This document shows positions 1 to 64,000 of a DNA stretch of 64,000 nt, piece by piece. The stretch is from a virus. Under the pieces are notes generated by a model. It saw nothing but the letters and a program-made list of their open reading frames with translations, made no database searches and was not told where the DNA came from. The translations under genes and the position numbers were made by a program. Numbering within the stretch: the stretch's first letter is position 1; each line of letters begins with the position of its first letter. The stretch covers positions 105,659-169,658 of the IMG/VR virus record IMGVR_UViG_3300043411_001575, one strand, 5' to 3'.

Positions 1-41
1 AGTACAAAAGCCCACATTGCACAAAGCCGATGTTAGCCGCA
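1..41 (+). repeat. attC-like site A (right half only)
   Basis: Right half of a cassette recombination site. The core GTTAGCCGCA at 32-41 is complementary to TGCGGCTAAC at 758-767, the other end of the same module (10 of 10; 13 of 14 when extended). The left arm lies before the window, so the array continues to the left. Confidence 0.7.
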
Positions 42-766
42 GTACATTCTATCAGGGTGATTGTCTTGTGGAAATGGATAAGATTTCCGATAAAAGTGTG
101 GATATGATTTTATGTGATTTGCCTTATGGAACAACAGCTTGCAAATGGGATAGTGTCATTCCTTTTGAGCCACTTTGGAAGCAATATGAAAGGATTATAA
201 AAGATAACGGGGCAATAGTTTTGACAGCTTCGCAACCATTTACAACAATATTAATAAGCAGCAATATAAAGTTATTCAGGTATGAATTAATTTGGCAAAA
301 GGATAAGGCAAGTGGGTTTTTAAATGCTAATAAAATACCATTGAAAGCACACGAAAACGTTTTAGTATTTTACAAAAAGTTACCTACATATAATCCGCAA
401 AAAACCATTGGTGGGCTGCAAAGGAAAAGGACAAGGAAAAAACCAACGCATGAGGTTTTAGGTAAAACTGGTGTAAATGAAAAACACGTTATTTGGCAAG
501 ATAACACAAGATACCCTATAAGTGTTTTAGAATTTGATGTAGATACTATTAACCACAGTTTGCACCCTACTCAAAAACCAATAGCATTAATGGAATATTT
601 AATAAAAACCTACACCAACGAAGGAGAAACAGTTTTAGATAACTGTATGGGTTCAGGAACAACTGGTGTGGCTTGTAAAAAAACAGGTAGGCACTTTATC
701 GGAATAGAAAAGGATGAAAAGTATTTTGAAATTGCCGTTAGCAGGGTGTCTGCGTATTGCGGCTAA
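17..766 (+). CDS. Beta-class DNA N4/N6 methyltransferase, cassette 1
   Basis: 249 aa. Transfers methyl from AdoMet to an amino group of adenine or cytosine in DNA. Motif order is that of the beta class: motif IV DLPYGTT at about residues 34-40, a central target-recognition stretch, HPTQKP at about 184-189, then the AdoMet motif GSGTT at 212-216. DLPY replaces the usual DPPY, as in several phage enzymes. The only early ATG (17) lies upstream of the core GTTA, inside the preceding recombination site and in frame with it; the stop TAA lies inside the next site. No restriction partner is adjacent, so a solo anti-restriction role is inferred. The target sequence cannot be read from the gene. Confidence 0.9.
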   Translation: MHKADVSRSTFYQGDCLVEMDKISDKSVDMILCDLPYGTTACKWDSVIPFEPLWKQYERIIKDNGAIVLTASQPFTTILISSNIKLFRYELIWQKDKASGFLNANKIPLKAHENVLVFYKKLPTYNPQKTIGGLQRKRTRKKPTHEVLGKTGVNEKHVIWQDNTRYPISVLEFDVDTINHSLHPTQKPIALMEYLIKTYTNEGETVLDNCMGSGTTGVACKKTGRHFIGIEKDEKYFEIAVSRVSAYCG

Positions 767-881
767 CGTTTTGCAGATAGGCGTTGTTGCCTCACAAATG
801 ATTGATTGAAACACTAAATTTAATAATATGGGAAATGATAATTTAAAAACGGAAAGCAATAACGCCAATGTGCTGTTAGGT
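761..881 (+). repeat. attC-like site B
   Basis: Imperfect palindrome: left arm CTAACG...GCAGATAGGCGTTGTTGC, right arm GCAATAACGCCAATGTGCTGTTAGG. The loop of about 50 bp contains the ATG (828) of the next gene. Here the core GTTA is not in phase with a codon start; it spans CTG-TTA. Confidence 0.8.
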
Positions 882-1169
882 GCTGGGTTTGTTTACTTGG
901 TAGAATGTTCATCAGGAAGTTGGGATAGTTACCATTGGTGGGTTGGAGGAATATTTGAAAAGCAAGAAGATGCTGATAAATATGCACAAAGCTTGAATGA
1001 TGAAAACAAACGATTAAAAGAGGTTGAATGCTCAATAAAAACACCATTTGAAGATATGACTGATGAAGAAGAAACGGAGTATTACAGGTGGTGGAATGGT
1101 AACAATGATGCTATGGAATGGAATGGTGCTAAAGTTAAGCAGTACCCCATAAACAAACCTTGCACCTAA
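828..1169 (+). CDS. Unknown acidic, Trp-rich cassette protein (cassette 2)
   Basis: 113 aa, not recognised. The N-terminal 16 or so residues are encoded by the upstream recombination site. The body starts at VYLVECSSGSWDSYHWWVGG and is followed by a charged helix and a YYRWWNGN segment rich in aromatic residues. The style suggests a small soluble protein. Its start in the loop of site B and stop at 1167-1169 inside site C mark it as a complete cassette. Its ends GTTAGGTGC (875-883) and GCACCTAAC match as inverted repeats. Confidence 0.7.
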   Translation: MGNDNLKTESNNANVLLGAGFVYLVECSSGSWDSYHWWVGGIFEKQEDADKYAQSLNDENKRLKEVECSIKTPFEDMTDEEETEYYRWWNGNNDAMEWNGAKVKQYPINKPCT

Positions 1170-1258
1170 CGATTGGGTGTATGAGAAGGTTTGCTTAGAT
1201 GAACTTTTAAATTTACACAGAATTTTATAGCAAACTTTCTTATACACCTTGTTATGTA
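1164..1258 (+). repeat. attC-like site C
   Basis: Left arm CCTAACGATTGGGTGTATGAG followed by AAGGTTTGC; right arm GCAAACTTTCTTATACACC then TTGTTATG. The arms pair over about 25 bp with a loop of about 35 bp. No start codon is used in this loop; the next gene begins 60 bp after the core at 1251. Confidence 0.8.
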
Positions 1259-1317
1259 CAGGCACGGTAAATTACCGATGAACTTAATTAAATGAACGAA
1301 ACTAATAATTTTTAAAA

Positions 1318-2058
1318 ATGTGGGATGGCAAATATGCTTTTGAAAAAAGCAAAATAATACAAGGAGATAGTTTGGATAAAATAAAATATATACCTAATGG
1401 CAGTATTGACTTAATTGTAACTGACCCACCGTATAAAATGACGAAACAAGGTAATTCTTGCAGACCAAATTATATGAAAAGTGGAATGGGTGAAAACTTA
1501 TTTGATGGTGAATTACCAAATACAAAAGAATGGATGAAACTTTGTTTTGATAAACTAAAAGACGATGCCCATTTCTATGTATTTACCAATATAAATAGTT
1601 TGCACGAATACCTTGATGTTGCAAAAGAATGTGGATTTAAACTACATAATATTATAAGTATGATTAAAGATACCAAAATGCCTAATAGATGGTATTTAAA
1701 ATACACTGAATTTGTATTGTTTTTTAGAAAAGGTAAAGCGTTTCCAATAAACGATATGACAAGTAGAGATTATGAATTTGTTGAAACACCAACATTAAAA
1801 AATGGCAAAATACATATATCACAAAAACCATTGAATTTTATTGAAAAACTAATAACAAATTCATCAAATGAAGGTGAAATATGTTTGGATTTATTTAGTG
1901 GAAGCGGAACACTTGCAGAAGCCTGTATAAATACAAATAGAGATTTCATTATTATAGAGAAAAACCCAAATGACTTTGAAAAAGGCAAAGAAAGGGTGGG
2001 AAAAATTTTTAAAAATTATGGAATTAACATACAACCTTTAATCGAAGCACAAATGTAG
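1318..2058 (+). CDS. DNA adenine/cytosine-N4 methyltransferase, cassette 3
   Basis: 246 aa. Motif IV is canonical TDPPYKMT near residue 36-43; the AdoMet motif LFSGSGT is near residue 195-201, preceded by HISQKP in place of HPTQKP. This is a beta-class amino-methyltransferase. It is clearly divergent from the DLPY enzymes in the same array, so it was probably acquired independently. The ATG at 1318 follows an A/T-rich leader outside the recombination site. The cassette ends GTTATGTACAGGCAC and GTGCTTGTACATAAC pair at 14 of 15 positions. Confidence 0.9.
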   Translation: MWDGKYAFEKSKIIQGDSLDKIKYIPNGSIDLIVTDPPYKMTKQGNSCRPNYMKSGMGENLFDGELPNTKEWMKLCFDKLKDDAHFYVFTNINSLHEYLDVAKECGFKLHNIISMIKDTKMPNRWYLKYTEFVLFFRKGKAFPINDMTSRDYEFVETPTLKNGKIHISQKPLNFIEKLITNSSNEGEICLDLFSGSGTLAEACINTNRDFIIIEKNPNDFEKGKERVGKIFKNYGINIQPLIEAQM

Positions 2059-2065
2059 TGCTTGT

Positions 2066-2159
2066 ACATAACGTTTTCGGGCTTGGCGAAGGTGGGCTTG
2101 TAGGATGCTCAATTTTAGCACAATGTGTCTGCCCACTTTTGCCAAACCCGTGTTATATG
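2066..2159 (+). repeat. attC-like site D
   Basis: Left arm CATAACGTTTTCGGGCTTGGCGAAGGTGGGC, right arm GCCCACTTTTGCCAAACCCGTGTTATATG, loop about 30 bp. The CGGGCTTGGCGAA / TTTGCCAAACCCG stem is the same type as in sites E, F and M. Confidence 0.85.
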
Positions 2160-2252
2160 AAGTGCCGACTTATTAAGCAGAATTTTAAATTGAAACTATA
2201 AACAGAAAAACAAAAAAGAAAAAAAGCGTAGGGAATTTTAAAAACAAACAAT

Positions 2253-2519
2253 ATGGAAAAGAATTTTATTGAAAAAGCAGAAAAAGAAATTGGTAGAAAA
2301 TTTGGTTTTTTCATCAGATGTGATGATAAAAACAAACCAACAGAAGTATTAACCGATATGTACTTTGAACTATGGGAAACAGAAAAGATGAACGAGATTT
2401 TATCTTTATGCGAAACACATAATCTTAAATACGATTTTGGTTTAGAAAGTTTTGATACCAAAATAGATGCTATTGAACAAGAAATATGTATTGTTTCAAC
2501 TAATTGCGAAAATTCATAA
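2253..2519 (+). CDS. Unknown 88-aa protein, first gene of two-gene cassette 4
   Basis: Charged, helical 88-aa protein of no recognised family (MEKNFIEKAEKEIGRKFGFF at the N-terminus). It ends one base before the ATG of the following methyltransferase, so the two genes are translationally linked and travel in one cassette. A role tied to the methyltransferase (specificity, stability or a small antirestriction partner) is possible but only inferred. Confidence 0.65.
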   Translation: MEKNFIEKAEKEIGRKFGFFIRCDDKNKPTEVLTDMYFELWETEKMNEILSLCETHNLKYDFGLESFDTKIDAIEQEICIVSTNCENS

Positions 2520-2520
2520 A

Positions 2521-3264
2521 ATGGAAGCAAATACGATTTACAAAGGCGATTGCTTTGAACTTATAAAGCAAATAACAAAAGCAGATAACGTCAAACTTAT
2601 TATTACAGACCCACCATATTTACATAATAAAGGAGGTGGGAAAACATCGGGAACAGAGGGTAAAAGTTCAATAGCTAATAGCCCTATGTATAAATTCGAT
2701 TCATTTATGATGGAAGATATGAGTTCTTTTTTAGAGGAAGATGTTTATAATCTATTAGATGAATATAAAAGAATAATGACAAAATTAAACTGCTTTATAT
2801 TTACTAATGACACTTTGATACCGTATTATACAATGTGGGCAGTTAAAAACAATAAAAAGTTTACAATTTTAACTTGGGAAAAACCATTGTCGATTTTAAA
2901 CAGAAATAGATTTAGTCAGAATTTAGAATATGTTGTGAGGATTTACGACAATGGAACTGCACTTAATTTAATAGATTTAGAAGCATATCCCGAAAAGAAA
3001 AACTACTACTCAAAAAACAGAAGGTTAAATTCGCCTACAAATAAGATACACCCAACCCAAAAACCATTAGAATATCTACTTGGATTGATTGAGTTAAATA
3101 CAAATGAAGGCGATTTAGTATTAGATACGTTTTTTGGTAGTGGACAAACAGGTAAGGCTTGTCAGATTTTAAATAGAAATTATATCGGTTTTGAAAGAGA
3201 AGAAAAGTATGTTGAATTATCAAATAAATATTTACAACAAGGATTTGAAAAAACACTATTTTAA
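2521..3264 (+). CDS. DNA amino-methyltransferase, second gene of cassette 4
   Basis: 247 aa from ATG 2521, chosen because the protein then begins MEANTIYKGD, the usual start of this family; an upstream in-frame ATG at 2467 would overlap the previous gene. Motif IV TDPPYLHNKGGG lies near residue 32, HPTQKP near 181, and the AdoMet motif TFFGSGQTG near 206 (FGSGQT rather than GSGTT). Beta-class order. Target unknown. A T-rich tract after the stop (about 3275-3295) resembles the one after the gene at 6463-7299 and may terminate transcription. Confidence 0.88.
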   Translation: MEANTIYKGDCFELIKQITKADNVKLIITDPPYLHNKGGGKTSGTEGKSSIANSPMYKFDSFMMEDMSSFLEEDVYNLLDEYKRIMTKLNCFIFTNDTLIPYYTMWAVKNNKKFTILTWEKPLSILNRNRFSQNLEYVVRIYDNGTALNLIDLEAYPEKKNYYSKNRRLNSPTNKIHPTQKPLEYLLGLIELNTNEGDLVLDTFFGSGQTGKACQILNRNYIGFEREEKYVELSNKYLQQGFEKTLF

Positions 3265-3337
3265 AAGTGTGGTGGCTTTTTTCTTTTTGTTTTTCATTAA
3301 CGGAACTTCAATTGGAAACGGTCAGCAAGGCATTTCA

Positions 3338-3463
3338 TATAACGTTCGAGGGCTTGGCGAAGTGGCTGAACCTGAAGCTAAATAGAATTACTAAACTTAA
3401 AAATTAAGAACGAATGATTGATATAATTACTGAACAGCCATTTTGCCAAACCCGTGTTAGTGG
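3338..3463 (+). repeat. attC-like site E
   Basis: Left arm ATAACGTTCGAGGGCTTGGCGAAGTGGCTG; right arm CAGCCATTTTGCCAAACCCGTGTTAG. The loop of about 75 bp carries an A-rich leader and the ATG at 3414 of the next gene, 42 bases and in frame before the core at 3456. Nearly identical to sites F and M. Confidence 0.87.
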
Positions 3464-4223
3464 CAGTACTTTTGTGAATGCTGATTGCTTTGATGTTTTT
3501 CCTTTTATCGAGGATAAATCAATTGATGCTATTATTTGCGATTTGCCCTATGGAACAACTCAATGTAAATGGGATAGCATTATTAATTTAGATTTGATGT
3601 GGACGCAATACAACAGAATAATAAAAGATAACGGCATTTTTATATTATTTGCAGATGAGCCTTTTACAAGCATATTAATAAATAGTAACATTAAAAATTT
3701 TAAGCAAAGAATAACTTGGGATAAACAAATAGCAGGAGGTCATTTAAACGCTAAAAAAATGCTATTGAAAAGAACTGAGGATATATGCTTATTTTCAAAT
3801 GTTAAAAATGGAAAATATACATACAATCCTATTTTAAAAGATAAGGATTTTAAAAACATAAGAGATAGAAACGGAGAAAACAGAAAAGAGTTTAAAGGCG
3901 GTTATGTAGGGAAACACAATAGTACGTTGAGTAAAGAGCATAACAATAAAAAAAGTTACCCAGATAATTTAATTTCCTTTTCAGCAAGAAAAGGCGATTG
4001 TAACCCTATAAATAGATTACACCCAACACAAAAACCACTTGAATTGATGGAATATCTTATAAAAACCTATACTAATGAGGGCGATTTGGTTTTAGATAAC
4101 ACAATGGGTTCTGGAACAACAATTTTAGCTGCTATAAAAAATAATAGAATTGGTATAGGAATTGAAAAGGAAAAACAATATTATGATGTCGCTGTTCGTA
4201 GGGCTTCGGAGTATTGCCACTAA
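3414..4223 (+). CDS. Beta-class DNA methyltransferase, cassette 5
   Basis: 269 aa. The first 14 residues (MIDIITEQPFCQTR) are encoded by recombination site E. There is no later ATG before the catalytic motif, so the site-borne ATG is the likely start. Motif IV DLPYGTT is near residue 42, HPTQKP near 203, DNTMGSGTT near 225-233. The first 50 residues and the last 20 are almost identical to the next cassette (4295-5053) while the middle, which holds the target-recognition region, is different. This suggests duplication with exchange of specificity. Confidence 0.9.
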   Translation: MIDIITEQPFCQTRVSGSTFVNADCFDVFPFIEDKSIDAIICDLPYGTTQCKWDSIINLDLMWTQYNRIIKDNGIFILFADEPFTSILINSNIKNFKQRITWDKQIAGGHLNAKKMLLKRTEDICLFSNVKNGKYTYNPILKDKDFKNIRDRNGENRKEFKGGYVGKHNSTLSKEHNNKKSYPDNLISFSARKGDCNPINRLHPTQKPLELMEYLIKTYTNEGDLVLDNTMGSGTTILAAIKNNRIGIGIEKEKQYYDVAVRRASEYCH

Positions 4224-4343
4224 CGTTATCGGGCTTGGCGAAGTGGCTGAACCCGAAGCTAAATAGAATTACTAAACTTAAAAATTAAAAACGAATGTCA
4301 AATAGAATTACAGAACAGCCATTTTGCCAAACCAGTGTTAGTG
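4219..4343 (+). repeat. attC-like site F
   Basis: Same arms as site E: TAACGTTATCGGGCTTGGCGAAGTGGCTG and CAGCCATTTTGCCAAACCAGTGTTAG. The loop carries the ATG at 4295, again exactly 42 bases before the core at 4337. Sites E and F differ at only a few positions over about 120 bp, so they are a recent copy. Confidence 0.87.
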
Positions 4344-5053
4344 GCAGTACTTTTGTAAATGCTGATTGCTTTGATGTTTTTCCTTTTATTGAGGACAAAT
4401 CAATTGATGCTATTATTTGCGATTTGCCTTATGGAACTACTGCTTGTAAGTGGGATACAATTATACCATTTGAGCCGCTATGGGAGCAGTACAAGCGAGT
4501 GATTAAACCTAATGGTGCGATAGTGCTGTTTAGCAAAGAGCCATTTACGTGCATATTGAGAACAAGTGAAATTAAAATTTTTAAGCAACCTCTTATTTGG
4601 GATAAGGTTAATTCAGATAACCCTATGCAGGCAAAAAGAAGACATCTAAACACTACGGAGGATATTTCTATCTTTTACAAATCTCAATGTACTTATAACC
4701 CACAAGGTCTTATAAAGTCAAATATAAAAAAGGGAGGGAAGCAAGGGATAATGATTGATAGTAGTGGTAAGGAAAAAGAACAATATATTCAAGAGAATAC
4801 CAATTATCCGAAAAATATATTAGTGTACCCGATAGAAAGAAAGGCGGTTCATCCAACTCAAAAACCCGAAGCACTCCTGCAATACTTAGTCAAAACCTAC
4901 ACTAACGAAGGCGATATAGTCTTAGATAACTGTATGGGTTCAGGTACAACAAATCTTGCTTGTTTAAAATTAAATCGCAAATCAATTGGAATAGAAAAGG
5001 AAAAACAATATTACGATGTCGCTGTTCGTAGGGCTTCTGAGTATTGCCACTAA
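4295..5053 (+). CDS. Beta-class DNA methyltransferase, cassette 6
   Basis: 252 aa. Residues 1-14 come from recombination site F. DLPYGTTACKWD near residue 42, HPTQKP near 188, DNCMGSGTT near 210. N-terminal 50 residues and C-terminal 20 residues match cassette 5; the segment after the catalytic motif (ACKWDTIIPFEPLW) instead resembles cassettes 1 and 12, so this gene looks like a mosaic of array members. The stop TAA at 5051-5053 is part of site G. Confidence 0.9.
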   Translation: MSNRITEQPFCQTSVSGSTFVNADCFDVFPFIEDKSIDAIICDLPYGTTACKWDTIIPFEPLWEQYKRVIKPNGAIVLFSKEPFTCILRTSEIKIFKQPLIWDKVNSDNPMQAKRRHLNTTEDISIFYKSQCTYNPQGLIKSNIKKGGKQGIMIDSSGKEKEQYIQENTNYPKNILVYPIERKAVHPTQKPEALLQYLVKTYTNEGDIVLDNCMGSGTTNLACLKLNRKSIGIEKEKQYYDVAVRRASEYCH

Positions 5054-5110
5054 CGGTATCCGTATAAGGGAAGTGCGAGGAACGAGCATTTACTTTATAC
5101 GGTGTTAGCA
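5049..5110 (+). repeat. attC-like site G (shortest)
   Basis: Compact 62-bp version: left arm CTAACGGTATCCGTATAAGGGAAGTGC, loop of under 10 bp, right arm GCATTTACTTTATACGGTGTTAGC. It shows that the long loop of the other sites is optional. Just downstream GGCTCGTTCC (5133-5142) could also pair with GGAACGAGC of the loop. Confidence 0.8.
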
Positions 5111-5138
5111 AAGTGCGTTGGGATTGTGTGTCGGCTCG

Positions 5139-5158
5139 TTCCAAAACCATTTATTTTC
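5139..5158 (+). repeat. 20-bp inverted repeat, left copy (cassette 7)
   Basis: TTCCAAAACCATTTATTTTC at 5139-5158 is the exact reverse complement of 5723-5742. The pair brackets both genes of cassette 7 just inside the recombination cores, extending the terminal complementarity of this cassette. Confidence 0.8.
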
Positions 5159-5260
5159 TTTTTTTTGGGGAGGTTTTGAAAACTTTTTTACTAAAATACT
5201 TGCTAAATGACAATTTATATTTATCTTTGAACCATATTAATAATCTAAAAACAAAACAAA

Positions 5261-5572
5261 ATGATTTACAAAAAAACACACTATGATAAAAAGGCTTTAA
5301 ACAGCCACGTTTCAAAAATAAAAGATGCAGGAGGAAATGCAATAGTAGATGGATTATCGGTTAGATATTTCTATCCATCCAATACCATTGGTGAAATTAG
5401 ATTAAAGCATAAGAGTTGGAAGAAAACAGAAAGACAAGAAGTTTTGTTTATTGTTTTAGTTTCTGAAAAAGATAAAACGCCATACTATTCAGCAATGTAT
5501 TTCCCGAAATGGGTTGAAATAGGAGGTGTTTATGGAAACAAAAATGACATAACAATAATCGAAAAGTTTTAA
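5261..5572 (+). CDS. Unknown 103-aa basic protein, cassette 7
   Basis: Not recognised. Lys/Tyr-rich N-terminus (MIYKKTHYDKKALNSHVSKI), then a predicted beta-rich body (VSEKDKTPYYSAMYFPKW). Two bases separate its stop from the next small HTH gene, so the two form a mini-operon reminiscent of toxin-antitoxin pairs, which are frequent integron cargo. That role is inference only; no toxin motif is visible. Confidence 0.65.
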   Translation: MIYKKTHYDKKALNSHVSKIKDAGGNAIVDGLSVRYFYPSNTIGEIRLKHKSWKKTERQEVLFIVLVSEKDKTPYYSAMYFPKWVEIGGVYGNKNDITIIEKF

Positions 5573-5574
5573 CT

Positions 5575-5730
5575 ATGAAACTGTCTGTAACAGAATATGC
5601 AAAACAGCTTGGCGTAACTCGTCAAGCCGTTTTGTTACAAATTAAAGAAAAAAGGTTGCCTAAAAATGTGAAGGTTGAAAAAATCGGAAATACTTATTCT
5701 TTAACTGTGGGTGGGCAAAAAAGAAAATAA
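5575..5730 (+). CDS. Small helix-turn-helix protein, cassette 7
   Basis: 51 aa. MKLSVTEYAKQLGVTRQAVL is a clear helix-turn-helix start of the excisionase/MerR-like or Fis-like type, followed by a basic stretch (KEKRLPKNVKVEKIG) and a beta hairpin ending in QKRK. Likely binds DNA. Could be an autorepressor or antitoxin for the adjacent 103-aa protein, or a factor acting on the cassette sites. It ends inside the right copy of the 20-bp inverted repeat. Confidence 0.75.
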   Translation: MKLSVTEYAKQLGVTRQAVLLQIKEKRLPKNVKVEKIGNTYSLTVGGQKRK

Positions 5731-5742
5731 ATGGTTTTGGAA
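5723..5742 (-). repeat. 20-bp inverted repeat, right copy (cassette 7)
   Basis: GAAAATAAATGGTTTTGGAA, exact reverse complement of 5139-5158. It overlaps the last codons of the HTH gene and lies a few bases before TTTGCTAAC, which pairs with GTTAGCAAA at the other end of the cassette. Confidence 0.8.
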
Positions 5743-5748
5743 TGTTTG

Positions 5749-5843
5749 CTAACGTATGGTGCTATGAGCAGGTTTGCCTTGCAGAAATGTTCAAATTTAG
5801 CACTAATGTTATTGGCAAACTTGCTTATAGCACGTGTTAGCGG
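5749..5843 (+). repeat. attC-like site H
   Basis: Left arm GCTAACGTATGGTGCTATGAG then CAGGTTTGCC; right arm GGCAAACTTGCTTATAGCACG then TGTTAGC. Loop about 30 bp without a used start codon. Confidence 0.82.
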
Positions 5844-5875
5844 TAGTTTATTTTTCAAAAATTAAAATTAAAAAT

Positions 5876-6334
5876 ATGGGAACACAAGTAGTAGGAGAAA
5901 GTAACAGCGTTGAGTATAGCACTCCGTTGAAAATAGTACAGCCATTGATAAACGAATTTGGCTTAACAAGAGATGTTTGTGCAAGTGAATTAAACCACAA
6001 ACTACCCGATTATTGGACAAAAGAAGATAATTCACTTGCTATGAATTGGAAAGGTAATTGTTGGATGAACCCACCATTTAGCAGAGATTTGAATAAGTGG
6101 GTAAAGAAAGCGTGTAATGATGCTGAAAGGTTTGGAGGAACGAAAGTTTGTTTAATACCTGTAAGAAGCAATACAAAATGGTGGGCGGAAGTTTGTGTAA
6201 AAGCAGAAATTCGTTTTATCAATGGCGAAGTAAATTTTAATGATGAAGAACGTGGACTTTGGTTGCCGATGTGTATTATCATTTTCGGTGAGAAGGCAAA
6301 GGTTGGCACGTTCTCTGTCTTAAATTACCGCTAA
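5876..6334 (+). CDS. Phage-type Dam-like N6-adenine methyltransferase, cassette 8
   Basis: 152 aa from ATG 5876 (after an A-rich leader; a GTG at 5834 within the core is less likely). Matches the short phage N-6-adenine methyltransferase family: VEYSTPLKIVQPL at the N-terminus, DVCAS near residue 36, and the catalytic WMNPPFSRDLNKWV near residue 62 (NPPF motif IV). It adds methyl to adenine in DNA and lacks a large recognition domain. Unlike the other seven methyltransferases it belongs to the Dam/DNA_N-6 group. Terminal repeats GTTAGCGGTAGTTTA and TAAATTACCGCTAAC pair at 14 of 15 positions. Confidence 0.88.
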   Translation: MGTQVVGESNSVEYSTPLKIVQPLINEFGLTRDVCASELNHKLPDYWTKEDNSLAMNWKGNCWMNPPFSRDLNKWVKKACNDAERFGGTKVCLIPVRSNTKWWAEVCVKAEIRFINGEVNFNDEERGLWLPMCIIIFGEKAKVGTFSVLNYR

Positions 6335-6408
6335 CGTTTTGCAGCTAACAGAAGGCGGCTTTTTAGCAAACTTAGTACTTGCCGCTTTTTGTTAGCTGCT
6401 GTTAGTGG
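6329..6408 (+). repeat. attC-like site I
   Basis: Left arm GCTAACGTTTTGCAGCTAACA then GAAGGCGGC; right arm GCCGCTTTTTGTTAGCTGC then TGTTAGTGG. A second TAACA/TGTTAG pair sits inside the stem. Loop about 20 bp. Confidence 0.82.
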
Positions 6409-6462
6409 ACTGTTAAATTATTAAAAAAGAAAAAAGGAGGGGTGCGAGGGCATCTAAACATA

Positions 6463-7299
6463 ATGGACAAGAAGAAACTTTTAATTGCTTTTAGTGGTGG
6501 AGAAACATCTGCATTTATGGCTCAATGGTTATGGAAACATAAACAAGGTGAATACGAAATGTTATTTGCTTTTGCTAATACTGGGGTTGAGAATGAAGAA
6601 ACTTTAAACTTTGTGCATAAATGCGAAGTTGAATTTGGTATAAATGTTAATTGGTTGGAAGCAGTAATAGACCAAGAGAAAGGGAAAGGCACAAGGCATA
6701 AGATTGTTGATTACAAAACAGCAAGTAGAAACGGACAACCATTTGAGGAACTGATAAAGAAATACGGTTTACCAAACCAACAGCGATTTCACTGCACAAG
6801 GGAGTTAAAAAATAATACATTGATTTCATTTGCAAAAAGTATTTGGGGAAAGGAAAAGTATTATTTAGCAATAGGAATTAGAGTAGATGAATTTGATAGG
6901 ATGAATGATAAATTTAAAGAGTTGAGAATTGTTTATCCGTTAATTTCAGAAATTCCAATGACAAAGCCAAAGATTAATTTTTGGTGGAAACAACAACCGT
7001 TTAGATTAGAATTAAAAGGTTATCAAGGGAATTGTGTTACTTGCTACAAAAAAAGTGATAAAAAATTGTTTCAGATAGCTAAAGAAAATCCAAGTGCATT
7101 TGATTTCTTTGATAGAATGGAAGAACAATATGGAGAAGGTAAGTATCAATTTTTTAGGCAGAACCGAACAGCTAAACAAATTATGGAACAAGCTAAAGAA
7201 TGGAATGGCAATGTAACCGATGACGCACAAAATGTTACAATACAAACAGATTTATTTAGCGAAAGTTGTGAAGCATTTACAAGCGATTGCGGTGTTTAA
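6463..7299 (+). CDS. PAPS-reductase-like PP-loop enzyme, cassette 9
   Basis: 278 aa from ATG 6463. The N-terminus carries the N-type ATP pyrophosphatase loop FSGGETSAFMAQW (residues 9-21). Further marks are NTGVENEETL, CTRELKNN (near 114) and a NCVTCYKKSDKK segment (near 195) that could bind metal or Fe-S. Enzymes of this group include PAPS reductases, tRNA thiolases and DndC of the DNA phosphorothioation pathway. Given the surrounding DNA methyltransferases, a nucleic-acid modification role is plausible, but no other dnd gene is present. The ends of this cassette are long inverted repeats, including a 22-bp T/A tract (6413-6434 with 7340-7361). Confidence 0.82.
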   Translation: MDKKKLLIAFSGGETSAFMAQWLWKHKQGEYEMLFAFANTGVENEETLNFVHKCEVEFGINVNWLEAVIDQEKGKGTRHKIVDYKTASRNGQPFEELIKKYGLPNQQRFHCTRELKNNTLISFAKSIWGKEKYYLAIGIRVDEFDRMNDKFKELRIVYPLISEIPMTKPKINFWWKQQPFRLELKGYQGNCVTCYKKSDKKLFQIAKENPSAFDFFDRMEEQYGEGKYQFFRQNRTAKQIMEQAKEWNGNVTDDAQNVTIQTDLFSESCEAFTSDCGV

Positions 7300-7307
7300 C
7301 CTTTTCA

Positions 7308-7350
7308 CAGTTTTGAAAAAACTGAAAGAGTGCGTGGGCTTTTTCTTTTT
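7308..7350 (+). terminator. Possible intrinsic terminator after cassette 9
   Basis: CAGTTTT-ga-AAAAACTG hairpin at 7308-7324 followed by GTGGGC and a T-rich tract. The tract TTTTTCTTTTTT is also part of the cassette's inverted end repeat, so the two roles cannot be separated. Confidence 0.4.
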
Positions 7351-7365
7351 TAATAATTTAATTGC

Positions 7366-7497
7366 CACTAACGGTTCGCAGGTATATTTAGTTGCGGACT
7401 TAGTAACACAAAACTTTAAATTTAGAAGAAATGAAGAAAGAAGAACAAAACTCGAATGAACCACAAAAACCGCAATTGAATATACCTGCTGTTAGTT
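7366..7497 (+). repeat. attC-like site J
   Basis: Left arm CTAACGGTTCGCAGGTATATTTAGTTGCGG; right arm CCGCAATTGAATATACCTGCTGTTAGT. The loop contains ATG 7431, 60 bases and in frame before the core at 7491. Closely related to site K. Confidence 0.85.
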
Positions 7498-7787
7498 GCA
7501 GTGTTGTTCATTGCAAGAAAGCACCTTATGATGTTTATATTGGAAGACCAAGCAAATGGGGTAATCCATTCACACACATAAAAGACGGTAAAACACTTGC
7601 AAAACATATTGTAGGTAGTAGAGATGAAGCAGTCGAAGCATATCTTGAATGGATTACCAACGGAGAAGGTAAACATTTGATGAGTGATTTACACGAATTG
7701 AAAGATAAGGTGCTTGGTTGTTGGTGTCATCCACAATCTTGTCACGGAGATGTACTTTCGGAGTTGGTTGCTAAACATTGCAACTAA
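7431..7787 (+). CDS. DUF4326 family protein, cassette 10
   Basis: 118 aa. Residues 1-20 come from site J. The body shows the DUF4326 signature: VYIGRPSKWGNPF (about 36-48) and the C-terminal LGCWCHPQSCHGDVL (about 95-109), whose Cys/His pattern may bind metal. The family is common in phages and mobile DNA; its biochemical role is not established. The cassette ends GTTAGTTGCAGTG and CATTGCAACTAAC pair at 12 of 13 positions. Confidence 0.85.
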   Translation: MKKEEQNSNEPQKPQLNIPAVSCSVVHCKKAPYDVYIGRPSKWGNPFTHIKDGKTLAKHIVGSRDEAVEAYLEWITNGEGKHLMSDLHELKDKVLGCWCHPQSCHGDVLSELVAKHCN

Positions 7788-7913
7788 CGTTTTGCAGGTA
7801 TATTTAGTGCCGAATTTAAAAACGAAAAATATGAATTTTATACAAAAGTTATTTAAAAGCAGAAAGGTTAATGAACCGATGAACTCGGCATTGAATATAC
7901 CTGTTGTTATACC
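7783..7913 (+). repeat. attC-like site K
   Basis: Left arm CTAACGTTTTGCAGGTATATTTAGTGCCGA and right arm TCGGCATTGAATATACCTGTTGTTAT pair over about 25 bp. The loop has ATG 7831, 75 bases and in frame before the core at 7906. Confidence 0.85.
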
Positions 7914-8133
7914 TCGTTTATCTTCTGATTGGATAAAATTTGAGGATGAAAAACCACCACACGAAGTAGTATTAGCTGCTTGCGATACTTATGATTGTGG
8001 ATGGACTATGGATACTGTTTGGTGGTATGAAGATAAGCAATGTTGGATGGTTACTGGTGCAGTTAAAAGTACAGAAGCACATTTACCATACACACATTGG
8101 CGTAAATTACCACCATTTCCAAATGAGGTATAA
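7831..8133 (+). CDS. DUF551-like protein, cassette 11
   Basis: 100 aa from ATG 7831, in the loop of site K; the first 25 residues are site-encoded. The rest matches the DUF551 pattern: DWIKFEDEKPPHEVVLAACD, a central WWYEDKQCWMV, and the terminal THWRKLPPFP. The family is widespread in phages of Gram-negative bacteria, function unknown. The stop TAA (8131-8133) is part of site L. Cassette ends GTTATACCTC and GAGGTATAAC match exactly (10 of 10). Confidence 0.82.
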   Translation: MNFIQKLFKSRKVNEPMNSALNIPVVIPRLSSDWIKFEDEKPPHEVVLAACDTYDCGWTMDTVWWYEDKQCWMVTGAVKSTEAHLPYTHWRKLPPFPNEV

Positions 8134-8260
8134 CGTATTGGTGCTATACGAAGGAGGCGATTATTAGCACTAAATTTGATGCGGAGTACAAATGTTTGTT
8201 TAACCACAAATGTTTCTGCGGAGTACCAAACCGCCTCTTTTGTATAGCACGTGTTATACG
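8128..8260 (+). repeat. attC-like site L
   Basis: Left arm GTATAACGTATTGGTGCTATACG then AAGGAGGCG; right arm CGCCTCTTTTGTATAGCACG then TGTTATACGC. The loop holds a small direct repeat (TGCGGAGTAC and CAAATGTTT, each twice) and no used start codon. Confidence 0.82.
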
Positions 8261-8320
8261 CTGGCACGGTTGATTAAACGAGAAACTTAAATTGAAACAC
8301 AAAACAAAATTTTTATTAAA

Positions 8321-9106
8321 ATGAGCGAGGGCAAAAAAGAAATATTATTAGGAGATTGTTTGGAACTTATGAAGGATATACCAAACGGAAGTATTGATAT
8401 GATACTTTGTGATTTACCATACGGAACAACTGCTTGTAAATGGGATAGTGTAATACCTTTTGAACCACTTTGGAAAGAATATGAAAGGATTATAAAGACC
8501 AATGGTGCTATTTTATTGTTTGGAACACAACCATTCACAACAGAACTAATATTGAGCAATAGAAAATTGTTTAAGTATGATATGGTTTGGTGCAAAGACA
8601 AACCTGCTGACTTCGGAAATGGCAATATAAAACCATTAAGATACCACGAAACAATTTGTGTATTTTATACCAAAACGCCAACATACAATAAGCAATTTGA
8701 AAGCAGAAAAGGAACTGGCTATTCAAGGGCTAAATATCCTGTAAATTACATAAACAATTCAGAGCATAAATTTGGAATGAAAGATGGTTCTTTTGATTAT
8801 GCAAATAAAGACAGAATGATTGGAACTGTAATAGATATTACAACTGGTGCAAGAGGTAGCATAAAACACCCAACAGTAAAGCCCGTTCCTTTATTTGAAC
8901 ATTTAATCAAAACATATACCAACGAAGGTGAATTGGTTTTAGATAATACAGCAGGAAGCGGAACAACTGCAATTGCTTGTTTGAATACTAAAAGGCAATT
9001 TATAGTAATGGAAAAAGAACAAAAGTATTACGATATGATTTTAAAAAGGGTGGGAGATTTTAATAAAAATTTTGAACCGCAAACTCTCTTTGGAAACGAA
9101 ATGTAG
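8321..9106 (+). CDS. Beta-class DNA methyltransferase, cassette 12
   Basis: 261 aa. DLPYGTTACKWDSVIPFEPLW near residue 32-52 is nearly the same as in cassette 1, HPTVKP near 184, DNTAGSGTT near 209. The N-terminal segment LLGDCLELMKDIPNGSIDMI is typical. The ATG follows its own A/T-rich leader after the recombination core. C-terminal tail NFEPQTLFGNEM extends past the motif block. Likely a solo modification enzyme; the target is unknown. Confidence 0.9.
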   Translation: MSEGKKEILLGDCLELMKDIPNGSIDMILCDLPYGTTACKWDSVIPFEPLWKEYERIIKTNGAILLFGTQPFTTELILSNRKLFKYDMVWCKDKPADFGNGNIKPLRYHETICVFYTKTPTYNKQFESRKGTGYSRAKYPVNYINNSEHKFGMKDGSFDYANKDRMIGTVIDITTGARGSIKHPTVKPVPLFEHLIKTYTNEGELVLDNTAGSGTTAIACLNTKRQFIVMEKEQKYYDMILKRVGDFNKNFEPQTLFGNEM

Positions 9107-9112
9107 TGCTTG

Positions 9113-9240
9113 CGTATAACGGTATCGGGCTTGGCGAAGTGGCTGAACCGAATGTTTGATAGAAGCACAAAACTTAATAATTAAAAACGAATGATTGATA
9201 GAATTACTGAACAGCCATTTTGCCAAACCCGTGTTATGTG
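9113..9240 (+). repeat. attC-like site M
   Basis: Left arm TATAACGGTATCGGGCTTGGCGAAGTGGCTG, right arm CAGCCATTTTGCCAAACCCG then TGTTATG. Same stem as sites E and F, and its loop also places ATG (9191) 42 bases in frame before the core (9233), although the left part of the loop differs. Confidence 0.87.
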
Positions 9241-9985
9241 CAGGGCGGTTGATAACCTTGAACTCCTTTTGTCGCAACCTGATGAAAGTGTAGATTTGAT
9301 TTACTGTGATATTCTTTATGGAACGGGTAGGAATTTCGGTGATTACCAAGACTTAAAACCAATTAGAAGCGAAATAGAAAGCCACTACCTACCAAGACTT
9401 ATTGAAATGAAACGAGTTTTAAAAAGTACAGGTAGTATTTATTTGCAAATGGATACACGAATAAACCATTGGATGCGCATTTTGATGGATGATGTTTTTG
9501 GGTATGAAAATTTCCGCAATGAAATAGTATTTGGATATAATGGGGGTGGTGTTTCAAAGAATTGTTATCCTAAAAAACACGACATAATCTTGTTTTATTC
9601 TGTTAGTGATAAATACTATTTTAATAACGAAAAGAAACCATACTCCGCTTTAAGTTCACAAAACTTATTGTGGAAACATAGGAATAAAAAAAGACTTGAT
9701 GAACTTAATGATGGCACACCTGTAACCGATGTATGGACTGATTTGAAGTTTAAAATAAATTACCAAGAGGAAGAATATACAGGATATGCTACCCAAAAAA
9801 CAAAAGAATTATTGAGCCGTATTGTTTTAGCTTCCACAAATGAAGGCGATACAGTTGCAGATTATTATTTAGGTAGTGGCACAACGGCAGTAGTTTGTAA
9901 GGAACTGAACCGAAATTTTATAGGTTGCGATATTAATCCAAAAGCTATTGAAATAACAAATGCTCGTTTAGATGCACTTTCGTAG
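9191..9985 (+). CDS. DNA methyltransferase with atypical DILY motif, cassette 13
   Basis: 264 aa. The first 15 residues (MIDRITEQPFCQTRV) are encoded by site M; an ATG within the core (MCRAVDNLELL) is an alternative start. Motif IV reads DILYGTGRNFGDYQD (near residue 39), where DPPY is expected; the AdoMet motif DYYLGSGTT is near residue 228. The central part (YLPRLIEMKRVLKSTGSIYLQMD) is typical of type III mod/MboII-like beta-class enzymes. The altered catalytic tetrad could change base choice or reduce activity. Ends GTTATGTGCA and TGCACATAAC pair exactly. Confidence 0.85.
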   Translation: MIDRITEQPFCQTRVMCRAVDNLELLLSQPDESVDLIYCDILYGTGRNFGDYQDLKPIRSEIESHYLPRLIEMKRVLKSTGSIYLQMDTRINHWMRILMDDVFGYENFRNEIVFGYNGGGVSKNCYPKKHDIILFYSVSDKYYFNNEKKPYSALSSQNLLWKHRNKKRLDELNDGTPVTDVWTDLKFKINYQEEEYTGYATQKTKELLSRIVLASTNEGDTVADYYLGSGTTAVVCKELNRNFIGCDINPKAIEITNARLDALS

Positions 9986-9989
9986 CTTT

Positions 9990-10001
9990 GCACATAACGT
10001 G
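9990..10001 (+). repeat. Terminal half-site N at the right end of the array
   Basis: TGCACATAACG with no palindromic partner to the right: the inverse core of cassette 13 is present, but the rest of a recombination site is missing before the recombinase gene. This is either the truncated last site or the junction with the phage backbone. Confidence 0.6.
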
Positions 10002-10044
10002 TATTTAATGGAATGGAGTGTCAAAATCAATTAGTTACATAATA

Positions 10045-10914
10045 ATGGAAGATAAAATTAACAAATTAAGGAGGGAGTTATCCATAAGGAAATATGCTCC
10101 TAATACAGTTGAAACATATTGTTCATGTCTTAAAGTTATTTTTAGTAAATGTGGAATTAATCCAAGTATTGATTCTTTAAAGTCATATTTATTAACTATT
10201 GAAAATAGAAACTACCATAAACAAATAGTCGCTACATTCAGAAACTACTCTGAATTTGTATTAGGTATTAAATTATCTTTAAACGATGTTCCTTATCCTA
10301 GAAAACAAGAAAGTTTGCCTGAAATATATTCAGTTGAAGAGGTTTCTAAATTAATTAATATTCCTAAAAATTTAAAACATCAATCTATAATTTTTTTATT
10401 GTATGGATGTGGACTTAGAGTTAGTGAATTAATTAATTTAAAATTAACTGATATAGATAGTGATAGAATGGTTGTTAACATCCGAAAAGCAAAAGGAAAT
10501 AAGGACAGGCAAATAATGTTGGATGAATCTTTACTTAAATTACTTCGTGATTATTACACTGAATATAAACCAATAAATTATTTATTCAATGGTCAAAAAA
10601 AAGACCAATATAGTGACAGGTCTGTAAATGAACTTCTTAAATATTGGTCTAAAAAAGCAGGTATAAAAAAACATATTCATGCTCATTTATTAAGGCATTC
10701 ATTCGCTACCCATCTTTTAGATGCAGGAATAGACATGGCTATAATTCAAAAGTTATTAGGTCATTCAAACATAAAAACAACGCAAATTTATGCAAAAATT
10801 TCAACCAAATTAATATCTCAAATTAAATCTCCATTATCAAACATTAAAATCAATTCAAATGAAAAATCTAGTAATATTATTCCTTTGTGGAATTCTGATA
10901 GGTTTCCAAACTAA
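10045..10914 (+). CDS. Tyrosine recombinase adjacent to cassette array
   Basis: 289 aa from ATG 10045 (a GTG at 10018 would add nine residues). SAM-like N-terminal domain at 1-85, catalytic domain at 90-265. All six catalytic residues are visible: R125 (GCGLRVSEL), K150, H214 and R217 (HAHLLRHSF), H240 (LLGHSN) and Y249 (TTQIYAKIS). The region near 180-200 is short, so the extra helix that marks integron integrases (IntI) is absent; the overall build is Xer-like, as in Bacteroidetes elements. It lies about 45 bp after the last half-site and reads in the same direction as the cassettes. Candidate enzyme for the array, or the phage integrase. Confidence 0.92.
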   Translation: MEDKINKLRRELSIRKYAPNTVETYCSCLKVIFSKCGINPSIDSLKSYLLTIENRNYHKQIVATFRNYSEFVLGIKLSLNDVPYPRKQESLPEIYSVEEVSKLINIPKNLKHQSIIFLLYGCGLRVSELINLKLTDIDSDRMVVNIRKAKGNKDRQIMLDESLLKLLRDYYTEYKPINYLFNGQKKDQYSDRSVNELLKYWSKKAGIKKHIHAHLLRHSFATHLLDAGIDMAIIQKLLGHSNIKTTQIYAKISTKLISQIKSPLSNIKINSNEKSSNIIPLWNSDRFPN

Positions 10915-10975
10915 GACCAAAAAGCAATTTAACTTTAAATCTCATTCAAAATTAACTAAAGCTGATTCCTAAAAC

Positions 10976-11737
10976 GTGCTAAAATTAGAAGATAAAGATT
11001 TCAATGACTATGTTACCCATCTTAGTGAATCAGGGTCAAGATTTATTGTAGACGAAAAAAGGAACACTAAAAGTATAATTATTAGTGGAAAATATTTTGC
11101 ATTTACAAAAAACAAAAACCATTTAGCTAAAGGTGAAGAAAAAAAAGAAATGTTATCTCTATTTAGTCAGGTAGGAAAATCTGTTTCAAACTACATAAAA
11201 CTAAATGAGTTTGATGTAGAAAAAATAAAGCAGATTCATCCGCAAACTCAAGTTGACAGAAAAAAATATGAGAAGATGAAAGTAGGAGCTGAGTTCTTCT
11301 ATGTTGATATTTCCCATTGTTTTTGGAGAATTGGTTTTTTAAAAGGATACATTAATCCAAAGCTATACAACAAAGTATTAAAGAACCCAAGTTTAAAGCA
11401 ATTCAGGAACATGTCCCTTGCCATAATTAAAGCAGCTCGCTCTAGGTACTATTTTGATAATGGCAAACTAATAAATAAAGTTACTGAAGAAAGAACCCTG
11501 TGGGAGAATGTATATGATAACATCAGGTTCACCTGCTATAACTTTTTAGGAGAAACAAAGAGTGTTGCAGGAAATAAATTCGTCGCTTACAAAACAGATG
11601 GTATAATGGTCACTAGACCCGCTTTAAAGAAGATTAAAGATGCTTTCACTGCGGCAGGATTCGAATACAAGGTTATCACCTGCTTTAAAGTTGATGATAA
11701 AAACTACTCTTATGGAGGTCTAATTAAGAAGATTTAG
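10976..11737 (+). CDS. Unknown 253-aa protein with possible polymerase-like motif
   Basis: A stop codon lies two codons before GTG 10976 and no ATG occurs until residue 59, so either the GTG is used or the 5' end has been lost. Features: a charged N-terminus, EFFYVDISHCFWRIGFLKGY (near 101-120), and YKTDGIMVTRPALKKI (near 209-224), which faintly recalls a family B polymerase palm (DxxSxYP and DTDS type aspartates). The aspartates are D106 and D212 approximately. Too short for a full polymerase. Could be a phage protein of unknown role or a truncated remnant next to the recombinase. Confidence 0.6.
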   Translation: MLKLEDKDFNDYVTHLSESGSRFIVDEKRNTKSIIISGKYFAFTKNKNHLAKGEEKKEMLSLFSQVGKSVSNYIKLNEFDVEKIKQIHPQTQVDRKKYEKMKVGAEFFYVDISHCFWRIGFLKGYINPKLYNKVLKNPSLKQFRNMSLAIIKAARSRYYFDNGKLINKVTEERTLWENVYDNIRFTCYNFLGETKSVAGNKFVAYKTDGIMVTRPALKKIKDAFTAAGFEYKVITCFKVDDKNYSYGGLIKKI

Positions 11738-11769
11738 AATCAATATCATTGTGCAAAAACTCCAAACAA

Positions 11770-11910
11770 GGGTATTTTTACCCCTGAAAACAAATTATTT
11801 TTACAAGTTATTAACAAATTATGTTAAAATGGTATTTTTACCATATTTATCAATAGTTTCATCACCAAATGAAATACTAAAAACACATTAAAAACAGGTA
11901 ACTTTACCCC
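11770..11910 (+). repeat. Three spaced GGTA-N4-6-TACC repeats
   Basis: GGTATTTTTACC at 11771 and 11831 and GGTAACTTTACC at 11897, spaced 60 and 66 bp, about six helical turns. Each is a short dyad, and two are extended with flanking C runs. They lie upstream of the early promoter and fit a repressor/activator operator or replication iterons. Confidence 0.55.
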
Positions 11911-11937
11911 TAATTGTTAATATCTTTTAACTCACAA

Positions 11938-11969
11938 TTTTGGCACTTATCACAAAATACCTACATTTG
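11938..11969 (+). promoter_or_regulatory. Bacteroidetes-type promoter of the early operon
   Basis: TTTTG at 11938-11942 and TACATTTG at 11962-11969 are separated by exactly 19 bp, matching the Bacteroidetes primary sigma consensus TTTG-N19-TAnnTTTG. Start of transcription is expected near 11975, followed by the leader GGTCAAA and the first small gene at 12007. Confidence 0.8.
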
Positions 11970-12006
11970 TATTGTAATTAACGGTCAAAATAAAACATAA
12001 GCCACC

Positions 12007-12108
12007 ATGAAAATAACTATTCAACTCTCAGATATGGTAACTACCATAGAAAAGATACTAAACTTTGAAGATGTTATGGCAATGGCTCTAATGTACAATC
12101 CTAATTAA
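12007..12108 (+). CDS. 33-aa small protein at head of early operon
   Basis: MKITIQLSDMVTTIEKILNF and a short Met-rich tail. It follows the leader GCCACC and the promoter by about 40 bp. No family recognised; could be a leader peptide or a small early phage protein. Confidence 0.5.
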   Translation: MKITIQLSDMVTTIEKILNFEDVMAMALMYNPN

Positions 12109-12126
12109 ACAAATAAAAACAATAAT

Positions 12127-12522
12127 ATGGAAATCAAATTAACACCCCAAGAGAGCGAAAGCTATTTTTATAACGCTTTATGCAACGGAATTGATTATGT
12201 ATCGGGATATGGACTAGAGTTCAATTATAAATCAGAAGACTACCAAAAAGCTAAAAAAGTTTGGGCTAAGGCTAATCCTGATAGTTCACCATGTAGAGAA
12301 GATATATGGCTGCAAATATTAAGAAATGGTGGCGAATTAACGCTTATTGACCATGAGTGTGAAGGTGAGTACACTAAGTCAATAAACATTAAACATGTAC
12401 ACGAAAGAGTTCAATTAACGGAGGTTCAACATTTATTAGATATGCGAAATGAAAATGATGATGCTACTACGGCTGATTGCATACTTCAAACTTGCTTTTA
12501 CGAAGAGATAATTTTCGGATAA
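12127..12522 (+). CDS. Conserved phage hypothetical protein, 131 aa
   Basis: MEIKLTPQESESYFYNALCNG followed by VSGYGLEFNY and a C-terminal half rich in acidic residues. Proteins with the SYFYNALCNG block are seen in Bacteroidetes phages and host prophages, with no known function. Ends 19 bp before the next gene in a tight, same-direction series of small early genes. ATG follows an AAACAATAAT leader. Confidence 0.75.
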   Translation: MEIKLTPQESESYFYNALCNGIDYVSGYGLEFNYKSEDYQKAKKVWAKANPDSSPCREDIWLQILRNGGELTLIDHECEGEYTKSINIKHVHERVQLTEVQHLLDMRNENDDATTADCILQTCFYEEIIFG

Positions 12523-12541
12523 AATAATCAAATACAAAAAC

Positions 12542-12826
12542 ATGGAAACCATAATAAATAAATTCGGGGAACAACAGACGAGTTGGACAAGTCACAAGCA
12601 CCCAAATAATCCTGATTTCATGCAGGTTGTTAAGTACACTCATATTGTTAAATCAGATGGCAAAACTTCTTTACATTGGAGCTTATTTAACGCTTCATCT
12701 AATGATAATCATGTTATACCAAATATAACATTAGAAGAAGCAAAAAGTAGATTTACAGATGTAAATGAAAAAGAAATTACTGAGGAGAATTTTCAAAAAT
12801 GGTTAAATGAAAAAAAACACCAATAA
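12542..12826 (+). CDS. Small phage protein, 94 aa, unknown
   Basis: Begins METIINKFGEQQTSWTSH. Mixed alpha/beta composition with a helical C-terminus ending in KKHQ. No recognised domain. Member of the early operon; ATG preceded by AAAAAC. Confidence 0.65.
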   Translation: METIINKFGEQQTSWTSHKHPNNPDFMQVVKYTHIVKSDGKTSLHWSLFNASSNDNHVIPNITLEEAKSRFTDVNEKEITEENFQKWLNEKKHQ

Positions 12827-12837
12827 AACAAGAAATC

Positions 12838-13149
12838 ATGGATACAGAAAACGAAATACAAGAAGACATAAAGCATATTTTAATCTTCGATAGCAAAGGT
12901 GATTATTATTGTGAAACGAATGGAGTAACAAATGCAGGTAAAATAACAGGTGCTAATCCATCAAATATTTTTAGAGTAGCTAATAATGGAGACATAATCA
13001 GCACAAGTGATTATTACTTCATTAGCAGGTCAACTACTAGACAAACAATTGCAGACTTAGAACTCGCTATAAAACTAATCATTATCTGTAAAGATACAAG
13101 GGGGCTTTCAAATAGAATTAGAGAAATTTTAAAAACAATTAAAAAGTAA
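12838..13149 (+). CDS. Small phage protein, 103 aa, unknown
   Basis: Acidic N-terminus (MDTENEIQEDIKHILIFDSKG), then FISRSTTRQTIADLELAIKL and a basic end (ILKTIKK). Not recognised. Sits 11 bp after the previous gene and 7 bp before the next, so it is co-transcribed. Confidence 0.65.
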   Translation: MDTENEIQEDIKHILIFDSKGDYYCETNGVTNAGKITGANPSNIFRVANNGDIISTSDYYFISRSTTRQTIADLELAIKLIIICKDTRGLSNRIREILKTIKK

Positions 13150-13156
13150 AACAGCC

Positions 13157-13642
13157 ATGAAAAAAGAATTAAGCTTAGGTAAAGTAGCCTACGACGGAAA
13201 AACAAAGTCAAACGAGGTAAGTCTTGAATTGAGAATAGAAACTAAAAAAGAGTGCATCGATTGGGATACATTGAAGCCAATTAAGAATGTAACCGAATTA
13301 GCAATCAGTGGGAATATTTGGAACAGCAAAAAAACTGATGTTTATTGTGGCGGTCAGTGCTTAGATACTATCTCTGAATTCATTAAAACAAAAGAGTTTA
13401 ATCGTATTAAAGCTATTTGGGAAGAATACCACCTAAACGATATGAATGCAGGAACTAAAGCTCAAACTGAGGCTATCAGAAAATGGGAAGCTAAGGGTAA
13501 CAAATATGATTACACTAATGCTTGTAACCACCTTAAAAAAATTGGACTTCTTCACGATAGAGGATACCAATATGGAACAGGATGGTTGTGTCAACAAATA
13601 CCATCTGAAGTAATTAAGGAAATAGAAACTCTTTTTAGTTAA
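13157..13642 (+). CDS. Conserved phage hypothetical protein, 161 aa
   Basis: An N-terminal beta-rich half (SLELRIETKKECIDWDTLKP) is followed by the block EEYHLNDMNAGTKAQTEAIRKW (about residues 94-115) that recurs in many phage proteins of this type, then WLCQQIPSEVIKEIETLF at the end. Function unknown. Part of the early cluster; leader ACAGCC before ATG is shared with several neighbours. Confidence 0.78.
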   Translation: MKKELSLGKVAYDGKTKSNEVSLELRIETKKECIDWDTLKPIKNVTELAISGNIWNSKKTDVYCGGQCLDTISEFIKTKEFNRIKAIWEEYHLNDMNAGTKAQTEAIRKWEAKGNKYDYTNACNHLKKIGLLHDRGYQYGTGWLCQQIPSEVIKEIETLFS

Positions 13643-13667
13643 TTTTAATCATAAAAAAAATAAAGTT

Positions 13668-14120
13668 ATGAAAGAATTAATAACTAACTCGCTAAATGAT
13701 GCTTTTATTCTTTTAGAAAAGCAAGTACCGCAAACAAAAAGGAAAACTGAGAGCATAAGCATTCAAGGTGTAAAGCCATTAGAACTTTCATCATTCATGA
13801 AAGATAATAGTGTACCAAATGATGCTTATTTTAGTGGAAGAGATAACGGATATGATGCTTGGGACGATATTATTTTAGCTTGGGAAGTAGACGTACCTAC
13901 AACAGATAAAGATAAATTATTATTCAAAAGAAAAAGATTCTCAGATATTGCTTTCAGACTCGTATATGATTTGTTAACAAAATGTGGGTACAAAAGAGTT
14001 GGATATAACACAGGTTTATTAAAAGAATTTAAAGATACAACAGTGTACGACATGTATGTTAATAAAGAATTTGATAGACTAGTTAAATACTACTCATTAC
14101 CATTTATTAAAGAATCATAA
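13668..14120 (+). CDS. Phage hypothetical protein, 150 aa
   Basis: No domain recognised. Central segment DNGYDAWDDIILAWEVDVP then a basic stretch KLLFKRKRFSDIAFRLVYDL. Predicted soluble, mixed alpha/beta. Same orientation and close spacing as the neighbouring early genes. Confidence 0.7.
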   Translation: MKELITNSLNDAFILLEKQVPQTKRKTESISIQGVKPLELSSFMKDNSVPNDAYFSGRDNGYDAWDDIILAWEVDVPTTDKDKLLFKRKRFSDIAFRLVYDLLTKCGYKRVGYNTGLLKEFKDTTVYDMYVNKEFDRLVKYYSLPFIKES

Positions 14121-14169
14121 GTAAACCTATACGTATAATTAAAAGTTAAACAACTAAAAAACAATAACT

Positions 14170-14496
14170 ATGCAACATTTATTTGTAACATACGAAATAG
14201 CTAAGAAGCTAAAAGAATTAGGATTTGATAGACTTTGTTTCACATATTTTTTTGCAGGTACTAATGATTTATATAATGGTACTGTAAGAATGTACAACTT
14301 TAATAAAGGATTAGAAACTTCTGCTCCACTATGGCAACAAGCTATTGATTGGTTTTACGATAACCACGAGATTTTAATAGTTCAGATTCCATCTTACAGT
14401 ATGAAAGTTTGGGAAGTAAGTAAAAAAGGGAATAAAGATGTAATTTCAGGGCTATCAATTAACAAGGCAATCGAGGAAGCAATTAAATTAATTTAA
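14170..14496 (+). CDS. YEIAKKLKELGF-domain phage protein, 108 aa
   Basis: Contains FVTYEIAKKLKELGFDRLCF at 4-23 and SAPLWQQAIDWF at about 53-64, a small domain found in many Bacteroidetes phages. The same domain opens the larger late protein at 58522-59526 (FVSFEIAKSLKDLGFNEPCL and TAPLWQQAFDFI), so the genome uses it twice. Ends with a helix SINKAIEEAIKLI. Function unknown. Confidence 0.75.
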   Translation: MQHLFVTYEIAKKLKELGFDRLCFTYFFAGTNDLYNGTVRMYNFNKGLETSAPLWQQAIDWFYDNHEILIVQIPSYSMKVWEVSKKGNKDVISGLSINKAIEEAIKLI

Positions 14497-14508
14497 AAAA
14501 AACAAATC

Positions 14509-14736
14509 GTGGAAAATTCAAACATAAATTCAGGTTCAGAAGTATTTCGCCCAAAGACAAGAGGTGAGCTATATGATAAAATTAAAGAAGGTGTTAAATG
14601 TGAAGTAGTAGCTTCAAACAAAGCGTTTACATCACTTGCACTACAATCACTAGCAATCATTAAAAAAGAAGGGCTTAAATTCAAAACTAGTCCTTCAAAA
14701 AACATAGGGTGGGTAATTTTCGAAAAGTCAGTTTAA
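14509..14736 (+). CDS. Small phage protein, 75 aa, GTG start
   Basis: GTG at 14509 follows the same AAACAAATC-type leader as neighbours and fits the spacing; no ATG is available nearby. Sequence includes FRPKTRGELYDKIKEGVKCE and ALQSLAIIKKEGLKFKTSPS. The region resembles small phage proteins with a TRGEL-YDKIK start. Unknown role. Confidence 0.65.
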   Translation: MENSNINSGSEVFRPKTRGELYDKIKEGVKCEVVASNKAFTSLALQSLAIIKKEGLKFKTSPSKNIGWVIFEKSV

Positions 14737-14757
14737 CTAATTTTAAAAAAAACGATT

Positions 14758-14973
14758 ATGGACGACATAAAAATCGGGGACTTTGTAAAAGGTTCTTATA
14801 AGTTCGGGTGTATCTGTGGAGTTGTTGTTGATGTTAAAAAATCAATTGTAATAATTAAAAAATGTAATCAACATTACAATGAATATACTCTCACAGAAAA
14901 ATTAGTAAATGTAACAAAAAGCAGAATTAGAGAAGTAGGTTTAAATGAAAACGAAACATTAAAATTAAGTTAA
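14758..14973 (+). CDS. Small phage protein, 71 aa, beta-barrel-like
   Basis: MDDIKIGDFVKGSYKFGCIC then VVVDVKKSIVIIKKC, a pattern of short strands like an SH3/KOW-type barrel. Unknown role. The stop is one base before the next ATG. Confidence 0.65.
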   Translation: MDDIKIGDFVKGSYKFGCICGVVVDVKKSIVIIKKCNQHYNEYTLTEKLVNVTKSRIREVGLNENETLKLS

Positions 14974-14974
14974 A

Positions 14975-15406
14975 ATGAAAACTAAAGAAGTTGAAACTAA
15001 AAACAGATTAATTCTAAGAATAAACCTGTACGTTGATTATACAAACGATACTCAACCATTAACTGAAAACCATAAGTTGTTTGAAGTAATAAAAGAAACA
15101 GAACACCGATTATACTTCAAGGGTGGCGGCTATACAAACAAAGAAAATATTGGTGATGTAAAAGGAACAATGAGTGTTATTGAAACAGCAGATAACAACT
15201 ACAAAACAATATTCAATTCTTCAATCTATTGTAATCCTGAAGACGAACAAGAGTACCAAGCATTACTAAGAGCTGACTTCATTAATCAAGTTACAAAGAT
15301 GAAAAACCAAGTATCTAAGTTCCACAGCCTTTACGCTCATGATGATATTCTCCCATCAGATTCAGATTATGTTGTCGTAACTAAAAAATCGGAAGTAGTA
15401 ATTTAA
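14975..15406 (+). CDS. Phage hypothetical protein, 143 aa
   Basis: Beta-rich N-terminal half with RLYFKGGGYTNKENIGDVKG, helical C-terminal half with FINQVTKMKNQVSKFHSLYA. Not recognised. Starts one base after the preceding stop, indicating translational coupling. Confidence 0.68.
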   Translation: MKTKEVETKNRLILRINLYVDYTNDTQPLTENHKLFEVIKETEHRLYFKGGGYTNKENIGDVKGTMSVIETADNNYKTIFNSSIYCNPEDEQEYQALLRADFINQVTKMKNQVSKFHSLYAHDDILPSDSDYVVVTKKSEVVI

Positions 15407-15420
15407 AAAAAACAAAAGCC

Positions 15421-15552
15421 ATGATTTACCTTACAATTTTTAATACAATAGCAATCATCGTAATTTTCTTTTTACTAGGTATACACAAAAAGTTTAGCAT
15501 CGAGGTAAAAACAACTTTTTTTGATAAAACAAAAGTTGGCATTCAATTTTAA
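15421..15552 (+). CDS. 43-aa single-pass membrane protein
   Basis: MIYLTIFNTIAIIVIFFLLG (residues 1-20) is a clear transmembrane helix, followed by a short polar tail. It has the shared leader AAAAGCC before ATG 15421. It overlaps a TTG-started reading of the next gene, which is why that gene is placed at 15566 instead. Unknown role. Confidence 0.6.
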   Translation: MIYLTIFNTIAIIVIFFLLGIHKKFSIEVKTTFFDKTKVGIQF

Positions 15553-15565
15553 CAATAGAGGGTTC

Positions 15566-15793
15566 ATGTATATTCCTTTAAGAAATAGAAGAAAGATTGA
15601 ACTACACGAAGAAGTTTGTAGATTAATAGCAGGAAGTGAGCAGAATAGAATATATACTCTAAACGCTAAATTTTCTTGGGTAAAAACAGATAGGGAATTA
15701 TATGAATTCGAGAAAGAATATTCTACTGTAGATAGAAAGATTGTTGAAACGCTAGTATCTAATTTCAAAAACAAAAATCATGGAACTCAATAA
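15566..15793 (+). CDS. Small phage protein, 75 aa
   Basis: Starts MYIPLRNRRKIELHEEVCRL. A TTG start at 15521 would overlap the membrane peptide, so ATG 15566 is preferred. Helical, charged, no domain recognised. Its end overlaps the next gene by 14 bases. Confidence 0.6.
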   Translation: MYIPLRNRRKIELHEEVCRLIAGSEQNRIYTLNAKFSWVKTDRELYEFEKEYSTVDRKIVETLVSNFKNKNHGTQ

Positions 15794-16040
15794 AATTTTA
15801 GAAAACCTTTGTTACTATGACAAGCGCAATCCTAACTGCACAATGGATGATAAGGAATTAAAAGAGCATCGTGAAAGCAGAAAACGTAATAATTTAATCG
15901 CTTTGAAAAATCTACGAGCAAAAGGTGTGAAAATAACTGAATACGAATCAGGTTGCTCATGTGACAACTGCTTCTACGGGAGAACAGAATTAGCAGAGGA
16001 AATTTTAAAACTTAAAAATATTCAAAATGAAACAGTATAA
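15780..16040 (+). CDS. Small Cys-containing phage protein, 86 aa
   Basis: Helical and basic, with GCSCDNCFYGRTELAEEILK near residues 60-79; the CxCxxC group could bind zinc or an Fe-S centre. Overlaps both neighbours (14 bases each side), a sign of a compact operon. Unknown role. Confidence 0.68.
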   Translation: MELNKILENLCYYDKRNPNCTMDDKELKEHRESRKRNNLIALKNLRAKGVKITEYESGCSCDNCFYGRTELAEEILKLKNIQNETV

Positions 16041-16227
16041 ATACAAGGTAATATACCTTAACGGAAACGAAGAAACATTCACCTGTAATGGTTTCAATTC
16101 TGCAATTATTTTAGGCATGGCTCATGCTATCCATAAAGCTTGGGATATGAGAATAAAATACATCACCGATGAAAAAGGTGTACAAATTAAGGATATTGAA
16201 TCACCTACTTACAATTATTCACATTAA
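16027..16227 (+). CDS. Small phage protein, 66 aa
   Basis: MKQYKYKVIYLNGNEETFTC opens a small beta-rich protein with FNSAIILGMAHAIHKAWDMR as a helix. The pattern (strand, strand, helix) resembles many small phage early proteins. Function unknown. Confidence 0.65.
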   Translation: MKQYKYKVIYLNGNEETFTCNGFNSAIILGMAHAIHKAWDMRIKYITDEKGVQIKDIESPTYNYSH

Positions 16228-16239
16228 AAGCCAAGCTCA

Positions 16240-16635
16240 ATGAAAAATAAACCTATAAAAATATCAATCCCATTTGGCTTATCTGCAAAAGATGAAGTTA
16301 ATGCAATATCAGAAATGCTTATTCAAAAAAAATTAAGCGGAAAAGGGGTAAATGAAAATAAAAAGCAGATTGGCGATAGAGTTGATGTTCATTACTTAGA
16401 ACAAACAATTATTGTAAAACGTGTTCCAAAAGAAAAAATTATCGAACACGTTAAATGTTCTGCGTGTAATTGTGATTATCAGAGTGACTTATTTTTTCCT
16501 GTATTTGTTAACTATGGTGGCAAAAACAAAAAATTAAAATTTTGTTCTGTTATCTGCCAAGAAAATGTAATTGATTTATGTGGAGAAGGCAGAGCGTCAA
16601 AGAAAAATAATTTAAAACCACTTTTTAAACACTAA
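16240..16635 (+). CDS. Zinc-finger-like phage protein, 131 aa
   Basis: The N-terminal two thirds is basic and helical. The C-terminal part has CSACNCDY (near 74) and FCSVICQENVIDLC (near 103), giving a CxxC...CxxxC pair that likely binds zinc. Probably DNA- or RNA-binding, by inference only. Confidence 0.68.
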   Translation: MKNKPIKISIPFGLSAKDEVNAISEMLIQKKLSGKGVNENKKQIGDRVDVHYLEQTIIVKRVPKEKIIEHVKCSACNCDYQSDLFFPVFVNYGGKNKKLKFCSVICQENVIDLCGEGRASKKNNLKPLFKH

Positions 16636-16642
16636 AAACAAA

Positions 16643-16813
16643 ATGAAAACAACAGCAACAGGTTATCGAATTTCTAAAAATGGTAGCATTATACCATCAA
16701 TAGAAAAAGAAGCAATTAAGAAAACTTCATACGAAGGTAATTGCATTAAAGAAGAAGGTATTTATTACTTCTTTGACAGAAAACAAGGAAATATTTTCAT
16801 TTATTTACCCTAA
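16643..16813 (+). CDS. 56-aa phage protein, unknown
   Basis: MKTTATGYRISKNGSIIPSI then a short acidic segment and YYFFDRKQGNIFIYLP at the end. Continuous with the operon (leader AAAACAAA; stop 10 bp before the next ATG). Not recognised. Confidence 0.55.
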   Translation: MKTTATGYRISKNGSIIPSIEKEAIKKTSYEGNCIKEEGIYYFFDRKQGNIFIYLP

Positions 16814-16823
16814 CAAAAAAATC

Positions 16824-17174
16824 ATGGAACTAAGTAAAGAACAAATCATTGATGATTATAAAAGAAGATTAGAAAATATTTCTGAATTAATCAAAAGTCA
16901 AACACATAATGGAAGTGTTTACGACATACAAAAAAGAGAAAGACTTGTCACTAAGCAATCTGAATATAGAACTTTTATATCAGATTTATCAAAATTAGCT
17001 CCTGCTAAAAATAATACTCAATCTAAAATTGACGAGTATACTGAAATGTTGAATAACATGAAGGAAAATCAATCTAAAGAAATTGACCATCTAAATGATG
17101 AGCAAATTCATTCTTACGAAGAATGTATCAGATTAACAGCAGGTTTCATTAAAACACTAAAAGAATTACTTTAA
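16824..17174 (+). CDS. Coiled-coil phage protein, 116 aa
   Basis: ATG 16824 chosen over an upstream ATG at 16773 that overlaps the 56-aa gene. MELSKEQIIDDYKRRLENIS and MLNNMKENQSKEIDHLNDEQ indicate two long amphipathic helices. A small helical bundle or coiled coil is likely. Function unknown. Confidence 0.65.
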   Translation: MELSKEQIIDDYKRRLENISELIKSQTHNGSVYDIQKRERLVTKQSEYRTFISDLSKLAPAKNNTQSKIDEYTEMLNNMKENQSKEIDHLNDEQIHSYEECIRLTAGFIKTLKELL

Positions 17175-17235
17175 AAAAATAATCGTTCTTTATAAAAAAT
17201 CAACCCAATTTAAAAACAAAAAAACAAAAACAGTT

Positions 17236-17931
17236 ATGCAAACACAAGCAAACGAAGTTACTTCAAAAAAACAAAACACAGGTAACACAGAAAAAAAAGT
17301 AAACAATGGAGAAGGAGTTAAATTAGCATTTGAAAATGCTATGAATAAACTACCTGAAAAATTAGATGGTCTTTGGGAAAAAGAAGGCGGAAAAAAATTC
17401 CTCAGCCATTTAATGTTCTCCTTCTTGCCAATCAACAGAAAAGAAGTATTTCAAATCGGAAATTTTGATTTACACAAAAAGTACAATGATGTACCTAAGA
17501 TTTGTGCGCTTACAGGATTCGCTGTTGCTGATGTTACTTTTTCAATGGATGAAGTTACAAAAAATCATTTCCAAGAAAAAGGATTGAAAGTTAATAAATT
17601 GGTTTTCAACATCCCTTGTGTTGGTAGTACTGAATCAACAAAAATGGTTTCTACTTTTGCACTAAACATATTTAATGATTGGGTTCTTAAGGCTCTTGGA
17701 GAAGGAGAAACTAAAAAGTCCAATGAGATTAATAAAATCATAACTGCTGCACGAAGAAAAGCAGACGGAACATTCAAGGTTAAAACAGAAGAAGCTCCTA
17801 AGAAGAAAAAAGTAGTATCTGAAAACACTAAGAATTTAGTAGTAGATAATCAAATTGTTGGTGAGCAAAAACCTCAAACCTATACTATGGGTGACAAATT
17901 TGATTTCAGTAAACTAAAATTTAACGATTAA
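17236..17931 (+). CDS. Phage hypothetical protein, 231 aa
   Basis: Polar, low-complexity ends (MQTQANEVTSKKQNTGNTEK; C-terminal KKKKVV and a KFDFSKLKFND tail) around a folded core with LFSLPINRKEVFQ-like and FNIPCVGSTESTKMVSTFAL segments. The core suggests a soluble DNA-associated protein, but no family is recognised. It is the last gene before a strong terminator, so it closes the first early operon. Confidence 0.7.
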   Translation: MQTQANEVTSKKQNTGNTEKKVNNGEGVKLAFENAMNKLPEKLDGLWEKEGGKKFLSHLMFSFLPINRKEVFQIGNFDLHKKYNDVPKICALTGFAVADVTFSMDEVTKNHFQEKGLKVNKLVFNIPCVGSTESTKMVSTFALNIFNDWVLKALGEGETKKSNEINKIITAARRKADGTFKVKTEEAPKKKKVVSENTKNLVVDNQIVGEQKPQTYTMGDKFDFSKLKFND

Positions 17932-17941
17932 AAAAAACAAT

Positions 17942-17973
17942 AATCCCCATTTACAAAAGTAGATGGGGATTTA
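17942..17973 (+). terminator. Intrinsic terminator
   Basis: AATCCCCATTTAC, loop AAAA, then GTAGATGGGGATT followed by a T/A-rich tract. It separates the operon 12007-17931 from the next set of genes at 18011. Confidence 0.75.
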
Positions 17974-18010
17974 ATTAAAAAAAGTTGGTAAATAATTTAA
18001 TATAAATACC

Positions 18011-18667
18011 ATGAAAGAATTTACATTGTTTTGGTTGAATGGAAAATCCGAATTGATTTCCGCAACTACAATTGAAGAAGCTGTAACATCAATTACTAAA
18101 AAAGGAAGAGTTGTTTATTATCATGAAGGTAATTGCCTAGATGATTATGAGTTTGATAGAAATGATAAATTTTGGTCTCCAAAAGCTAATGTAGAATTTA
18201 ATTTAGAATTTTTTCCATTAGAAATGCAGGAAGGAGCAACCGATAAAAAAGGAAATACAATCCGCTCATTCTTCATTGATGATACAGGAAAGAATAAGCT
18301 TATTGTTAAGCAAAACAATAAACTAATAACACTTACTCTTAAATTAGGAGAAACTAAACCACGCCATATAGGTACTGCTACAAAAAGTACAAGAACTATT
18401 GCTATGGTAAGAACAAGGGATAAACATTTGTTTCGTAAAGGGAATGCTTATGGATTCGGATACTACGTACTAAAAAATCAATCTCTTATTGATTGGGTTA
18501 GATTATCCGACGACTTAGGTAATCATTGGAAAATACCTGTTAGATACATAGTTGAAAAAGGTAAGTTTCTATACTTTAAAAATCAAGGTTTCGAGTTGCA
18601 ACGTTTTGTTTCACTTGAAGCACTTGAACAATTCAGAATTACAGAACGAGAAAATAGAAGATTTTAA
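18011..18667 (+). CDS. Phage hypothetical protein, 218 aa
   Basis: Starts MKEFTLFWLNGKSELISATT, an N-terminal block common to small Bacteroidetes phage proteins (WLxGK..I.G.TIEEA). The central part has KHLFRKGNAYGFGYYVLKNQ and the C-terminus is helical and basic. Function unknown; first gene after the terminator. Confidence 0.72.
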   Translation: MKEFTLFWLNGKSELISATTIEEAVTSITKKGRVVYYHEGNCLDDYEFDRNDKFWSPKANVEFNLEFFPLEMQEGATDKKGNTIRSFFIDDTGKNKLIVKQNNKLITLTLKLGETKPRHIGTATKSTRTIAMVRTRDKHLFRKGNAYGFGYYVLKNQSLIDWVRLSDDLGNHWKIPVRYIVEKGKFLYFKNQGFELQRFVSLEALEQFRITERENRRF

Positions 18668-18679
18668 AATCATAATAAA

Positions 18680-18886
18680 ATGGAAAAGACAAACTACGAA
18701 GTACTTTGGAGAAACGGAATTGAAAATGATATTTTCGAAACTGATGAACCTGTAGATAACGAAACTGTTTTCAAAACGTTTGCTCAAGCTAAGAAAAAAT
18801 TACTCGCTCTACTAAAAAATGAAATCACTGAAGTGAAATTCAGGATTGAAGAGGTAAAGAAAAAAACTAAGGAAAATAACTTTTAA
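18680..18886 (+). CDS. Small acidic/basic helical protein, 68 aa
   Basis: MEKTNYEVLWRNGIENDIFE then a lysine-rich helix (KKKLLALLKNEITEVKFRIEE). Possible small coiled coil. Same operon as its neighbours, 12 bp spacing on each side. Confidence 0.6.
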   Translation: MEKTNYEVLWRNGIENDIFETDEPVDNETVFKTFAQAKKKLLALLKNEITEVKFRIEEVKKKTKENNF

Positions 18887-18898
18887 AAAACGGAAATA

Positions 18899-19126
18899 AT
18901 GGAAGTAGAATTCACAAAAGAAGAAAACAAAATCATGGCTCTCATGTGTAAAGAGCTTTCTGATAGAGAAATTGGAATTAAGTTAAAATTAAAAACAAAG
19001 CTAGTAAACAAAAGAACTGCTGCTTTGATTATTAAGACTAATTCAAAAACACGAGTAGGAGTAGCGTTATATTACTTCAAATCAAAACTTAAAAAAGAAA
19101 ATCCAAAACCAATTATTAATTTATGA
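18899..19126 (+). CDS. LuxR/GerE-type helix-turn-helix protein
   Basis: 75 aa, almost only a DNA-binding domain: FTKEENKIMALMCKELSDRE then IGIKLKLKTKLVNKRTAALI matches the LuxR C-terminal HTH (T.EE..V..L...GLSDREIA..L). No receiver or ligand domain. A small early transcription regulator is likely. It overlaps the next gene by four bases. Confidence 0.75.
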   Translation: MEVEFTKEENKIMALMCKELSDREIGIKLKLKTKLVNKRTAALIIKTNSKTRVGVALYYFKSKLKKENPKPIINL

Positions 19127-19914
19127 TAATCAAAAATAAAAATCAGGCAGGATTAAACTTCACTGAGTTTCAAAAACAAAGGTTAATAAAAGAAAGATTT
19201 GGTTCTATTGATTCTTTAAATATTGATGAGAATTTAAAAAGAACCTCTAAGGATAGACTAATGAAAACAATAGAAGCAGATGGAAGTAAATTCTACCTGC
19301 TAACTAAAACTGTTTTAGATTTAGCCTCAAGAGTTAAGATTGATTTGAATAATTTTGATTATAAATTTTTGGACACAATCACTGAGAACAAAATAACTTT
19401 CCTTTTGGGAGATAGATTCTATCGTTGGACAAAAACGGAAGGTAAAATAAATGTTCTTTGTGTTGAGCAACAAGAAATACCTGATTACATGAAGGGTGCA
19501 TATCCAATAGGTACGACTCATGATATTTCTTACGTGTTTTTTTCTTTTGATACACATTATGGAGCATTATCTTTTCCTAATAATGCAGTAAAACCATTCA
19601 GTGAAGAAACAGCACTTGAATTCCTTCAGCTTTTAGTTTTCACTGAACTTTCTCCGATTGAAACAAAGTCTATTTTTCCTAATCAAAGTACAGGAACTAG
19701 AAGAGCAGGAAAATACACAAATGATAGCAACTCAAAAGTTATTATTGTTGATTCCACTTGGAATTTAAACATTGTGATAACAGGAGCATTTATTGTAAGT
19801 GGTTTTTTCCGCATGCAGCCATTTGGTGAAAATAATTCAAAAAGAAAATTAATTTGGATTTCTTCATTTAAAAAGAATGGATACACAAGAGGAGCAAAGA
19901 AAATTAATCATTAA
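19123..19914 (+). CDS. Phage hypothetical protein, 263 aa
   Basis: Begins MIIKNKNQAGLNFTEFQKQR; core YRWTKTEGKINVLCVEQQEI and a C-terminal basic segment FKKNGYTRGAKKINH. No family recognised. Overlaps the HTH gene by ATGA, so translation is coupled. It ends just before the TnpB element. Confidence 0.68.
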   Translation: MIIKNKNQAGLNFTEFQKQRLIKERFGSIDSLNIDENLKRTSKDRLMKTIEADGSKFYLLTKTVLDLASRVKIDLNNFDYKFLDTITENKITFLLGDRFYRWTKTEGKINVLCVEQQEIPDYMKGAYPIGTTHDISYVFFSFDTHYGALSFPNNAVKPFSEETALEFLQLLVFTELSPIETKSIFPNQSTGTRRAGKYTNDSNSKVIIVDSTWNLNIVITGAFIVSGFFRMQPFGENNSKRKLIWISSFKKNGYTRGAKKINH

Positions 19915-19956
19915 AAAAAATGTTCATGGATGTTTTTTTTTATTAAAAAAAAATTG

Positions 19957-20094
19957 TATATTTGCAATGCGCAATTAATTTTAGTCCATGAAAACCACAA
20001 AAAAATAAATATTTAAAATAAACCTTCAAGCAAGTAGGAATCTTCTCTATCATGGAGTTTTGATTGCGCAAACCTACTTGTAAGAAGGCTCTTT
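19957..20094 (+). promoter_or_regulatory. Promoter-like box and nested hairpins before tnpB
   Basis: TATATTTG (19957-19964) fits the -7 box, with a T-run upstream. Two structures could form in the transcript: arms CCTTCAAGCAAGTAGG (20023-20038) and CCTACTTGTAAGAAGG (20073-20088), or a second pair GCGCAAT...TCCATGA (about 19969-19990) with TCATGGA...ATTGCGC (about 20050-20070). The second right arm lies in the loop of the first, so both together would be a pseudoknot. Either the left end of the element or a leader controlling tnpB. Confidence 0.6.
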
Positions 20095-20098
20095 TGCA

Positions 20099-21268
20099 AT
20101 GTTAACCTATAAAAGAAAACTAAAAATAACTAAGGCTCAGGAGGAAAGAATTTCTTCATGGATTGGTGCGTGTCGTTTGGTTTACAATATGGGCTTAGAA
20201 ATTAAAAAAGAAACGTGGAAAAATAAACAGCAAAATGTTTCTGCTTATGATTTATCGAAACAACTTCCCTCAATAAAAGACGTAGAATGGGTAGCTGATG
20301 TTCCTGCTCAATGCCTTCAGAATTCATTGGAACGACTTGATAGGTCATATAAAAACTTCTTCCGTAATTTTAAATCAGGAGGCGGATTTCCAAAATTTAA
20401 ATCAAAAAGAGATTATAAGTCTATGTTGTTTAAACAAGGTGATTTAAATGCAAAGACACCTTTAATAACTCTTAGTAAAAACAAAATAAAACTTCCTAAG
20501 CTTGGTGAGGTATCATTTTTCAAAGATAAATCACCGATTATAGGTAAAATAAAAACAGTAACAATAAAGATAGAACCAACAGGATTTTTCTTGTACATTG
20601 TCTGTGACGGAGTTAGTAAAAGCATCTCAAACCCTGACGAAAGCCAAGTCATAGGGATTGACATGGGAGTAGCTAACTTCTGTTCAGACAGCAACGGAAA
20701 CTTCATCGAAAACCCAAGACACTTCAATAAATATGAAGATAGGCTTCGTATTGAAAATAGGAGTTTAGCTAGAAAAAAAAGAGGAAGTAACCGTTGGAAA
20801 AAACAAGCGAAAAAGCTATCACTTTTGCATCACAAAATATCTAATATTAGGAAGGATTTTTTGCATAAAGAATCCACCAAAATGGCTAAAAATTTCCATA
20901 CTATTTATTTGGAAGATTTGAATATTTCGAATATGTCGAAACGTCCAAAACCAAAGCAGGATGAGAATGGTAAGTTTATTCTAAATGGTTCTTCTGCAAA
21001 ATCAGGATTAAACAAATCAATCCTAGATGCAGGTTGGGGAATGTTTAGGGATATGCTCGAATACAAAACAAATGTAGTTCGAGTAGACCCAAAATACACC
21101 TCTCAAAAGTGCAACGAATGTGGCGAAAAAGATTCAAAGAATAGGTTATCACAAAGCGAATTTGTTTGTTTAAGCTGCGGTCACATCAGTCATGCTGATA
21201 CAAATGCAGCGAAAAATATTTTGAGCAAGGGCATTGCTCTCAATCGTGAACGTAAGGCACTAGTCTAA
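20099..21268 (+). CDS. tnpB: TnpB, RNA-guided DNA endonuclease (IS200/IS605 OrfB type)
   Basis: 389 aa. Has the OrfB N-terminal helix-turn-helix start, split RuvC nuclease with D188 (GIDMGVANF), E272 (YLEDLNISNMS) and D367 (SHADTNAAKNIL), and the zinc finger C338/C341/C357/C360. All catalytic residues are intact. In the family this protein uses an RNA from the element's right end to cut target DNA and favour retention of the element. No TnpA transposase is seen, so mobility would depend on a partner elsewhere; alternatively it has been kept as a homing-type nuclease. It interrupts the early region. Confidence 0.93.
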   Translation: MLTYKRKLKITKAQEERISSWIGACRLVYNMGLEIKKETWKNKQQNVSAYDLSKQLPSIKDVEWVADVPAQCLQNSLERLDRSYKNFFRNFKSGGGFPKFKSKRDYKSMLFKQGDLNAKTPLITLSKNKIKLPKLGEVSFFKDKSPIIGKIKTVTIKIEPTGFFLYIVCDGVSKSISNPDESQVIGIDMGVANFCSDSNGNFIENPRHFNKYEDRLRIENRSLARKKRGSNRWKKQAKKLSLLHHKISNIRKDFLHKESTKMAKNFHTIYLEDLNISNMSKRPKPKQDENGKFILNGSSAKSGLNKSILDAGWGMFRDMLEYKTNVVRVDPKYTSQKCNECGEKDSKNRLSQSEFVCLSCGHISHADTNAAKNILSKGIALNRERKALV

Positions 21269-21345
21269 GCGTTGGTTGAATAACCTCGTTTCCTTTAGGT
21301 TCGAGGTAGTTCACAGCCTGTATCCAAGTTGAAATAGGCTCTGAT
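21269..21345 (+). ncRNA. Candidate omega-RNA / right end of the tnpB element
   Basis: Two hairpins follow the tnpB stop: CCTCG (21284) with CGAGG (21302), and AGCCTgTAT (21315) with ATAGGCT (21334). TnpB guide RNAs are processed from this position in the family, with the guide just beyond the element's right end. The exact boundary cannot be fixed here. Confidence 0.5.
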
Positions 21346-21354
21346 TTAGTTGTA

Positions 21355-21438
21355 ATGACCAAAGAAGAGCTTGAAAAAAACAGGATGGATTTTCATCTTT
21401 CTATGGAAGGAACAGGTGATTGGAATTCTTGGCAATAG
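21355..21438 (+). pseudogene. 27-aa gene remnant or micro-ORF after tnpB
   Basis: MTKEELEKNRMDFHLSMEGT then GDWNSWQ. It could be the end of an early gene cut by the TnpB insertion or a real micro-protein. No upstream partner on the other side of the element was identified. Confidence 0.35.
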
Positions 21439-21527
21439 CCAAGCCAATCGCATGAAAAGTTTTAAACAAAATTCTATAATAATAAAATTAGTTGTATTTT
21501 TACAACTCATGGTCAAATACTAAAAAA

Positions 21528-22253
21528 ATGGAAAAAGAAAACGTAATTATCCCTCAGTTGGATATGCAAAAGCTTCAGGACGAGGCTAACAAATTCGCAA
21601 TGCAAGGTGCTGTTAAAAGCATAGAAGAGTTCTATAGCGGATATAATTCACCCTACAGAAAAGCATTGGAAGAAAAATTAATCAAAACAGAAATCGGAGC
21701 TAATTTTGATTTGCCAAATATTATCGCTGCAATAAATGATTCTCTTTCAAAAGAAATTGATGCAATTGCAAACACAGCCATCTCGAAAACTTTTATTCCA
21801 TTAGTACATAAGTTTCTAACTCGTGAGAAAAAAGAAATTAATTTTTCTGATGTTCTTAAGGAGTTTATTGAAGCTACTGACTCTAAAGATATGGATGATT
21901 GTTCAGTTGAAATCGTAAAAAATGATAGACACGATTGGCTAGATTTAACTCTATATGGATGTAAAGAAAAACAGTACCGATTAACATTACACTCTGACTA
22001 TCGTAGCCGACAAGAGCAAGTTAAAAAATATCAATTTCTTTCCCTTCCAAATAACTACAATGACTACAAACAAACTATGAAGTTATCAATAGAAGGTGGA
22101 ACTTTAGAACTTCCTTTCACAAGAGATATTTTGCACGATGATTTTGTTTCTTATATAGCTAGATTAATCATGGCAGGCTCATTGATTACTATGGATTGCA
22201 CTGATTTTAATGAGGATATGTTCCCTAGAGAAGATGAGTGTCATTGTAATTAA
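21528..22253 (+). CDS. Phage hypothetical protein, 241 aa
   Basis: ATG 21528 follows the recurrent leader TGGTCAAATACTAAAA. The N-terminal half is helical (QKLQDEANKFAMQGAVKSIE; AAINDSLSKEIDAIANTAIS); the C-terminal half is beta-rich and ends FPREDECHCN. Phage proteins with this organisation are common in Bacteroidetes phage early regions without known function. Confidence 0.72.
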   Translation: MEKENVIIPQLDMQKLQDEANKFAMQGAVKSIEEFYSGYNSPYRKALEEKLIKTEIGANFDLPNIIAAINDSLSKEIDAIANTAISKTFIPLVHKFLTREKKEINFSDVLKEFIEATDSKDMDDCSVEIVKNDRHDWLDLTLYGCKEKQYRLTLHSDYRSRQEQVKKYQFLSLPNNYNDYKQTMKLSIEGGTLELPFTRDILHDDFVSYIARLIMAGSLITMDCTDFNEDMFPREDECHCN

Positions 22254-22264
22254 AGAAAACAAAC

Positions 22265-22585
22265 ATGTATTCACAAAAAACAGTTAAAACATTAAAGCCT
22301 GAATGGTACTTGAAACTTTCACAAAAAGAAAAAATGGAAAGCCAAAAGTTATTAATAGAAACAAGAAATGTAATGTGGAATAATAAACCTCCTATTATTA
22401 AAAGTGGAACTTTCTTGACATCTAAAAAAGGTGGAAACTCAGTAACTAAAGGAAAAAAATATGCTATTCAAAACCATTTTTGTACATTAGTTACAACCAT
22501 ATATGATTCAAATTGGAATCAGTTCGTAACTATTAAAAATGATGTTGGATTTACTGTAAAAATGAACTTAAATAATTTCGAATAA
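22265..22585 (+). CDS. Small phage protein, 106 aa
   Basis: Basic; LKPEWYLKLSQKEKMESQKL followed by a beta-rich end with GGNSVTKGKKYAIQNHFC. Not recognised. One base separates it from the next start. Confidence 0.63.
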   Translation: MYSQKTVKTLKPEWYLKLSQKEKMESQKLLIETRNVMWNNKPPIIKSGTFLTSKKGGNSVTKGKKYAIQNHFCTLVTTIYDSNWNQFVTIKNDVGFTVKMNLNNFE

Positions 22586-22586
22586 A

Positions 22587-22847
22587 ATGAGCATGAAAAG
22601 TAAATTCGGAGCGTTAGGCATGTTAGCGGCTATGGTAGCTATGGGTAGTGATACACCCTACGATTACAGCGAACCAATTAAACATAAAGAAACAGAAGAA
22701 GAGCGCAAAAAGAGATTATCCGAAGCGGAAATTAAAACAAAAAAAGCTAATGGATTGAAGGAATTTTTTTATGGCGAAAATAGCTTGTTTGCACTGAATC
22801 AAAAGTCTGCTGATAAAAAAGCAAGAAAGCTAAATTGGATAAAATAA
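22587..22847 (+). CDS. Small phage protein, 86 aa, Met-rich N-terminus
   Basis: MSMKSKFGALGMLAAMVAMG is mildly hydrophobic and could be a signal-like or amphipathic segment, then a polar helical tail (EETEEERKKRLSEAEIKTKK). The combination resembles small phage proteins of unknown role. Last gene before a terminator. Confidence 0.6.
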   Translation: MSMKSKFGALGMLAAMVAMGSDTPYDYSEPIKHKETEEERKKRLSEAEIKTKKANGLKEFFYGENSLFALNQKSADKKARKLNWIK

Positions 22848-22850
22848 AAA

Positions 22851-22872
22851 GGGTGTGACCGAAACCACACCC
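22851..22872 (+). terminator. Intrinsic terminator
   Basis: GGGTGTG, loop ACCGAAAC, CACACCC, followed by AATTTT. Lies 3 bp after the stop of the 86-aa gene. Confidence 0.7.
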
Positions 22873-23045
22873 AATTTTAAATACATCTTAAAACAGCAAA
22901 AAGACGCATTCGTAACAGCGAGATAAAGGTAATTAGTTGTATTGGTTTTTCATTGAAAAATAAATAGATAATAATCCTAGATTGCAACACTTTTTTTTGT
23001 TAACTTAGTGCCTTCGTAAAATCGGTCAAATTTTAAATTAAAATT

Positions 23046-23987
23046 ATGGAACAGAAAGTTATTATTACACAGTCAATGATGAAAGAATACCAAGAGTATC
23101 ATCTTGGAAATGCTTGTGGATTAGTATTTGTAGAAAAATACATTAACAAAAGATATGATTTATTTCCACCATCTGATTCAATGCAGGTGGGAAATTGGTT
23201 TGAATATCAGTGCTTGGGAGCAACAACAAAAAGTGATTTAATTCCTCAACCTGAGAAAACAAAATCAGGTGAGTTAACAGCTCCTTACAAGCGTATGCAA
23301 TCCCATATAAACAATTTCAAACTTTTCATGACTCAGTATGGAATTGAAATCGTAAGTGTTCAAGAAAAACTAAAGGTAGGTGAAACCATAATTGAAATAG
23401 AAGATAAAAATACAGGGGAAATAGTTCCATTTAACATTGATGGTCTTGAAGGCACTACAGATGCTATTTGCAGAGCAACAAAAGATATTTATGGGTTTTA
23501 TGACACCAAAGATGAAGGTAACAAAAGAGTAATTAAAACTGATGAATCTGTTATTATAAAAGCAGGAGAAAAGTTCATCATGGACGTAAAAACGAGTGGG
23601 CTACTTTCGGATAAATTTTCGGACTTTGGATGGCATTTAGACTATCTTTCAGGTAAAGAGAAAATAATCAGGCAACCAATCCATTACAAGTATGTGAGTG
23701 AATTAATTTATGGAAAGCAATATCCTTTTTTATTCTTACTATTCAGCCAAACAAACGAGTACGACTTCCGTTCTATTCTATTTAATATTGATGAAGACCA
23801 ACATATTAAAGAACACAAAGAAAGAATTGTATGGACTAATAAATGGATTAAATACCATCTTAAAAAAGGATTCAAAGCTAATCCTGATGTTGTAAGATGT
23901 CATGATTGCCCATTAAAAGTAGGATGTAAACATTTTGCAGCAGTCCCGAAGATTCAGATATTTTATTATCAGCCACAGACCACCTAA
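23046..23987 (+). CDS. Cas4/RecB-type PD-(D/E)xK nuclease with Fe-S cysteines
   Basis: 313 aa. GTTDAI (near 137) and FIMDVKTSG (near 178-186) give the D...DxK active site of the RecB/Cas4 nuclease fold. C24 near the N-terminus with C285, C288 and C294 (CHDCPLKVGC) matches the four-cysteine 4Fe-4S arrangement of Cas4 and AddB. It lies near RecT, so it probably produces single-stranded ends for annealing, in place of a lambda-type exonuclease. No cas1 or cas2 is present. The ATG follows the GGTCAAA leader. Confidence 0.82.
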   Translation: MEQKVIITQSMMKEYQEYHLGNACGLVFVEKYINKRYDLFPPSDSMQVGNWFEYQCLGATTKSDLIPQPEKTKSGELTAPYKRMQSHINNFKLFMTQYGIEIVSVQEKLKVGETIIEIEDKNTGEIVPFNIDGLEGTTDAICRATKDIYGFYDTKDEGNKRVIKTDESVIIKAGEKFIMDVKTSGLLSDKFSDFGWHLDYLSGKEKIIRQPIHYKYVSELIYGKQYPFLFLLFSQTNEYDFRSILFNIDEDQHIKEHKERIVWTNKWIKYHLKKGFKANPDVVRCHDCPLKVGCKHFAAVPKIQIFYYQPQTT

Positions 23988-24033
23988 TTTAACGTGTTAA
24001 TAACTTTTTTGCGTGTAATATCAAAAATGTTAT

Positions 24034-24060
24034 TATATTTGCAATGGTCAAATACTAAAA
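24034..24060 (+). promoter_or_regulatory. Promoter -7 box and GGTCAAA leader
   Basis: TATATTTG at 24034-24041 is a full match to TAnnTTTG; a T-rich tract lies upstream at about 24005. Downstream TGGTCAAATACTAAAA repeats the leader found before 21528. It should drive the recombination operon 24083-29571. Confidence 0.65.
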
Positions 24061-24082
24061 TTCAATTTTAAAATTCAAATAG

Positions 24083-24418
24083 ATGAAAAAATTTAACGAG
24101 AAAATACAAGCGCAATTTTCAAAAATGTGCGCAACAGGAAAATTATTTAGAGTTGACTTAAGTGGTCAACAAGTATGGGATTTGTACTTAAAATCATTTG
24201 ATAATGACCCAACATTCCGTGACCCTAATAGCTCTACGCATGCATGTAACACCTGTAATAACTTCATCAGAAGATACGGGAATATCGTATCTATTGATGA
24301 GAATTACAAAACAATGACAATATTTGATGTAGATGCAGAAGATGAATTCATCCCTGTAGCAAAAGCATTGTCAGAAGCACTTAAAAAATCTACTCACCAT
24401 AAGGGTTTAAATAATTAA
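24083..24418 (+). CDS. Conserved phage protein, apparently C-terminally truncated
   Basis: 111 aa. FSKMCATGKLFRVDLSGQQV, DPTFRDPNSSTHACN and CNNFIRRYGNIVSIDENY match the N-terminal part of a well-known but uncharacterised phage protein that is, from memory, several hundred residues in other Bacteroidetes phages. Here it ends after the equivalent of about 110 residues with a short basic tail (KSTHHKGLNN). It may be a natural short form or the product of a deletion. Function unknown; usually near recombination genes. Confidence 0.75.
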   Translation: MKKFNEKIQAQFSKMCATGKLFRVDLSGQQVWDLYLKSFDNDPTFRDPNSSTHACNTCNNFIRRYGNIVSIDENYKTMTIFDVDAEDEFIPVAKALSEALKKSTHHKGLNN

Positions 24419-24428
24419 AATTAAAAAA

Positions 24429-25892
24429 ATGGCAAAGAATAACAGCAAACAAGAAGCAGACCTTTTTGAAAACACAGCATTTGGTACTTTCGAAACAGAA
24501 GGAGAAAACAAACCGCAGGATAATGAAATATTGAAAGCGGAAGATATTTTCGGTTCAGAAGAACAACCAAATGCATTCATGTCAAATGACACAAGCATAT
24601 TTGATTCAGAGCCTCCTGAAATTGAAGAAACAGAAGAATTCGTTGGAAACGAAGATGAAAAAAAGGAAAATATTACTGAAGAAGTAAAAATAGAGTCTTC
24701 AAATAAATCTACCGCTGCTCCTATCATTCAGTCATCTGAACAAGTTACATCTGCACTAAAAAAAGATTCTATTCAAATTTTCGAGCTACAGAGTAAACCT
24801 CTAATTGAAAAAGCTGCGAAAATAATTTCCATAAGTACTGACGAAGACAATACATCCGCACGTACAATAGGAAAAGAACTTGCTGACCTTAAAACAAAAG
24901 TTAATGCAGAAAAATTAGCTAGAAACAAACCTCTTAAAATAGAGATGGATTCTAATATTGAGAAAGCAAAAAAAATAATAGAACCTATTGAATCACAAAT
25001 TGACAGAGTTAAAATATTAATCACAAATTACGAGCTTGAAAAAGAACGTAAAAGAAAAGATGAAATCGCTAAGATAGAAGCAGAGAAGAAAGAGCGAGAA
25101 GAAAAAGAAAGATTAAACAATGAGCGTATTGCAAAGATACGTTTAGAGATTCAAAAATTAAGAGAATTATCTTCTAAAAGCATTGGAGATACAAAAACAC
25201 TTGCTGACTTATTGAAGATTGAAACTAATATGGCTACTTGGAAGCCAAAACAAGAGTATTTCATGGAGTTTTTTGATGAAGTTGATATTACACTAAGAAA
25301 CGAAATAAAATCTCTTATTGAAGCTAAAAAACCTATTCTTATCGAATTAGATGAGCAAAGAGATAAAGCTGCCAAATTAGAAGAAAAAAACAAAGATGCT
25401 GCCGATAGAGAGAGAAAATTAATTGAAGAAAAACTAGAGGCGGAAAAAAAGAAAAAAGAACAGGAAGACGCTATAAAAAAGGCTCAGGAAGAAACTGAGG
25501 AAATGAATGCTAAAAATGAAATTACAGTTCTTGTAGCATCATTAGGCATTAAGGATTTTGAGCCTTACATCGAAAATATTTTAAAGAAGTATGGAAACTA
25601 CCGAACTGCATCTGAATCTCGTGAAAAAATAATTGAATCATTCCAAGAGGAGCAAGAAGAGAAAAGAAAAAAAGCTATTCTTGATGCTCAAAAAATGAAG
25701 AATCAACGTGTAGATTATGACTTTGAAATAATTGATGCATCTAAAGTCCCACTTCAATATTGGAGCGTAGATGAATCAAAAATTAAAAAAGCAATCCAAG
25801 AAGCTAGGGTTTTACTTGAAAAAGATGTAAATTCGTTCAAAATTGATGGTATTGAAATTACTTCAACAACAAAAACAGTTTTAAAAAAGTAA
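24429..25892 (+). CDS. Coiled-coil phage protein, 487 aa
   Basis: A disordered acidic N-terminal third (to about residue 105) is followed by long heptad-rich helices with repeated KKERE/KAEK blocks (residues 115-400), including KTKVNAEKLARNKPLKIEMD. The C-terminal 70 residues form a small folded part (VPLQYWSVDESKIKKAIQEA). The build resembles phage proteins that sit between nuclease and RecT genes (DUF1351-like). Probably assists recombination or acts as a scaffold; not certain. Confidence 0.7.
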   Translation: MAKNNSKQEADLFENTAFGTFETEGENKPQDNEILKAEDIFGSEEQPNAFMSNDTSIFDSEPPEIEETEEFVGNEDEKKENITEEVKIESSNKSTAAPIIQSSEQVTSALKKDSIQIFELQSKPLIEKAAKIISISTDEDNTSARTIGKELADLKTKVNAEKLARNKPLKIEMDSNIEKAKKIIEPIESQIDRVKILITNYELEKERKRKDEIAKIEAEKKEREEKERLNNERIAKIRLEIQKLRELSSKSIGDTKTLADLLKIETNMATWKPKQEYFMEFFDEVDITLRNEIKSLIEAKKPILIELDEQRDKAAKLEEKNKDAADRERKLIEEKLEAEKKKKEQEDAIKKAQEETEEMNAKNEITVLVASLGIKDFEPYIENILKKYGNYRTASESREKIIESFQEEQEEKRKKAILDAQKMKNQRVDYDFEIIDASKVPLQYWSVDESKIKKAIQEARVLLEKDVNSFKIDGIEITSTTKTVLKK

Positions 25893-26150
25893 ATGCTACC
25901 TGTACTTCTTAAAGATAAGATAAGAGAAAAGTTAGTTAAAGATGCTGTTAAAGATTTACAAAGATGGATGTTTCCTAAAGTAAATAATATAAACATCTTT
26001 ACTGATATAACATATGCTTATTTTTTCGAAAGAATTTTAGAGAAACAAATAGGAAAAAACGACCAAATTGATTTGGTAATAACAGGAATAAGGTATGAGC
26101 TATTTGATTTACATAACTCAAACAAACAAGTAAAAATTAAAAGAAGATGA
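25893..26150 (+). CDS. Small phage protein, 85 aa
   Basis: Starts one base after the coiled-coil gene's stop. MLPVLLKDKIREKLVKDAVK, then WMFPKVNNINIFTDITYAYF and a basic end KIKRR. Helical, likely soluble. Unknown; overlaps the next gene by four bases. Confidence 0.62.
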   Translation: MLPVLLKDKIREKLVKDAVKDLQRWMFPKVNNINIFTDITYAYFFERILEKQIGKNDQIDLVITGIRYELFDLHNSNKQVKIKRR

Positions 26151-26389
26151 AGGCAGAGGAATTTAATAATAAGTGGAAGGACTACATCGAAGAAGGATTC
26201 GGAGGTTCTGAAACTGATAACGAAGATGTAAACAGTTATTTAGATTCTCAATTCACAAAAGAAATTGCAGTTAATCCTGATTTCAAATTTAATCAGATTA
26301 AATGGAAGTTTGGCTCAATTAGAATCTATGCAAATAGCGACAAAACTTCTGATTGGGAAAATAATATTAATGCTAATTTAAAGATTTAA
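26147..26389 (+). CDS. Small acidic phage protein, 80 aa
   Basis: MKAEEFNNKWKDYIEEGFGG and FKFNQIKWKFGSIRIYANSD. Sits between recombination genes with an ATGA overlap at its start. Unknown; possibly a RecT accessory. Confidence 0.62.
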   Translation: MKAEEFNNKWKDYIEEGFGGSETDNEDVNSYLDSQFTKEIAVNPDFKFNQIKWKFGSIRIYANSDKTSDWENNINANLKI

Positions 26390-26394
26390 ATAAA

Positions 26395-27090
26395 ATGACA
26401 AACGAAAACAATAAGTTATCAGTAAGAAAAACTCAAAGTTTAAAACCTGAAATAAAGCAATTAACAACTGAAGAGTTAAAAGAAGAGTCGAAAATTTATT
26501 TTAATTCAGGGTTAGCTCCTTCCCATTTGAAAAATTGGGAAGCTGTTTTTGTCGCTAAAAGTTGGGCGCAAGGATTAGGAATGCATACTACATTAGGTCT
26601 TAGGGATATTTTTGTTATTGATAACATTCCATCATTAAGAACAGAAGCGGCAATGGCTCTTGTTGAAATAAGTGGCTTTTGTGAAAACTTTGAACAAGAA
26701 TTCATAGGCAAACCATATGATGATAATTTTACTGCTGTGTGTAAAGTTAAAAGAAAAGGTAGAAAAGAACATATTTCTACATTTTCAGTTAAGGATGCAA
26801 AAATAGCTCTGCTTTGGGGAAAGAAAACTAACACAGGTAAACCAACAGCATGGGTTACATATCCTCAGAGAATGTTGATGTATCGAGCCGTTGGATTTGC
26901 CATAAGGGACATATTTAGTGATGTTTTACGTGGAAGCCGCTTATACGAAGAAATTGTCGATTATCCACAATATGAAATAATTGATGATAAATCTAATTCA
27001 ACTGAAGTTAATGTTGTAGTTGGAAATAAAAAAACATTTAACGGAGGTAACAAACCAATTAACCTACTTAATGATGAACCGCCTGAATAA
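26395..27090 (+). CDS. recT: RecT-family single-strand annealing protein
   Basis: 231 aa. The block WVTYPQRMLMYRAVGFAIRD at about residues 159-178, followed by FSDVLRGSRLYEE, is the RecT hallmark (YPKRML..RA..FALRDVFPDVL.G). An upstream region with FVAKSWAQGLGM and AALVEISGF-like blocks matches the family. The protein anneals complementary single strands and promotes recombination between short homologies. With the Cas4-like nuclease and RusA it forms a complete phage recombination set. Confidence 0.9.
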   Translation: MTNENNKLSVRKTQSLKPEIKQLTTEELKEESKIYFNSGLAPSHLKNWEAVFVAKSWAQGLGMHTTLGLRDIFVIDNIPSLRTEAAMALVEISGFCENFEQEFIGKPYDDNFTAVCKVKRKGRKEHISTFSVKDAKIALLWGKKTNTGKPTAWVTYPQRMLMYRAVGFAIRDIFSDVLRGSRLYEEIVDYPQYEIIDDKSNSTEVNVVVGNKKTFNGGNKPINLLNDEPPE

Positions 27091-27361
27091 ACCAAAAATT
27101 TTAAATACAAAGGCTGAACTAGCTAAGTTAATTAAAGAAAAAGTTAATCCATTATTATTTAATAAATCACCAATGCATAATTACTATTGGTCAGGTAGTT
27201 ATGAAATAAATGGAATTAAATATCATATTTTCTTTCAATTATATTGCAACTCAATTAAAAGAGGAACAGTTCATTATGTTGATATACGATTTTTACAAAA
27301 TCATAAATCATTAACTGTTACTGAAATTAAAAAATTATTAGAAGAAGTAAAAAAATTGTGA
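27071..27361 (+). CDS. Small phage protein, 96 aa
   Basis: ATG 27071 (or 27074) overlaps the recT end by 20 bases. MNRLNKPKILNTKAELAKLI, then YWSGSYEINGIKYHIFFQLY, and a helical end. Not recognised; could be a partner for RecT or RusA. Confidence 0.62.
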   Translation: MMNRLNKPKILNTKAELAKLIKEKVNPLLFNKSPMHNYYWSGSYEINGIKYHIFFQLYCNSIKRGTVHYVDIRFLQNHKSLTVTEIKKLLEEVKKL

Positions 27362-27939
27362 TGAGACTTAAGAAAAAAGATTTATCAAAAATAGGATTAA
27401 AAATTGAAGGTGGAGTCGTTATAAAAAAGACTATCAAAATAGACAAGGTTATTCGTGTAAAAGAGTCTCTAGGTAGCTTTAAATTCAACAATGGAACTCC
27501 TACCTCAGTTGATAGTTCAAAATACGTTTTAGATAAATCTAGGAGGTTTTATGCATTTGATGTTGTTCCTATGGGTAAACCAAGAATGACTCAATCAGAT
27601 AAATGGAAAACAGACCCAAATCATCCTGACCCACTTAAAAGAAAAAGAGAAGTTGTTCATCGTTATCATCAATTACAAAATAGAGTTAGAGAGCAAGCGG
27701 AAAAAATGAAATTCGTTTTAGGAAAAACTTTTGAAGCAGTTTTTTTTGTTCCCCTACCAAATTCATGGAGTGATAAAAAGAAAAGTGAATTAGTTGGAAT
27801 GCCATGTGAAGAGAAGCCCGATATTGACAATTACACGAAATTTTTTTTGGATACGATGGCAAAAGAAGATAAATCAGTTTGGAATATAAAAGCCGAAAAA
27901 AGATGGGCTTATTACGGAAGTATAATAATTTTTCAATAA
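27358..27939 (+). CDS. RusA-type Holliday junction resolvase
   Basis: 193 aa. A basic N-terminal extension of about 65 residues precedes the RusA domain: DVVPMGKPRMTQSDKW (near 70), VFFVPLPNSWSDKKKSELVG (near 130) and the acidic catalytic block EKPDIDNYTKFFLDTM (near 153-168). RusA cuts four-way DNA junctions. The usual family length is 120-150, so the N-terminal extension is notable. It overlaps the previous gene by four bases. Confidence 0.88.
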   Translation: MMRLKKKDLSKIGLKIEGGVVIKKTIKIDKVIRVKESLGSFKFNNGTPTSVDSSKYVLDKSRRFYAFDVVPMGKPRMTQSDKWKTDPNHPDPLKRKREVVHRYHQLQNRVREQAEKMKFVLGKTFEAVFFVPLPNSWSDKKKSELVGMPCEEKPDIDNYTKFFLDTMAKEDKSVWNIKAEKRWAYYGSIIIFQ

Positions 27940-27946
27940 TAAAAAT

Positions 27947-28687
27947 ATGAAGCGACTTGTCGAGACAGACAGATGGAAAGACTCTTTTTTCGTTGAACTA
28001 CATCCCAATGCAAAGCTATTGCTTTCATATATGTATGATAATTGTAATGAGGCAGGATTCATAGATTTAAATTGGGTTATATGGTCTAGTCAATTAAACA
28101 TGCAACAAGAATTCATTAAAACTAGCTTAATAGCACTATCAAGTTTATTAGTTAGCGATAAGAAAAAGAAATTATTTATTAAGGATTTCCTGAAGCATCA
28201 AAGAAAATTACCTCTTATTAAAGGAAATGAAGAGTCAGATTTAATTATAGAAAAACTTCAATCTAATCTAAAAAAATTCAATGATGCGCCTGAGATACTT
28301 GAATTACTTAATTCAGTTAAGGTTAAAGTTGAATTTGAAGAAGAAAAAGTAAAGAGTGTAAAAAAAAATAGAACTCAAAGCGTAAAATTCACTCCTCCTT
28401 CTTATGAAGATTTTGAAGCTTATTACTTATCAGAAAGTCCTGATACAGGAACAGAGAATATTAAAGAACTTTTCGACCACTACGTAGGTGTTGGATGGGT
28501 AACAAAAGGAGGAACACCTGTAAAGGATTATCAAGCAACTATTAGAAACGCAATAAGAAGAGCTGAGAAAAATGAGATAAGTAAAGCAAAACAAGAATAT
28601 GTTTCTAAATCATTCGGAAAAGAAAAAAAACAATCTAGGACTGATATAACTTTTTCTTTGGCTGATTCTATGAAAAAAGAAAATTAA
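27947..28687 (+). CDS. Replication-organiser-like phage protein, 246 aa
   Basis: RWKDSFFVELHPNAKLLLSY and FIDLNWVIWSSQLNM resemble the N-terminal winged-helix domain of phage replication organisers (Phage_rep_org/DnaD type). The last 90 residues include FEAYYLSESPDTGTENIKEL and WQATIRNAIRRA-like DYQATIRNAIRRAEK, typical of replication protein C-termini that bind the helicase. Probably opens replication or loads a helicase. Moderate certainty. Confidence 0.7.
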   Translation: MKRLVETDRWKDSFFVELHPNAKLLLSYMYDNCNEAGFIDLNWVIWSSQLNMQQEFIKTSLIALSSLLVSDKKKKLFIKDFLKHQRKLPLIKGNEESDLIIEKLQSNLKKFNDAPEILELLNSVKVKVEFEEEKVKSVKKNRTQSVKFTPPSYEDFEAYYLSESPDTGTENIKELFDHYVGVGWVTKGGTPVKDYQATIRNAIRRAEKNEISKAKQEYVSKSFGKEKKQSRTDITFSLADSMKKEN

Positions 28688-28695
28688 TAATAATT

Positions 28696-29571
28696 ATGGA
28701 ACAAGAAAAAAATAACAATTTAATTGTGAGTGAAAAGTTAATGAATCATCCTACACTAACAATTAGTGATATTCAAAAATCAACTATTCCCGAACTAACT
28801 AAGCAAGTGATAATTGCATCTCAAAATTTCCCTAAAATAAGAACATTAGATGAAAAAGTAGTAAAGCATAGTCTTATTGATTTAATACTTGCTATAATTT
28901 GGGAATCAGGTCACAATTTAGATGAAAAAGAGCAGACTGTTTTAGTTACCTATATGATTGAGGAGATTAAAAATGATTTCTCTAACCTAACATTAGAAGA
29001 GGTTAAAATAGCGTTAAAAAAAGGATTAAGAGGTTATTATGGTCAAGTATTTGGGATGAATGTCAAAATGATGTATTCATGGCTAGAAGGATACGTTTCA
29101 GAAACAAAAGCCGAATCATTAAAATACCTTACTATAATTGAGAAAAAAGAACCTGAAGAAAAATCAGATGACCATAAAAGGTATTTACATTTCGAATGGC
29201 TGAAATTATGTATTAATGCTTATGAAGAATACAAAGAAACAGGTAAAACAAGTTTTGTTGATGCTAAAAATAATCTCTATGATTACATCAGGTACAAGCT
29301 AAAATTAGCTGACCTAACAAAAGAAGAAGTTGATAATATTTGGCAATATGCAGTACTTGAATATAAATCAAATCACTCAATTGAAAAATCTAAAAACAAA
29401 TATGAATTAGTAGATTTTAGGATAGCAATAAAAAAATTTCAAGATGGCGATTCTACTGAACAAGAAAAAGTAAAATTTATAGCAAGGAAAATCGCCCTCA
29501 ATAAACTTTTTGAAAAGATTAAAGGGGCGAATATTGATTTTAGAGCGAAAATAATTGAATTCGAAAAATAA
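28696..29571 (+). CDS. Phage replication-associated protein, 291 aa
   Basis: Helical protein with LTLEEVKIALKKGLRGYYGQ (near 96-115) and VFGMNVKMMYSWLEGYVSE. This block recurs in Bacteroidetes phage genes beside replication initiators and helicase loaders. No P-loop is present. Last gene of the + strand; its stop abuts the first - strand gene with no spacing. Function not established. Confidence 0.68.
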   Translation: MEQEKNNNLIVSEKLMNHPTLTISDIQKSTIPELTKQVIIASQNFPKIRTLDEKVVKHSLIDLILAIIWESGHNLDEKEQTVLVTYMIEEIKNDFSNLTLEEVKIALKKGLRGYYGQVFGMNVKMMYSWLEGYVSETKAESLKYLTIIEKKEPEEKSDDHKRYLHFEWLKLCINAYEEYKETGKTSFVDAKNNLYDYIRYKLKLADLTKEEVDNIWQYAVLEYKSNHSIEKSKNKYELVDFRIAIKKFQDGDSTEQEKVKFIARKIALNKLFEKIKGANIDFRAKIIEFEK

Positions 29572-29847
29572 TTATTCTTTTACAATACTTGGAGATTTAA
29601 CATTTCTCCATTTAGTACATTTACCCTTAGTATCTTCTGCCTCACATACTTTTGTATATCCTGCAACATTTGATTTTTCTTCTGATTTAGAACTAATCAA
29701 ATACCCAACTACTGCACCTACTGCGAGACCTATTCCTGCAAACATTAACATTCCTTTAGTAGGCTTTTTCATTAAGAATGCTACACCTGCTAATCCTGCT
29801 GCACCGATGCCCGCACCGATTGCCATTGGTTTTATTTTTTCTTTCAT
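29572..29847 (-). CDS. Two-helix glycine-zipper membrane protein, 91 aa
   Basis: Two membrane helices (about 7-26 and 31-50) rich in Gly/Ala (AIGAGIGAAGLAGVAFLM), separated by KKPTKG, then a soluble Cys-containing tail. Paralogue of the proteins at 46727-47026 and 40862-41098, so the genome carries three. A virion membrane or lysis role is possible. Stop abuts the + strand gene end at 29571. Confidence 0.7.
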   Translation of the reverse strand: MKEKIKPMAIGAGIGAAGLAGVAFLMKKPTKGMLMFAGIGLAVGAVVGYLISSKSEEKSNVAGYTKVCEAEDTKGKCTKWRNVKSPSIVKE

Positions 29848-29872
29848 TTTTTTGGTTTTTGTTATTTTTTAT

Positions 29873-30580
29873 TTAATGATTCAATTTTTTATCTACATAC
29901 TTACTAGTTGAAGCACCTATTACAGCTCCCGCTAATAAATTAACCCAAGTACGCTCATACCATTTCTTTTTAGGCTCATATACGAACCCACTAATATTAG
30001 ATGTCTTGATATATGGATTACTATTATTAACCTCTACAACTAAACTAGATTTCATTTTAAGAAAACCTGTTCTTTTATCTCCAATAATTATTTTAGCTTC
30101 ATTAGGTATTTTTAAACTATCAATCGTTAAACCTGTATTAGCAATAGTAGTATAGAATAAAAAATCTTTTGTTTCCTTCTTGGCTTGAAATGGCTTGAAA
30201 TCACAAGGTATAACTTTATCAAAAGGAACAGGTACTTCTCTAACTATTGTTGTTTCTCTTACTATTACACCACCTTTAACTTCTTTAAATTTAGAAATCC
30301 ATTCTCTCATTGTATCATCTGATGCAAGAAGAGATTTCATTTGGTCTTGTGTTTCTAAAGCTAAAGCTCTATTAGTATTAATTTCTAAACCAAGTTTTGT
30401 TTTATATACAGATGATTCAGTTTTATAATTAGCAATATCACTAACTAATTTATCTGTTTTATTTTGATTAGAACATTCACGAAATAAAAAAATAGCTACA
30501 ATAATAATTATTGCAATTATATAATTCCTGTGAGTTTTTGATTCAGGATTAAATTGAGGTATATTAAATCTACTTACCAT
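29873..30580 (-). CDS. Spanin-like membrane protein, 235 aa
   Basis: N-terminal membrane anchor NYIIAIIIIVAIFLF (about 22-37), a long helical periplasmic stretch to about 105, a beta-rich domain, and WYERTWVNLLAGAVIGAS at the C-terminus as a second weak membrane segment. Layout and the position next to the holin and amidase genes fit a Bacteroidetes phage spanin-like lysis protein. Not a proven assignment. Confidence 0.55.
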   Translation of the reverse strand: MVSRFNIPQFNPESKTHRNYIIAIIIIVAIFLFRECSNQNKTDKLVSDIANYKTESSVYKTKLGLEINTNRALALETQDQMKSLLASDDTMREWISKFKEVKGGVIVRETTIVREVPVPFDKVIPCDFKPFQAKKETKDFLFYTTIANTGLTIDSLKIPNEAKIIIGDKRTGFLKMKSSLVVEVNNSNPYIKTSNISGFVYEPKKKWYERTWVNLLAGAVIGASTSKYVDKKLNH

Positions 30581-30584
30581 TTTT

Positions 30585-31046
30585 CTATCCTAAGTCTTCT
30601 ATTTTATTTTTTTCTTCATTTGACTTATCATCTACCTTAGCATCTTTCTTTTCATCTACAGGTGCTTCATTTGATTTATCAGGAGTAGTATTGTTTTCTG
30701 TTTTAGGAGCAGCTTCATTAGCTCCAAAGTATTTGGATGCCATTCTAATTCCATATAATCCACAAACAAAAGTAAGTATAGATATAAAATAATATTCAGG
30801 AAGCAAATGTGATGGAGCATATATTACAGCAACAATGGTTGCAAATGCTAATATCTTAGCAAAGATAAACGCAGTTAGAGATTTACCACTAGCCTTACCA
30901 TTTTCAGAAAATGATGCAAGAAACCAAACTTTCAATTCCTTATCTTTAAATACATATCTACTAACAATCCAAACAGAAATAAGGTATACTAATAATATTA
31001 TTAGTACATAAATTTGTTTTGAATATTGTTGTAGTATCTGTTGCAT
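30585..31046 (-). CDS. Holin-like membrane protein, 153 aa
   Basis: Three membrane helices (about 11-31, 55-77 and 82-102) and a charged, disordered C-terminal tail rich in K/D/E. Between the amidase and the spanin-like gene, so a holin role in releasing the endolysin is likely. A 1 bp gap to the amidase gene supports co-expression. Confidence 0.6.
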   Translation of the reverse strand: MQQILQQYSKQIYVLIILLVYLISVWIVSRYVFKDKELKVWFLASFSENGKASGKSLTAFIFAKILAFATIVAVIYAPSHLLPEYYFISILTFVCGLYGIRMASKYFGANEAAPKTENNTTPDKSNEAPVDEKKDAKVDDKSNEEKNKIEDLG

Positions 31047-31047
31047 T

Positions 31048-31749
31048 TTAAATTCCTTGTTCTATTTCTTGAAGCATTTTAATAACCTTTGGAAGTGGTG
31101 CTAAATCGAACTTATCACTTCTGTAACTCACATGACTGAATATACCATTTTCTCCATCCAATGCTCTTGTACAAATATCCCACATATCAGCATTATATTT
31201 TTTTGATATTTTATACTTATCGCATAAATAAATTACAAGTTCTTTTAATGATGCTATTTGAGAGTCAGTCAAGTCTTGGTAGTATAAATATCCACGATGC
31301 GGTTTATCTAAAGTGACAACTTCATTAGCAGGAACTATTCCATTTACATAATTTTTGAAGTTACCATCTTTATCTTTAATTAAACATCCCCAATTGCATA
31401 TCTCTACTGCTACAGACTCTTTAGCTCTTTGAGTTTCTAAAGTAAAATTATGGTACTTTGAAGGCACTTTGTTTGTATTTTTGCTAAACGCAATATGGTA
31501 AGCCCAATATTTAGAACCAAAAGCTTGGAAAATTTCACCGTCTTTTTCTGTTTTACTACCACGAGAAATGACAAAAGCAGTACCAACTCTTTCAGGATTA
31601 AACTGCCATCCATGAATAGTATTAGCCGCACTTGGCGCACCTGCCGTGAAATGCAATAAGATTTGTTTTTTTACAGCAGAACAATCTTCTTTGAAGTATT
31701 GATTCGGAGTAAGTTCTTCCTGATTAATTTTCGTTACATCTAAAGGCAT
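31048..31749 (-). CDS. N-acetylmuramoyl-L-alanine amidase (endolysin)
   Basis: 233 aa. Amidase_2 fold: ILLHFTAGAPSAANTIHGW near residue 30 with the first zinc His, WAYHIAFSKNTN near 82, and IFSHVSYRSDKFDLAP near 204-219 giving the second His, Lys and Asp. No signal peptide, so it needs the neighbouring holin. It cleaves the amide bond between muramic acid and the stem peptide. Likely the main endolysin. Confidence 0.87.
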   Translation of the reverse strand: MPLDVTKINQEELTPNQYFKEDCSAVKKQILLHFTAGAPSAANTIHGWQFNPERVGTAFVISRGSKTEKDGEIFQAFGSKYWAYHIAFSKNTNKVPSKYHNFTLETQRAKESVAVEICNWGCLIKDKDGNFKNYVNGIVPANEVVTLDKPHRGYLYYQDLTDSQIASLKELVIYLCDKYKISKKYNADMWDICTRALDGENGIFSHVSYRSDKFDLAPLPKVIKMLQEIEQGI

Positions 31750-31769
31750 GGCTGTTATTTTTTTTAATA

Positions 31770-32024
31770 TTATTTGCTGTAAAAAAGTTCAACTAAAAAT
31801 TTAGCTAACCAAAGTATTCCACCGCCAAGAAATCCATATATTCCTATCTGAGCCTTCTTTACAGCTTGATTTTTTTCATATTCAACTTTGAATTCAGTAA
31901 GTTCTCGTTTTAAATCATTAACTTTAGCTATAAGACCCTTCTCTCCCGTACCCTCATCATTGTGAAGATAGTTTATCACCTTGTCAATTTTCCTAGTTAA
32001 AATTGCAACTTCTTCGTCAGACAT
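31770..32024 (-). CDS. XhlA-like coiled-coil/holin protein, 84 aa
   Basis: MSDEEVAILTRKIDKVINYL and GEKGLIAKVNDLKRELTEFK form a coiled coil; AQIGIYGFLGGGILWLAKFL (about 58-77) is the only membrane helix, at the C-terminus. This is the build of haemolysin XhlA / phage holin-associated proteins. Part of the lysis cluster. Confidence 0.65.
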   Translation of the reverse strand: MSDEEVAILTRKIDKVINYLHNDEGTGEKGLIAKVNDLKRELTEFKVEYEKNQAVKKAQIGIYGFLGGGILWLAKFLVELFYSK

Positions 32025-32111
32025 AATTATTGTATATTTTTTGTAAAAATAATGAATAATATTATTTCTTAAAGAATAATATTTGTAACAAAAAAATCAT
32101 AAAATGTTGCG

Positions 32112-32678
32112 TTAGTACTTTCCTTCAAAAAGTAGCTCTGTAGTGAACTCATTCCTGAATCTAATGTAGTCCTGTGGGAAGGCAATAGAAAGTAAAGTAA
32201 ATTGAAGAGTACCCATGTTTAAAGCTTCAAAGCTTTTTCTTACAGATTGACTGCAAATATTATATTTGCCTCTTAATTTAATTTTTAATTTAAAACCGAA
32301 AGCTCGGTTCAGTAATTCCTTTATTCCATTTCTGAAATCATATTTTGTTCTAGCCTCATCACTCTCATTTATGAAATCAACAACGTTAGATTGAATAATA
32401 TCTTCGTCTACACTGCTTCTTATAACAATGAAGTCTGAGTTCTTGTAATAACTCTCAATTCTTGTTGATAGCCATTCAGGTTTATTACCTCTTGCATTAC
32501 TATCTACAATTAAAAATCTATTTTTTAATTTTACAACTCTTCCAATATGGGAGGCAAATGAATCACTATCTGCCTCCCTTATTACTGAAGCTACTACTCC
32601 TGTTCCACTAAAAAGAATAAAATCGCCATCTTTTATTTGACCACGAACTCTTTTGTATTTTTCAGAAATAGTTTCCAT
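32112..32678 (-). CDS. Permuted papain-fold (NlpC/P60, YiiX-like) hydrolase
   Basis: 188 aa. GDFILFSGTGVVASVIREAD then FASHIGRVVKL (His near 43) and later YNICSQSVRKSFEAL (Cys near 150). His-before-Cys order is that of the permuted NlpC/P60 and LRAT-like families. These cleave peptide or amide bonds, often in peptidoglycan or lipids; papain-fold peptidases elsewhere cleave after GG. It is thus also a candidate processing peptidase for the GG-linked giants in this region. No signal or anchor. Confidence 0.75.
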   Translation of the reverse strand: METISEKYKRVRGQIKDGDFILFSGTGVVASVIREADSDSFASHIGRVVKLKNRFLIVDSNARGNKPEWLSTRIESYYKNSDFIVIRSSVDEDIIQSNVVDFINESDEARTKYDFRNGIKELLNRAFGFKLKIKLRGKYNICSQSVRKSFEALNMGTLQFTLLSIAFPQDYIRFRNEFTTELLFEGKY

Positions 32679-32685
32679 TTAAATT

Positions 32686-33108
32686 TTAATCTTTCGTTTC
32701 ATCATGCTCAATAAGTTCATACAACTTTGCCATAGTTGTTCCTTTCAATCCTTTTATTTTTTTAAGTTCAGATTCTTTTATCGTAAAAATTTTAGTGTCA
32801 ACAGTAGCATCTTGAATTTTTTCAATCTCAGAAATATAATTATCTTTATCTTCTTTTGATTTGAAAACATAAGAATTATTTTCTACCTTGTAATTACCAT
32901 CTTCACCCAAGCTGATATGTTTTTTCTTGAAAGATTCAATAGTTTTATTAATGGCTTTTTCTACCATACCTAAATTATTTATTGTCTTTGCTATTTGATA
33001 GTTAGTTTTAAAATCTTCAATATCAAGATTACCTAATTCTGTCAATCCAATAATAATACGTGTAACTTCACTGTTTAAAATAACACCTGTTTTTTTTTCT
33101 TTTTCCAT
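32686..33108 (-). CDS. Phage hypothetical protein, 140 aa
   Basis: Helical: VILNSEVTRIIIGLTELGNL and INKTIESFKKKHISLGEDGN. The C-terminal part KIFTIKESELKKIKGLKGTT. Not recognised. A -7-like box CAAATATA (reverse strand TATATTTG) lies at 33127-33134 just upstream. Confidence 0.6.
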   Translation of the reverse strand: MEKEKKTGVILNSEVTRIIIGLTELGNLDIEDFKTNYQIAKTINNLGMVEKAINKTIESFKKKHISLGEDGNYKVENNSYVFKSKEDKDNYISEIEKIQDATVDTKIFTIKESELKKIKGLKGTTMAKLYELIEHDETKD

Positions 33109-33126
33109 TTTTATTTATTTTTAATA

Positions 33127-33134
33127 CAAATATA
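33127..33134 (-). promoter_or_regulatory. Candidate promoter -7 box (reverse strand)
   Basis: TATATTTG on the - strand, 19 bp from an A/T-rich tract without a clear TTTG; drives 32686-33108 and the lysis genes if real. Confidence 0.4.
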
Positions 33135-33145
33135 AATAATATTTT

Positions 33146-34639
33146 TTAAAATTTAGTTATTGGGTCATTAACAAACCCGTCATCTATACCATAACAAGGT
33201 GGATAAGAAACACCAAGACCCTTACTTATTCCATTAGGAATATTATTAATATATCTTATACCTAAATTAGAGCCTGCATTACTCAAATCAGTAATTATTA
33301 ACAGTTGATTTCTATTTGTTATGGTACAATTACTTATTTTTATGAATTTAGATATTTTTTCAAAATTATCAGTAAAAGAAATAATATAATTAGATGTAGA
33401 TGTAGATGTTATTCTAGTTTTTATTTCAGCAGACCCACTAAAAAATTCATTCATTGTTAAAGCTCCACCTCCTGATACAAAAACTCTCTTAAATACAATT
33501 CTATTTATATTTATAAGAGTAGCTGTATTAACAGTAAAATCTACATTTTTACCACTTACAGCTGCAAGCCTTTTTACTTCCATTGTGGCATTACTGAAAA
33601 TAGTATTACTTGTTAATGTTGTATTACAGCCATTTTCAAAAATAACATTACATCTTAGTTGTCCACCACCTGACCAAGTTCCTCTATCATAAAAAACAAT
33701 AGTACCTGTACTTATATTTAATATGTTAGGTGCAACCAAATTTTTAGTATAAAAATAACCTGTTCCAGCATTTATTGCACCATTTGTTGAAAGTTGTATA
33801 GTATCTCTAACAATAACGTCACCATTTGGAATAAGAGTTACACTCCCAGCAACTGCTCTAATACCATGTATTACAAGTCCATTTAATTCAAAAGTTGTTG
33901 TTCCAGTTCCTAAACGGAAAAAACTCCAGTCCATATTAACAAAACCACTTAAATATTTAAATGTTCTACCTGAATAATTGTAGAATTTTTCAGTAGTAAC
34001 AAAAGTTCCATGTAGTAAAGTACAAGTTCCTGTTCCACAATCAATTGTAGTATCTAAACAAATACCTGCATTTTGTCCTGAACTTGCACCAATTGAGGTA
34101 TTATCTCCTGTTATAATTACACCTGAAGTTCCTGTTGTTAATACATTAGTTCCATTATTTATAAATGTTGAATTATCTTCAATGTAAAAATTATTACCAT
34201 TAATAACAGAAAGAGAACTTCTAACAATTCCGTTATTAATATAAAAATCATCTCCTAGTGTACAGGTTGTGCTTGAACCAAATGCAATTGGAAAATTAAT
34301 AACAAGTGCATTACTTGTTATTGTCATATTAGCATTAAAAACAAAAGTATTTGATGTAGTACTAACAACACTCATTGTATTTGAAAAAATACAACTAGTT
34401 CCATTAATCTGTAAATTGAGAGTGGTGAATGTAAAAGTATTTGAATAACCTGTACAATCTAAATTTGCACAAACTTTGTTTGAAGTATCAATTGTACAAT
34501 TACCACTATTAGTTGTAAAGAAAGCATTATCAGCAGTTGTTGGAACAGCACCATCAGCACCTCCACCATCTGTTAAACTCCAATTACTTGCAGTTCCCCA
34601 ATTAACATTTCCTGTATTTCTAAAGTAATAATCAGCCAT
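33146..34639 (-). CDS. Beta-helix adhesin/tail-spike-like protein, 497 aa
   Basis: Starts MADYYFRNTGNVNWGTASNW, a motif common to phage spike and fibre proteins. The body is almost entirely Thr/Asn/Ser/Gly-rich beta strands (NNGTNVLTTGTSGVIITGDN) in the style of a right-handed beta-helix. Likely an external host-binding or decoration protein. It overlaps the next upstream gene by one base. Confidence 0.72.
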   Translation of the reverse strand: MADYYFRNTGNVNWGTASNWSLTDGGGADGAVPTTADNAFFTTNSGNCTIDTSNKVCANLDCTGYSNTFTFTTLNLQINGTSCIFSNTMSVVSTTSNTFVFNANMTITSNALVINFPIAFGSSTTCTLGDDFYINNGIVRSSLSVINGNNFYIEDNSTFINNGTNVLTTGTSGVIITGDNTSIGASSGQNAGICLDTTIDCGTGTCTLLHGTFVTTEKFYNYSGRTFKYLSGFVNMDWSFFRLGTGTTTFELNGLVIHGIRAVAGSVTLIPNGDVIVRDTIQLSTNGAINAGTGYFYTKNLVAPNILNISTGTIVFYDRGTWSGGGQLRCNVIFENGCNTTLTSNTIFSNATMEVKRLAAVSGKNVDFTVNTATLININRIVFKRVFVSGGGALTMNEFFSGSAEIKTRITSTSTSNYIISFTDNFEKISKFIKISNCTITNRNQLLIITDLSNAGSNLGIRYINNIPNGISKGLGVSYPPCYGIDDGFVNDPITKF

Positions 34640-35061
34640 TAATAATCATTCGCAAAAGCAATTCCATGATTTAAGTCTTGCGCCCCAGCGTAAACAGATT
34701 GACATATCCCGATTAATTGTCCTGACCTCATAATGATAGGTTGAGCAAAAGTAATAGTAACAGAAGAGCCAAGAACCGTGTTGCTCCTTGTTGCTGATGC
34801 CATTACACCTTGCCCAATTAACCTAAAGTTAGCCCCCGCAACATCAGACAAGAAAATATTTATCCTCATGGCAGAAGAGGCGGCAGGGGATGCTTGTGCA
34901 TTGGTTATAGTTACTCCGTCAACTCTAGTTCCATCTGCGTTTGCCGTTACTAAAGTTACAATAGTTCCTGAGCCATCAGACGCTGTGTTTGCTGTTGTTC
35001 CAAGTGAAACAGGAAGCATGTTTCCTGAATCACAAAATATAGGTATAGTATTAGCTGCCAT
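34639..35061 (-). CDS. Beta-rich virion protein, 140 aa
   Basis: MAANTIPIFCDSGNMLPVSL, low in charge, rich in Ala/Thr/Ser, with strands such as GTIVTLVTANADGTRVDGVT. Phage proteins of this kind lie next to fibres. Ends overlap both neighbours by one base, so the three form a translationally coupled block. Confidence 0.68.
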   Translation of the reverse strand: MAANTIPIFCDSGNMLPVSLGTTANTASDGSGTIVTLVTANADGTRVDGVTITNAQASPAASSAMRINIFLSDVAGANFRLIGQGVMASATRSNTVLGSSVTITFAQPIIMRSGQLIGICQSVYAGAQDLNHGIAFANDY

Positions 35062-35330
35062 TAGTTTTCAGAATTAGATAATTTTTCTATATAATCATTT
35101 AACATCGTAATTTCTTCCTCTATTTTAGGTACTAAAGAATCAATAAAATCAGAAACTACTTTTTCATAAATAGGATTTTCGACCAATGTATTGAAAGTTA
35201 CTGACTCTGTATTAGTTCTTATACTAATCCCTTTTACTTGTTTACCTTTTTGTAAAAGATAAGATTCCTTTGTCATTTTTAACTGAGAAATTTTATCAGT
35301 TAAAACTTCTATTTGTTCTTGTTTTGTCAT
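35061..35330 (-). CDS. Small coiled-coil protein, 89 aa
   Basis: MTKQEQIEVLTDKISQLKMT and EEEITMLNDYIEKLSNSEN give two coiled-coil helices. Lies between fibre genes; could be a fibre chaperone or trimerisation partner. Unknown. Confidence 0.62.
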   Translation of the reverse strand: MTKQEQIEVLTDKISQLKMTKESYLLQKGKQVKGISIRTNTESVTFNTLVENPIYEKVVSDFIDSLVPKIEEEITMLNDYIEKLSNSEN

Positions 35331-35332
35331 GG

Positions 35333-35959
35333 TTATATGAATTGATAATAATTAAATAATCTATTTGAAACGGCTGTATTGTTTGATATTGCTTGTGAAA
35401 CAAAAGCTGTTGTTGCTAACTTTGTTGAGTTATCATTTACTGCCTGAGTAGGAGCGGTTGGTGTACCTATAAAAGCAGGTGAATTTAACACCGCATAATT
35501 TGATATTATATAGTTTATTTGCCCTTGTGCCTTTTCCGACACTTCTTGAAAATCATCCCCAACTACAATAGCTGTATTTGATGGGGCAAAAGGAGTTTTT
35601 ATAACCGTACCACTAAATTCAATCCAAGTTAATCCATTATAATAATTAAAAGATAATGTTGTTGTATTATAAATTAAAAGAGCATTTACGGGAGTAATAA
35701 TAGCATCCCTTTGAATAGTTGTCATTCGTGGACTTAAAAAACCTTGTGTAGTAGAGGTTAAGTCTAGTAAAGCAGAAGCATCAGGAGTAATAGTTCCTAA
35801 ACCTGCTGAAATACCATTATCGAAAAACATACTGTTTCCAATATTTAATCCATCAGGAGTGAATTTACACAAATAATTTAGTGTACCACCACCTCCGATA
35901 GTACCTCCGCCACCACCTCCGCCTGCGCCACTAAATCCAAATGGAGAATTTCCGAACAT
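35333..35959 (-). CDS. Tail-fibre-like protein, short form, 208 aa
   Basis: The first 120 residues (MFGNSPFGFSGAGGGGGGGT, LCKFTPDGLNIGNSMF, FLSPRMTT) are nearly identical to the 866-aa protein at 36263-38863. The C-terminal end has the classic fibre motif SPAFIGTPTAPTQAVNDNST followed by KLATTAFVSQAISNN. Same attachment module, different distal part. Both copies share 227 bp of DNA. Confidence 0.8.
   Translation of the reverse strand: MFGNSPFGFSGAGGGGGGGTIGGGGTLNYLCKFTPDGLNIGNSMFFDNGISAGLGTITPDASALLDLTSTTQGFLSPRMTTIQRDAIITPVNALLIYNTTTLSFNYYNGLTWIEFSGTVIKTPFAPSNTAIVVGDDFQEVSEKAQGQINYIISNYAVLNSPAFIGTPTAPTQAVNDNSTKLATTAFVSQAISNNTAVSNRLFNYYQFI
35717..35943 (-). repeat. 227-bp near-identical repeat, copy 1 (fibre N-terminus)
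   Basis: Aligns without gaps to 38621-38847, with few mismatches. It encodes the shared Gly-rich and FLSPRMTT segment of the two fibre genes. Confidence 0.85.
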
Positions 35960-36001
35960 TGATTATTATTTTAAATTACTACTAAAAATATATTCCTAAA
36001 A

Positions 36002-36247
36002 TTAAGCAACAGGTGGATAAGTCGCTAAAATATAAGCATCAACTTGTGTTTGTGTAACAGCCATAATGTTTGCTACATCCGCAACAGGACAAACTAAATT
36101 AAATATTGTTTGAGGTGTAACTAAATCCAAATATGTATTCCCCTCCACATAAAGTTCTGTATTTGCTTGATAAGTTACTGCTGTATTATCTTCGTTAAAT
36201 CTTAATGAAGATTCTAATACTACTGTGTTTCTTGATTTTATTGTCAT
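36002..36247 (-). CDS. Small fibre-associated protein, 81 aa
   Basis: MTIKSRNTVVLESSLRFNED and NTAVTYQANTELYVEGNTYL. Beta-rich small protein between two fibre genes; could be an adaptor or fibre chaperone. Not recognised. Confidence 0.6.
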   Translation of the reverse strand: MTIKSRNTVVLESSLRFNEDNTAVTYQANTELYVEGNTYLDLVTPQTIFNLVCPVADVANIMAVTQTQVDAYILATYPPVA

Positions 36248-36262
36248 GACTTTTTTATTATA

Positions 36263-38863
36263 TTAAACTTTTCTGCCTACTACTAAATCTCCATTTGCTA
36301 AAATATTGGCTGCGGTATCTACATATAAATCGCCACTAGATAATCCAGCATTTCCTGTTTGTAAAGACATGTTTATAATTCCACCTGATTTAATAGACAT
36401 TCTTTCAGAACCCGTTGTAACAAAAGCTAAATCATGCGCTGATGTCGTTCCAAATAATGCTCTTTGACCTATTACTGCTTGAACTAAATTGGTTACGTTG
36501 TCAGAAACTAATGTGCCTATTTCACCATTTAGTATTTGAACGTGAAATTTATAAGCAGGTAAAGCAACTCCTACTCCAACAAACCCATCATTCCTTACAT
36601 AAAGCAAAGGAGAGGGTGCAGAGTTATCTACTTTTAATGCGTAGTTTGATGATGTTTCATCAACTCCTTTAACTTGTAATTTAGCTGATGCAGAATCAAC
36701 CCCTATACCAACAGTATTATTTACCATTGATAAAATAGAGGTTGCAGTATCTATTGTTCCATTATAAAACCTCCAATATCCTAAATCAGCGTTTATAAAT
36801 TGAAACCCTGCTACTCCTGTACCTAAATATAGACTTCCTGTATTATTAGCTCCATAAGCAGTAAAGGCATTTACCGCAGAACCTTTAACCCCCATTGTAA
36901 TACCCGTATTTCCTCCCGATAACCATTCGGTATGAACCATAGCATTAGTGGCATTTGATTCAACTCTTGATAATACTTGATAAGCCCCACCCGTTGTGTA
37001 AACGTGTAGTTTATTTTGTGGAGTACTTGTTCCTATACCTACATTTCCACCATTTGCTTGTAATGATAAATTAAGTATAGTAGCATTAGTTGATAATGCT
37101 TGAATGTTAGGCACATTAGTTCCTCCTAATTGAAATGCTAAAGTAGAATTTGTTGCATTTGGCGTTAATGCTTCACTATCAGCAATCCATAATTGTCTGT
37201 TATTACCTGTGTTTACGCCAAGAAGCATAGATATACCACCTGTACTTGAAGCAATACCTAAAAAATCAGCACCACTAAGTTTAAGGTGTTCTTGTGTAAA
37301 AGAGCTTTCCTCAAGTTGTAGTTTAGCTGTTGGAGATGTTGTTCCAATGCCGACATTGCCAAACTCGTTAATAACCATTTTTTCAGTTGGTGTTCCTGCG
37401 GTAGTTGTAAAGAACTTCAAAAAACCATCTTCACTTCCATTAGTGTTATCAACAATTCCACCACTTATAACCGCATACGTTTTTTGAGAGCCAACTGAAT
37501 TATTTAAGTCAAAATTAATTGCATAACCATAAGTTAAATTTGGCTCATTTCTATGTAGAGTAAAAGTATTTGGGCTTAATCTTGCAAGTGTAGAACTACC
37601 ATGATACCAAGTAAAATCATAAGCATTACTATCTGCTCTAAAGAATAATTCTGTTTGACCTGCTCCATTATAAGAAACACCCAATCCACTTCTTCCTATT
37701 CCATTATTATAAATAACTAATTTAGGATTAGCCCCATTTACATTTGAATATTGCCCCCCTAAGTCTAATGATATTGGTGATACAACAGAAACAAAAGTAT
37801 TGTTACCCATATAAGCATTACCATCATTTCTAACATAGAATAAAGGAGAAGAAGCAGAGTTATCTACCTTTAATGCGTAGTTAGAATTTGTTGCATCCTC
37901 TCCTCTAATTTGTAATGTAGAAGAAGCTGCAAAATATGTTGCTCCAATACCAAAGTATTTATTCGGCTGCAAGAACATATTGAAATTATCACCAAAAAAT
38001 GTTCCACTCGTAACAGCTCCATTATTTATTTTAAAAGAAATTGATGGATTTGAACCTCCATTACTTATCATATTTAGAGCAGCATTTCCTGCTCTCATAG
38101 TGAAATTATTGCCATTATATGTAGCAAAACTATTATCGTCAATAGAAAATACTTCTCCAATAGTATTAAAATTAACAGATAGTCCTTTTGCTCCTGTACT
38201 AACAGTATTTTGAAGTATATCTAATTTAGCAGAAGGAGTTTTACCAACACCTAAATTACCTGCTGTACTAAGAGTCATGGTAGTCGAAGTACCATTATAG
38301 AATGTCAAATCATTGGCATAATCAAAAACAGAAGCCATAAAAATAGTTCCTATTCTGTGAGTTGCATCTCCAATATTTGAGCCTGTTGTAACAGGAAGAT
38401 AATCATTAGTTGAGTAATACCAAGTAGCATCTCCAATTACGCTGTTACCACCATCAGTCCAAAGAACAGCACGATTAGTCGTTCCACTTCCTGAAACATC
38501 ACCGCCTGTTGAAGTGTCAATTTGAATCCAAGTTGAACCATTCCAATAATTGAAAAATGATGATGAGGTATTATAAATAAACAATCCATTAACGGGAGCT
38601 ACAATTGCATCACGCTCCACAGTTGTCATTCGTGGACTTAAAAAACCTTGTGTAGTAGAGGTTAAGTCTAGTAAAGCAGAAGCATCAGGAGTAATAGTTC
38701 CTAAACCTGCTGAAATACCATTATCGAAAAACATACTGTTTCCAATATTTAATCCATCAGGAGTGAATTTACACAAATAATTTAGTGTACCACCACCTCC
38801 GATAGTACCTCCGCCTCCACCTCCGCCTGCGCCACTAAATCCAAATGATGTATTTCCAAACAT
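36263..38863 (-). CDS. Long tail-fibre/spike protein, 866 aa
   Basis: The N-terminal 120 residues match the short fibre. Then repeated GIGTTSPTAKLQLE and VGIGTSTPQNKLHV motifs and copies of SNYALKVDNSASSPLFYVRN (at least two) form a beta-rich, trimeric-fibre-like shaft. The C-terminus DLYVDTAANILANGDLVVGR lacks a visible peptidase S74 chaperone domain. Likely binds the host surface. Low charge, rich in Asn/Thr/Gly. Confidence 0.82.
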   Translation of the reverse strand: MFGNTSFGFSGAGGGGGGGTIGGGGTLNYLCKFTPDGLNIGNSMFFDNGISAGLGTITPDASALLDLTSTTQGFLSPRMTTVERDAIVAPVNGLFIYNTSSSFFNYWNGSTWIQIDTSTGGDVSGSGTTNRAVLWTDGGNSVIGDATWYYSTNDYLPVTTGSNIGDATHRIGTIFMASVFDYANDLTFYNGTSTTMTLSTAGNLGVGKTPSAKLDILQNTVSTGAKGLSVNFNTIGEVFSIDDNSFATYNGNNFTMRAGNAALNMISNGGSNPSISFKINNGAVTSGTFFGDNFNMFLQPNKYFGIGATYFAASSTLQIRGEDATNSNYALKVDNSASSPLFYVRNDGNAYMGNNTFVSVVSPISLDLGGQYSNVNGANPKLVIYNNGIGRSGLGVSYNGAGQTELFFRADSNAYDFTWYHGSSTLARLSPNTFTLHRNEPNLTYGYAINFDLNNSVGSQKTYAVISGGIVDNTNGSEDGFLKFFTTTAGTPTEKMVINEFGNVGIGTTSPTAKLQLEESSFTQEHLKLSGADFLGIASSTGGISMLLGVNTGNNRQLWIADSEALTPNATNSTLAFQLGGTNVPNIQALSTNATILNLSLQANGGNVGIGTSTPQNKLHVYTTGGAYQVLSRVESNATNAMVHTEWLSGGNTGITMGVKGSAVNAFTAYGANNTGSLYLGTGVAGFQFINADLGYWRFYNGTIDTATSILSMVNNTVGIGVDSASAKLQVKGVDETSSNYALKVDNSAPSPLLYVRNDGFVGVGVALPAYKFHVQILNGEIGTLVSDNVTNLVQAVIGQRALFGTTSAHDLAFVTTGSERMSIKSGGIINMSLQTGNAGLSSGDLYVDTAANILANGDLVVGRKV
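38621..38847 (-). repeat. 227-bp near-identical repeat, copy 2 (fibre N-terminus)
   Basis: Partner of 35717-35943. Both copies have the same orientation, about 2.9 kb apart, so recombination between them would delete or exchange distal fibre parts. Confidence 0.85.
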
Positions 38864-38880
38864 TGATTATTGTTTTATAA

Positions 38881-39144
38881 TTATCTACCAACTATAATTA
38901 AAGCCTCACCTGCTGATGCATCAATAACATATCCATCAATAGGAAATTGAAATGATACATTAAGAGGAGTGCCACTAGATAGAGTTATAGGGTCACTTGT
39001 TCTCGCTCCTAAACTTAAACTACCACTAACAGTTACAGTTCCGCTAACTAGTAAAACAGATACACTAGTAACACCCATACTTGCTACTATTGTCAAAGTA
39101 TCTGCTGATAATACGTATGTACCTACGTTTTCTGTGAATGCCAT
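38881..39144 (-). CDS. Small beta-rich virion protein, 87 aa
   Basis: MAFTENVGTYVLSADTLTIV and VSVLLVSGTVTVSGSLSLGA: uncharged, Val/Ser/Thr-rich, very likely a beta-sandwich. Position upstream of the long fibre suggests a small structural or decoration protein. Confidence 0.62.
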   Translation of the reverse strand: MAFTENVGTYVLSADTLTIVASMGVTSVSVLLVSGTVTVSGSLSLGARTSDPITLSSGTPLNVSFQFPIDGYVIDASAGEALIIVGR

Positions 39145-39155
39145 TTTATTTTATT

Positions 39156-39545
39156 TTAACTAATTAATTCTTCTATTTTAACCTCTCTAATTGGAGTGTC
39201 ATTATTATACAAATATAATCTTGGATTAAAATCATCGCTTGTAGTATAAAACCTTCCATTCACAGTGTTTTCATCAATATTCTCTTTTTTAGCAAAATTA
39301 GCTAACGCATTACCTAAATACGTATTAACTAAAGGTGCTTGAATTGGATTAAGACCAAGTAAATCTTTTAAACTCACTTCACTAACCGAATCCATTTTTT
39401 GCATTACATCACATTTTACTGTGCTTGCAATAAATCCTTTTTTTCGAGATATACGAACACGAACTTCTTTTGTTGGTATTCCATTACTCTCAGCGCAACT
39501 TTTTAAAGCTGACTGAATTTTACTTACAATTTCTGCTGTTTCCAT
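39156..39545 (-). CDS. Phage hypothetical protein, 129 aa
   Basis: METAEIVSKIQSALKSCAES then SLKDLLGLNPIQAPLVNTYL. Soluble, mixed. Not recognised. A reverse-strand box TATTTTTG (39575-39582) upstream could be a promoter for the fibre cluster. Confidence 0.6.
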   Translation of the reverse strand: METAEIVSKIQSALKSCAESNGIPTKEVRVRISRKKGFIASTVKCDVMQKMDSVSEVSLKDLLGLNPIQAPLVNTYLGNALANFAKKENIDENTVNGRFYTTSDDFNPRLYLYNNDTPIREVKIEELIS

Positions 39546-39574
39546 TGTGTTTTTATTTTTTTGCTGTTAAGGTT

Positions 39575-39582
39575 CAAAAATA
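39575..39582 (-). promoter_or_regulatory. Candidate promoter -7 box (reverse strand)
   Basis: TATTTTTG on the - strand fits TAnnTTTG; T-rich sequence lies about 20 bp upstream. It would drive 39156-39545 and the fibre genes downstream. Confidence 0.4.
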
Positions 39583-39621
39583 ATAAAAATAATGGTTACT
39601 TATAAAAAAAAGACACTCAAC

Positions 39622-40152
39622 TTATGTAACATTTTCAACATCTTTATTTGTGCTACTAGTTACATCAGCTAAAGTAAAAGGAAGTTCAAATGGATATTTT
39701 TTCATATTTACAATTCCTGCCTTTATGTTCAATTTTCCTTTTATAAGGATTTTAACATTTTTCTGATTATTAAGTAAATCTGAAATATTAGCTATACCTG
39801 CTTTTACTACATCTTTTGGGTCTAAATTAACATAGAATGGTATTTTAGAAACTGAGTTAGACTTAATCTTAACATCCTCATCGTTTGTTATTTTAGAAAC
39901 AAATTTTCCATTTACAAATACATCATAATTTTGTCCTGATATAATTACACTTAAATCACCTTTATTATCTACATTATAGAATAAAGTAAAGCTAATTTTA
40001 TCTAAAGCTACCTTTAGATTTTTAACTCCACCCATTGCCCATTTAGCATTATAAATGTAGTCGAATTGTTTTTTTAGATAAAGTCCTACTACTCCTAAAA
40101 CAAGTGTAACTCCACCTGCTATTCCCCATTTTTGTCCTTTTGTTAGTGTCAT
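39622..40152 (-). CDS. Membrane-anchored LEA14/WHy-like protein, 176 aa
   Basis: Single N-terminal helix (WGIAGGVTLVLGVVGLYL, about 8-25), then a beta-sandwich with KNLKVALDKISFTLFYNVDN and GKFVSKITNDEDVKIKSNSV, the pattern of LEA type 2 / WHy domains (VxxPxxxxVxFxLxVxNPN style). It ends with DVTSSTNKDVENVT. The domain is known in bacterial stress proteins; here it probably is a virion or membrane protein. Confidence 0.65.
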   Translation of the reverse strand: MTLTKGQKWGIAGGVTLVLGVVGLYLKKQFDYIYNAKWAMGGVKNLKVALDKISFTLFYNVDNKGDLSVIISGQNYDVFVNGKFVSKITNDEDVKIKSNSVSKIPFYVNLDPKDVVKAGIANISDLLNNQKNVKILIKGKLNIKAGIVNMKKYPFELPFTLADVTSSTNKDVENVT

Positions 40153-40181
40153 TTTGTTATTATTTTTAATACTTATTTATT

Positions 40182-40847
40182 TTAAATCAAGATGTCTAGT
40201 ATCGAATTAACTCCAATTAGCTTCTTTATATAGTTTGCTGTTTCAGTTGGAACTAACTTGATTAATTCATTTGTTGAACCTTTGAATGGAATTATTTTCT
40301 TTGATGATTTACTAAATCTACCACCGTTATAAACAGCAATCACCTTATCTAATCTAACCTTACCATTTTCAACAAATTCATCACATAATTGCTTCAGCAA
40401 TATGCTCCCCACCAAAATGCTAAAACTTGGATTTAAAAGGTCTGATTTCGTTATAAATGTCTTACCTAATGATTTCTGTTTAGGCTTAACTTTTTCAATT
40501 ATTGAATACCTATTACCTAAATATTTTTTCAGTAAGTCTTGCTCAGGTTTATCTAATCTACCTGCACCTTTTTCGAAAATAAGAGCATCCGAAGCCGTTG
40601 CGGGTGAAAGTTGCATGATTCCTATTGCGTATGGTGATTGAGCGTCCCACTTACCTGCCGACTCCACGAACATAACACCTTCAATTAATTCTGAAGGTAA
40701 GCCAACTATACTTCCAATATAATTAATTGTTTTCCCATACTTAGGTCTAATGAAATTTACTATTTTTTCTTCATTAGCTTTAGCGGAATCATCATCATAA
40801 AATGATTGTGATATAGCAGGTATTTTTATATTAAGCGTAGAAGCCAT
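40182..40847 (-). CDS. Lytic transglycosylase (SLT family)
   Basis: 221 aa. Catalytic Glu in MFVESAGKW (near 60), then AIGIMQLSPATASDAL and IAVYNGGRFSK near 175-185: the three blocks of SLT-type soluble transglycosylases. Cleaves the glycan backbone of peptidoglycan. No signal or anchor. Likely a virion-associated enzyme for entry, as it is among virion-type genes and not in the lysis cluster. Confidence 0.85.
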   Translation of the reverse strand: MASTLNIKIPAISQSFYDDDSAKANEEKIVNFIRPKYGKTINYIGSIVGLPSELIEGVMFVESAGKWDAQSPYAIGIMQLSPATASDALIFEKGAGRLDKPEQDLLKKYLGNRYSIIEKVKPKQKSLGKTFITKSDLLNPSFSILVGSILLKQLCDEFVENGKVRLDKVIAVYNGGRFSKSSKKIIPFKGSTNELIKLVPTETANYIKKLIGVNSILDILI

Positions 40848-40861
40848 TTTGTTTTATTTTT

Positions 40862-41098
40862 TTAATCTTCTCTTGTAAAAACTATTTTATTTTTTTTTGA
40901 ATCAGCGTCAACTTTACCTTCTCCAACTAAATCATCTTCTACTGCAAAATACCCTAATGCTGCTCCTGCTATTAAACCAATAACTGAAGAAACAATATTG
41001 TTTGCGGAAGGTCTCCTAAAAATAAATTTAGAAATAGAGTATCCAACAAGAGTTCCTGTTGCTCCAAATCCTAATGCGTATTTAACTTTTTTATTCAT
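40862..41098 (-). CDS. Two-helix glycine-zipper membrane protein, 78 aa
   Basis: Helices near 8-25 and 33-53 (YALGFGATGTLVGYSISKFI; SSVIGLIAGAALGYFAVEDD), followed by an acidic, then basic tail. Same family as 29572-29847 and 46727-47026. Confidence 0.65.
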   Translation of the reverse strand: MNKKVKYALGFGATGTLVGYSISKFIFRRPSANNIVSSVIGLIAGAALGYFAVEDDLVGEGKVDADSKKNKIVFTRED

Positions 41099-41100
41099 GA

Positions 41101-41535
41101 TTAGCTTAATTTTTTATTTAATAATAAAATTGAGGCTGAAATTAACACTACTCCTAATGAAGCTATAGCTATGTATTTACCTAGTTTGTTTTCTTTTTTA
41201 ATAACTCTTTTCGAAACAATTGGTACATCAGCTAATATAGTTTGAGCATCTTCTTTTAGAGTTTTTTTAATGGCTCTTATAGGCATACCCATACCTGTTA
41301 AATCAATAGGAACTACAGATTTCGCAGGGAAAATATTTTTATTATATCCAACCATAGTGATGGTTATATAATCAGAATCTTGAACTCCATCAAGAATCCA
41401 TTTTCCTTTTTCATCTGACTGAGTATTTTTAGAACCTGATAATGGCTTTCCATTTGCATCAGATGTGTAGATGGTAGCAAACTCAATTGGCTTGTTACTT
41501 GAATCTACTAATTGACCCATTACTTTATATCCCAT
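41101..41535 (-). CDS. CarboxypepD-regulatory-like domain with C-terminal anchor
   Basis: 144 aa. YKVMGQLVDSSNKPIEFATI and GKWILDGVQDSDYITITMVG is the beta-sandwich domain seen at the N-terminus of SusC/TonB-type proteins (V.G.V.D....P...A.V). Then a linker and membrane helix YIAIASLGVVLISASILLL (about 122-140) with a basic end. No signal peptide. Probably a tail-anchored virion or host-envelope protein. Confidence 0.72.
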   Translation of the reverse strand: MGYKVMGQLVDSSNKPIEFATIYTSDANGKPLSGSKNTQSDEKGKWILDGVQDSDYITITMVGYNKNIFPAKSVVPIDLTGMGMPIRAIKKTLKEDAQTILADVPIVSKRVIKKENKLGKYIAIASLGVVLISASILLLNKKLS

Positions 41536-41855
41536 TATTTTAATTTATTAAGAAATTCTCTTACTTTTATTTTCTCTGATGCAGTTAGAGACTTTTCTGA
41601 ACTTTCGCCTTTGCTAAGCATCGACATAAATTCATTATGACTTTTTCTGTTGAATTTATCTAAATATTTTTTCTTAACTAAAGCTAGTCTATCAACAGAA
41701 ATATCAAAAATATCCTGTCCTTTATTTTTAGACAAACTTACAAGCGCATCAAAATCTGAATCAGAAAGTTTATTATCTTTTTTATAGATGTATATTCCAA
41801 CACCTATACCTAATGCAGCTAATACAGTAACCCCTAATAATAATCCTTTTTTCAT
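41535..41855 (-). CDS. N-anchored small protein, 106 aa
   Basis: Membrane helix at 3-22 (GLLLGVTVLAALGIGVGIYI) then a helical domain with LSDSDFDALVSLSKNKGQDI. Same style as 44207, 44596 and 44978. Overlaps the next gene by one base. Confidence 0.62.
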   Translation of the reverse strand: MKKGLLLGVTVLAALGIGVGIYIYKKDNKLSDSDFDALVSLSKNKGQDIFDISVDRLALVKKKYLDKFNRKSHNEFMSMLSKGESSEKSLTASEKIKVREFLNKLK

Positions 41856-41885
41856 TTTATTTTTTTTTAATTTCTTATGAAATTT

Positions 41886-42311
41886 TTATTTTGTAAAAAA
41901 ACCATCAAATCCACTATCAAGATTTTCCATATTTGATAAATCACTTCCATCAAATGCAGTTATAGTTTGAACTTTGTTTTTATTATTTGAAACTTCACGA
42001 ACAGGTAAAACATCAAATCCAATACTAAGGGCATCAATATATTTTCTATCTCCACTTAAAGGATTAACTAAAACCCAATATTCACGTTCAATAGTTTGAA
42101 CACCTCCTGTTCTATCAGGACGTATTACATTAATTTTAGATGTATTATCTTTAATAATAAAAGAATTACCTATGTTTACAGGAACATTTATTCCGTTTAA
42201 TTCGTCTAAATAGCCATCTGATTTAACCGAAAAAACATATGTTTGTTGCGGTAAAACTTGTTGACCTGTACGTGGGTCAACTCTCGGTCTATTGAACACT
42301 AATCTTTTCAT
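41886..42311 (-). CDS. Hypothetical protein, 141 aa
   Basis: Start at 42311 (MKRLVFNRPRVDPRTGQQVL) is preferred because an upstream ATG at 42335 overlaps the next gene. Beta-rich with REYWVLVNPLSGDRKYIDAL. Soluble; unknown. Could be a virion protein. Confidence 0.6.
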   Translation of the reverse strand: MKRLVFNRPRVDPRTGQQVLPQQTYVFSVKSDGYLDELNGINVPVNIGNSFIIKDNTSKINVIRPDRTGGVQTIEREYWVLVNPLSGDRKYIDALSIGFDVLPVREVSNNKNKVQTITAFDGSDLSNMENLDSGFDGFFTK

Positions 42312-42315
42312 ATGT

Positions 42316-42870
42316 TTATTTTTTAGGTGGAACAATTTTTACAGATGCAGCAGCTACCAATGTACCTATAAATGAGAATAACAATGCGTATCCAATATAA
42401 CCTTTAACACTTGATTTTTTATAGTGAGCAAATCCTAAACCTGCTACAAAACCAATAGGAGATAATACTTTTGCTCTATCTGAAAAAGATTTCAATTTAC
42501 CCATTGCGCTTTCTAATGATTTAGGCAGTTCTATTGTTGCATTTGTATTTACATCAGATTGTTTTATAGCATCAGAAGGAGCGATAAGCATCTGTGGTTT
42601 ACCTCCAATAAATCCTTTTGGAATCCAATTCATGTACATTCCGTTGTCTGCAATTAACTTATTATTTTCTTTACTAACAATATTAATAGAACGATAATCC
42701 TTACCATCATTTCTGTTAGTAACTTTATCACGTAAATTAACTCCATAATTAGGCGCAAAAATAATTGTTGAAGGAACAATGAAGTCCTCTATTTTATCAG
42801 GAAATAAATACCCTTTTATTTCTTTACCTTCAGCTTGTGCCGTACCTTTTATAGTAATTAATTCTGCCAT
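42316..42870 (-). CDS. C-terminally anchored beta-rich protein, 184 aa
   Basis: The first 110 residues are beta-rich (ITIKGTAQAEGKEIKGYLFP), then a helical linker and two membrane segments near 132-150 and 155-176 (IGYALLFSFIGTLVAAASVK). Unknown function; likely membrane-embedded virion component. Confidence 0.6.
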   Translation of the reverse strand: MAELITIKGTAQAEGKEIKGYLFPDKIEDFIVPSTIIFAPNYGVNLRDKVTNRNDGKDYRSINIVSKENNKLIADNGMYMNWIPKGFIGGKPQMLIAPSDAIKQSDVNTNATIELPKSLESAMGKLKSFSDRAKVLSPIGFVAGLGFAHYKKSSVKGYIGYALLFSFIGTLVAAASVKIVPPKK

Positions 42871-42890
42871 TTTTTTTTAAATTATATTAT

Positions 42891-43478
42891 TTATTTTTTT
42901 GATTTACTTAAATTACCTGAAACACTTACTCTATCATAATCTATGATAATCGTAACTGTTGTTTTTGGTTGAATAACGTAATCTAAAAAGCAAGTACCAT
43001 CTAATATTAAATTATTCGGTCTAATCTCGGTCATTTTAGATTGAAACTGCATAGTTGACATCATTGGTATATACTCTTCAGTAGCAGAATTTCCTGATGC
43101 ATCCTTACAAGTCTTTACAAACATTTGATTTGTTTGAGACACTGCGTTTACTCCATTAGCTATTACTTTTATTGTTTTAACTTTCTTAGGTTCTCTAGGA
43201 AGAGTTTGATTAAAGTAAGGTAAGTTTGTATTTGATAAACTAGAATAATTACCTCCACCATAAGTATCAAACAATCTTATTTGAACAGCATTTGATGAAT
43301 TATTTTTAAATGCAAATTGGGTTAAAGAAGCCTTGCCAAAATTATCCAACATGTCTTCAACAAAGTTAGACTTATCTTCTTGCTCTTTATTTTTTCTGTA
43401 TTTTTTTACACCAATAACAACTAATGTAGCTGCTAAAACAACACCACATGCTAATAATATTTTATTGTTTTTTGTCAT
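42891..43478 (-). CDS. N-anchored beta-sandwich protein, 195 aa
   Basis: Helix at 6-24 (ILLACGVVLAATLVVIGV) and then a strand-rich domain: LTQFAFKNNSSNAVQIRLFD, YFNQTLPREPKKVKTIKVIA, FLDYVIQPKTTVTIIIDY. The FxNNSSNAVQIRLFD opening recalls FVNPTGSPVTIDIFNS of the 205-aa protein at 60024-60641, so both may share a jelly-roll-type fold. Candidate virion structural protein; inference. Confidence 0.58.
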   Translation of the reverse strand: MTKNNKILLACGVVLAATLVVIGVKKYRKNKEQEDKSNFVEDMLDNFGKASLTQFAFKNNSSNAVQIRLFDTYGGGNYSSLSNTNLPYFNQTLPREPKKVKTIKVIANGVNAVSQTNQMFVKTCKDASGNSATEEYIPMMSTMQFQSKMTEIRPNNLILDGTCFLDYVIQPKTTVTIIIDYDRVSVSGNLSKSKK

Positions 43479-43484
43479 TTCTTA

Positions 43485-44207
43485 TTATGCTAATTTAAAT
43501 TTTGTGTTTTTATTAATAAATCCGAAATAAACTATCCCTGCAATTCCTAAACTAATTAATAGAATCGGAATAACATGGCTATCTTTCACTCCTTGTTCCA
43601 CTTCATTAGCAGTAATTTCAGCAGCGTTTTTTAATTGGTCTATAATTCCTGCGATTTTATTTCCGCCTTGTCTTACTAAACTACTATCACTTTTTATTCT
43701 ACTATCTAAAGCAACTCTAACTAGTTCGTTTTTATTAGCAATACCTTTTGAAACAGCTTCATTAAAATCATTTGCAAATCTTTGAAACCATCCTGAACCA
43801 TTCCATGTAGCATAAATAAAATTAAATAAAAGCCTATCATCAGATTCAATTATTTTTCTTGATTCAGAAGACAGGTATCTATTTGCTAATTTATCATATT
43901 GTTCATACATAACATCAGCAGCACCTAATTTTAATTTATCTTCATATTGCCCACCTTTGTAATTCCACTTCCAATTTTTTCTAGCTCCAACCAAATCTAT
44001 GGCTTTCCAAAATCTAATTCCTGAAGGAGATGTGTTCAAGCTACCACCATTTTTTCTATCAATACCAAACATGGTTTCACCGCTACTTGCATATCGATTA
44101 TCTTTAACTCTTCCATCTTTCAACATATCAGGATGGTAGTATCCACCCTCAATATTATCTATAATGAAATTAGTTATCTTTATATATCTTTCCTTATTTA
44201 TTGACAT
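43485..44207 (-). CDS. GH108-type lysozyme (N-acetylmuramidase) with C-terminal membrane anchor
   Basis: 240 aa. IDNIEGGYYHPDMLKDGRVK near residue 13-32 with the catalytic Glu of the EGGY motif, ETMFGIDRKNGG near 43-54, then a helical domain. This is a glycoside hydrolase family 108 lysozyme. Unlike typical family members it carries a helix at about 211-231 (VIPILLISLGIAGIVYFGFI) and basic end. A tethered lysozyme suits a virion membrane or spike for entry, not a free endolysin. Confidence 0.82.
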   Translation of the reverse strand: MSINKERYIKITNFIIDNIEGGYYHPDMLKDGRVKDNRYASSGETMFGIDRKNGGSLNTSPSGIRFWKAIDLVGARKNWKWNYKGGQYEDKLKLGAADVMYEQYDKLANRYLSSESRKIIESDDRLLFNFIYATWNGSGWFQRFANDFNEAVSKGIANKNELVRVALDSRIKSDSSLVRQGGNKIAGIIDQLKNAAEITANEVEQGVKDSHVIPILLISLGIAGIVYFGFINKNTKFKLA

Positions 44208-44596
44208 TATTTATTATCAAAAATATTATGCATCAATTTTAGAAAATTAGTATTTTTCTCTTCGTTATTTTTAGCTAAACCATTTTTAGCTGTTTCGTAA
44301 ACAATCTTTAGTTCATCAAGCGTTATTAATTCAGAAAGATTTTCAATCTGTTTTAAAAGTCTTAAATCATATCCAAAAGGTGTTGGATATTCAACATATT
44401 TAACACCTTCATGAAATTCATCGAAATTATTAATTTCCTTATATTTTTCACGCATTGAGTTTATGAATTTCTGATTCTCACTTAATGCTTCTTCTTCTTT
44501 TTTCTTTAACCTATAGGAAGAGACAGCGGCATTTGTAGCAAGTGAAAGTCCTAATCCAACAATTAAAAAAAATACTATTTTAGTTCCCTTTGTCAT
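44207..44596 (-). CDS. N-anchored helical protein, 129 aa
   Basis: Membrane helix at about 7-26 (IVFFLIVGLGLSLATNAAVS), basic then helical soluble part (FINSMREKYKEINNFDEFHE). One-base overlaps with both neighbours. Unknown. Confidence 0.6.
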   Translation of the reverse strand: MTKGTKIVFFLIVGLGLSLATNAAVSSYRLKKKEEEALSENQKFINSMREKYKEINNFDEFHEGVKYVEYPTPFGYDLRLLKQIENLSELITLDELKIVYETAKNGLAKNNEEKNTNFLKLMHNIFDNK

Positions 44597-44967
44597 TAAA
44601 TCTTTTTTAAATCTTCAAATAATTTTTCAATTTCTTTTTCCTTAATCGCTTTCAAACCTTTTTCTGAAATAACAGAAATATTAATTTCATTCTTTTTTTC
44701 ATTTGGAATAGTAGCCATAAAGTAGTCGTAAAATGGATTAAAATCATCAGTTTTCATTGATGATAAAGTTTTTTTCCAATTGCTAATTAACTCTTCGTTT
44801 CCACCTTCTAATTTTGTTTTATCAGATAATATTTTTTTAGTTACTTCATCTAAAATTTTCTTTTCTTTATTTTTTCGTAATAGATAAATAGTACCAAAGT
44901 ACCCAACGGATATTACTGATGGAACTAAAACGGCAATCAATATGTTTTTAACTAAAGTCTTATTCAC
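44596..44967 (-). CDS. N-anchored helical protein, 123 aa
   Basis: Membrane helix at about 8-28 (NILIAVLVPSVISVGYFGTI) followed by a lysine-rich helical domain. Same architecture as its two neighbours; the three may have arisen by duplication, though sequence similarity is low. Confidence 0.6.
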   Translation of the reverse strand: MNKTLVKNILIAVLVPSVISVGYFGTIYLLRKNKEKKILDEVTKKILSDKTKLEGGNEELISNWKKTLSSMKTDDFNPFYDYFMATIPNEKKNEINISVISEKGLKAIKEKEIEKLFEDLKKI

Positions 44968-44977
44968 TATTTATATA

Positions 44978-45529
44978 TTATTTGAAACGGTATTGAGGCA
45001 TTGTTTTTAAAATATTAGCTAGTCTATCTACTAATAGAATAGAACCTCCTTGACTTGTAGTTAAAATTCCAATAGAGCCTTTTCTAAAAGCAGATTCTTC
45101 AAATATATCCTGCATTAAATTTCTTGTTGTTAATTTAACATAAGCTAAGTTGACCATTTGCCACTCTAAAACACTCCCTATTTTATTAAGAGTATTATAA
45201 AAAGAATCTGTATCTGTTCCTACTCTTTCAATTGCCTTTCTAAAATCACTTGCTAACTGAACGGTTATTTTACCCCAATCTTCTTTTTTATTATTAAAAA
45301 TTTTAACTCCTTTTGGAAGTGGATTTGTTTTAGTATCTAATAAGTTTTTTTTGTATAAATTTTCTATAATATTTACATCTCCACTATTTTCAGTTTTAAA
45401 TTCTTCTATTTTCTCAAGAATAAAATCAACCTCTGCGCTCTTTTTAGCTCTATTATATAGAATAAAAATAGTTGTACCTGTAACAATAATACCACCAATT
45501 ATTAATAATTTATTATCTTTTAAGTTCAT
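44978..45529 (-). CDS. N-anchored protein with annexin-like GTD motif, 183 aa
   Basis: Helix at about 7-25 (LLIIGGIIVTGTTIFILYN). The soluble domain has FRKAIERVGTDTDSFYNTLN, close to the K.GT(D)E..I...L pattern of annexin repeats that also occurs in some Bacteroidetes phage proteins. No full annexin repeat is visible. Unknown role. Confidence 0.6.
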   Translation of the reverse strand: MNLKDNKLLIIGGIIVTGTTIFILYNRAKKSAEVDFILEKIEEFKTENSGDVNIIENLYKKNLLDTKTNPLPKGVKIFNNKKEDWGKITVQLASDFRKAIERVGTDTDSFYNTLNKIGSVLEWQMVNLAYVKLTTRNLMQDIFEESAFRKGSIGILTTSQGGSILLVDRLANILKTMPQYRFK

Positions 45530-45930
45530 TTTTTTATCCCTCCCCCGACTAAAGCATTTGGATTTTTCGCTACATTATAAACAAGAAGTCCTAAGCCTAA
45601 AATTAATATTCCTCCAACTGCAAAAGCAGCATATTTTCCAATTTTCATGATATTACCAAAAGAATCTGAAATACCTCCACCTAAGTCAGCTATTTCATTT
45701 AGAACACCTTCTGATATATTAATACCATCTTCAGAAAGAACCTTTCTTAATTGATAAGTATTAGCATCTTTACTTCCACGTTTTCTCCATGCAGCCATGA
45801 ATATACGAGCAGAATCTTGTCTTCCATATCTGCCATTTATTTTGTCGTACCAATTAATCCACTCAAAATCTTTTGATTTGAAATTTGGCATTGACAAAAG
45901 AAGCTTAACATTTTTTTCTTTAATGTTCAT
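45526..45930 (-). CDS. C-anchored small protein, 134 aa
   Basis: Soluble N-terminus (FEWINWYDKINGRYGRQDSA) and membrane helix near 99-120 (YAAFAVGGILILGLGLLVYN). Overlaps the next gene by four bases. Unknown. Confidence 0.6.
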   Translation of the reverse strand: MNIKEKNVKLLLSMPNFKSKDFEWINWYDKINGRYGRQDSARIFMAAWRKRGSKDANTYQLRKVLSEDGINISEGVLNEIADLGGGISDSFGNIMKIGKYAAFAVGGILILGLGLLVYNVAKNPNALVGGGIKK

Positions 45931-45931
45931 C

Positions 45932-46723
45932 TTAAATAATTTTATAGTAAGGCTTTAAAAAACACTTACGTAATTTTAGAGTTCCGACAACTTCTTCGTA
46001 CTTGGCTTTTCTTTGAAGTATTTGCTCAAAGTGCGATTCATGAATTTCGTTGCCGACTAAATGTTGTCTTAAAATACTTTCCTGATTATTACTATTATCA
46101 TAGTCAGGTAAAATCAAATCTCCTGATGGATTAGGCTCTTCAGTTTTAACTTGTTCAGTTGATTGAACCTGAGTATTAACTAAATTTTCCTGACCAACAG
46201 AAGGTACATCTTGAGTAGAAGGAACAGTTCTAATTGGAGCTGTTGTTTTAAAATACTCTTGACTTAAAAGTTCGCTTCCTTGCAGGCTGCCTCCATCTGA
46301 TTTCTTCTCATAATTTTCAATATTTTGAAGTTCAAAAAGAGGCATACCTTTATTGGAATCGGTAAAGAATAAAGTATAATCTTGAGACCCTTCAATTTTT
46401 ATATTTTCGGGACTAGCTTTATCTGTTAGAATTCCTTGTTGCTTAAGAACATCAATGATTTTATCATTTTTAGTTCCAAAAGGAAATTCAATAAGTTTTT
46501 CAGAAGAAAAAATTTGATTTACATAAAATCCACTATCATTGCTTCCATGAATGTCATAAGTTACTAACCTACAACTTACATTTTCAACAACATTACCTCC
46601 ATCAGCAAGTTTTTTACTACCACTAACTTCTTTTTTTGAATTTTTCATAAATCGATTACCTGCGGGTTTAACAACCTGCTTGTCATTTATTTTTTTCTTC
46701 TTACTATCCTTATTTTCAGACAT
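45932..46723 (-). CDS. Modular GG-linker protein with the conserved C-terminal domain, 263 aa
   Basis: Contains two short linkers, KKLADGGNVVENV (near 37-48) and KKSDGGSLQGSEL (near 141), like those in the two giants. Its C-terminal 50 residues (EILQRKAKYEEVVGTLKLRK then CFLKPYYKII) are homologous to the end of the 1656-aa protein (KPKFEENVVGFKVRKCFLRP). The domain between linkers begins VSCRLVTYDIHGSNDSGFYV. Probably a small member of the same modular family. Confidence 0.72.
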   Translation of the reverse strand: MSENKDSKKKKINDKQVVKPAGNRFMKNSKKEVSGSKKLADGGNVVENVSCRLVTYDIHGSNDSGFYVNQIFSSEKLIEFPFGTKNDKIIDVLKQQGILTDKASPENIKIEGSQDYTLFFTDSNKGMPLFELQNIENYEKKSDGGSLQGSELLSQEYFKTTAPIRTVPSTQDVPSVGQENLVNTQVQSTEQVKTEEPNPSGDLILPDYDNSNNQESILRQHLVGNEIHESHFEQILQRKAKYEEVVGTLKLRKCFLKPYYKII

Positions 46724-46726
46724 AGA

Positions 46727-47026
46727 TTACTTACCTGCCTCTACGTTAGCAACTGTTTTAACTGCTTCTGCTGCTGCTTTAACTGCATCTGCGGTTTTAG
46801 CTGTAGCTTCTGCTGCCTTAACTTCAGGGTTAACTTGTTTAAGTGTAGTGTCAGCTTTTTTACCTCCTAAGAAGTAACCCGCTAAAGCACCTGCAACTAA
46901 TCCTGCACCTGCAAAAATTAACATGTTTTTCATGTCTTTTTTCTTCATAAAATAAGCGATTGCTGCTCCTGAAGCTGTACCGATACCTCCCCCGATAAGC
47001 ATTGTTTTCATGTCCATTTTTTTCAT
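46727..47026 (-). CDS. Two-helix glycine-zipper membrane protein, 99 aa
   Basis: Helices near 8-25 and 34-52 (MLIGGGIGTASGAAIAYFM; MLIFAGAGLVAGALAGYFLG) and an Ala-rich tail (AAEATAKTADAVKAAAEAVK) that may be coiled or disordered. Family member with 29572-29847 and 40862-41098. Confidence 0.68.
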   Translation of the reverse strand: MKKMDMKTMLIGGGIGTASGAAIAYFMKKKDMKNMLIFAGAGLVAGALAGYFLGGKKADTTLKQVNPEVKAAEATAKTADAVKAAAEAVKTVANVEAGK

Positions 47027-47070
47027 TTTTCTTTTTTTTTTAAATTATTAATTTGATTTATATACAGGGT

Positions 47071-50000
47071 TTAATCTGCCACTTTAAAGTATGGTCTTAA
47101 AAAGCACTTGCGCACCTTAAATCCAACCACGTTTTCTTCAAACTTAGGTTTACGACCTAAGTAAGAAGTCAATTTATCTACGCTCACTTCTTTTCCTGAA
47201 GAAAGAGATTTAAGTATTGAACCTTCGATTCCTACTAAATCAAATTCTCCAACAGAACCTCCATCTTCAAACTCTTTTACATCTTTAATATCAAGACCTT
47301 TTTCTTTAGCTACACTCTTTAATTTACTTTGTATTTTAGAAGTAGTTGGAGAAAACTTTTTATCTAATATTTTAACAACATCTCCTTTACGAGTTGCTAT
47401 TAATGTATAGTAGTTTCTAAGTAAAATTTCTTTATCATATTCATTGTAATGAGTAGATAAGTTTTTAGTTGATACTTCTTCGGTTGAAGTAAGGAAACTT
47501 TCGATTACATCTTCATTTTTACCAACTCGTCCACCTTTAGCAAATTTATAAGTAGCAGCCTGATTGAACATACTTAAAAATTCACTTGCTGCGGATGTTT
47601 TACCTCCACTATTTCTTTTTCCACCAAAAGAGTTTTTAAATTCATTTTTATATTTTGAATCTAAAACCTTATCCAAATGGTTTATGATGTTTTTCTTTAG
47701 TTCAGGTTTTGGGCATTCACAGTCTTCCAATATACTTTTGAATTTCTCAATGTTTTCTTTTGATGCTTCTTTATCAGAAATAGAAAGTAACTTATCCATT
47801 TTTTCATTTCCTTTCATATCACTTGATAATTCGGATAAACCATCAAACCAAGAGTCGGTATCCTCATTGAATGAAGAAGATATTTTACCACCTTTAGCAT
47901 AAGTACCTGCTCTATCAAAAATAACATAACCCTGTTCAAGCATAGTATCAATAAATGAATCAATCATGTACCTTTCATGGTAATACAATTCAGAATCATC
48001 ATGACCTTCATCAGTTAAATCTCCGTTATCATCATAATAGAATCCATCAGTAATAGCAGGAGCTTCAGTTAATCCAAAACCTTGTGCGCCAATATCATCA
48101 AAATACATAAGTTCAGAATTCCCTCTTACATCATCAAATAATTCTGACATGATATAATCATCATTTCTGTCATCATCACGCATTTCTAAAACTTCTGCTC
48201 TTCCATCTTCATCTAATGTAATTTTCAAATTACCATTAGGTGTAATATCAAGGCTAATGTATCTTCCTGAATGTAAATGTTTAGACAAATCTAATTTACC
48301 ACCTTCTTTAAGAATAGGATTTTTAGTTGTTCTAACTTCAAACCAACCTTCTTGATTCTTTAAAGCTTCAGCATTTTTATTTATAGCCTCATTCATTTCT
48401 TTAGTATCTCTACCATTCATAGTTAATGATGATTTTTTAAATACTCTACTTGATGGACTTTCTTTATATTCAATACCAAAAATAAATCTTTCACTAATAC
48501 CACCGCCATTTTTCATTTCTTTATTTCCTTTAACTATTTCTTGTAATAATTTTAAAATATTATCATAAGTTTTAGGCATCTCGTACCCATTCATTTCATC
48601 CCATATTTTTACTCTTACTTTATAATCAAAATTATTATCTTTTTCAAAATAGTAAATTAAATCTTTTAAATCCCATCGGTGTTTTTTAACTGCTTTAGTC
48701 ATATACTCAGCAATTTTTTCTAAATCTTCAGAACTTGTAATTTTTAAATTAGATTCTTCTCCAACTCCACCGCCTTTAGCAAAGTTTTCATTTACCATAA
48801 CACTAGCACTATCAAACGTACTAGCAAAATCTTCTGCTTCTATTTCATTATCAAAATATTTTTCAATGTTTTGAGTTTTATAATTATAAACATAGTAAGG
48901 CTTTTCTGATTCAACATCACCGCCATTTTTCATTTCGTTATTTAAAAGCTTATCGTAATCAACATACTCTTTGTATTTCAAAGTATCAATATTTTCTTTG
49001 AGTGTCTTTTTATAGTTCTCAGCAAACTTCTCAATCGCTTTTAACACAGCACCTTCTTCTTTAGTAGGGGTTCTAAAAGGAATCTTAACTGATTTCATAG
49101 CTAAGTATTGTTCCTTTGGGTCATTCATATTTGGATTTCTATAAATAGATTGACCACCATTACCTCCAAATATTTGAGGATGTAATTCAAGTGAAGATAA
49201 GTCTAAAGTAAGACTAACAGCTTGTGGGTATTGACCTCTTACATTATTAATAGCGTAATCAGAAGCGGCAATAACGATACCTAAATTTTTACCTTCTGAG
49301 AAGAAGTTTTTATATGTCCAAATGTTATGATAAAAATTAGGAACTACTTTATTTAAAATAGCTTCAATTTTTGATTTTAATTCTTGTTCTTTTTCAGTAA
49401 GTTCTCCGCCTTCTGCAAACTTCTTTGTTCTATTAACATCAGAACGATTTTCTCTGTTTTCATAGTAAACATTACCTTCAGCAGAAACACGTTTTCCACC
49501 ATGTAAAGCTTTCACTGATTTATCTCTTGAAATTGCTAACTTAGAACGTTTTAAACTTCCACCTTTTTTATATTGTCCACTATTAACATGTGCTTCTAAA
49601 ACTCGTTTTGTGTGGTCAGTTAAATCAGAATAATTTTTATCTTTTTGAACAATCCTAGAATAACCTAAATTATTTTCTAATCTATCATCATCTAAAAGTT
49701 CACTATGGTCTAATAAAAAGTGACTTCTTTGAGCCTCACTCCAATTATTCCAAATATCTTCAGAACTATGACCATCATATTTATTTTTTAAACTAATTTT
49801 TCCACCTTTTTTGAAAACACCTAATTGATGAATCATTCCATCATCTCCAACTTCAAGGTCAACACTTTTCATTTCACGAGCAGCGTTTTCTAATTTTTCT
49901 TCAACATCTTTATCGTAACCTCTATCAAAGAATCCTGCACCATGACCATTACGTGTAAGCCATATATCATGACCTAGTTGCTCATCAGATGAACCACTTG

Positions 50001-52041
50001 CTTCAATAGCATCGTAGTTATCTTCAATGAACATTTTAACGTCCTTGTACATTCTTTCTCTTGTAGCAGGAGCAATATCAGAAACAGAGTAATTAGCATC
50101 TAATGGCTCATCAGTATCCATATCAGTAGAAGACCATAAAGCGGCAATCATGTAGTTATCTAAAACTTCATTTATTCTATCTTCAGAAATCTCTCCACCT
50201 TTAGCGTATTCTTTTTTACTTTCAAAGTCAATAAAATCAAAATCAACATACATAGTTCTGCCATTAGAAGAAGTTACTTCATATCCATATGATAATACTT
50301 CTTCAATTTTAGCACTCATTCCTGATGGCTTTATCTTTATAGTATCTCCAACTTTTTTATCACCAACCCCACCGCCATTAGCGTATATCAACCTATCAAC
50401 CCTATCTTTTAGGGGTAAATCTATACCGTATTTTTCCACCTTTGACTTTATAGTTGGATTTTCACCTAACGGCTCGTAATAAGCTGACCATTCAGTATCC
50501 AATCCCATTTCAAGTATATGAAGTGCTAATCTCTTAACCTCATCCGACTTTCTTGTAGATATAATTTTGAATAACCTATACTTACCTGAACTTCTATCTA
50601 AAAGAGATTCTTCTTTTGCTTGAAAATCAAATCCGTTTTTATTTAAAAAATTCACTATTGCTGAATCTGTATATTCACCTTTTGAAGAAATATTAATACC
50701 TCTAAAATTATGAACACCTCCATTAAAACGAATTGCTTTTACAAGTTCATTCCAATTTGATATAGTTCTAATTTTACCAACTCCACCACCTTTAGCGTAT
50801 GTTTTTTTGCCATCTTCAGTATTTATATTATGTCCTCTTCTTTGTTTTGCTCTTAAATAAAATCCTCTATCATCTTGAAGATAACCCTTAAATCCGTTCC
50901 AAATATTTTGACCTACACCAACAGGTTCAAAAACTCCAAATAAACCATCTTGAGGAGTTGAATCATAACCATTATAACCATCTACAATAGATGCCTCCCC
51001 AACATATTTATTTCCCTTAAGAAAAACATTTTCAGGTAATGTTATTTTATTATAATTATCAATAACATCTTTATATTTAATGTTTTTAATTTTACCAACT
51101 CCACCACCTTTAGCGTAATCCTCATCTTCTTCATCTATAACGTATCCATTTTCTAAAGCATCTGAATAAAAATGAGGGTATTCTAAATATTCTTTGTAAT
51201 AGAAATCCATTACTTCTCCAATATTTTTTAATTTAAGAATTTCTTTTTTTATTTTTTTAGCATCTTTTTCCCATAAATCATCATAAGTTTTATCAAAAGA
51301 ATGTTTGTAGTCAGCTTGATTAAATCTCCAAGCTTTATTACCTCCACTTAGCCAATAAACAATTGTTTTTTCATCAGATTTTTTTAATTGTTTTGGAGTA
51401 ATAGCTATCTCACGAATTTTAGGATTTTTTTTGTATTTACTATTTATCATTATAGCTACTGCTTCACCAATATCATCAGTACTATATCTCCAACCTGTCG
51501 AATTATTAGAGTCAAAATCAACATCTAAAGTACCATCACTACGTCTTTCAATTAATAATGGATGTTCAAGAAACTCTTGCTTAATAGAACCACCTTTAGC
51601 GAACTCTTCTTCTTCATTTAATTCACGTTCTTGCCAAAAATTATCGTATTGTTTTTCAGAAACATTTGGAACATTATAACTTGAATCAGAACTAATAATT
51701 GTCATATCACCATTAGTAGACCAAGTAGCTGAAATCAAATCTTTACCTACTGATTTAGATTCAGTATTTAAGTATTTTTGAATTCTTTTTGTTGGTGCTT
51801 CGTAATTCCAATATTTATAAGGGATAGAAACGCAATATGAATCTTCAAACTTTTCTTTAGCTTCTTCAAGAGTTAATTCATCTGTAGAACCACCTTTAGC
51901 GAATCTCTTTGTTCTGTTGACATCAGAACGATTTTCACGATATTCATAATAAGTATTACCATCAGCAGATGTACGTTTACCTGCGTGTTGAGCCTTAATA
52001 TTTTTGTCTCTTGCTAAAGCTAATTTTGTTCTTCTGTTCAT
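47071..52041 (-). CDS. Giant modular GG-linked protein, 1656 aa
   Basis: Not a known family. About 16 linkers of the form [FYM]A[KND]GG[GSE] followed by V/I/L (for example YAKGGGVGK, FAKGGSIKQ, YANGGGVGD) divide the chain into about 17 modules of roughly 30-140 residues with different sequences. The N-terminal module (MNRRTKLALARDKNIKAQHA, RENRSDVNRTKR) recurs inside at about residue 870 (KRSKLAISRDKSVKALHGGK). The C-terminal module is shared with the 263-aa protein. No signal peptide or membrane helix. Reads as a polyprotein or a string of small domains that could be released or stay as beads; no protease is built in. Confidence 0.78.
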   Translation of the reverse strand: MNRRTKLALARDKNIKAQHAGKRTSADGNTYYEYRENRSDVNRTKRFAKGGSTDELTLEEAKEKFEDSYCVSIPYKYWNYEAPTKRIQKYLNTESKSVGKDLISATWSTNGDMTIISSDSSYNVPNVSEKQYDNFWQERELNEEEEFAKGGSIKQEFLEHPLLIERRSDGTLDVDFDSNNSTGWRYSTDDIGEAVAIMINSKYKKNPKIREIAITPKQLKKSDEKTIVYWLSGGNKAWRFNQADYKHSFDKTYDDLWEKDAKKIKKEILKLKNIGEVMDFYYKEYLEYPHFYSDALENGYVIDEEDEDYAKGGGVGKIKNIKYKDVIDNYNKITLPENVFLKGNKYVGEASIVDGYNGYDSTPQDGLFGVFEPVGVGQNIWNGFKGYLQDDRGFYLRAKQRRGHNINTEDGKKTYAKGGGVGKIRTISNWNELVKAIRFNGGVHNFRGINISSKGEYTDSAIVNFLNKNGFDFQAKEESLLDRSSGKYRLFKIISTRKSDEVKRLALHILEMGLDTEWSAYYEPLGENPTIKSKVEKYGIDLPLKDRVDRLIYANGGGVGDKKVGDTIKIKPSGMSAKIEEVLSYGYEVTSSNGRTMYVDFDFIDFESKKEYAKGGEISEDRINEVLDNYMIAALWSSTDMDTDEPLDANYSVSDIAPATRERMYKDVKMFIEDNYDAIEASGSSDEQLGHDIWLTRNGHGAGFFDRGYDKDVEEKLENAAREMKSVDLEVGDDGMIHQLGVFKKGGKISLKNKYDGHSSEDIWNNWSEAQRSHFLLDHSELLDDDRLENNLGYSRIVQKDKNYSDLTDHTKRVLEAHVNSGQYKKGGSLKRSKLAISRDKSVKALHGGKRVSAEGNVYYENRENRSDVNRTKKFAEGGELTEKEQELKSKIEAILNKVVPNFYHNIWTYKNFFSEGKNLGIVIAASDYAINNVRGQYPQAVSLTLDLSSLELHPQIFGGNGGQSIYRNPNMNDPKEQYLAMKSVKIPFRTPTKEEGAVLKAIEKFAENYKKTLKENIDTLKYKEYVDYDKLLNNEMKNGGDVESEKPYYVYNYKTQNIEKYFDNEIEAEDFASTFDSASVMVNENFAKGGGVGEESNLKITSSEDLEKIAEYMTKAVKKHRWDLKDLIYYFEKDNNFDYKVRVKIWDEMNGYEMPKTYDNILKLLQEIVKGNKEMKNGGGISERFIFGIEYKESPSSRVFKKSSLTMNGRDTKEMNEAINKNAEALKNQEGWFEVRTTKNPILKEGGKLDLSKHLHSGRYISLDITPNGNLKITLDEDGRAEVLEMRDDDRNDDYIMSELFDDVRGNSELMYFDDIGAQGFGLTEAPAITDGFYYDDNGDLTDEGHDDSELYYHERYMIDSFIDTMLEQGYVIFDRAGTYAKGGKISSSFNEDTDSWFDGLSELSSDMKGNEKMDKLLSISDKEASKENIEKFKSILEDCECPKPELKKNIINHLDKVLDSKYKNEFKNSFGGKRNSGGKTSAASEFLSMFNQAATYKFAKGGRVGKNEDVIESFLTSTEEVSTKNLSTHYNEYDKEILLRNYYTLIATRKGDVVKILDKKFSPTTSKIQSKLKSVAKEKGLDIKDVKEFEDGGSVGEFDLVGIEGSILKSLSSGKEVSVDKLTSYLGRKPKFEENVVGFKVRKCFLRPYFKVAD
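51902..52041 (-). repeat. 140-bp near-perfect repeat, copy 1
   Basis: Differs from 58352-58491 at a single position (A at 51928 versus G at 58378). Encodes the shared N-terminus of the two giant proteins, including the start codon. A more divergent copy lies inside the gene near 49421-49550. Confidence 0.9.
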
Positions 52042-52064
52042 CTTGAGTGTCTTTTTTTATTTAA

Positions 52065-52568
52065 TTAAATAGCTACGTTTAAACCTACTGATGGCATTTT
52101 ATAATCTACACCATTAGCTCCGCCTTTGAAGTAAATCATAATAGTACCTTTGCTATCTTTAGTTGCTTTTGTTATTCTACCTAAGAATTTATCTTTTGTA
52201 GTTTTGAATGCTTCTTTACCTGCTAAATCATACACTTTTAAACCATCTATTTTAGCGGAAATACTTTTTCCATTTGCGCCATCAGTATTCTCTGATAAAT
52301 AATCAATCAAAGTAACTAATTTAGTTGGCTTGTAAGCAACTCCTAAATTACCTGAACCTGTAGATGTTCGAGATGGTTTTACGTTAGAACTTGGACTAAT
52401 ATCACTAGGAATATCAGAGCCACTTTCAGGATTACTTTCCTTACTTGAATCACCTCCTGTATCAGTATTATCAGGCTTGTTCTTTCTGTAAGAATAAATT
52501 GCTATACCTGCTGCAATAGCTAATAAGCTTCCGCCTATCAATAATACTTTTTTTAATTGAGGTGTCAT
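52065..52568 (-). CDS. N-anchored protein with Ser/Pro linker, 167 aa
   Basis: Membrane helix near 8-26 (VLLIGGSLLAIAAGIAIYSY), a low-complexity spacer of about 50 residues (SSKESNPESGSDIPSDISPS) and a small C-terminal domain (YFKGGANGVDYKMPSVGLNV). The spacer would hold the domain away from a membrane. Unknown. Confidence 0.62.
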   Translation of the reverse strand: MTPQLKKVLLIGGSLLAIAAGIAIYSYRKNKPDNTDTGGDSSKESNPESGSDIPSDISPSSNVKPSRTSTGSGNLGVAYKPTKLVTLIDYLSENTDGANGKSISAKIDGLKVYDLAGKEAFKTTKDKFLGRITKATKDSKGTIMIYFKGGANGVDYKMPSVGLNVAI

Positions 52569-52629
52569 TTGAAAATTTGCTTTAAAAAATATTTGTAAAA
52601 TTAATGAATATTAATCTTTTATTTTAAAC

Positions 52630-52666
52630 AATATCTGTAACACCTTTTGAGAATGTTACAGATATT
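52630..52666 (-). terminator. Perfect 12-bp hairpin after the 1939-aa gene
   Basis: AATATCTGTAAC and GTTACAGATATT with a 13-base loop, lying 6 bp after the end of 52672-58491. The T-run follows on the + strand, not the - strand, so it may stop + strand transcription as well, or stabilise mRNA ends. Confidence 0.55.
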
Positions 52667-52671
52667 TTTTT

Positions 52672-55600
52672 TTAGTATGCTCTTTTATTTTTAGGGTTTT
52701 TATCTGAATGGTCACGACGATTCTCCTGATAAATCATTTTTCTCGCTTTCACATCTCCTTCTTCATATGCTTTAATATCTTTTTGGGTCACAGGTTTGTA
52801 ATATTCTTTATCTGTTTTTTTAATTTTACGCATCATTCCTGTAGACTTATCTAAAATCTTACGATAACGGTATCCAACAAGTCGGGATTGTACTGACGTG
52901 TCTCTTGAACCATAAGGAACATCTCTTTCATATTGTGCGCCTCTTTGTTTGATAGCTCCACCTTTTTTGTAGTCATCCTCACCTGCCCAATCTGAATAAC
53001 CAACGTTAAAGGCAATAGGGTCATTCTTTCTTAACCAAAGTCCATAAGTATTTAAATGCTTATAAGGAACTCTTCCTCCGTATTCAGGATGGTCATGTTC
53101 AGGAACTCCTATTTCGTTTAGAAGCTCAACGTATTTTGCTTTTGTTTTTTTTAAGCTTCCACCTTTAGCAAATTCTTCATCATCGAATTCAGGAACTCCT
53201 GCTGCTTCTAATAATTCAACATCACCTTTATCAATATATTTTGATAATGATTGAAGTTCAATCAATTCACCTTGACTAATTCGTTCTTCACGAAGTTCTC
53301 CTCTCAAATATTCTAATCGTTCTTTAATTTCTTCCGTATTATCAAGTCCACCACCATCAGCGTATTCATTAAAATATTTTATCAATTCGTTTTCTTCTTC
53401 ATCCGTTAAAGAAAGTTGTCCACTTGAATAAAGATTATTTAATTCTTGTTTTGATGGCTTATAGCCATACTTTTTTTCATATTTTCCAATAATATTTTTA
53501 ATTAAAATACTTTCACCAACTCCACCACCATCAGCGTATTCATCATTTATTTTTAATTTTTCTCCTATAAAATACTCTTTACCATTATACACTACAACAA
53601 AATTACCTTTTTTTAATTCTTTTCGTATAAATGGCTTTGTTCTTTTTATAAATTCTTCTACTTCTTCTCCCGTTTCAAATGTCATTCCACCCTGCGAACT
53701 ATAAATATCTTTATATCTAAATTTTTCTTCTTCCACTTCATCATCATCTTCAAATTCAGGAACTCCTGCTGCTTCTAATAATTCCACATCACCTTTATCA
53801 ATATATTTTGATAATGATTGAAGTTCAATCAATTCACCTTGACTAATTCGCTCTGCACGAAGTTCTTTTCTAAGATACTCTAATCTTTTTTTAATTTTTT
53901 TCGTATCACTAACTCCTCCACCTTTAGCAAATTCTTCATCATTTTCGTATTCCCAAAAACCAAAGTCAGAACCATTTCCTTCGTGTGAACCAAAAGAAGT
54001 TCCTTCAGGAGCAATGTTATTTAATAAATCGAAAATATCTTCATTTAAAATGTATGTAGCGGTTTCTTCAGACTCACCAACGAAATCACCATCTTCATCT
54101 TTTTCTAAAGCATTAACTTCTTCCTGAAGATTATTTACTTTTTCTTCAATACCAAGTTCTACTTTTACAGATTGTAAAAAATCCATGAAAGACTCTATAA
54201 GATGTTCTGACTTCAATGTACCACTTGATAGAGATTTGCCTATCATACTTGATGACAATTCACCGCCATTAGCCATTTTACCTTTACTACTTCTTGCTTC
54301 ATATTCTTCTTGGTATCTAGGCAAGTTATGTGGTTCATTAGGAAATAACTCTTTCAAACGTGCTTTGTTTTTTTCACTTAACGGAACACCTTTTGGGTTA
54401 TAAAAATCAAGGTCTGTTTCAGGGATATATTTTAATCCTGAATTATCTAACATCCTTACAACAACTAATCCTTTTGCTATTGGATTTCCTGTTTGGTCTG
54501 TGTATCCAAAAATTTGACCTTTATCACCATAATATTTATTTTTAGCAATACCTATTACGAAGTCATCTTCTTGGAACTTTCTTAACCCACCACCTTTAGC
54601 GTAATTATTAAACCAATTATCAATACTTTTTTTACCATTTTCAAATGATGATGCTGTACCCATACTTACACCATCCATTACAATATCCCAAGCTAATTTA
54701 CCCTCTCCCTTATCACCTTTTGGTATAGTATTTCTTACAAGATGAAATGTGCTACCTTTAATTTCTTTTTCATAGTAAATAGGAACAGCCCTTTTACCCC
54801 AATGTCCGTAATGAGTATATGCAATTGGTTCACCAACCCCACCACCATTAGCGTATTTAGGATTTAATAATCCTATAATCTGCTTGACCTTTTCTAAATA
54901 TGTATTTCTTCTTTCTTTACTGTTTGAAATTATTACCCTTTTATTATTATGAGTATCGGTGAATAACTCCTCAACTAACCATTTTGAAGTCCTAATTTTT
55001 TTATTTTCATCTATTTTTGATTTTACTCCGTTTAATGTCGTTCTCATATCGAAAGGAAGAATAATAATATCTCCAACTTTAATATCACCAACCCCACCGC
55101 CATTAGCAAAACTTTCTACAAACTCATATTGGTTTCCTTCGTAATGTAAAGTATAACCAACAAATCCATTGTTTTTATACCATAGTTCTTTTGTTTTTCC
55201 ACCATCATCTGAAACTATTATTTCTTTACCTTTTTTTGAAATTAGTTTATATCCACTCGGTTTTGATGTGTTAGGTTGACCACCCATAAGTTCTTCACCA
55301 ACCCCACCACCATTAGACATTTTCTTTTTATTCTTGTCCTTGCTTCTTTCGAATTCATCAACAATACTCATTTTTGATGGAGGAAATATTCTTTTAATTT
55401 TATCTTTACCTATGAATGTTAATCTTCCATCTCCATTATTATCTCTTCCAATAAATGTATATAATTGACCATCACTTGAATTTTTATACAATTTGTTTAT
55501 TTCAAAATCATCATAATCTAAACTACCACCTTTTTCTTTTTTATTTGTATTATTTCTTTCGAATTCATCAACAATCTCTTCAACGAAGTCATCACCTTTA

Positions 55601-58491
55601 TGACCTCCAAATGTTTTGAATGTAGTAGTTAATATTTCAACAGGTGAACCTAACTTAATTTTTTTCTTTTTAGAACCATCATCATAAAGTTCATAGTAAT
55701 TAACGTCAGAATCCTGTTGCGCATCAAATGTAACTGAAGTACCATCTTTAAATTCAAGATTAACTGAGTGTTTACCATCAACAACTTCTTCATAAAACTT
55801 CATTAAAACATCTTCTTTAGATTCTCCTTCTAAGAATATTGGGTCTCCGTAGTTACCACGAACATCACCACCCATGTGAGGATGAGCTATCAAAACAAAA
55901 CGTACATCGTATACGCTGTAAATTCTAAAGTTCCAATTAAATAATCCAAGATAACTTGAGTTATAAGTATTGTCAGAAGCTACTTGTTCAAAATCTTCTC
56001 CTTCAGGACTTTGTAATCCCCATCCACTATCATCTACTTTCAATGAAGTTGCTTTTTCAAAAGCTTCGGTAGAACCATACATAGCTGATTTTCTTACTTT
56101 ATCAAGAAACTCTTTGTTTGATTTTTCATCATTAGCATCAAAGCTTCCATGATTATAAGAATTCCAATAATTAACAGCAGATTTTAAATGAGGAACAATG
56201 TTTTCATTAATCCATTCTCTTCTTTCTGCATATCCCATTTCTTTCACAGGAGTATTTGGGTCACTCTTTTGTTTTTCGTTTTCTACATCATATCTCTTTA
56301 CAAGAGTTATTTTTTTATCTTTAACTAATTGTTGACCTTCCTGATGAGAGATTTTCTTTACAAGTTTTTTTGATTTATCATAAAGTAAATAATAATCAAT
56401 ATCCTTTTGAGAAGGAGTTAAAACAGAAACAATGTATCCATCTTTTTGTTTTTCACCATCTAATGAATACTTAACTTTAAATGTAGCCTTATATTCACCA
56501 ATAGTAACAGAACCGCCTTTTGCGAACTTACGAGAAAAACGAACAGGTTCTTTATCACTATGGTCTGCACGATTTTCGAAACCAAGCATTTTACGAGCTG
56601 TTACATCACCATCTTTATAAGCTTTAATTTCTTTTTGAGTTGGAGTAGCATAATATTTTTTATCCTTTTTTGTAACTACAAGTAATCTTCCTGTCTTAGG
56701 GTCACGTATTCTTTCATAACGGAATCCAACAGGTTTAGCTTTACGCTTTCTATCTCCTGAGCCATATCCATCAATCTTATATTGTGCGCCTTTTTGTTTC
56801 ACAGCACCACCTTTAGCTAATTTTATTGGAGCAACACTACCATTAACTTTTTTAGAAAAATCATCTGCTAATTCTTTTTCATCTTCTCCAAAAAGTCTTT
56901 CTCTCATTTGACCTTCTTCACTTACATAAAAAACTATGTATTTTGTTTTCTTCAAATTACCTCCTTTTTTAAAGTGTGAGCGCATTACTAAGTTTAAAGG
57001 TATATTATAACCTTCAGGGTCAATAACAGGCTCAGATGGTAAATTTCCTTCTTCATCAGGCTCACCTTCTTCATCTGTTACATATTCAATATCTAACCAA
57101 TCAGAAGTTTCAGGATTGTCGCTTCCGAAAGAATCACGAACTCGTGCAGCATCACCACTATCACTCAACATAATTTCATATCCACCTGAATTTGAAACTG
57201 TGTAATGACCATGAACAACAAATTCTTCATCTTCATCACCTTCAGTATACTCTTCTCTTATTTTATCATCAAATTCTTCTTCAGAATAAATTTGGCTGTT
57301 ATTTGGTATTATACCTAAATCCATTAAATACTTTGTAAGTCTATTCAAATCTTCATCTGCTTTATACTTTAAGAATCCATCTTGAATCAAGCTATTCATT
57401 TGTTCGGAATCTTCTATACTATAAACAACTTCATCTTTTGGGTTTCTAACATCAGCAGAATACTCTCCTCTTTCATCTAAATTAACGACTAAATAAAAGT
57501 CAGTATTTTTTTCAACCCCACCGCCTTTAGCCATGTATTTACTTTCAAGATATTTTTGTGCTTCTTTATATTTAGCCTTTTTAGAAGCATCTACTTTATG
57601 CCCATAAAACATATTGTATATACCTAATTCACCTGCGTATAATTCTAAAGCACCTTGAACATTTTTATTAGACTTATTGTACAAATCATCTAAATGAGAA
57701 TCATTTAATCCACCACCTTTAGCATATTTTTCTTTGTATAAAAATCTTTGGTTTAAAGTTGAAGCACTGCCATCCGACCATTCTACAGAAACATCTTTCC
57801 CATCAAAATCAATTACTTTACCCTCTTTCTTTATTGGTGCAGCATAAGGATTTTTATTGTAATTTTCTAATATGTAAACATCATCACCTTTTCTATATTC
57901 AAAATTATATATACCCCAATAATCACCAATGTCTAATTTATGAACTAAAATAGTATCTAAATTATCAAGTTGAACCTTATATTTAGAGCCTATTATATCT
58001 ATAACAGTCCCAATTGTTCCAACTTTTGCATAATATGGACTTTTATCATTAAAATCCTTGCTCTCAGTTTCTTGAAGAGCCTCTAATTTAGTATTAATAC
58101 GAACATTTTCAATCCCACCTCCATTAGCATACTCTCTTACATTTTCATTTATGTAATCAACTACTTCATCAAACATACCTTCTTGCATATTTGCATAACG
58201 GAAGAATTGTCTTTTTTGAGACTCATCCATATCGTTGTAAAGTTCTTTTACTTGAGTTCTATTTCCATTAATAAGACTATCATTGATGTAATCAAAATAT
58301 TCTTCAATAGAAGTAAAATCTAGTGGAGTCCAAAGGTCTCCGCCTTTACCAAATCTCTTTGTTCTGTTGACATCAGAGCGATTTTCACGATATTCATAAT
58401 AAGTATTACCATCAGCAGATGTACGTTTACCTGCGTGTTGAGCCTTAATATTTTTGTCTCTTGCTAAAGCTAATTTTGTTCTTCTGTTCAT
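52672..58491 (-). CDS. Giant modular GG-linked protein, 1939 aa
   Basis: The largest gene here. About 18 linkers such as YANGGGIEN, FAKGGSVTI, FANGGGVGD, YADGGGLDN and MANGGELSS separate modules. Two KQ(K/R)GAQY modules (near residue 575 and at the C-terminus) carry the block DGDVTARKMLGFENRADHSD, and two RISQGELIELQSLSKYIDKG modules are near-identical copies. Other modules are beta-rich or helical and unlike known families. The N-terminus matches the 1656-aa protein. No membrane helix. Function unknown; a virion internal protein, a polyprotein or an array of small effector domains are all possible. Confidence 0.78.
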   Translation of the reverse strand: MNRRTKLALARDKNIKAQHAGKRTSADGNTYYEYRENRSDVNRTKRFGKGGDLWTPLDFTSIEEYFDYINDSLINGNRTQVKELYNDMDESQKRQFFRYANMQEGMFDEVVDYINENVREYANGGGIENVRINTKLEALQETESKDFNDKSPYYAKVGTIGTVIDIIGSKYKVQLDNLDTILVHKLDIGDYWGIYNFEYRKGDDVYILENYNKNPYAAPIKKEGKVIDFDGKDVSVEWSDGSASTLNQRFLYKEKYAKGGGLNDSHLDDLYNKSNKNVQGALELYAGELGIYNMFYGHKVDASKKAKYKEAQKYLESKYMAKGGGVEKNTDFYLVVNLDERGEYSADVRNPKDEVVYSIEDSEQMNSLIQDGFLKYKADEDLNRLTKYLMDLGIIPNNSQIYSEEEFDDKIREEYTEGDEDEEFVVHGHYTVSNSGGYEIMLSDSGDAARVRDSFGSDNPETSDWLDIEYVTDEEGEPDEEGNLPSEPVIDPEGYNIPLNLVMRSHFKKGGNLKKTKYIVFYVSEEGQMRERLFGEDEKELADDFSKKVNGSVAPIKLAKGGAVKQKGAQYKIDGYGSGDRKRKAKPVGFRYERIRDPKTGRLLVVTKKDKKYYATPTQKEIKAYKDGDVTARKMLGFENRADHSDKEPVRFSRKFAKGGSVTIGEYKATFKVKYSLDGEKQKDGYIVSVLTPSQKDIDYYLLYDKSKKLVKKISHQEGQQLVKDKKITLVKRYDVENEKQKSDPNTPVKEMGYAERREWINENIVPHLKSAVNYWNSYNHGSFDANDEKSNKEFLDKVRKSAMYGSTEAFEKATSLKVDDSGWGLQSPEGEDFEQVASDNTYNSSYLGLFNWNFRIYSVYDVRFVLIAHPHMGGDVRGNYGDPIFLEGESKEDVLMKFYEEVVDGKHSVNLEFKDGTSVTFDAQQDSDVNYYELYDDGSKKKKIKLGSPVEILTTTFKTFGGHKGDDFVEEIVDEFERNNTNKKEKGGSLDYDDFEINKLYKNSSDGQLYTFIGRDNNGDGRLTFIGKDKIKRIFPPSKMSIVDEFERSKDKNKKKMSNGGGVGEELMGGQPNTSKPSGYKLISKKGKEIIVSDDGGKTKELWYKNNGFVGYTLHYEGNQYEFVESFANGGGVGDIKVGDIIILPFDMRTTLNGVKSKIDENKKIRTSKWLVEELFTDTHNNKRVIISNSKERRNTYLEKVKQIIGLLNPKYANGGGVGEPIAYTHYGHWGKRAVPIYYEKEIKGSTFHLVRNTIPKGDKGEGKLAWDIVMDGVSMGTASSFENGKKSIDNWFNNYAKGGGLRKFQEDDFVIGIAKNKYYGDKGQIFGYTDQTGNPIAKGLVVVRMLDNSGLKYIPETDLDFYNPKGVPLSEKNKARLKELFPNEPHNLPRYQEEYEARSSKGKMANGGELSSSMIGKSLSSGTLKSEHLIESFMDFLQSVKVELGIEEKVNNLQEEVNALEKDEDGDFVGESEETATYILNEDIFDLLNNIAPEGTSFGSHEGNGSDFGFWEYENDEEFAKGGGVSDTKKIKKRLEYLRKELRAERISQGELIELQSLSKYIDKGDVELLEAAGVPEFEDDDEVEEEKFRYKDIYSSQGGMTFETGEEVEEFIKRTKPFIRKELKKGNFVVVYNGKEYFIGEKLKINDEYADGGGVGESILIKNIIGKYEKKYGYKPSKQELNNLYSSGQLSLTDEEENELIKYFNEYADGGGLDNTEEIKERLEYLRGELREERISQGELIELQSLSKYIDKGDVELLEAAGVPEFDDEEFAKGGSLKKTKAKYVELLNEIGVPEHDHPEYGGRVPYKHLNTYGLWLRKNDPIAFNVGYSDWAGEDDYKKGGAIKQRGAQYERDVPYGSRDTSVQSRLVGYRYRKILDKSTGMMRKIKKTDKEYYKPVTQKDIKAYEEGDVKARKMIYQENRRDHSDKNPKNKRAY
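53187..53299 (-). repeat. Internal module repeat, copy 1 (about 113 bp)
   Basis: Near-identical to 53754-53866 (offset 567 bp = 189 codons). Encodes the block ISQGELIELQSLSKYIDKGD and VELLEAAGVPEF. Same frame, so it is a recent tandem-type module duplication. Confidence 0.8.
53754..53866 (-). repeat. Internal module repeat, copy 2 (about 113 bp)
   Basis: Partner of 53187-53299 within the 1939-aa gene. Confidence 0.8.
58352..58491 (-). repeat. 140-bp near-perfect repeat, copy 2
   Basis: Partner of 51902-52041; one mismatch in 140. Begins at the start codon of the 1939-aa gene and ends just before the first linker. Confidence 0.9.
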
Positions 58492-58521
58492 ATTGAAGTG
58501 TTTTAAATATTTTGATTTTTT

Positions 58522-59526
58522 TTAATTCCAAGATTTTGATTTATCAAGACTATGCTCTAAATATGCCCATCTGCTATCGCCTGCACGATTTATAGCTCCG
58601 TCCATATACCACCCAACCATCATTTGTTGAGAATTTAATTGGTCTTTCAATTCCTTAGACTTAAGGAACTCTTCAGCATCATTCATTTCCGCATAACCTT
58701 CTTCAAGGTTTTTTAAATTCAATGGAATACCTAATCCGTATGATACCAAGTCAGTATAACCAACTTCATCTGCATTTATTCCCGCTGAATCAGCACATGA
58801 CTCAATATGTGCCTTATCAATAAATTCAATAGAAGGATAAATACTCAATGAAATGATAAATGGTTTTTCTTCAAACCTATCATCTCCTGTTGCTTCATAA
58901 AAGTTTTCTATTGTAGCTACAAGTACAAGTGGAATTTCTTTTTCATCATCTCCAACTATTACTTGACCAAAATCTCTTTTGAAATACATTTGGTCTCCAT
59001 AGTCTGCGATTTCAACGAACTCGTTTTCTCCTGACATATTTTTATTTTTTGAATTATCTTTTAAATCTCCGCCTTTTTTGAATTCTTTTTCATCAATCAT
59101 TTTTAAAGCTCTTATGAGTGACTTTTCTCTTGCTTCATAAAGAGTATCAAATCCATCCTTTAAAATCTCAAAGAAATCATCTGAAATATTTTCATTATAT
59201 TTTGATACCATTACTTTATAAAATCCTATTTTTTCACCTCTATAAACAGGATATGGGTGTAAACCTATTGCATATTTTGACTCAATAAAATCAAAAGCTT
59301 GTTGCCATAGTGGAGCTGTACAAATAGCTTGTTTACCCGCTGATGGATGCCTCTCTAATCTAAAATTATTATTATCATATCTCTCTCTAAAATAATTAAG
59401 TTCTGTAGATGTAAAAGGCTCTTTTTCCTCTTCAAAAGATAACTGATAATAAGCTAAACAAGGCTCATTAAAACCTAAATCCTTTAGACTTTTAGCTATT
59501 TCAAACGAAACGAACTGCTCTTTCAT
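58522..59526 (-). CDS. YEIAKKLKELGF-domain protein with GG linker, 334 aa
   Basis: The N-terminal 140 residues are homologous to the early 108-aa protein (FVSFEIAKSLKDLGFNEPCL, TAPLWQQAFDFI). A linker EFKKGGDLKDNSKNKNMSGE near residue 152 resembles those of the giants and is followed by a second domain with EIADYGDQMYFKRDFGQVIV and WYMDGAINRAGDSRWAYLEH. It seems to be an early-type domain joined to a virion-region domain. Unknown role. Confidence 0.7.
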   Translation of the reverse strand: MKEQFVSFEIAKSLKDLGFNEPCLAYYQLSFEEEKEPFTSTELNYFRERYDNNNFRLERHPSAGKQAICTAPLWQQAFDFIESKYAIGLHPYPVYRGEKIGFYKVMVSKYNENISDDFFEILKDGFDTLYEAREKSLIRALKMIDEKEFKKGGDLKDNSKNKNMSGENEFVEIADYGDQMYFKRDFGQVIVGDDEKEIPLVLVATIENFYEATGDDRFEEKPFIISLSIYPSIEFIDKAHIESCADSAGINADEVGYTDLVSYGLGIPLNLKNLEEGYAEMNDAEEFLKSKELKDQLNSQQMMVGWYMDGAINRAGDSRWAYLEHSLDKSKSWN

Positions 59527-59528
59527 AA

Positions 59529-59924
59529 TTAAGGATTTTTTTGTTTTAATTTTAATACACTAACCAATACCCCTAAAGACTGAGTATCCATAAGTCCCAT
59601 TGTCTTTTCAATTGGTTCTTCAAAACGATTTAACCAATTTTTAGCATATGAATCACTTGAATCTCTTTGAAAACGATTCTGAATAAACAATTCACTTATG
59701 CTTAATTTAGGATTTGTAACAGTTAATGGAACTTCCCTGTAGTAATCAGTTTGTTTTGCCTTTTCTTCAATTGATTGAATTAAAGCTGCACGAGTAGTGC
59801 TATCACCTTCGTTCCAAACCTTTTGAATCCCTTTTTCCCAACGATTCATCCAAGTTTTAAGGTAACTATCATTTGGGTCTAAACCTCCAAATCTGTTTTC
59901 TATAAATATTTCGAATAATGACAT
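59529..59924 (-). CDS. Protein of two tandem ELFIxNRF repeats, 131 aa
   Basis: Start at 59924 (MSLFEIFIENRFGGLDPNDS) is preferred to an upstream ATG at 59978 that adds a hydrophobic, unlikely leader. Residues 2-37 and about 75-112 are two copies of (S)xxExFIxNRFxxxxxDSYxKxWxNRxExxIxK. Helical, likely a small dimeric or self-assembling protein. Unknown. Confidence 0.68.
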   Translation of the reverse strand: MSLFEIFIENRFGGLDPNDSYLKTWMNRWEKGIQKVWNEGDSTTRAALIQSIEEKAKQTDYYREVPLTVTNPKLSISELFIQNRFQRDSSDSYAKNWLNRFEEPIEKTMGLMDTQSLGVLVSVLKLKQKNP

Positions 59925-59999
59925 TTTTTTAAACTTTTTAAATACGTACAATATTAATGATTTCCAAATTAATAACAATGATTTTTACCTACTTTATTG

Positions 60000-60016
60000 G
60001 TAACACTTTTTGTTAC
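60000..60016 (-). terminator. Hairpin after the 205-aa gene
   Basis: GTAACA, loop CTTTT, TGTTAC, lying 7 bp beyond the stop of 60024-60641, with the T-run on the + strand side. Uses the same GTAAC/GTTAC core as the hairpin at 52630-52666. Confidence 0.5.
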
Positions 60017-60023
60017 TTTTTTT

Positions 60024-60641
60024 TTATTTTTTTCTTCCGTTAAAAATCATTGGTTCGTTGCTCATTTTTCTCAAAAATGATTCTGAAACCTTAACATCAA
60101 TCAATCCCATTGTTCTTTCTAATTCTTTAAAAACAACTTGACCTGATAACATTTCTATTCTTTTTATTTGCTTATAAAAAACAAGCATTCTTGTCGCACT
60201 ATTAGCAGGGAAAGTATATTGACTAAAAAGGCTATTGTCATCCAATATAAATTCATTCTTTTTAAAGTCTAAAGATGCTATGTTTGATTGAATCTGATTA
60301 ACTGAAAGCTCTGTATTTGGTAATCTTGGAAACTGACATTGATTTCCATTAGCGTCTCTTTTTAGTATCGTTAATGGCTGTGAGAATTGAGATATATTTT
60401 CTACTATTAACTCAATTCTTCTAACTAACATTGGACTATTTTGAATATCCTGAAGTAATGAATTATAGTTGTATGGGCTAGTTATATAAAATCCACTTCC
60501 TGAAGAAGCAAAATTAGTAAGTGTAATTGAGTTAAAAATATCAATAGTAACAGGAGAACCTGTTGGATTAACAAAATCCACCTGAGTATAATCCCACATT
60601 GCGTTTAGTGGGAAATCGTTATTTGGATTCTGTAAACTCAC
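60024..60641 (-). CDS. Beta-rich candidate virion protein, 205 aa
   Basis: MSLQNPNNDFPLNAMWDYTQ then VDFVNPTGSPVTIDIFNS, VRRIELIVENISQFSQPLTI, QYTFPANSATRMLVFYKQIK. Long alternating strands without a membrane helix, in the style of a jelly-roll or tail/base protein. Shared style with 42891-43478. Could be a capsid-, spike- or baseplate-type protein; no match to a known major capsid protein is claimed. Confidence 0.6.
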   Translation of the reverse strand: MSLQNPNNDFPLNAMWDYTQVDFVNPTGSPVTIDIFNSITLTNFASSGSGFYITSPYNYNSLLQDIQNSPMLVRRIELIVENISQFSQPLTILKRDANGNQCQFPRLPNTELSVNQIQSNIASLDFKKNEFILDDNSLFSQYTFPANSATRMLVFYKQIKRIEMLSGQVVFKELERTMGLIDVKVSESFLRKMSNEPMIFNGRKK

Positions 60642-60644
60642 TGA

Positions 60645-61514
60645 TTATGCCGCCTTAGCGTACTCTTTTAAATCTCCATCATTAAACTTCTTAATGAAGT
60701 CTTTTATGATTAAGTATCTTTTATGATTACCTTCTGTTGCAGCACCTTTGAATACGTATAAGAACGCTTGGTGAGCTTCAATTTCAGAGTAACCCAAAGA
60801 TAAATAAATATTCAAGGCATTAATATCCGCTCCTGTTTCATAACCGATAGCATTTCCATCTTCAGGGTTTTTCCACTTATGAGAATACTCATGAAGTAGA
60901 ATAACCATTCTCATCGGAATAGTATATTTTAAGAAGTCTTCTTTGCTTATTTCAACTGTACCTGTAGCGTGACCGATACGAGCAGGAGTATTTAATTTTC
61001 TACCTGTTTTTCTATCCTTTATTTTATCCCAATAATCGAAAGTAAATTCACCACAATCAGAACGATAAACAGAAGGAACTTCCTTACCATTAACAAATTG
61101 AGAAGCCGATAAATGAGATGCATTTTCGCAGAAAAACTGAACGAACTTAATGAAGTTTCTATCCCTTTCAGAAAGCCAAACAGGTTTAGTTTTCAGAGGA
61201 GCTGCTTCAAATTTTTCTATTGTAAAAGTTGGGTCTTCAGTACCTTTAAATTTACCATTTTTTTGATTAAAAATATCAATATGTAATTTAGATGGAACTT
61301 GCGGAAACTTTAATTCAAAAGTTCTCTCTCCATTCACTATTCCCTTACGCTTAACGTATCCTGTTTTAATAGGAACTTGCTTTTGAACGCCATCAATCTT
61401 CATCATACCATCAACAATATCGTAAGCTTGAAGAACAATACATTCAGGTTTTTTAGTTTTAACCTTTACAACTAGTGTAAAAGGAACATTATATGTTGGG
61501 AATGTGAAATACAT
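60645..61514 (-). CDS. HExxH zinc metallopeptidase, 289 aa
   Basis: An N-terminal beta domain (MYFTFPTYNVPFTLVVKVKT) is followed by the peptidase domain with the zinc site LLHEYSHKWKNPEDGN (HEYSH near residue 209-213) and a later Glu/Asp-rich helix YETGADINALNIYLSLGY, where ETGAD can supply the third ligand. It cleaves peptides; the substrate is unknown. Its location upstream of the giants makes it a candidate maturation protease. No signal peptide. Confidence 0.8.
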   Translation of the reverse strand: MYFTFPTYNVPFTLVVKVKTKKPECIVLQAYDIVDGMMKIDGVQKQVPIKTGYVKRKGIVNGERTFELKFPQVPSKLHIDIFNQKNGKFKGTEDPTFTIEKFEAAPLKTKPVWLSERDRNFIKFVQFFCENASHLSASQFVNGKEVPSVYRSDCGEFTFDYWDKIKDRKTGRKLNTPARIGHATGTVEISKEDFLKYTIPMRMVILLHEYSHKWKNPEDGNAIGYETGADINALNIYLSLGYSEIEAHQAFLYVFKGAATEGNHKRYLIIKDFIKKFNDGDLKEYAKAA

Positions 61515-61529
61515 TGAATGTCTTTTTAA

Positions 61530-61742
61530 TTATTTAGATTTTCCTAATTTAAGTTTTGGAATCATAGTAACACCAAGTCCTACAATACCAATACCTAAAG
61601 CCCAATATCTTCTGTTAACAGCTTTATTATTATCTCTAACAAAAAAACTGCTTGAAAACAATAGTACAGAACTTGCTTGAAGTACTAAACCTACTAATTT
61701 AACTTTATCTTTCATTTTATTTTTTAAATTATTTTTTTCCAT
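61530..61742 (-). CDS. Two-helix small membrane protein, 70 aa
   Basis: Helices near 13-30 (KLVGLVLQASSVLLFSSSFF) and 45-62 (YWALGIGIVGLGVTMIPKLK). Overlaps the next gene by 19 bases. Unknown; one of many virion-region membrane proteins. Confidence 0.62.
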   Translation of the reverse strand: MEKNNLKNKMKDKVKLVGLVLQASSVLLFSSSFFVRDNNKAVNRRYWALGIGIVGLGVTMIPKLKLGKSK

Positions 61743-62389
61743 TTAAGTAATCCGAAAATAGCTCCTAAAACAGCAACAGCAGAAACTCCAACTATTACTT
61801 TTTTCTTGGTAGACCATCCTTCTGATTCAGATGGTGCTTTTTCTTTACTAGCATCAGGAGTTGTAGTTTCAACTTCAGTAGTTTTAACTTCTTCTGTTTT
61901 TGTAGCAGGTTGAGTGGTAGTGTTTTCTTTATATGGTTCAATTACAGAACCAGCACGACCTCCAAAACCAATTTCAAGCATAGCATCTCCAATATCAACA
62001 ACCAAAAAATTAGGTGGTTCACTAGTTCTTTTGTTTATTATCACTACACCTTCAACTATATCTCCTACCTTATAGGTTACTTTTTTATTGTTTCTAAAAT
62101 GTGTATTTAAAGCATTAACATTCTGTTTTTTTAACTTTGCACTTCCCATAAATGGATTCGTGAAAATAAACTTTGATTTTACAGATTTTTTCTCGTTTCT
62201 CTTTGCTTGTATTGTTCTTATTCCAACGTTTTTAGGGGATGAATTTGATTCTACTGCATGTGAGGATAAAACTCCAATTTCAGAAGCCATATTTCCTCCT
62301 GTTGTTTCAGTTGCTATTCCTAAAACTTGAGAAAAACCATTATCCATATTAGAACTATTTGGTTCGAAAAATACATTTCTATCTTGCAT
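61724..62389 (-). CDS. C-anchored protein with FEPNSSN start, 221 aa
   Basis: MQDRNVFFEPNSSNMDNGFS opens the protein; a similar VLFEPSSN start opens the 318-aa neighbour. The middle has a small beta domain (KVTYKVGDIVEGVVIINKRT), then a Thr/Glu-rich spacer and a C-terminal helix at about 196-214 (VIVGVSAVAVLGAIFGLLKW) with Lys residues after it. Tail-anchored; unknown function. Confidence 0.65.
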   Translation of the reverse strand: MQDRNVFFEPNSSNMDNGFSQVLGIATETTGGNMASEIGVLSSHAVESNSSPKNVGIRTIQAKRNEKKSVKSKFIFTNPFMGSAKLKKQNVNALNTHFRNNKKVTYKVGDIVEGVVIINKRTSEPPNFLVVDIGDAMLEIGFGGRAGSVIEPYKENTTTQPATKTEEVKTTEVETTTPDASKEKAPSESEGWSTKKKVIVGVSAVAVLGAIFGLLKWKKII

Positions 62390-62394
62390 AATAA

Positions 62395-63351
62395 TTATTT
62401 TTTAAGTTTAACATACAATTTATATCCTCCGAAAGCAAGTGCTAATCCACCAACTATAGCAACAGAAATTCCAATTTTTTTAGGCATCCATAAAAACTTT
62501 TTTTCATCAGCAGACTCATCAGATTTACTTTCAGAAGACTCTTTATTAGAGTCACCTTGAGTGTCTTTTGAAGTATCTTTTTTAACGCCTCTATTACCTT
62601 TAACAAAGGTATCGGATTGTAACGAAGTTCCACTATTTTTTTTAGTTGGTTTTATCACAAGCGTTTTGTTGATAACAAATTTTGGTGGTACTGTAGGAGC
62701 TGTAGTAGATGTTGATGGAACAACAATAGGAGGGGGAGTTAGTCCTTTAGATTGCATTTTTAATTGAGCGAGTCCACCCGCTCTTTTAAAGTCTCTCCAT
62801 CTTTTTCTCCATCCCCATTGTTTTTTTGGTATTCTAATGCAAACATTTTTTTCTACTAATCTAATCTTAGGTATATTTGCACAAACTTCTTCTCTTCTTT
62901 TACAATCACCAGCTCTGTGACCATCTCTATTAAGAGTATACCATGCTACACAAAAACTTTTACACTCTCTTTCTGTATACGCTTTTGGTAATTTTATTTT
63001 CCTACACTTTTTCTTCATTACAATACGAGTTTTTCCGTACTGTGCCTTTAGTTCAAGCTTCTTATTTCTAACAAGACTTCTGAATTTAGGAAGGTCTTGT
63101 TCAGAAACCCCTTCTTCATCAGAGAACTCTGAATCAGTACTATCCTCATCTTCATATTCTTGCTCATCTTCACTTCCGTAATCAGATGAATTAATATCTC
63201 CATCTGTTTCATCATCATCAGAAGCCTCATATTCTCCACTTTCTAAACCATCAGCAGAGGAAAAGTTACCTCCCATTTGAAATACACTATCATCTAAATC
63301 ATAACTATTAAAATTAGATGATGGTTCAAATAAAACTTTATTATTTTTCAT
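62395..63351 (-). CDS. C-anchored acidic/basic protein, 318 aa
   Basis: The N-terminus (KVLFEPSSNFNSYDLDDSVF) and a GGNFSSADG block match the 221-aa neighbour. An acidic low-complexity tract (about 40-82), then a basic, Cys-rich domain (KKKCRKIKLPKAYTERECKS; KRREEVCANIP, KNVCIRIPKKQWGWRKRW) that could bind DNA or form disulphides, a Pro/Thr linker and a membrane helix near 293-311 (GISVAIVGGLALAFGGYKLY). Function unknown; the charge pattern suits a protein linking membrane and DNA. Confidence 0.65.
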   Translation of the reverse strand: MKNNKVLFEPSSNFNSYDLDDSVFQMGGNFSSADGLESGEYEASDDDETDGDINSSDYGSEDEQEYEDEDSTDSEFSDEEGVSEQDLPKFRSLVRNKKLELKAQYGKTRIVMKKKCRKIKLPKAYTERECKSFCVAWYTLNRDGHRAGDCKRREEVCANIPKIRLVEKNVCIRIPKKQWGWRKRWRDFKRAGGLAQLKMQSKGLTPPPIVVPSTSTTAPTVPPKFVINKTLVIKPTKKNSGTSLQSDTFVKGNRGVKKDTSKDTQGDSNKESSESKSDESADEKKFLWMPKKIGISVAIVGGLALAFGGYKLYVKLKK

Positions 63352-63356
63352 GTTAA

Positions 63357-63974
63357 TTATTTTTTTCTAAATTTAAAATAGGCTAAAGTTCCTATTGCTA
63401 TTGCCGTAACAACTATGGTTGTTCCAATCCAAAACTTTTTCTTTTCAATTCCAAATATTTCATTCTTACCCTCTGAGTCATCAACTATTTTAGCTAATTC
63501 TTTTTCGTCAGTTGGTAATGGAGCATTAGGAATGTCAGCGGTTTCAGGTATGTTAGCTAATTCTTCCGCTTTAGCACCTTGTTTTTTTGCATAGTCTTTA
63601 AATATTCCACCCATAGAAGCAAATGCAGTTGCACCTAAACCCATTCCTGCTGCGGCTGCTTTTGTTGTACCTGTAGGCTCAGGCGTAAGTAATAATGCAG
63701 TTGACGCTACCCCCAATAAAGATGAGGCTGCTAAAATAGAGTTAGCTGCCGTATTAGCATTTTTCCCATCAGCATTTGAATAACTACCATCAAAACCTTT
63801 TTTATTTTTTTGGAACTTCTCAACTAAATCTTTGAATAAAGCTTTTCTCTTACTCCCTCTAATCATAGCTTGGTCAAACTTAGCTTTTTCTCCTCCCCAC
63901 TTCCACCATTTCTGCATTACTTTTTCCCAATCTTCTTGGCTCTTAGCTTTTAAATCAGCTAATGCAGATGCCAT
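63357..63974 (-). CDS. Multi-helix membrane protein, 205 aa
   Basis: Basic helical start with WEKVMQKWWKWGGEKAKFDQ, two hydrophobic Ala-rich segments near 76-95 and 103-122 (AAAAGMGLGATAFASMGGIF), a polar stretch and a C-terminal helix near 180-200 (WIGTTIVVTAIAIGTLAYFK) with a basic tail. Last complete gene in the window; upstream DNA continues beyond the edge. Unknown. Confidence 0.62.
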   Translation of the reverse strand: MASALADLKAKSQEDWEKVMQKWWKWGGEKAKFDQAMIRGSKRKALFKDLVEKFQKNKKGFDGSYSNADGKNANTAANSILAASSLLGVASTALLLTPEPTGTTKAAAAGMGLGATAFASMGGIFKDYAKKQGAKAEELANIPETADIPNAPLPTDEKELAKIVDDSEGKNEIFGIEKKKFWIGTTIVVTAIAIGTLAYFKFRKK

Positions 63975-64000
63975 ACCAACAACATTGTTAGATAGTATAG

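Follow-up and report, generated by a model that had tools for sequence, protein, structure and literature searches.

The window analyzed here, 64,000 nucleotides in length, comprises positions 105,659 to 169,658 of a 169,658-bp IMG/VR virus contig, and coordinates below are those of the window unless the contig is named. It opens inside a cassette array that extends upstream beyond it; the full array occupies 37 kb, from contig position 77,775 to 114,896. A stem-based search for TAACG...TGTTA sites found 44 attC-like sites on one strand and 2 on the other, with 0 in the rest of the window (50 kb) and 0 to 3 per shuffle. The site finder was home-made and tuned to TAACG/TGTTA, and the 44 sites are a lower bound, since some were probably missed. 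It was used in place of a looser search for AAC/GTT cores, which gave an uninformative 61 hits per strand. Rfam and tRNA searches gave no matches. The array carries at least 20 methyltransferase genes of several families (N6_N4, D12, Dam, and MT-A70). The array features on which this analysis centers are as follows.

1..9997, plus strand: integrase-proximal end of the array, 13 cassettes, all genes on the plus strand (stem search and gene orientation)
3338..3461, plus strand: attC-like site of cassette 5, 124 nt, with an ATG and a 15-residue leader (stem search; leader in frame)
3343..4223, plus strand: mobile unit of cassette 5, attC plus ORF, 881 bp, from the junction between TAA and CG to TAA (TAAC(G) indel junctions in near-identical phages)
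3414..4223, plus strand: ORF of cassette 5, beta-class N6_N4 DNA methyltransferase, 269 aa (Pfam PF01555, E 9e-32)
3414..3557, plus strand: 5′ constant frame of cassette 5, up to motif IV DLPYGTT (codon alignment, change points)
3558..4154, plus strand: swapped core of cassette 5, target-recognition region (DNA identity to cassette 6 of 0.4 to 0.7)
4155..4223, plus strand: 3′ constant frame of cassette 5, terminating in a TAAC box (94% DNA identity to cassette 6, last 22 codons)
4219..4342, plus strand: attC-like site of cassette 6 (stem search; folding)
4224..5053, plus strand: mobile unit of cassette 6, attC plus ORF, 830 bp (TAAC(G) indel junctions, as for cassette 5)
4295..5053, plus strand: ORF of cassette 6, beta-class N6_N4 DNA methyltransferase, 252 aa (Pfam PF01555, E 1e-32)
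4295..4438, plus strand: 5′ constant frame of cassette 6 (codon alignment, change points)
4439..4984, plus strand: swapped core of cassette 6, target-recognition region (codon alignment; nearest core relative 52% aa)
4985..5053, plus strand: 3′ constant frame of cassette 6 (end comparison across the family)
5049..5109, plus strand: attC-like site of the cassette after cassette 6, 61 nt (stem search; folding)
9191..9985, plus strand: cassette 13, from a second methyltransferase family in which the ends are constant and the middle is swapped (comparison with its partner)

The sites have the inverted R and L boxes and the single-strand hairpin of an integron attC array. The ORF strand folded better than its complement at 5 of 5 attC-like sites; for the site of cassette 6 the values were -12.65 and -8.65 kcal/mol, respectively, and the site at 5049..5109 had a z-score of -4.5 on the ORF strand. 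Upstream of the window, contig positions 77,775 to 105,658 (L009 and L010) hold about 28 kb more of the array, with about 30 attC-like sites and 13 more methyltransferase-like genes; there, one 61-nt attC is present twice, and unrelated genes have several near-identical attC types in common. Cassette 9 (6442-7299) encodes a PAPS-reductase-like protein that matches the SspD model (PADLOC E 1e-12) and is possibly a DNA phosphorothioation-related gene amid the methyltransferases.

Cassettes 5 and 6 had been described in the sequence-only reading of this stretch as neighbors with common recombination sites, the same first 50 and last 20 residues, and a different recognition region. A comparison of 3414-4223 with 4295-5053 bears out the shared ends and the differing recognition region and excludes uniform identity along the two genes: the ends are about 95% identical in DNA and the middle 35 to 65%. 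By codon alignment, residues 11 to 47 are 95% identical in DNA, 97% in amino acids, and 89% at third positions; over residues 48 to 230, DNA identity is only 0.4 to 0.7, with a drop also at third codon positions; and the last 22 codons are again 94% identical in DNA and 100% in amino acids. The claim for the C-terminal 20 residues therefore holds, while that for the first 50 is mostly right but slightly generous, as residues 2 to 4 and 14 differ. Maximum-likelihood change points fall at residue 48 on the 5′ side and residue 232 on the 3′ side. Since synonymous and third positions jump too, the discontinuity is one of DNA and not of protein alone. The common recombination sites are also real, as the attC-like hairpins at 3338-3461 and 4219-4342 contain the two ORF starts. 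Because both ORFs begin within such a hairpin, residues 1 to 15 of each protein are encoded by the site; at the other end, the stop codon of each gene is the TAA belonging to the TAAC box of the next site.

Both proteins match PF01555 and have a DPPY-like motif IV ahead of motif I, which places them among the beta-class amino DNA methyltransferases. An AlphaFold2 model of the cassette 6 protein (pLDDT 83.9) has M.BceJIV as its nearest solved structure, followed by M1.HpyAVI, CcrM, M.MboIIA, and M.RsrI. In beta-class methyltransferases, motifs IV and I flank the recognition region, and the lowest conservation is found between these motifs, at about residues 139 to 185 of cassette 6. The recognition sequences of the two enzymes are likely to differ.

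The frame shared by cassettes 5 and 6 occurs in three further copies upstream of the window in the same array (five in total) and in about 18 distinct other members. The latter come from IMG/VR contigs and from isolated Flavobacterium phages (mumin, filifjonk, and tooticki), and most lie in attC-like arrays. Across 23 distinct members, the chance of the same codon given the same residue is 0.75 to 0.91 in the 5′ frame, 0.50 to 0.67 in the middle, and about 0.80 to 0.83 at the 3′ end. Distances at the 5′ end track those at the 3′ end (Mantel r 0.67, p<0.0002), whereas the middle correlates with neither (r 0.13 and 0.10, p 0.09 and 0.15). In frame-sharing pairs, the 5′ joints have a median at residue 49 (interquartile range 48 to 55), where motif IV DLPYGTT occupies 43 to 49, and the 3′ joints have a median at 198 (interquartile range 188 to 204), with HPTQKP at 186 to 191 and motif I at 211 to 219. 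One core, 93% identical in amino acids, stands within different frames in L013 and L027 (permutation 0/20,000), and a core common to L016, L018, and L020 (96 to 98% aa) follows three different attC leaders. These results, with ends that covary, an independent middle, and one core in two frames, uphold the earlier view that the genes are mosaics produced by recombination. The core is independent of the ends and, on the position of the joints, appears to move by double crossover in conserved motifs.

Cassette 13 and its partner outside the window (contig 84,314; L009:16314-17135) repeat the pattern, with outermost codons 88 to 97% identical in DNA and a middle of 35 to 45%. Core swapping is not universal among the methyltransferases of the array, however: a third group (contig 81,162, 99,433, and 100,490) was considered as a further mosaic and rejected, as its members show ordinary divergence. 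Elsewhere in the window, on the minus strand, the neighboring genes at 35333-35959 and 36263-38863 encode a near-identical N-terminus (MFGN..FGFSGAGGGGGGGTIGGGG..) and then diverge; they are possibly another mosaic pair and perhaps tail fibers. Two giant repetitive proteins of 1656 and 1939 aa (47071-52041 and 52672-58491, minus strand) have a common N-terminus and many short AKGGGVG linkers.

How whole cassettes come and go can be seen in 11 isolated Flavobacterium phages, whose otherwise near-identical arrays are told apart by the presence or absence of entire units (342, 412, 439, 476, 506, and 1581 bp); these six indel events are few, and related phages do not count as independent events. 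Every distinct indel junction has TAACGTT, ATAACG, or TTATAAC and never TGTTA, and two of the insertions abut the constant junction of TTATAAC with TACAATATT at the attI-like end of the array. It follows that the mobile unit is an attC together with the gene behind it. The opposite definition, an ORF plus its downstream attC with leader peptides swapped on insertion, was dropped on the same evidence. Cassettes are thus gained and lost as units with crossover at a GTT(A) box, as in integrons. The two ends of each unit form private inverted repeats, with a mean run of 8.64 nt, where 5,000 shuffles reached at most 5.84, as expected if an excised circle restores the full hairpin; in the cassette 5 unit, the ends pair as GTTAGTGGCA/TGCCACTAAC. 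The repeats are often about 14 nt long, with a G.T wobble at about position 11 when read on the gene strand (for example, 3456-3469 and 4211-4224), and so exceed the classical 7-nt R box.

At and beyond the end of the array lie the following features.

9995..10044, plus strand: attI-like site, the last TAACG half-site and a conserved spacer ahead of the recombinase (sister contig L011)
10045..10914, plus strand: tyrosine recombinase, XerA/XerD/IntI-like, without the IntI additional domain (profile comparison; arrays upstream of its relatives in 63 of 69 viral contigs)
26395..27090, plus strand: RecT-like single-stranded DNA-annealing protein, candidate helper of homologous exchange (phrog_561, E 1e-16)

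Between the recombinase and RecT-like genes, 20099-21268 encodes a transposase (phrog_506, E 6e-108) whose zinc-finger C-terminus marks it as OrfB/TnpB-like.

The recombinase most resembles archaeal XerA, with IntI and XerD next. A stretch of 68 residues in the Vibrio cholerae integrase 2A3V is reduced to 25 here, so the IntI-specific domain is absent, and the protein scores 155 bits against TIGR02249, under the cutoff of 265. An IntI-specific additional domain near patch III is a stated requirement for integron integrases (PMC9668308), and in this respect the phage enzyme departs from them. A tyrosine recombinase adjoining a putative attI site is nevertheless present: in sister contig L011, the spacer of about 50 bp between the TAAC half-site and the recombinase is kept with a different cassette in front. 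Around 80 viral relatives of the recombinase gene, 305 attC-like sites were counted upstream on its own strand, against 8 in all other placements, and a TAAC..ATATGTA motif precedes the gene in 58 of the 80 (0.011 expected). Among viral contigs with a related recombinase and at least 1 kb upstream, 63 of 69 have an array. The association of array and recombinase is therefore not incidental. Cassettes of the type of cassettes 5 and 6 are attI-proximal in L031 and L142; in L031 (1824-2627), where such a cassette sits directly at attI, the recombinase frame is broken by one in-frame TAG. Another phage contig, L025 (6791-9537), has a related recombinase preceded by five 52-nt attC sites that are nearly identical, a homogeneity that resembles that of sedentary integrons.

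With the crossover box taken to define the attI-side orientation, phage genes follow their attC and point to attI in 288 of 291 intervals; the usual integron order, in which a gene precedes its attC and points away from attI, is not the one found in these phages. The classical orientation of attC is TAACA...CGTTA, as in aadA and the V. cholerae attC sites. In Bacteroidota genomes, 14 of 19 intervals are opposite to the phages, and all 5 exceptions come from a single phage-like contig. Gene direction toward attI is thus opposite to that of classical and most Bacteroidota chromosomal arrays. The idea that the phage recombinase sits at the wrong end was dropped, since site polarity puts it at attI, with transcription leading away from the array. 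In the Bacteroidota genomes (L188 to L267), the same recombinase family lies beside chromosomal attC arrays, but the recombinase and the genes run the other way with respect to the sites; many of these draft contigs stop soon after the recombinase gene. Sedentary chromosomal integrons with reversed intI, of the Spirochaetota type (PMC9668308), are comparable to these loci, which have the recombinase on the gene strand and an adjoining array. Although the Bacteroidota loci and the phages have the same recombinase family, the polarity of the phage sites relative to the genes is inverted.

Where the mosaics arose is a separate matter. The sequence-only reading saw in the pair direct evidence of mosaic formation inside the array, possibly helped by RecT, and noted that the cassette 6 segment past the catalytic motif resembles cassettes 1 and 12. 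In such a scenario, RecT-mediated homologous recombination would have joined neighboring cassettes, and the donors would have been cassettes 1 and 12. The array does offer substrates within one genome in its five copies of the frame, of which cassette 5 and copy C (contig 102,169) are about 97% alike over attC and 5′ frame, and the phage encodes RecT-like and RusA-like proteins, the former scoring 22.9 bits against Pfam RecT, just under the cutoff of 24. The resemblance to cassettes 1 and 12 is one of amino acids only (80% and 73%), however, and third positions are only 33% identical, which is background here and points to family resemblance rather than recent common DNA; this eliminates the two as DNA parents of cassette 6. 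No other place in the contig matches the core of cassette 5 or 6 well, and pattern-limited searches of IMG/VR gave no close donor, the best core relatives being 49% (cassette 5) and 52% (cassette 6) identical in amino acids, so that exchange is deduced from its pattern rather than seen between known parents. Nor are the ends of the array's own copies nearer to one another than to their closest counterparts in other phages: within the array, 5′ ends average 0.948 identity, compared with 0.97 for the best outside matches, and over its last 24 codons cassette 6 matches L024 at 100% and L015, L016, and L026 at 99% but cassette 5 at 85%. Formation inside the array is accordingly unlikely, although the mosaic structure itself stands, and the family members look, from these comparisons, like independent arrivals out of a common phage pool.

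Purifying selection could in principle produce conserved ends in an old gene family whose recognition region diversifies, with no recombination at all. The ends hold motifs IV and I, conserved throughout beta-class enzymes, and short inverted repeats that are obliged to pair, so selection might act on protein or DNA. Yet the jump is present at synonymous positions, the 5′ constant DNA reaches about 100 nt past the repeat, one core is found in different ends that covary mutually and not with the core, and the third group has no such jump under similar constraints; we regard this account as highly improbable. An exchange of ends by the site-specific recombinase itself, instead of by homologous recombination, would fit the attC/body joint, which falls exactly at the GTTA box where leaders differ, but the core joints lie about 100 to 200 nt from the boxes and vary in position, which makes this process the hardest of all to credit. 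Finally, the recombinase at 10045 could be an ordinary phage integrase that lies by chance beside an orphan attC cluster (CALIN) driven by host integrases. In keeping with this, isolated Muminviruses have arrays, although their paper (PMC7077304) reports no lysogeny genes, and the distant integrases of the Polaribacter and Cellulophaga phages Freya_10, Leef_1, and Ingeline_1 have no array beside them. A CALIN has no linked recombinase, though, and here the recombinase adjoins the last half-site; in 63 of 69 related viral contigs the array has the same placement and strand, and the attI-like motif is conserved; the same family also flanks arrays in Bacteroidota genomes. A chance neighborhood is unlikely.

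We conclude with good confidence that cassettes 5 and 6 are alleles of a mobile methyltransferase cassette whose cores were swapped by homologous recombination and which is carried by a phage integron-like platform with a likely anti-restriction role. In this model, the two alleles would belong to one cassette circulating in Bacteroidota phages. Its constant frame would consist of the attC hairpin, which supplies the start codon, the N-terminal part as far as motif IV, and the C-terminal end that runs into the next recombination box. Other beta-class methyltransferases would have supplied new target-recognition cores on repeated occasions, through double-crossover homologous recombination with joints at conserved motifs, just after DLPYGTT and around HPTQKP or motif I; the RecT-like protein or another annealing protein may have been the agent. 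Most of these exchanges presumably took place in the wider phage pool. The phage-borne platform, made up of the tyrosine recombinase, the attI-like site, and 44 or more cassettes, would then move the finished cassettes by crossover within TAAC(G). The array probably serves the phage as an exchangeable stock of orphan methyltransferases that shields its DNA from host restriction, and the best reading of the array is a phage-borne, integron-like library of putative anti-restriction genes.

To our knowledge, few worked examples show how a gene acquires an attC and turns into a cassette. Retention of the attC-bearing ends with exchange of the core is a concrete, testable route to new cassettes and, if the model is true, one route by which genes become cassettes. 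A recombinase-linked methyltransferase array would give phages a built-in exchange of anti-restriction genes, which would explain the measured host-range differences of isolated Flavobacterium phages. A recombinase without the domain thought to be needed for attC recognition also makes the minimal requirements of integron recombination testable.

Several known systems resemble parts of this arrangement. Methyltransferases are described in the available text of two papers as the commonest known variable genes in phage flexible genomic islands, and the presence of one of them as correlated with plating efficiency (PMC7468147, PMC7077304); Muminvirus phages lacking one methyltransferase plated 1,000- to 10,000-fold worse on LMO6 (PMC7077304). 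The same text of these papers describes neither attC units nor a recombinase as the cause. The alleles of type III mod genes (modA/B/D and ModS; PMC8125046) have, like the family of cassettes 5 and 6, conserved ends (>95% identical in modS) and a variable central target-recognition domain. Those alleles are chromosomal, occupy one locus, and undergo simple-repeat phase variation, whereas here several alleles stand side by side as attC cassettes of one phage; cassettes 5 and 6 have one ORF each, with no simple-repeat tract and no Res gene as partner.

The closest precedent is the set of phage integrons and CALINs of Qi et al. 2023 (PMC9892861), the only treatment of integrons in phages found in a search of open-access literature, preprints excluded, and the one relative to which novelty is judged here. 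In 10,705 phage genomes, that study found 3 complete integrons, one In0, and 17 attC clusters, and IntI1 was active on five of the six phage attC sites assayed. Its attC-bounded phage cassettes, some of them N6_N4 methyltransferases, are like those described here; its main text names neither Flavobacterium nor Bacteroidetes. The present array differs in having 44 sites, its own linked recombinase and attI-like site in a linkage that recurs in 63 viral contigs, genes that face attI, and a recombinase without the IntI domain. We lean toward the view that it represents a separate integron lineage of Bacteroidota phages, with a XerA/IntI-like recombinase lacking the IntI domain, a conserved attI, and phage-only cassettes that lie behind their attC and face attI, in which new cassettes arise by a swap of the core between motifs IV and I while the attC ends are kept.
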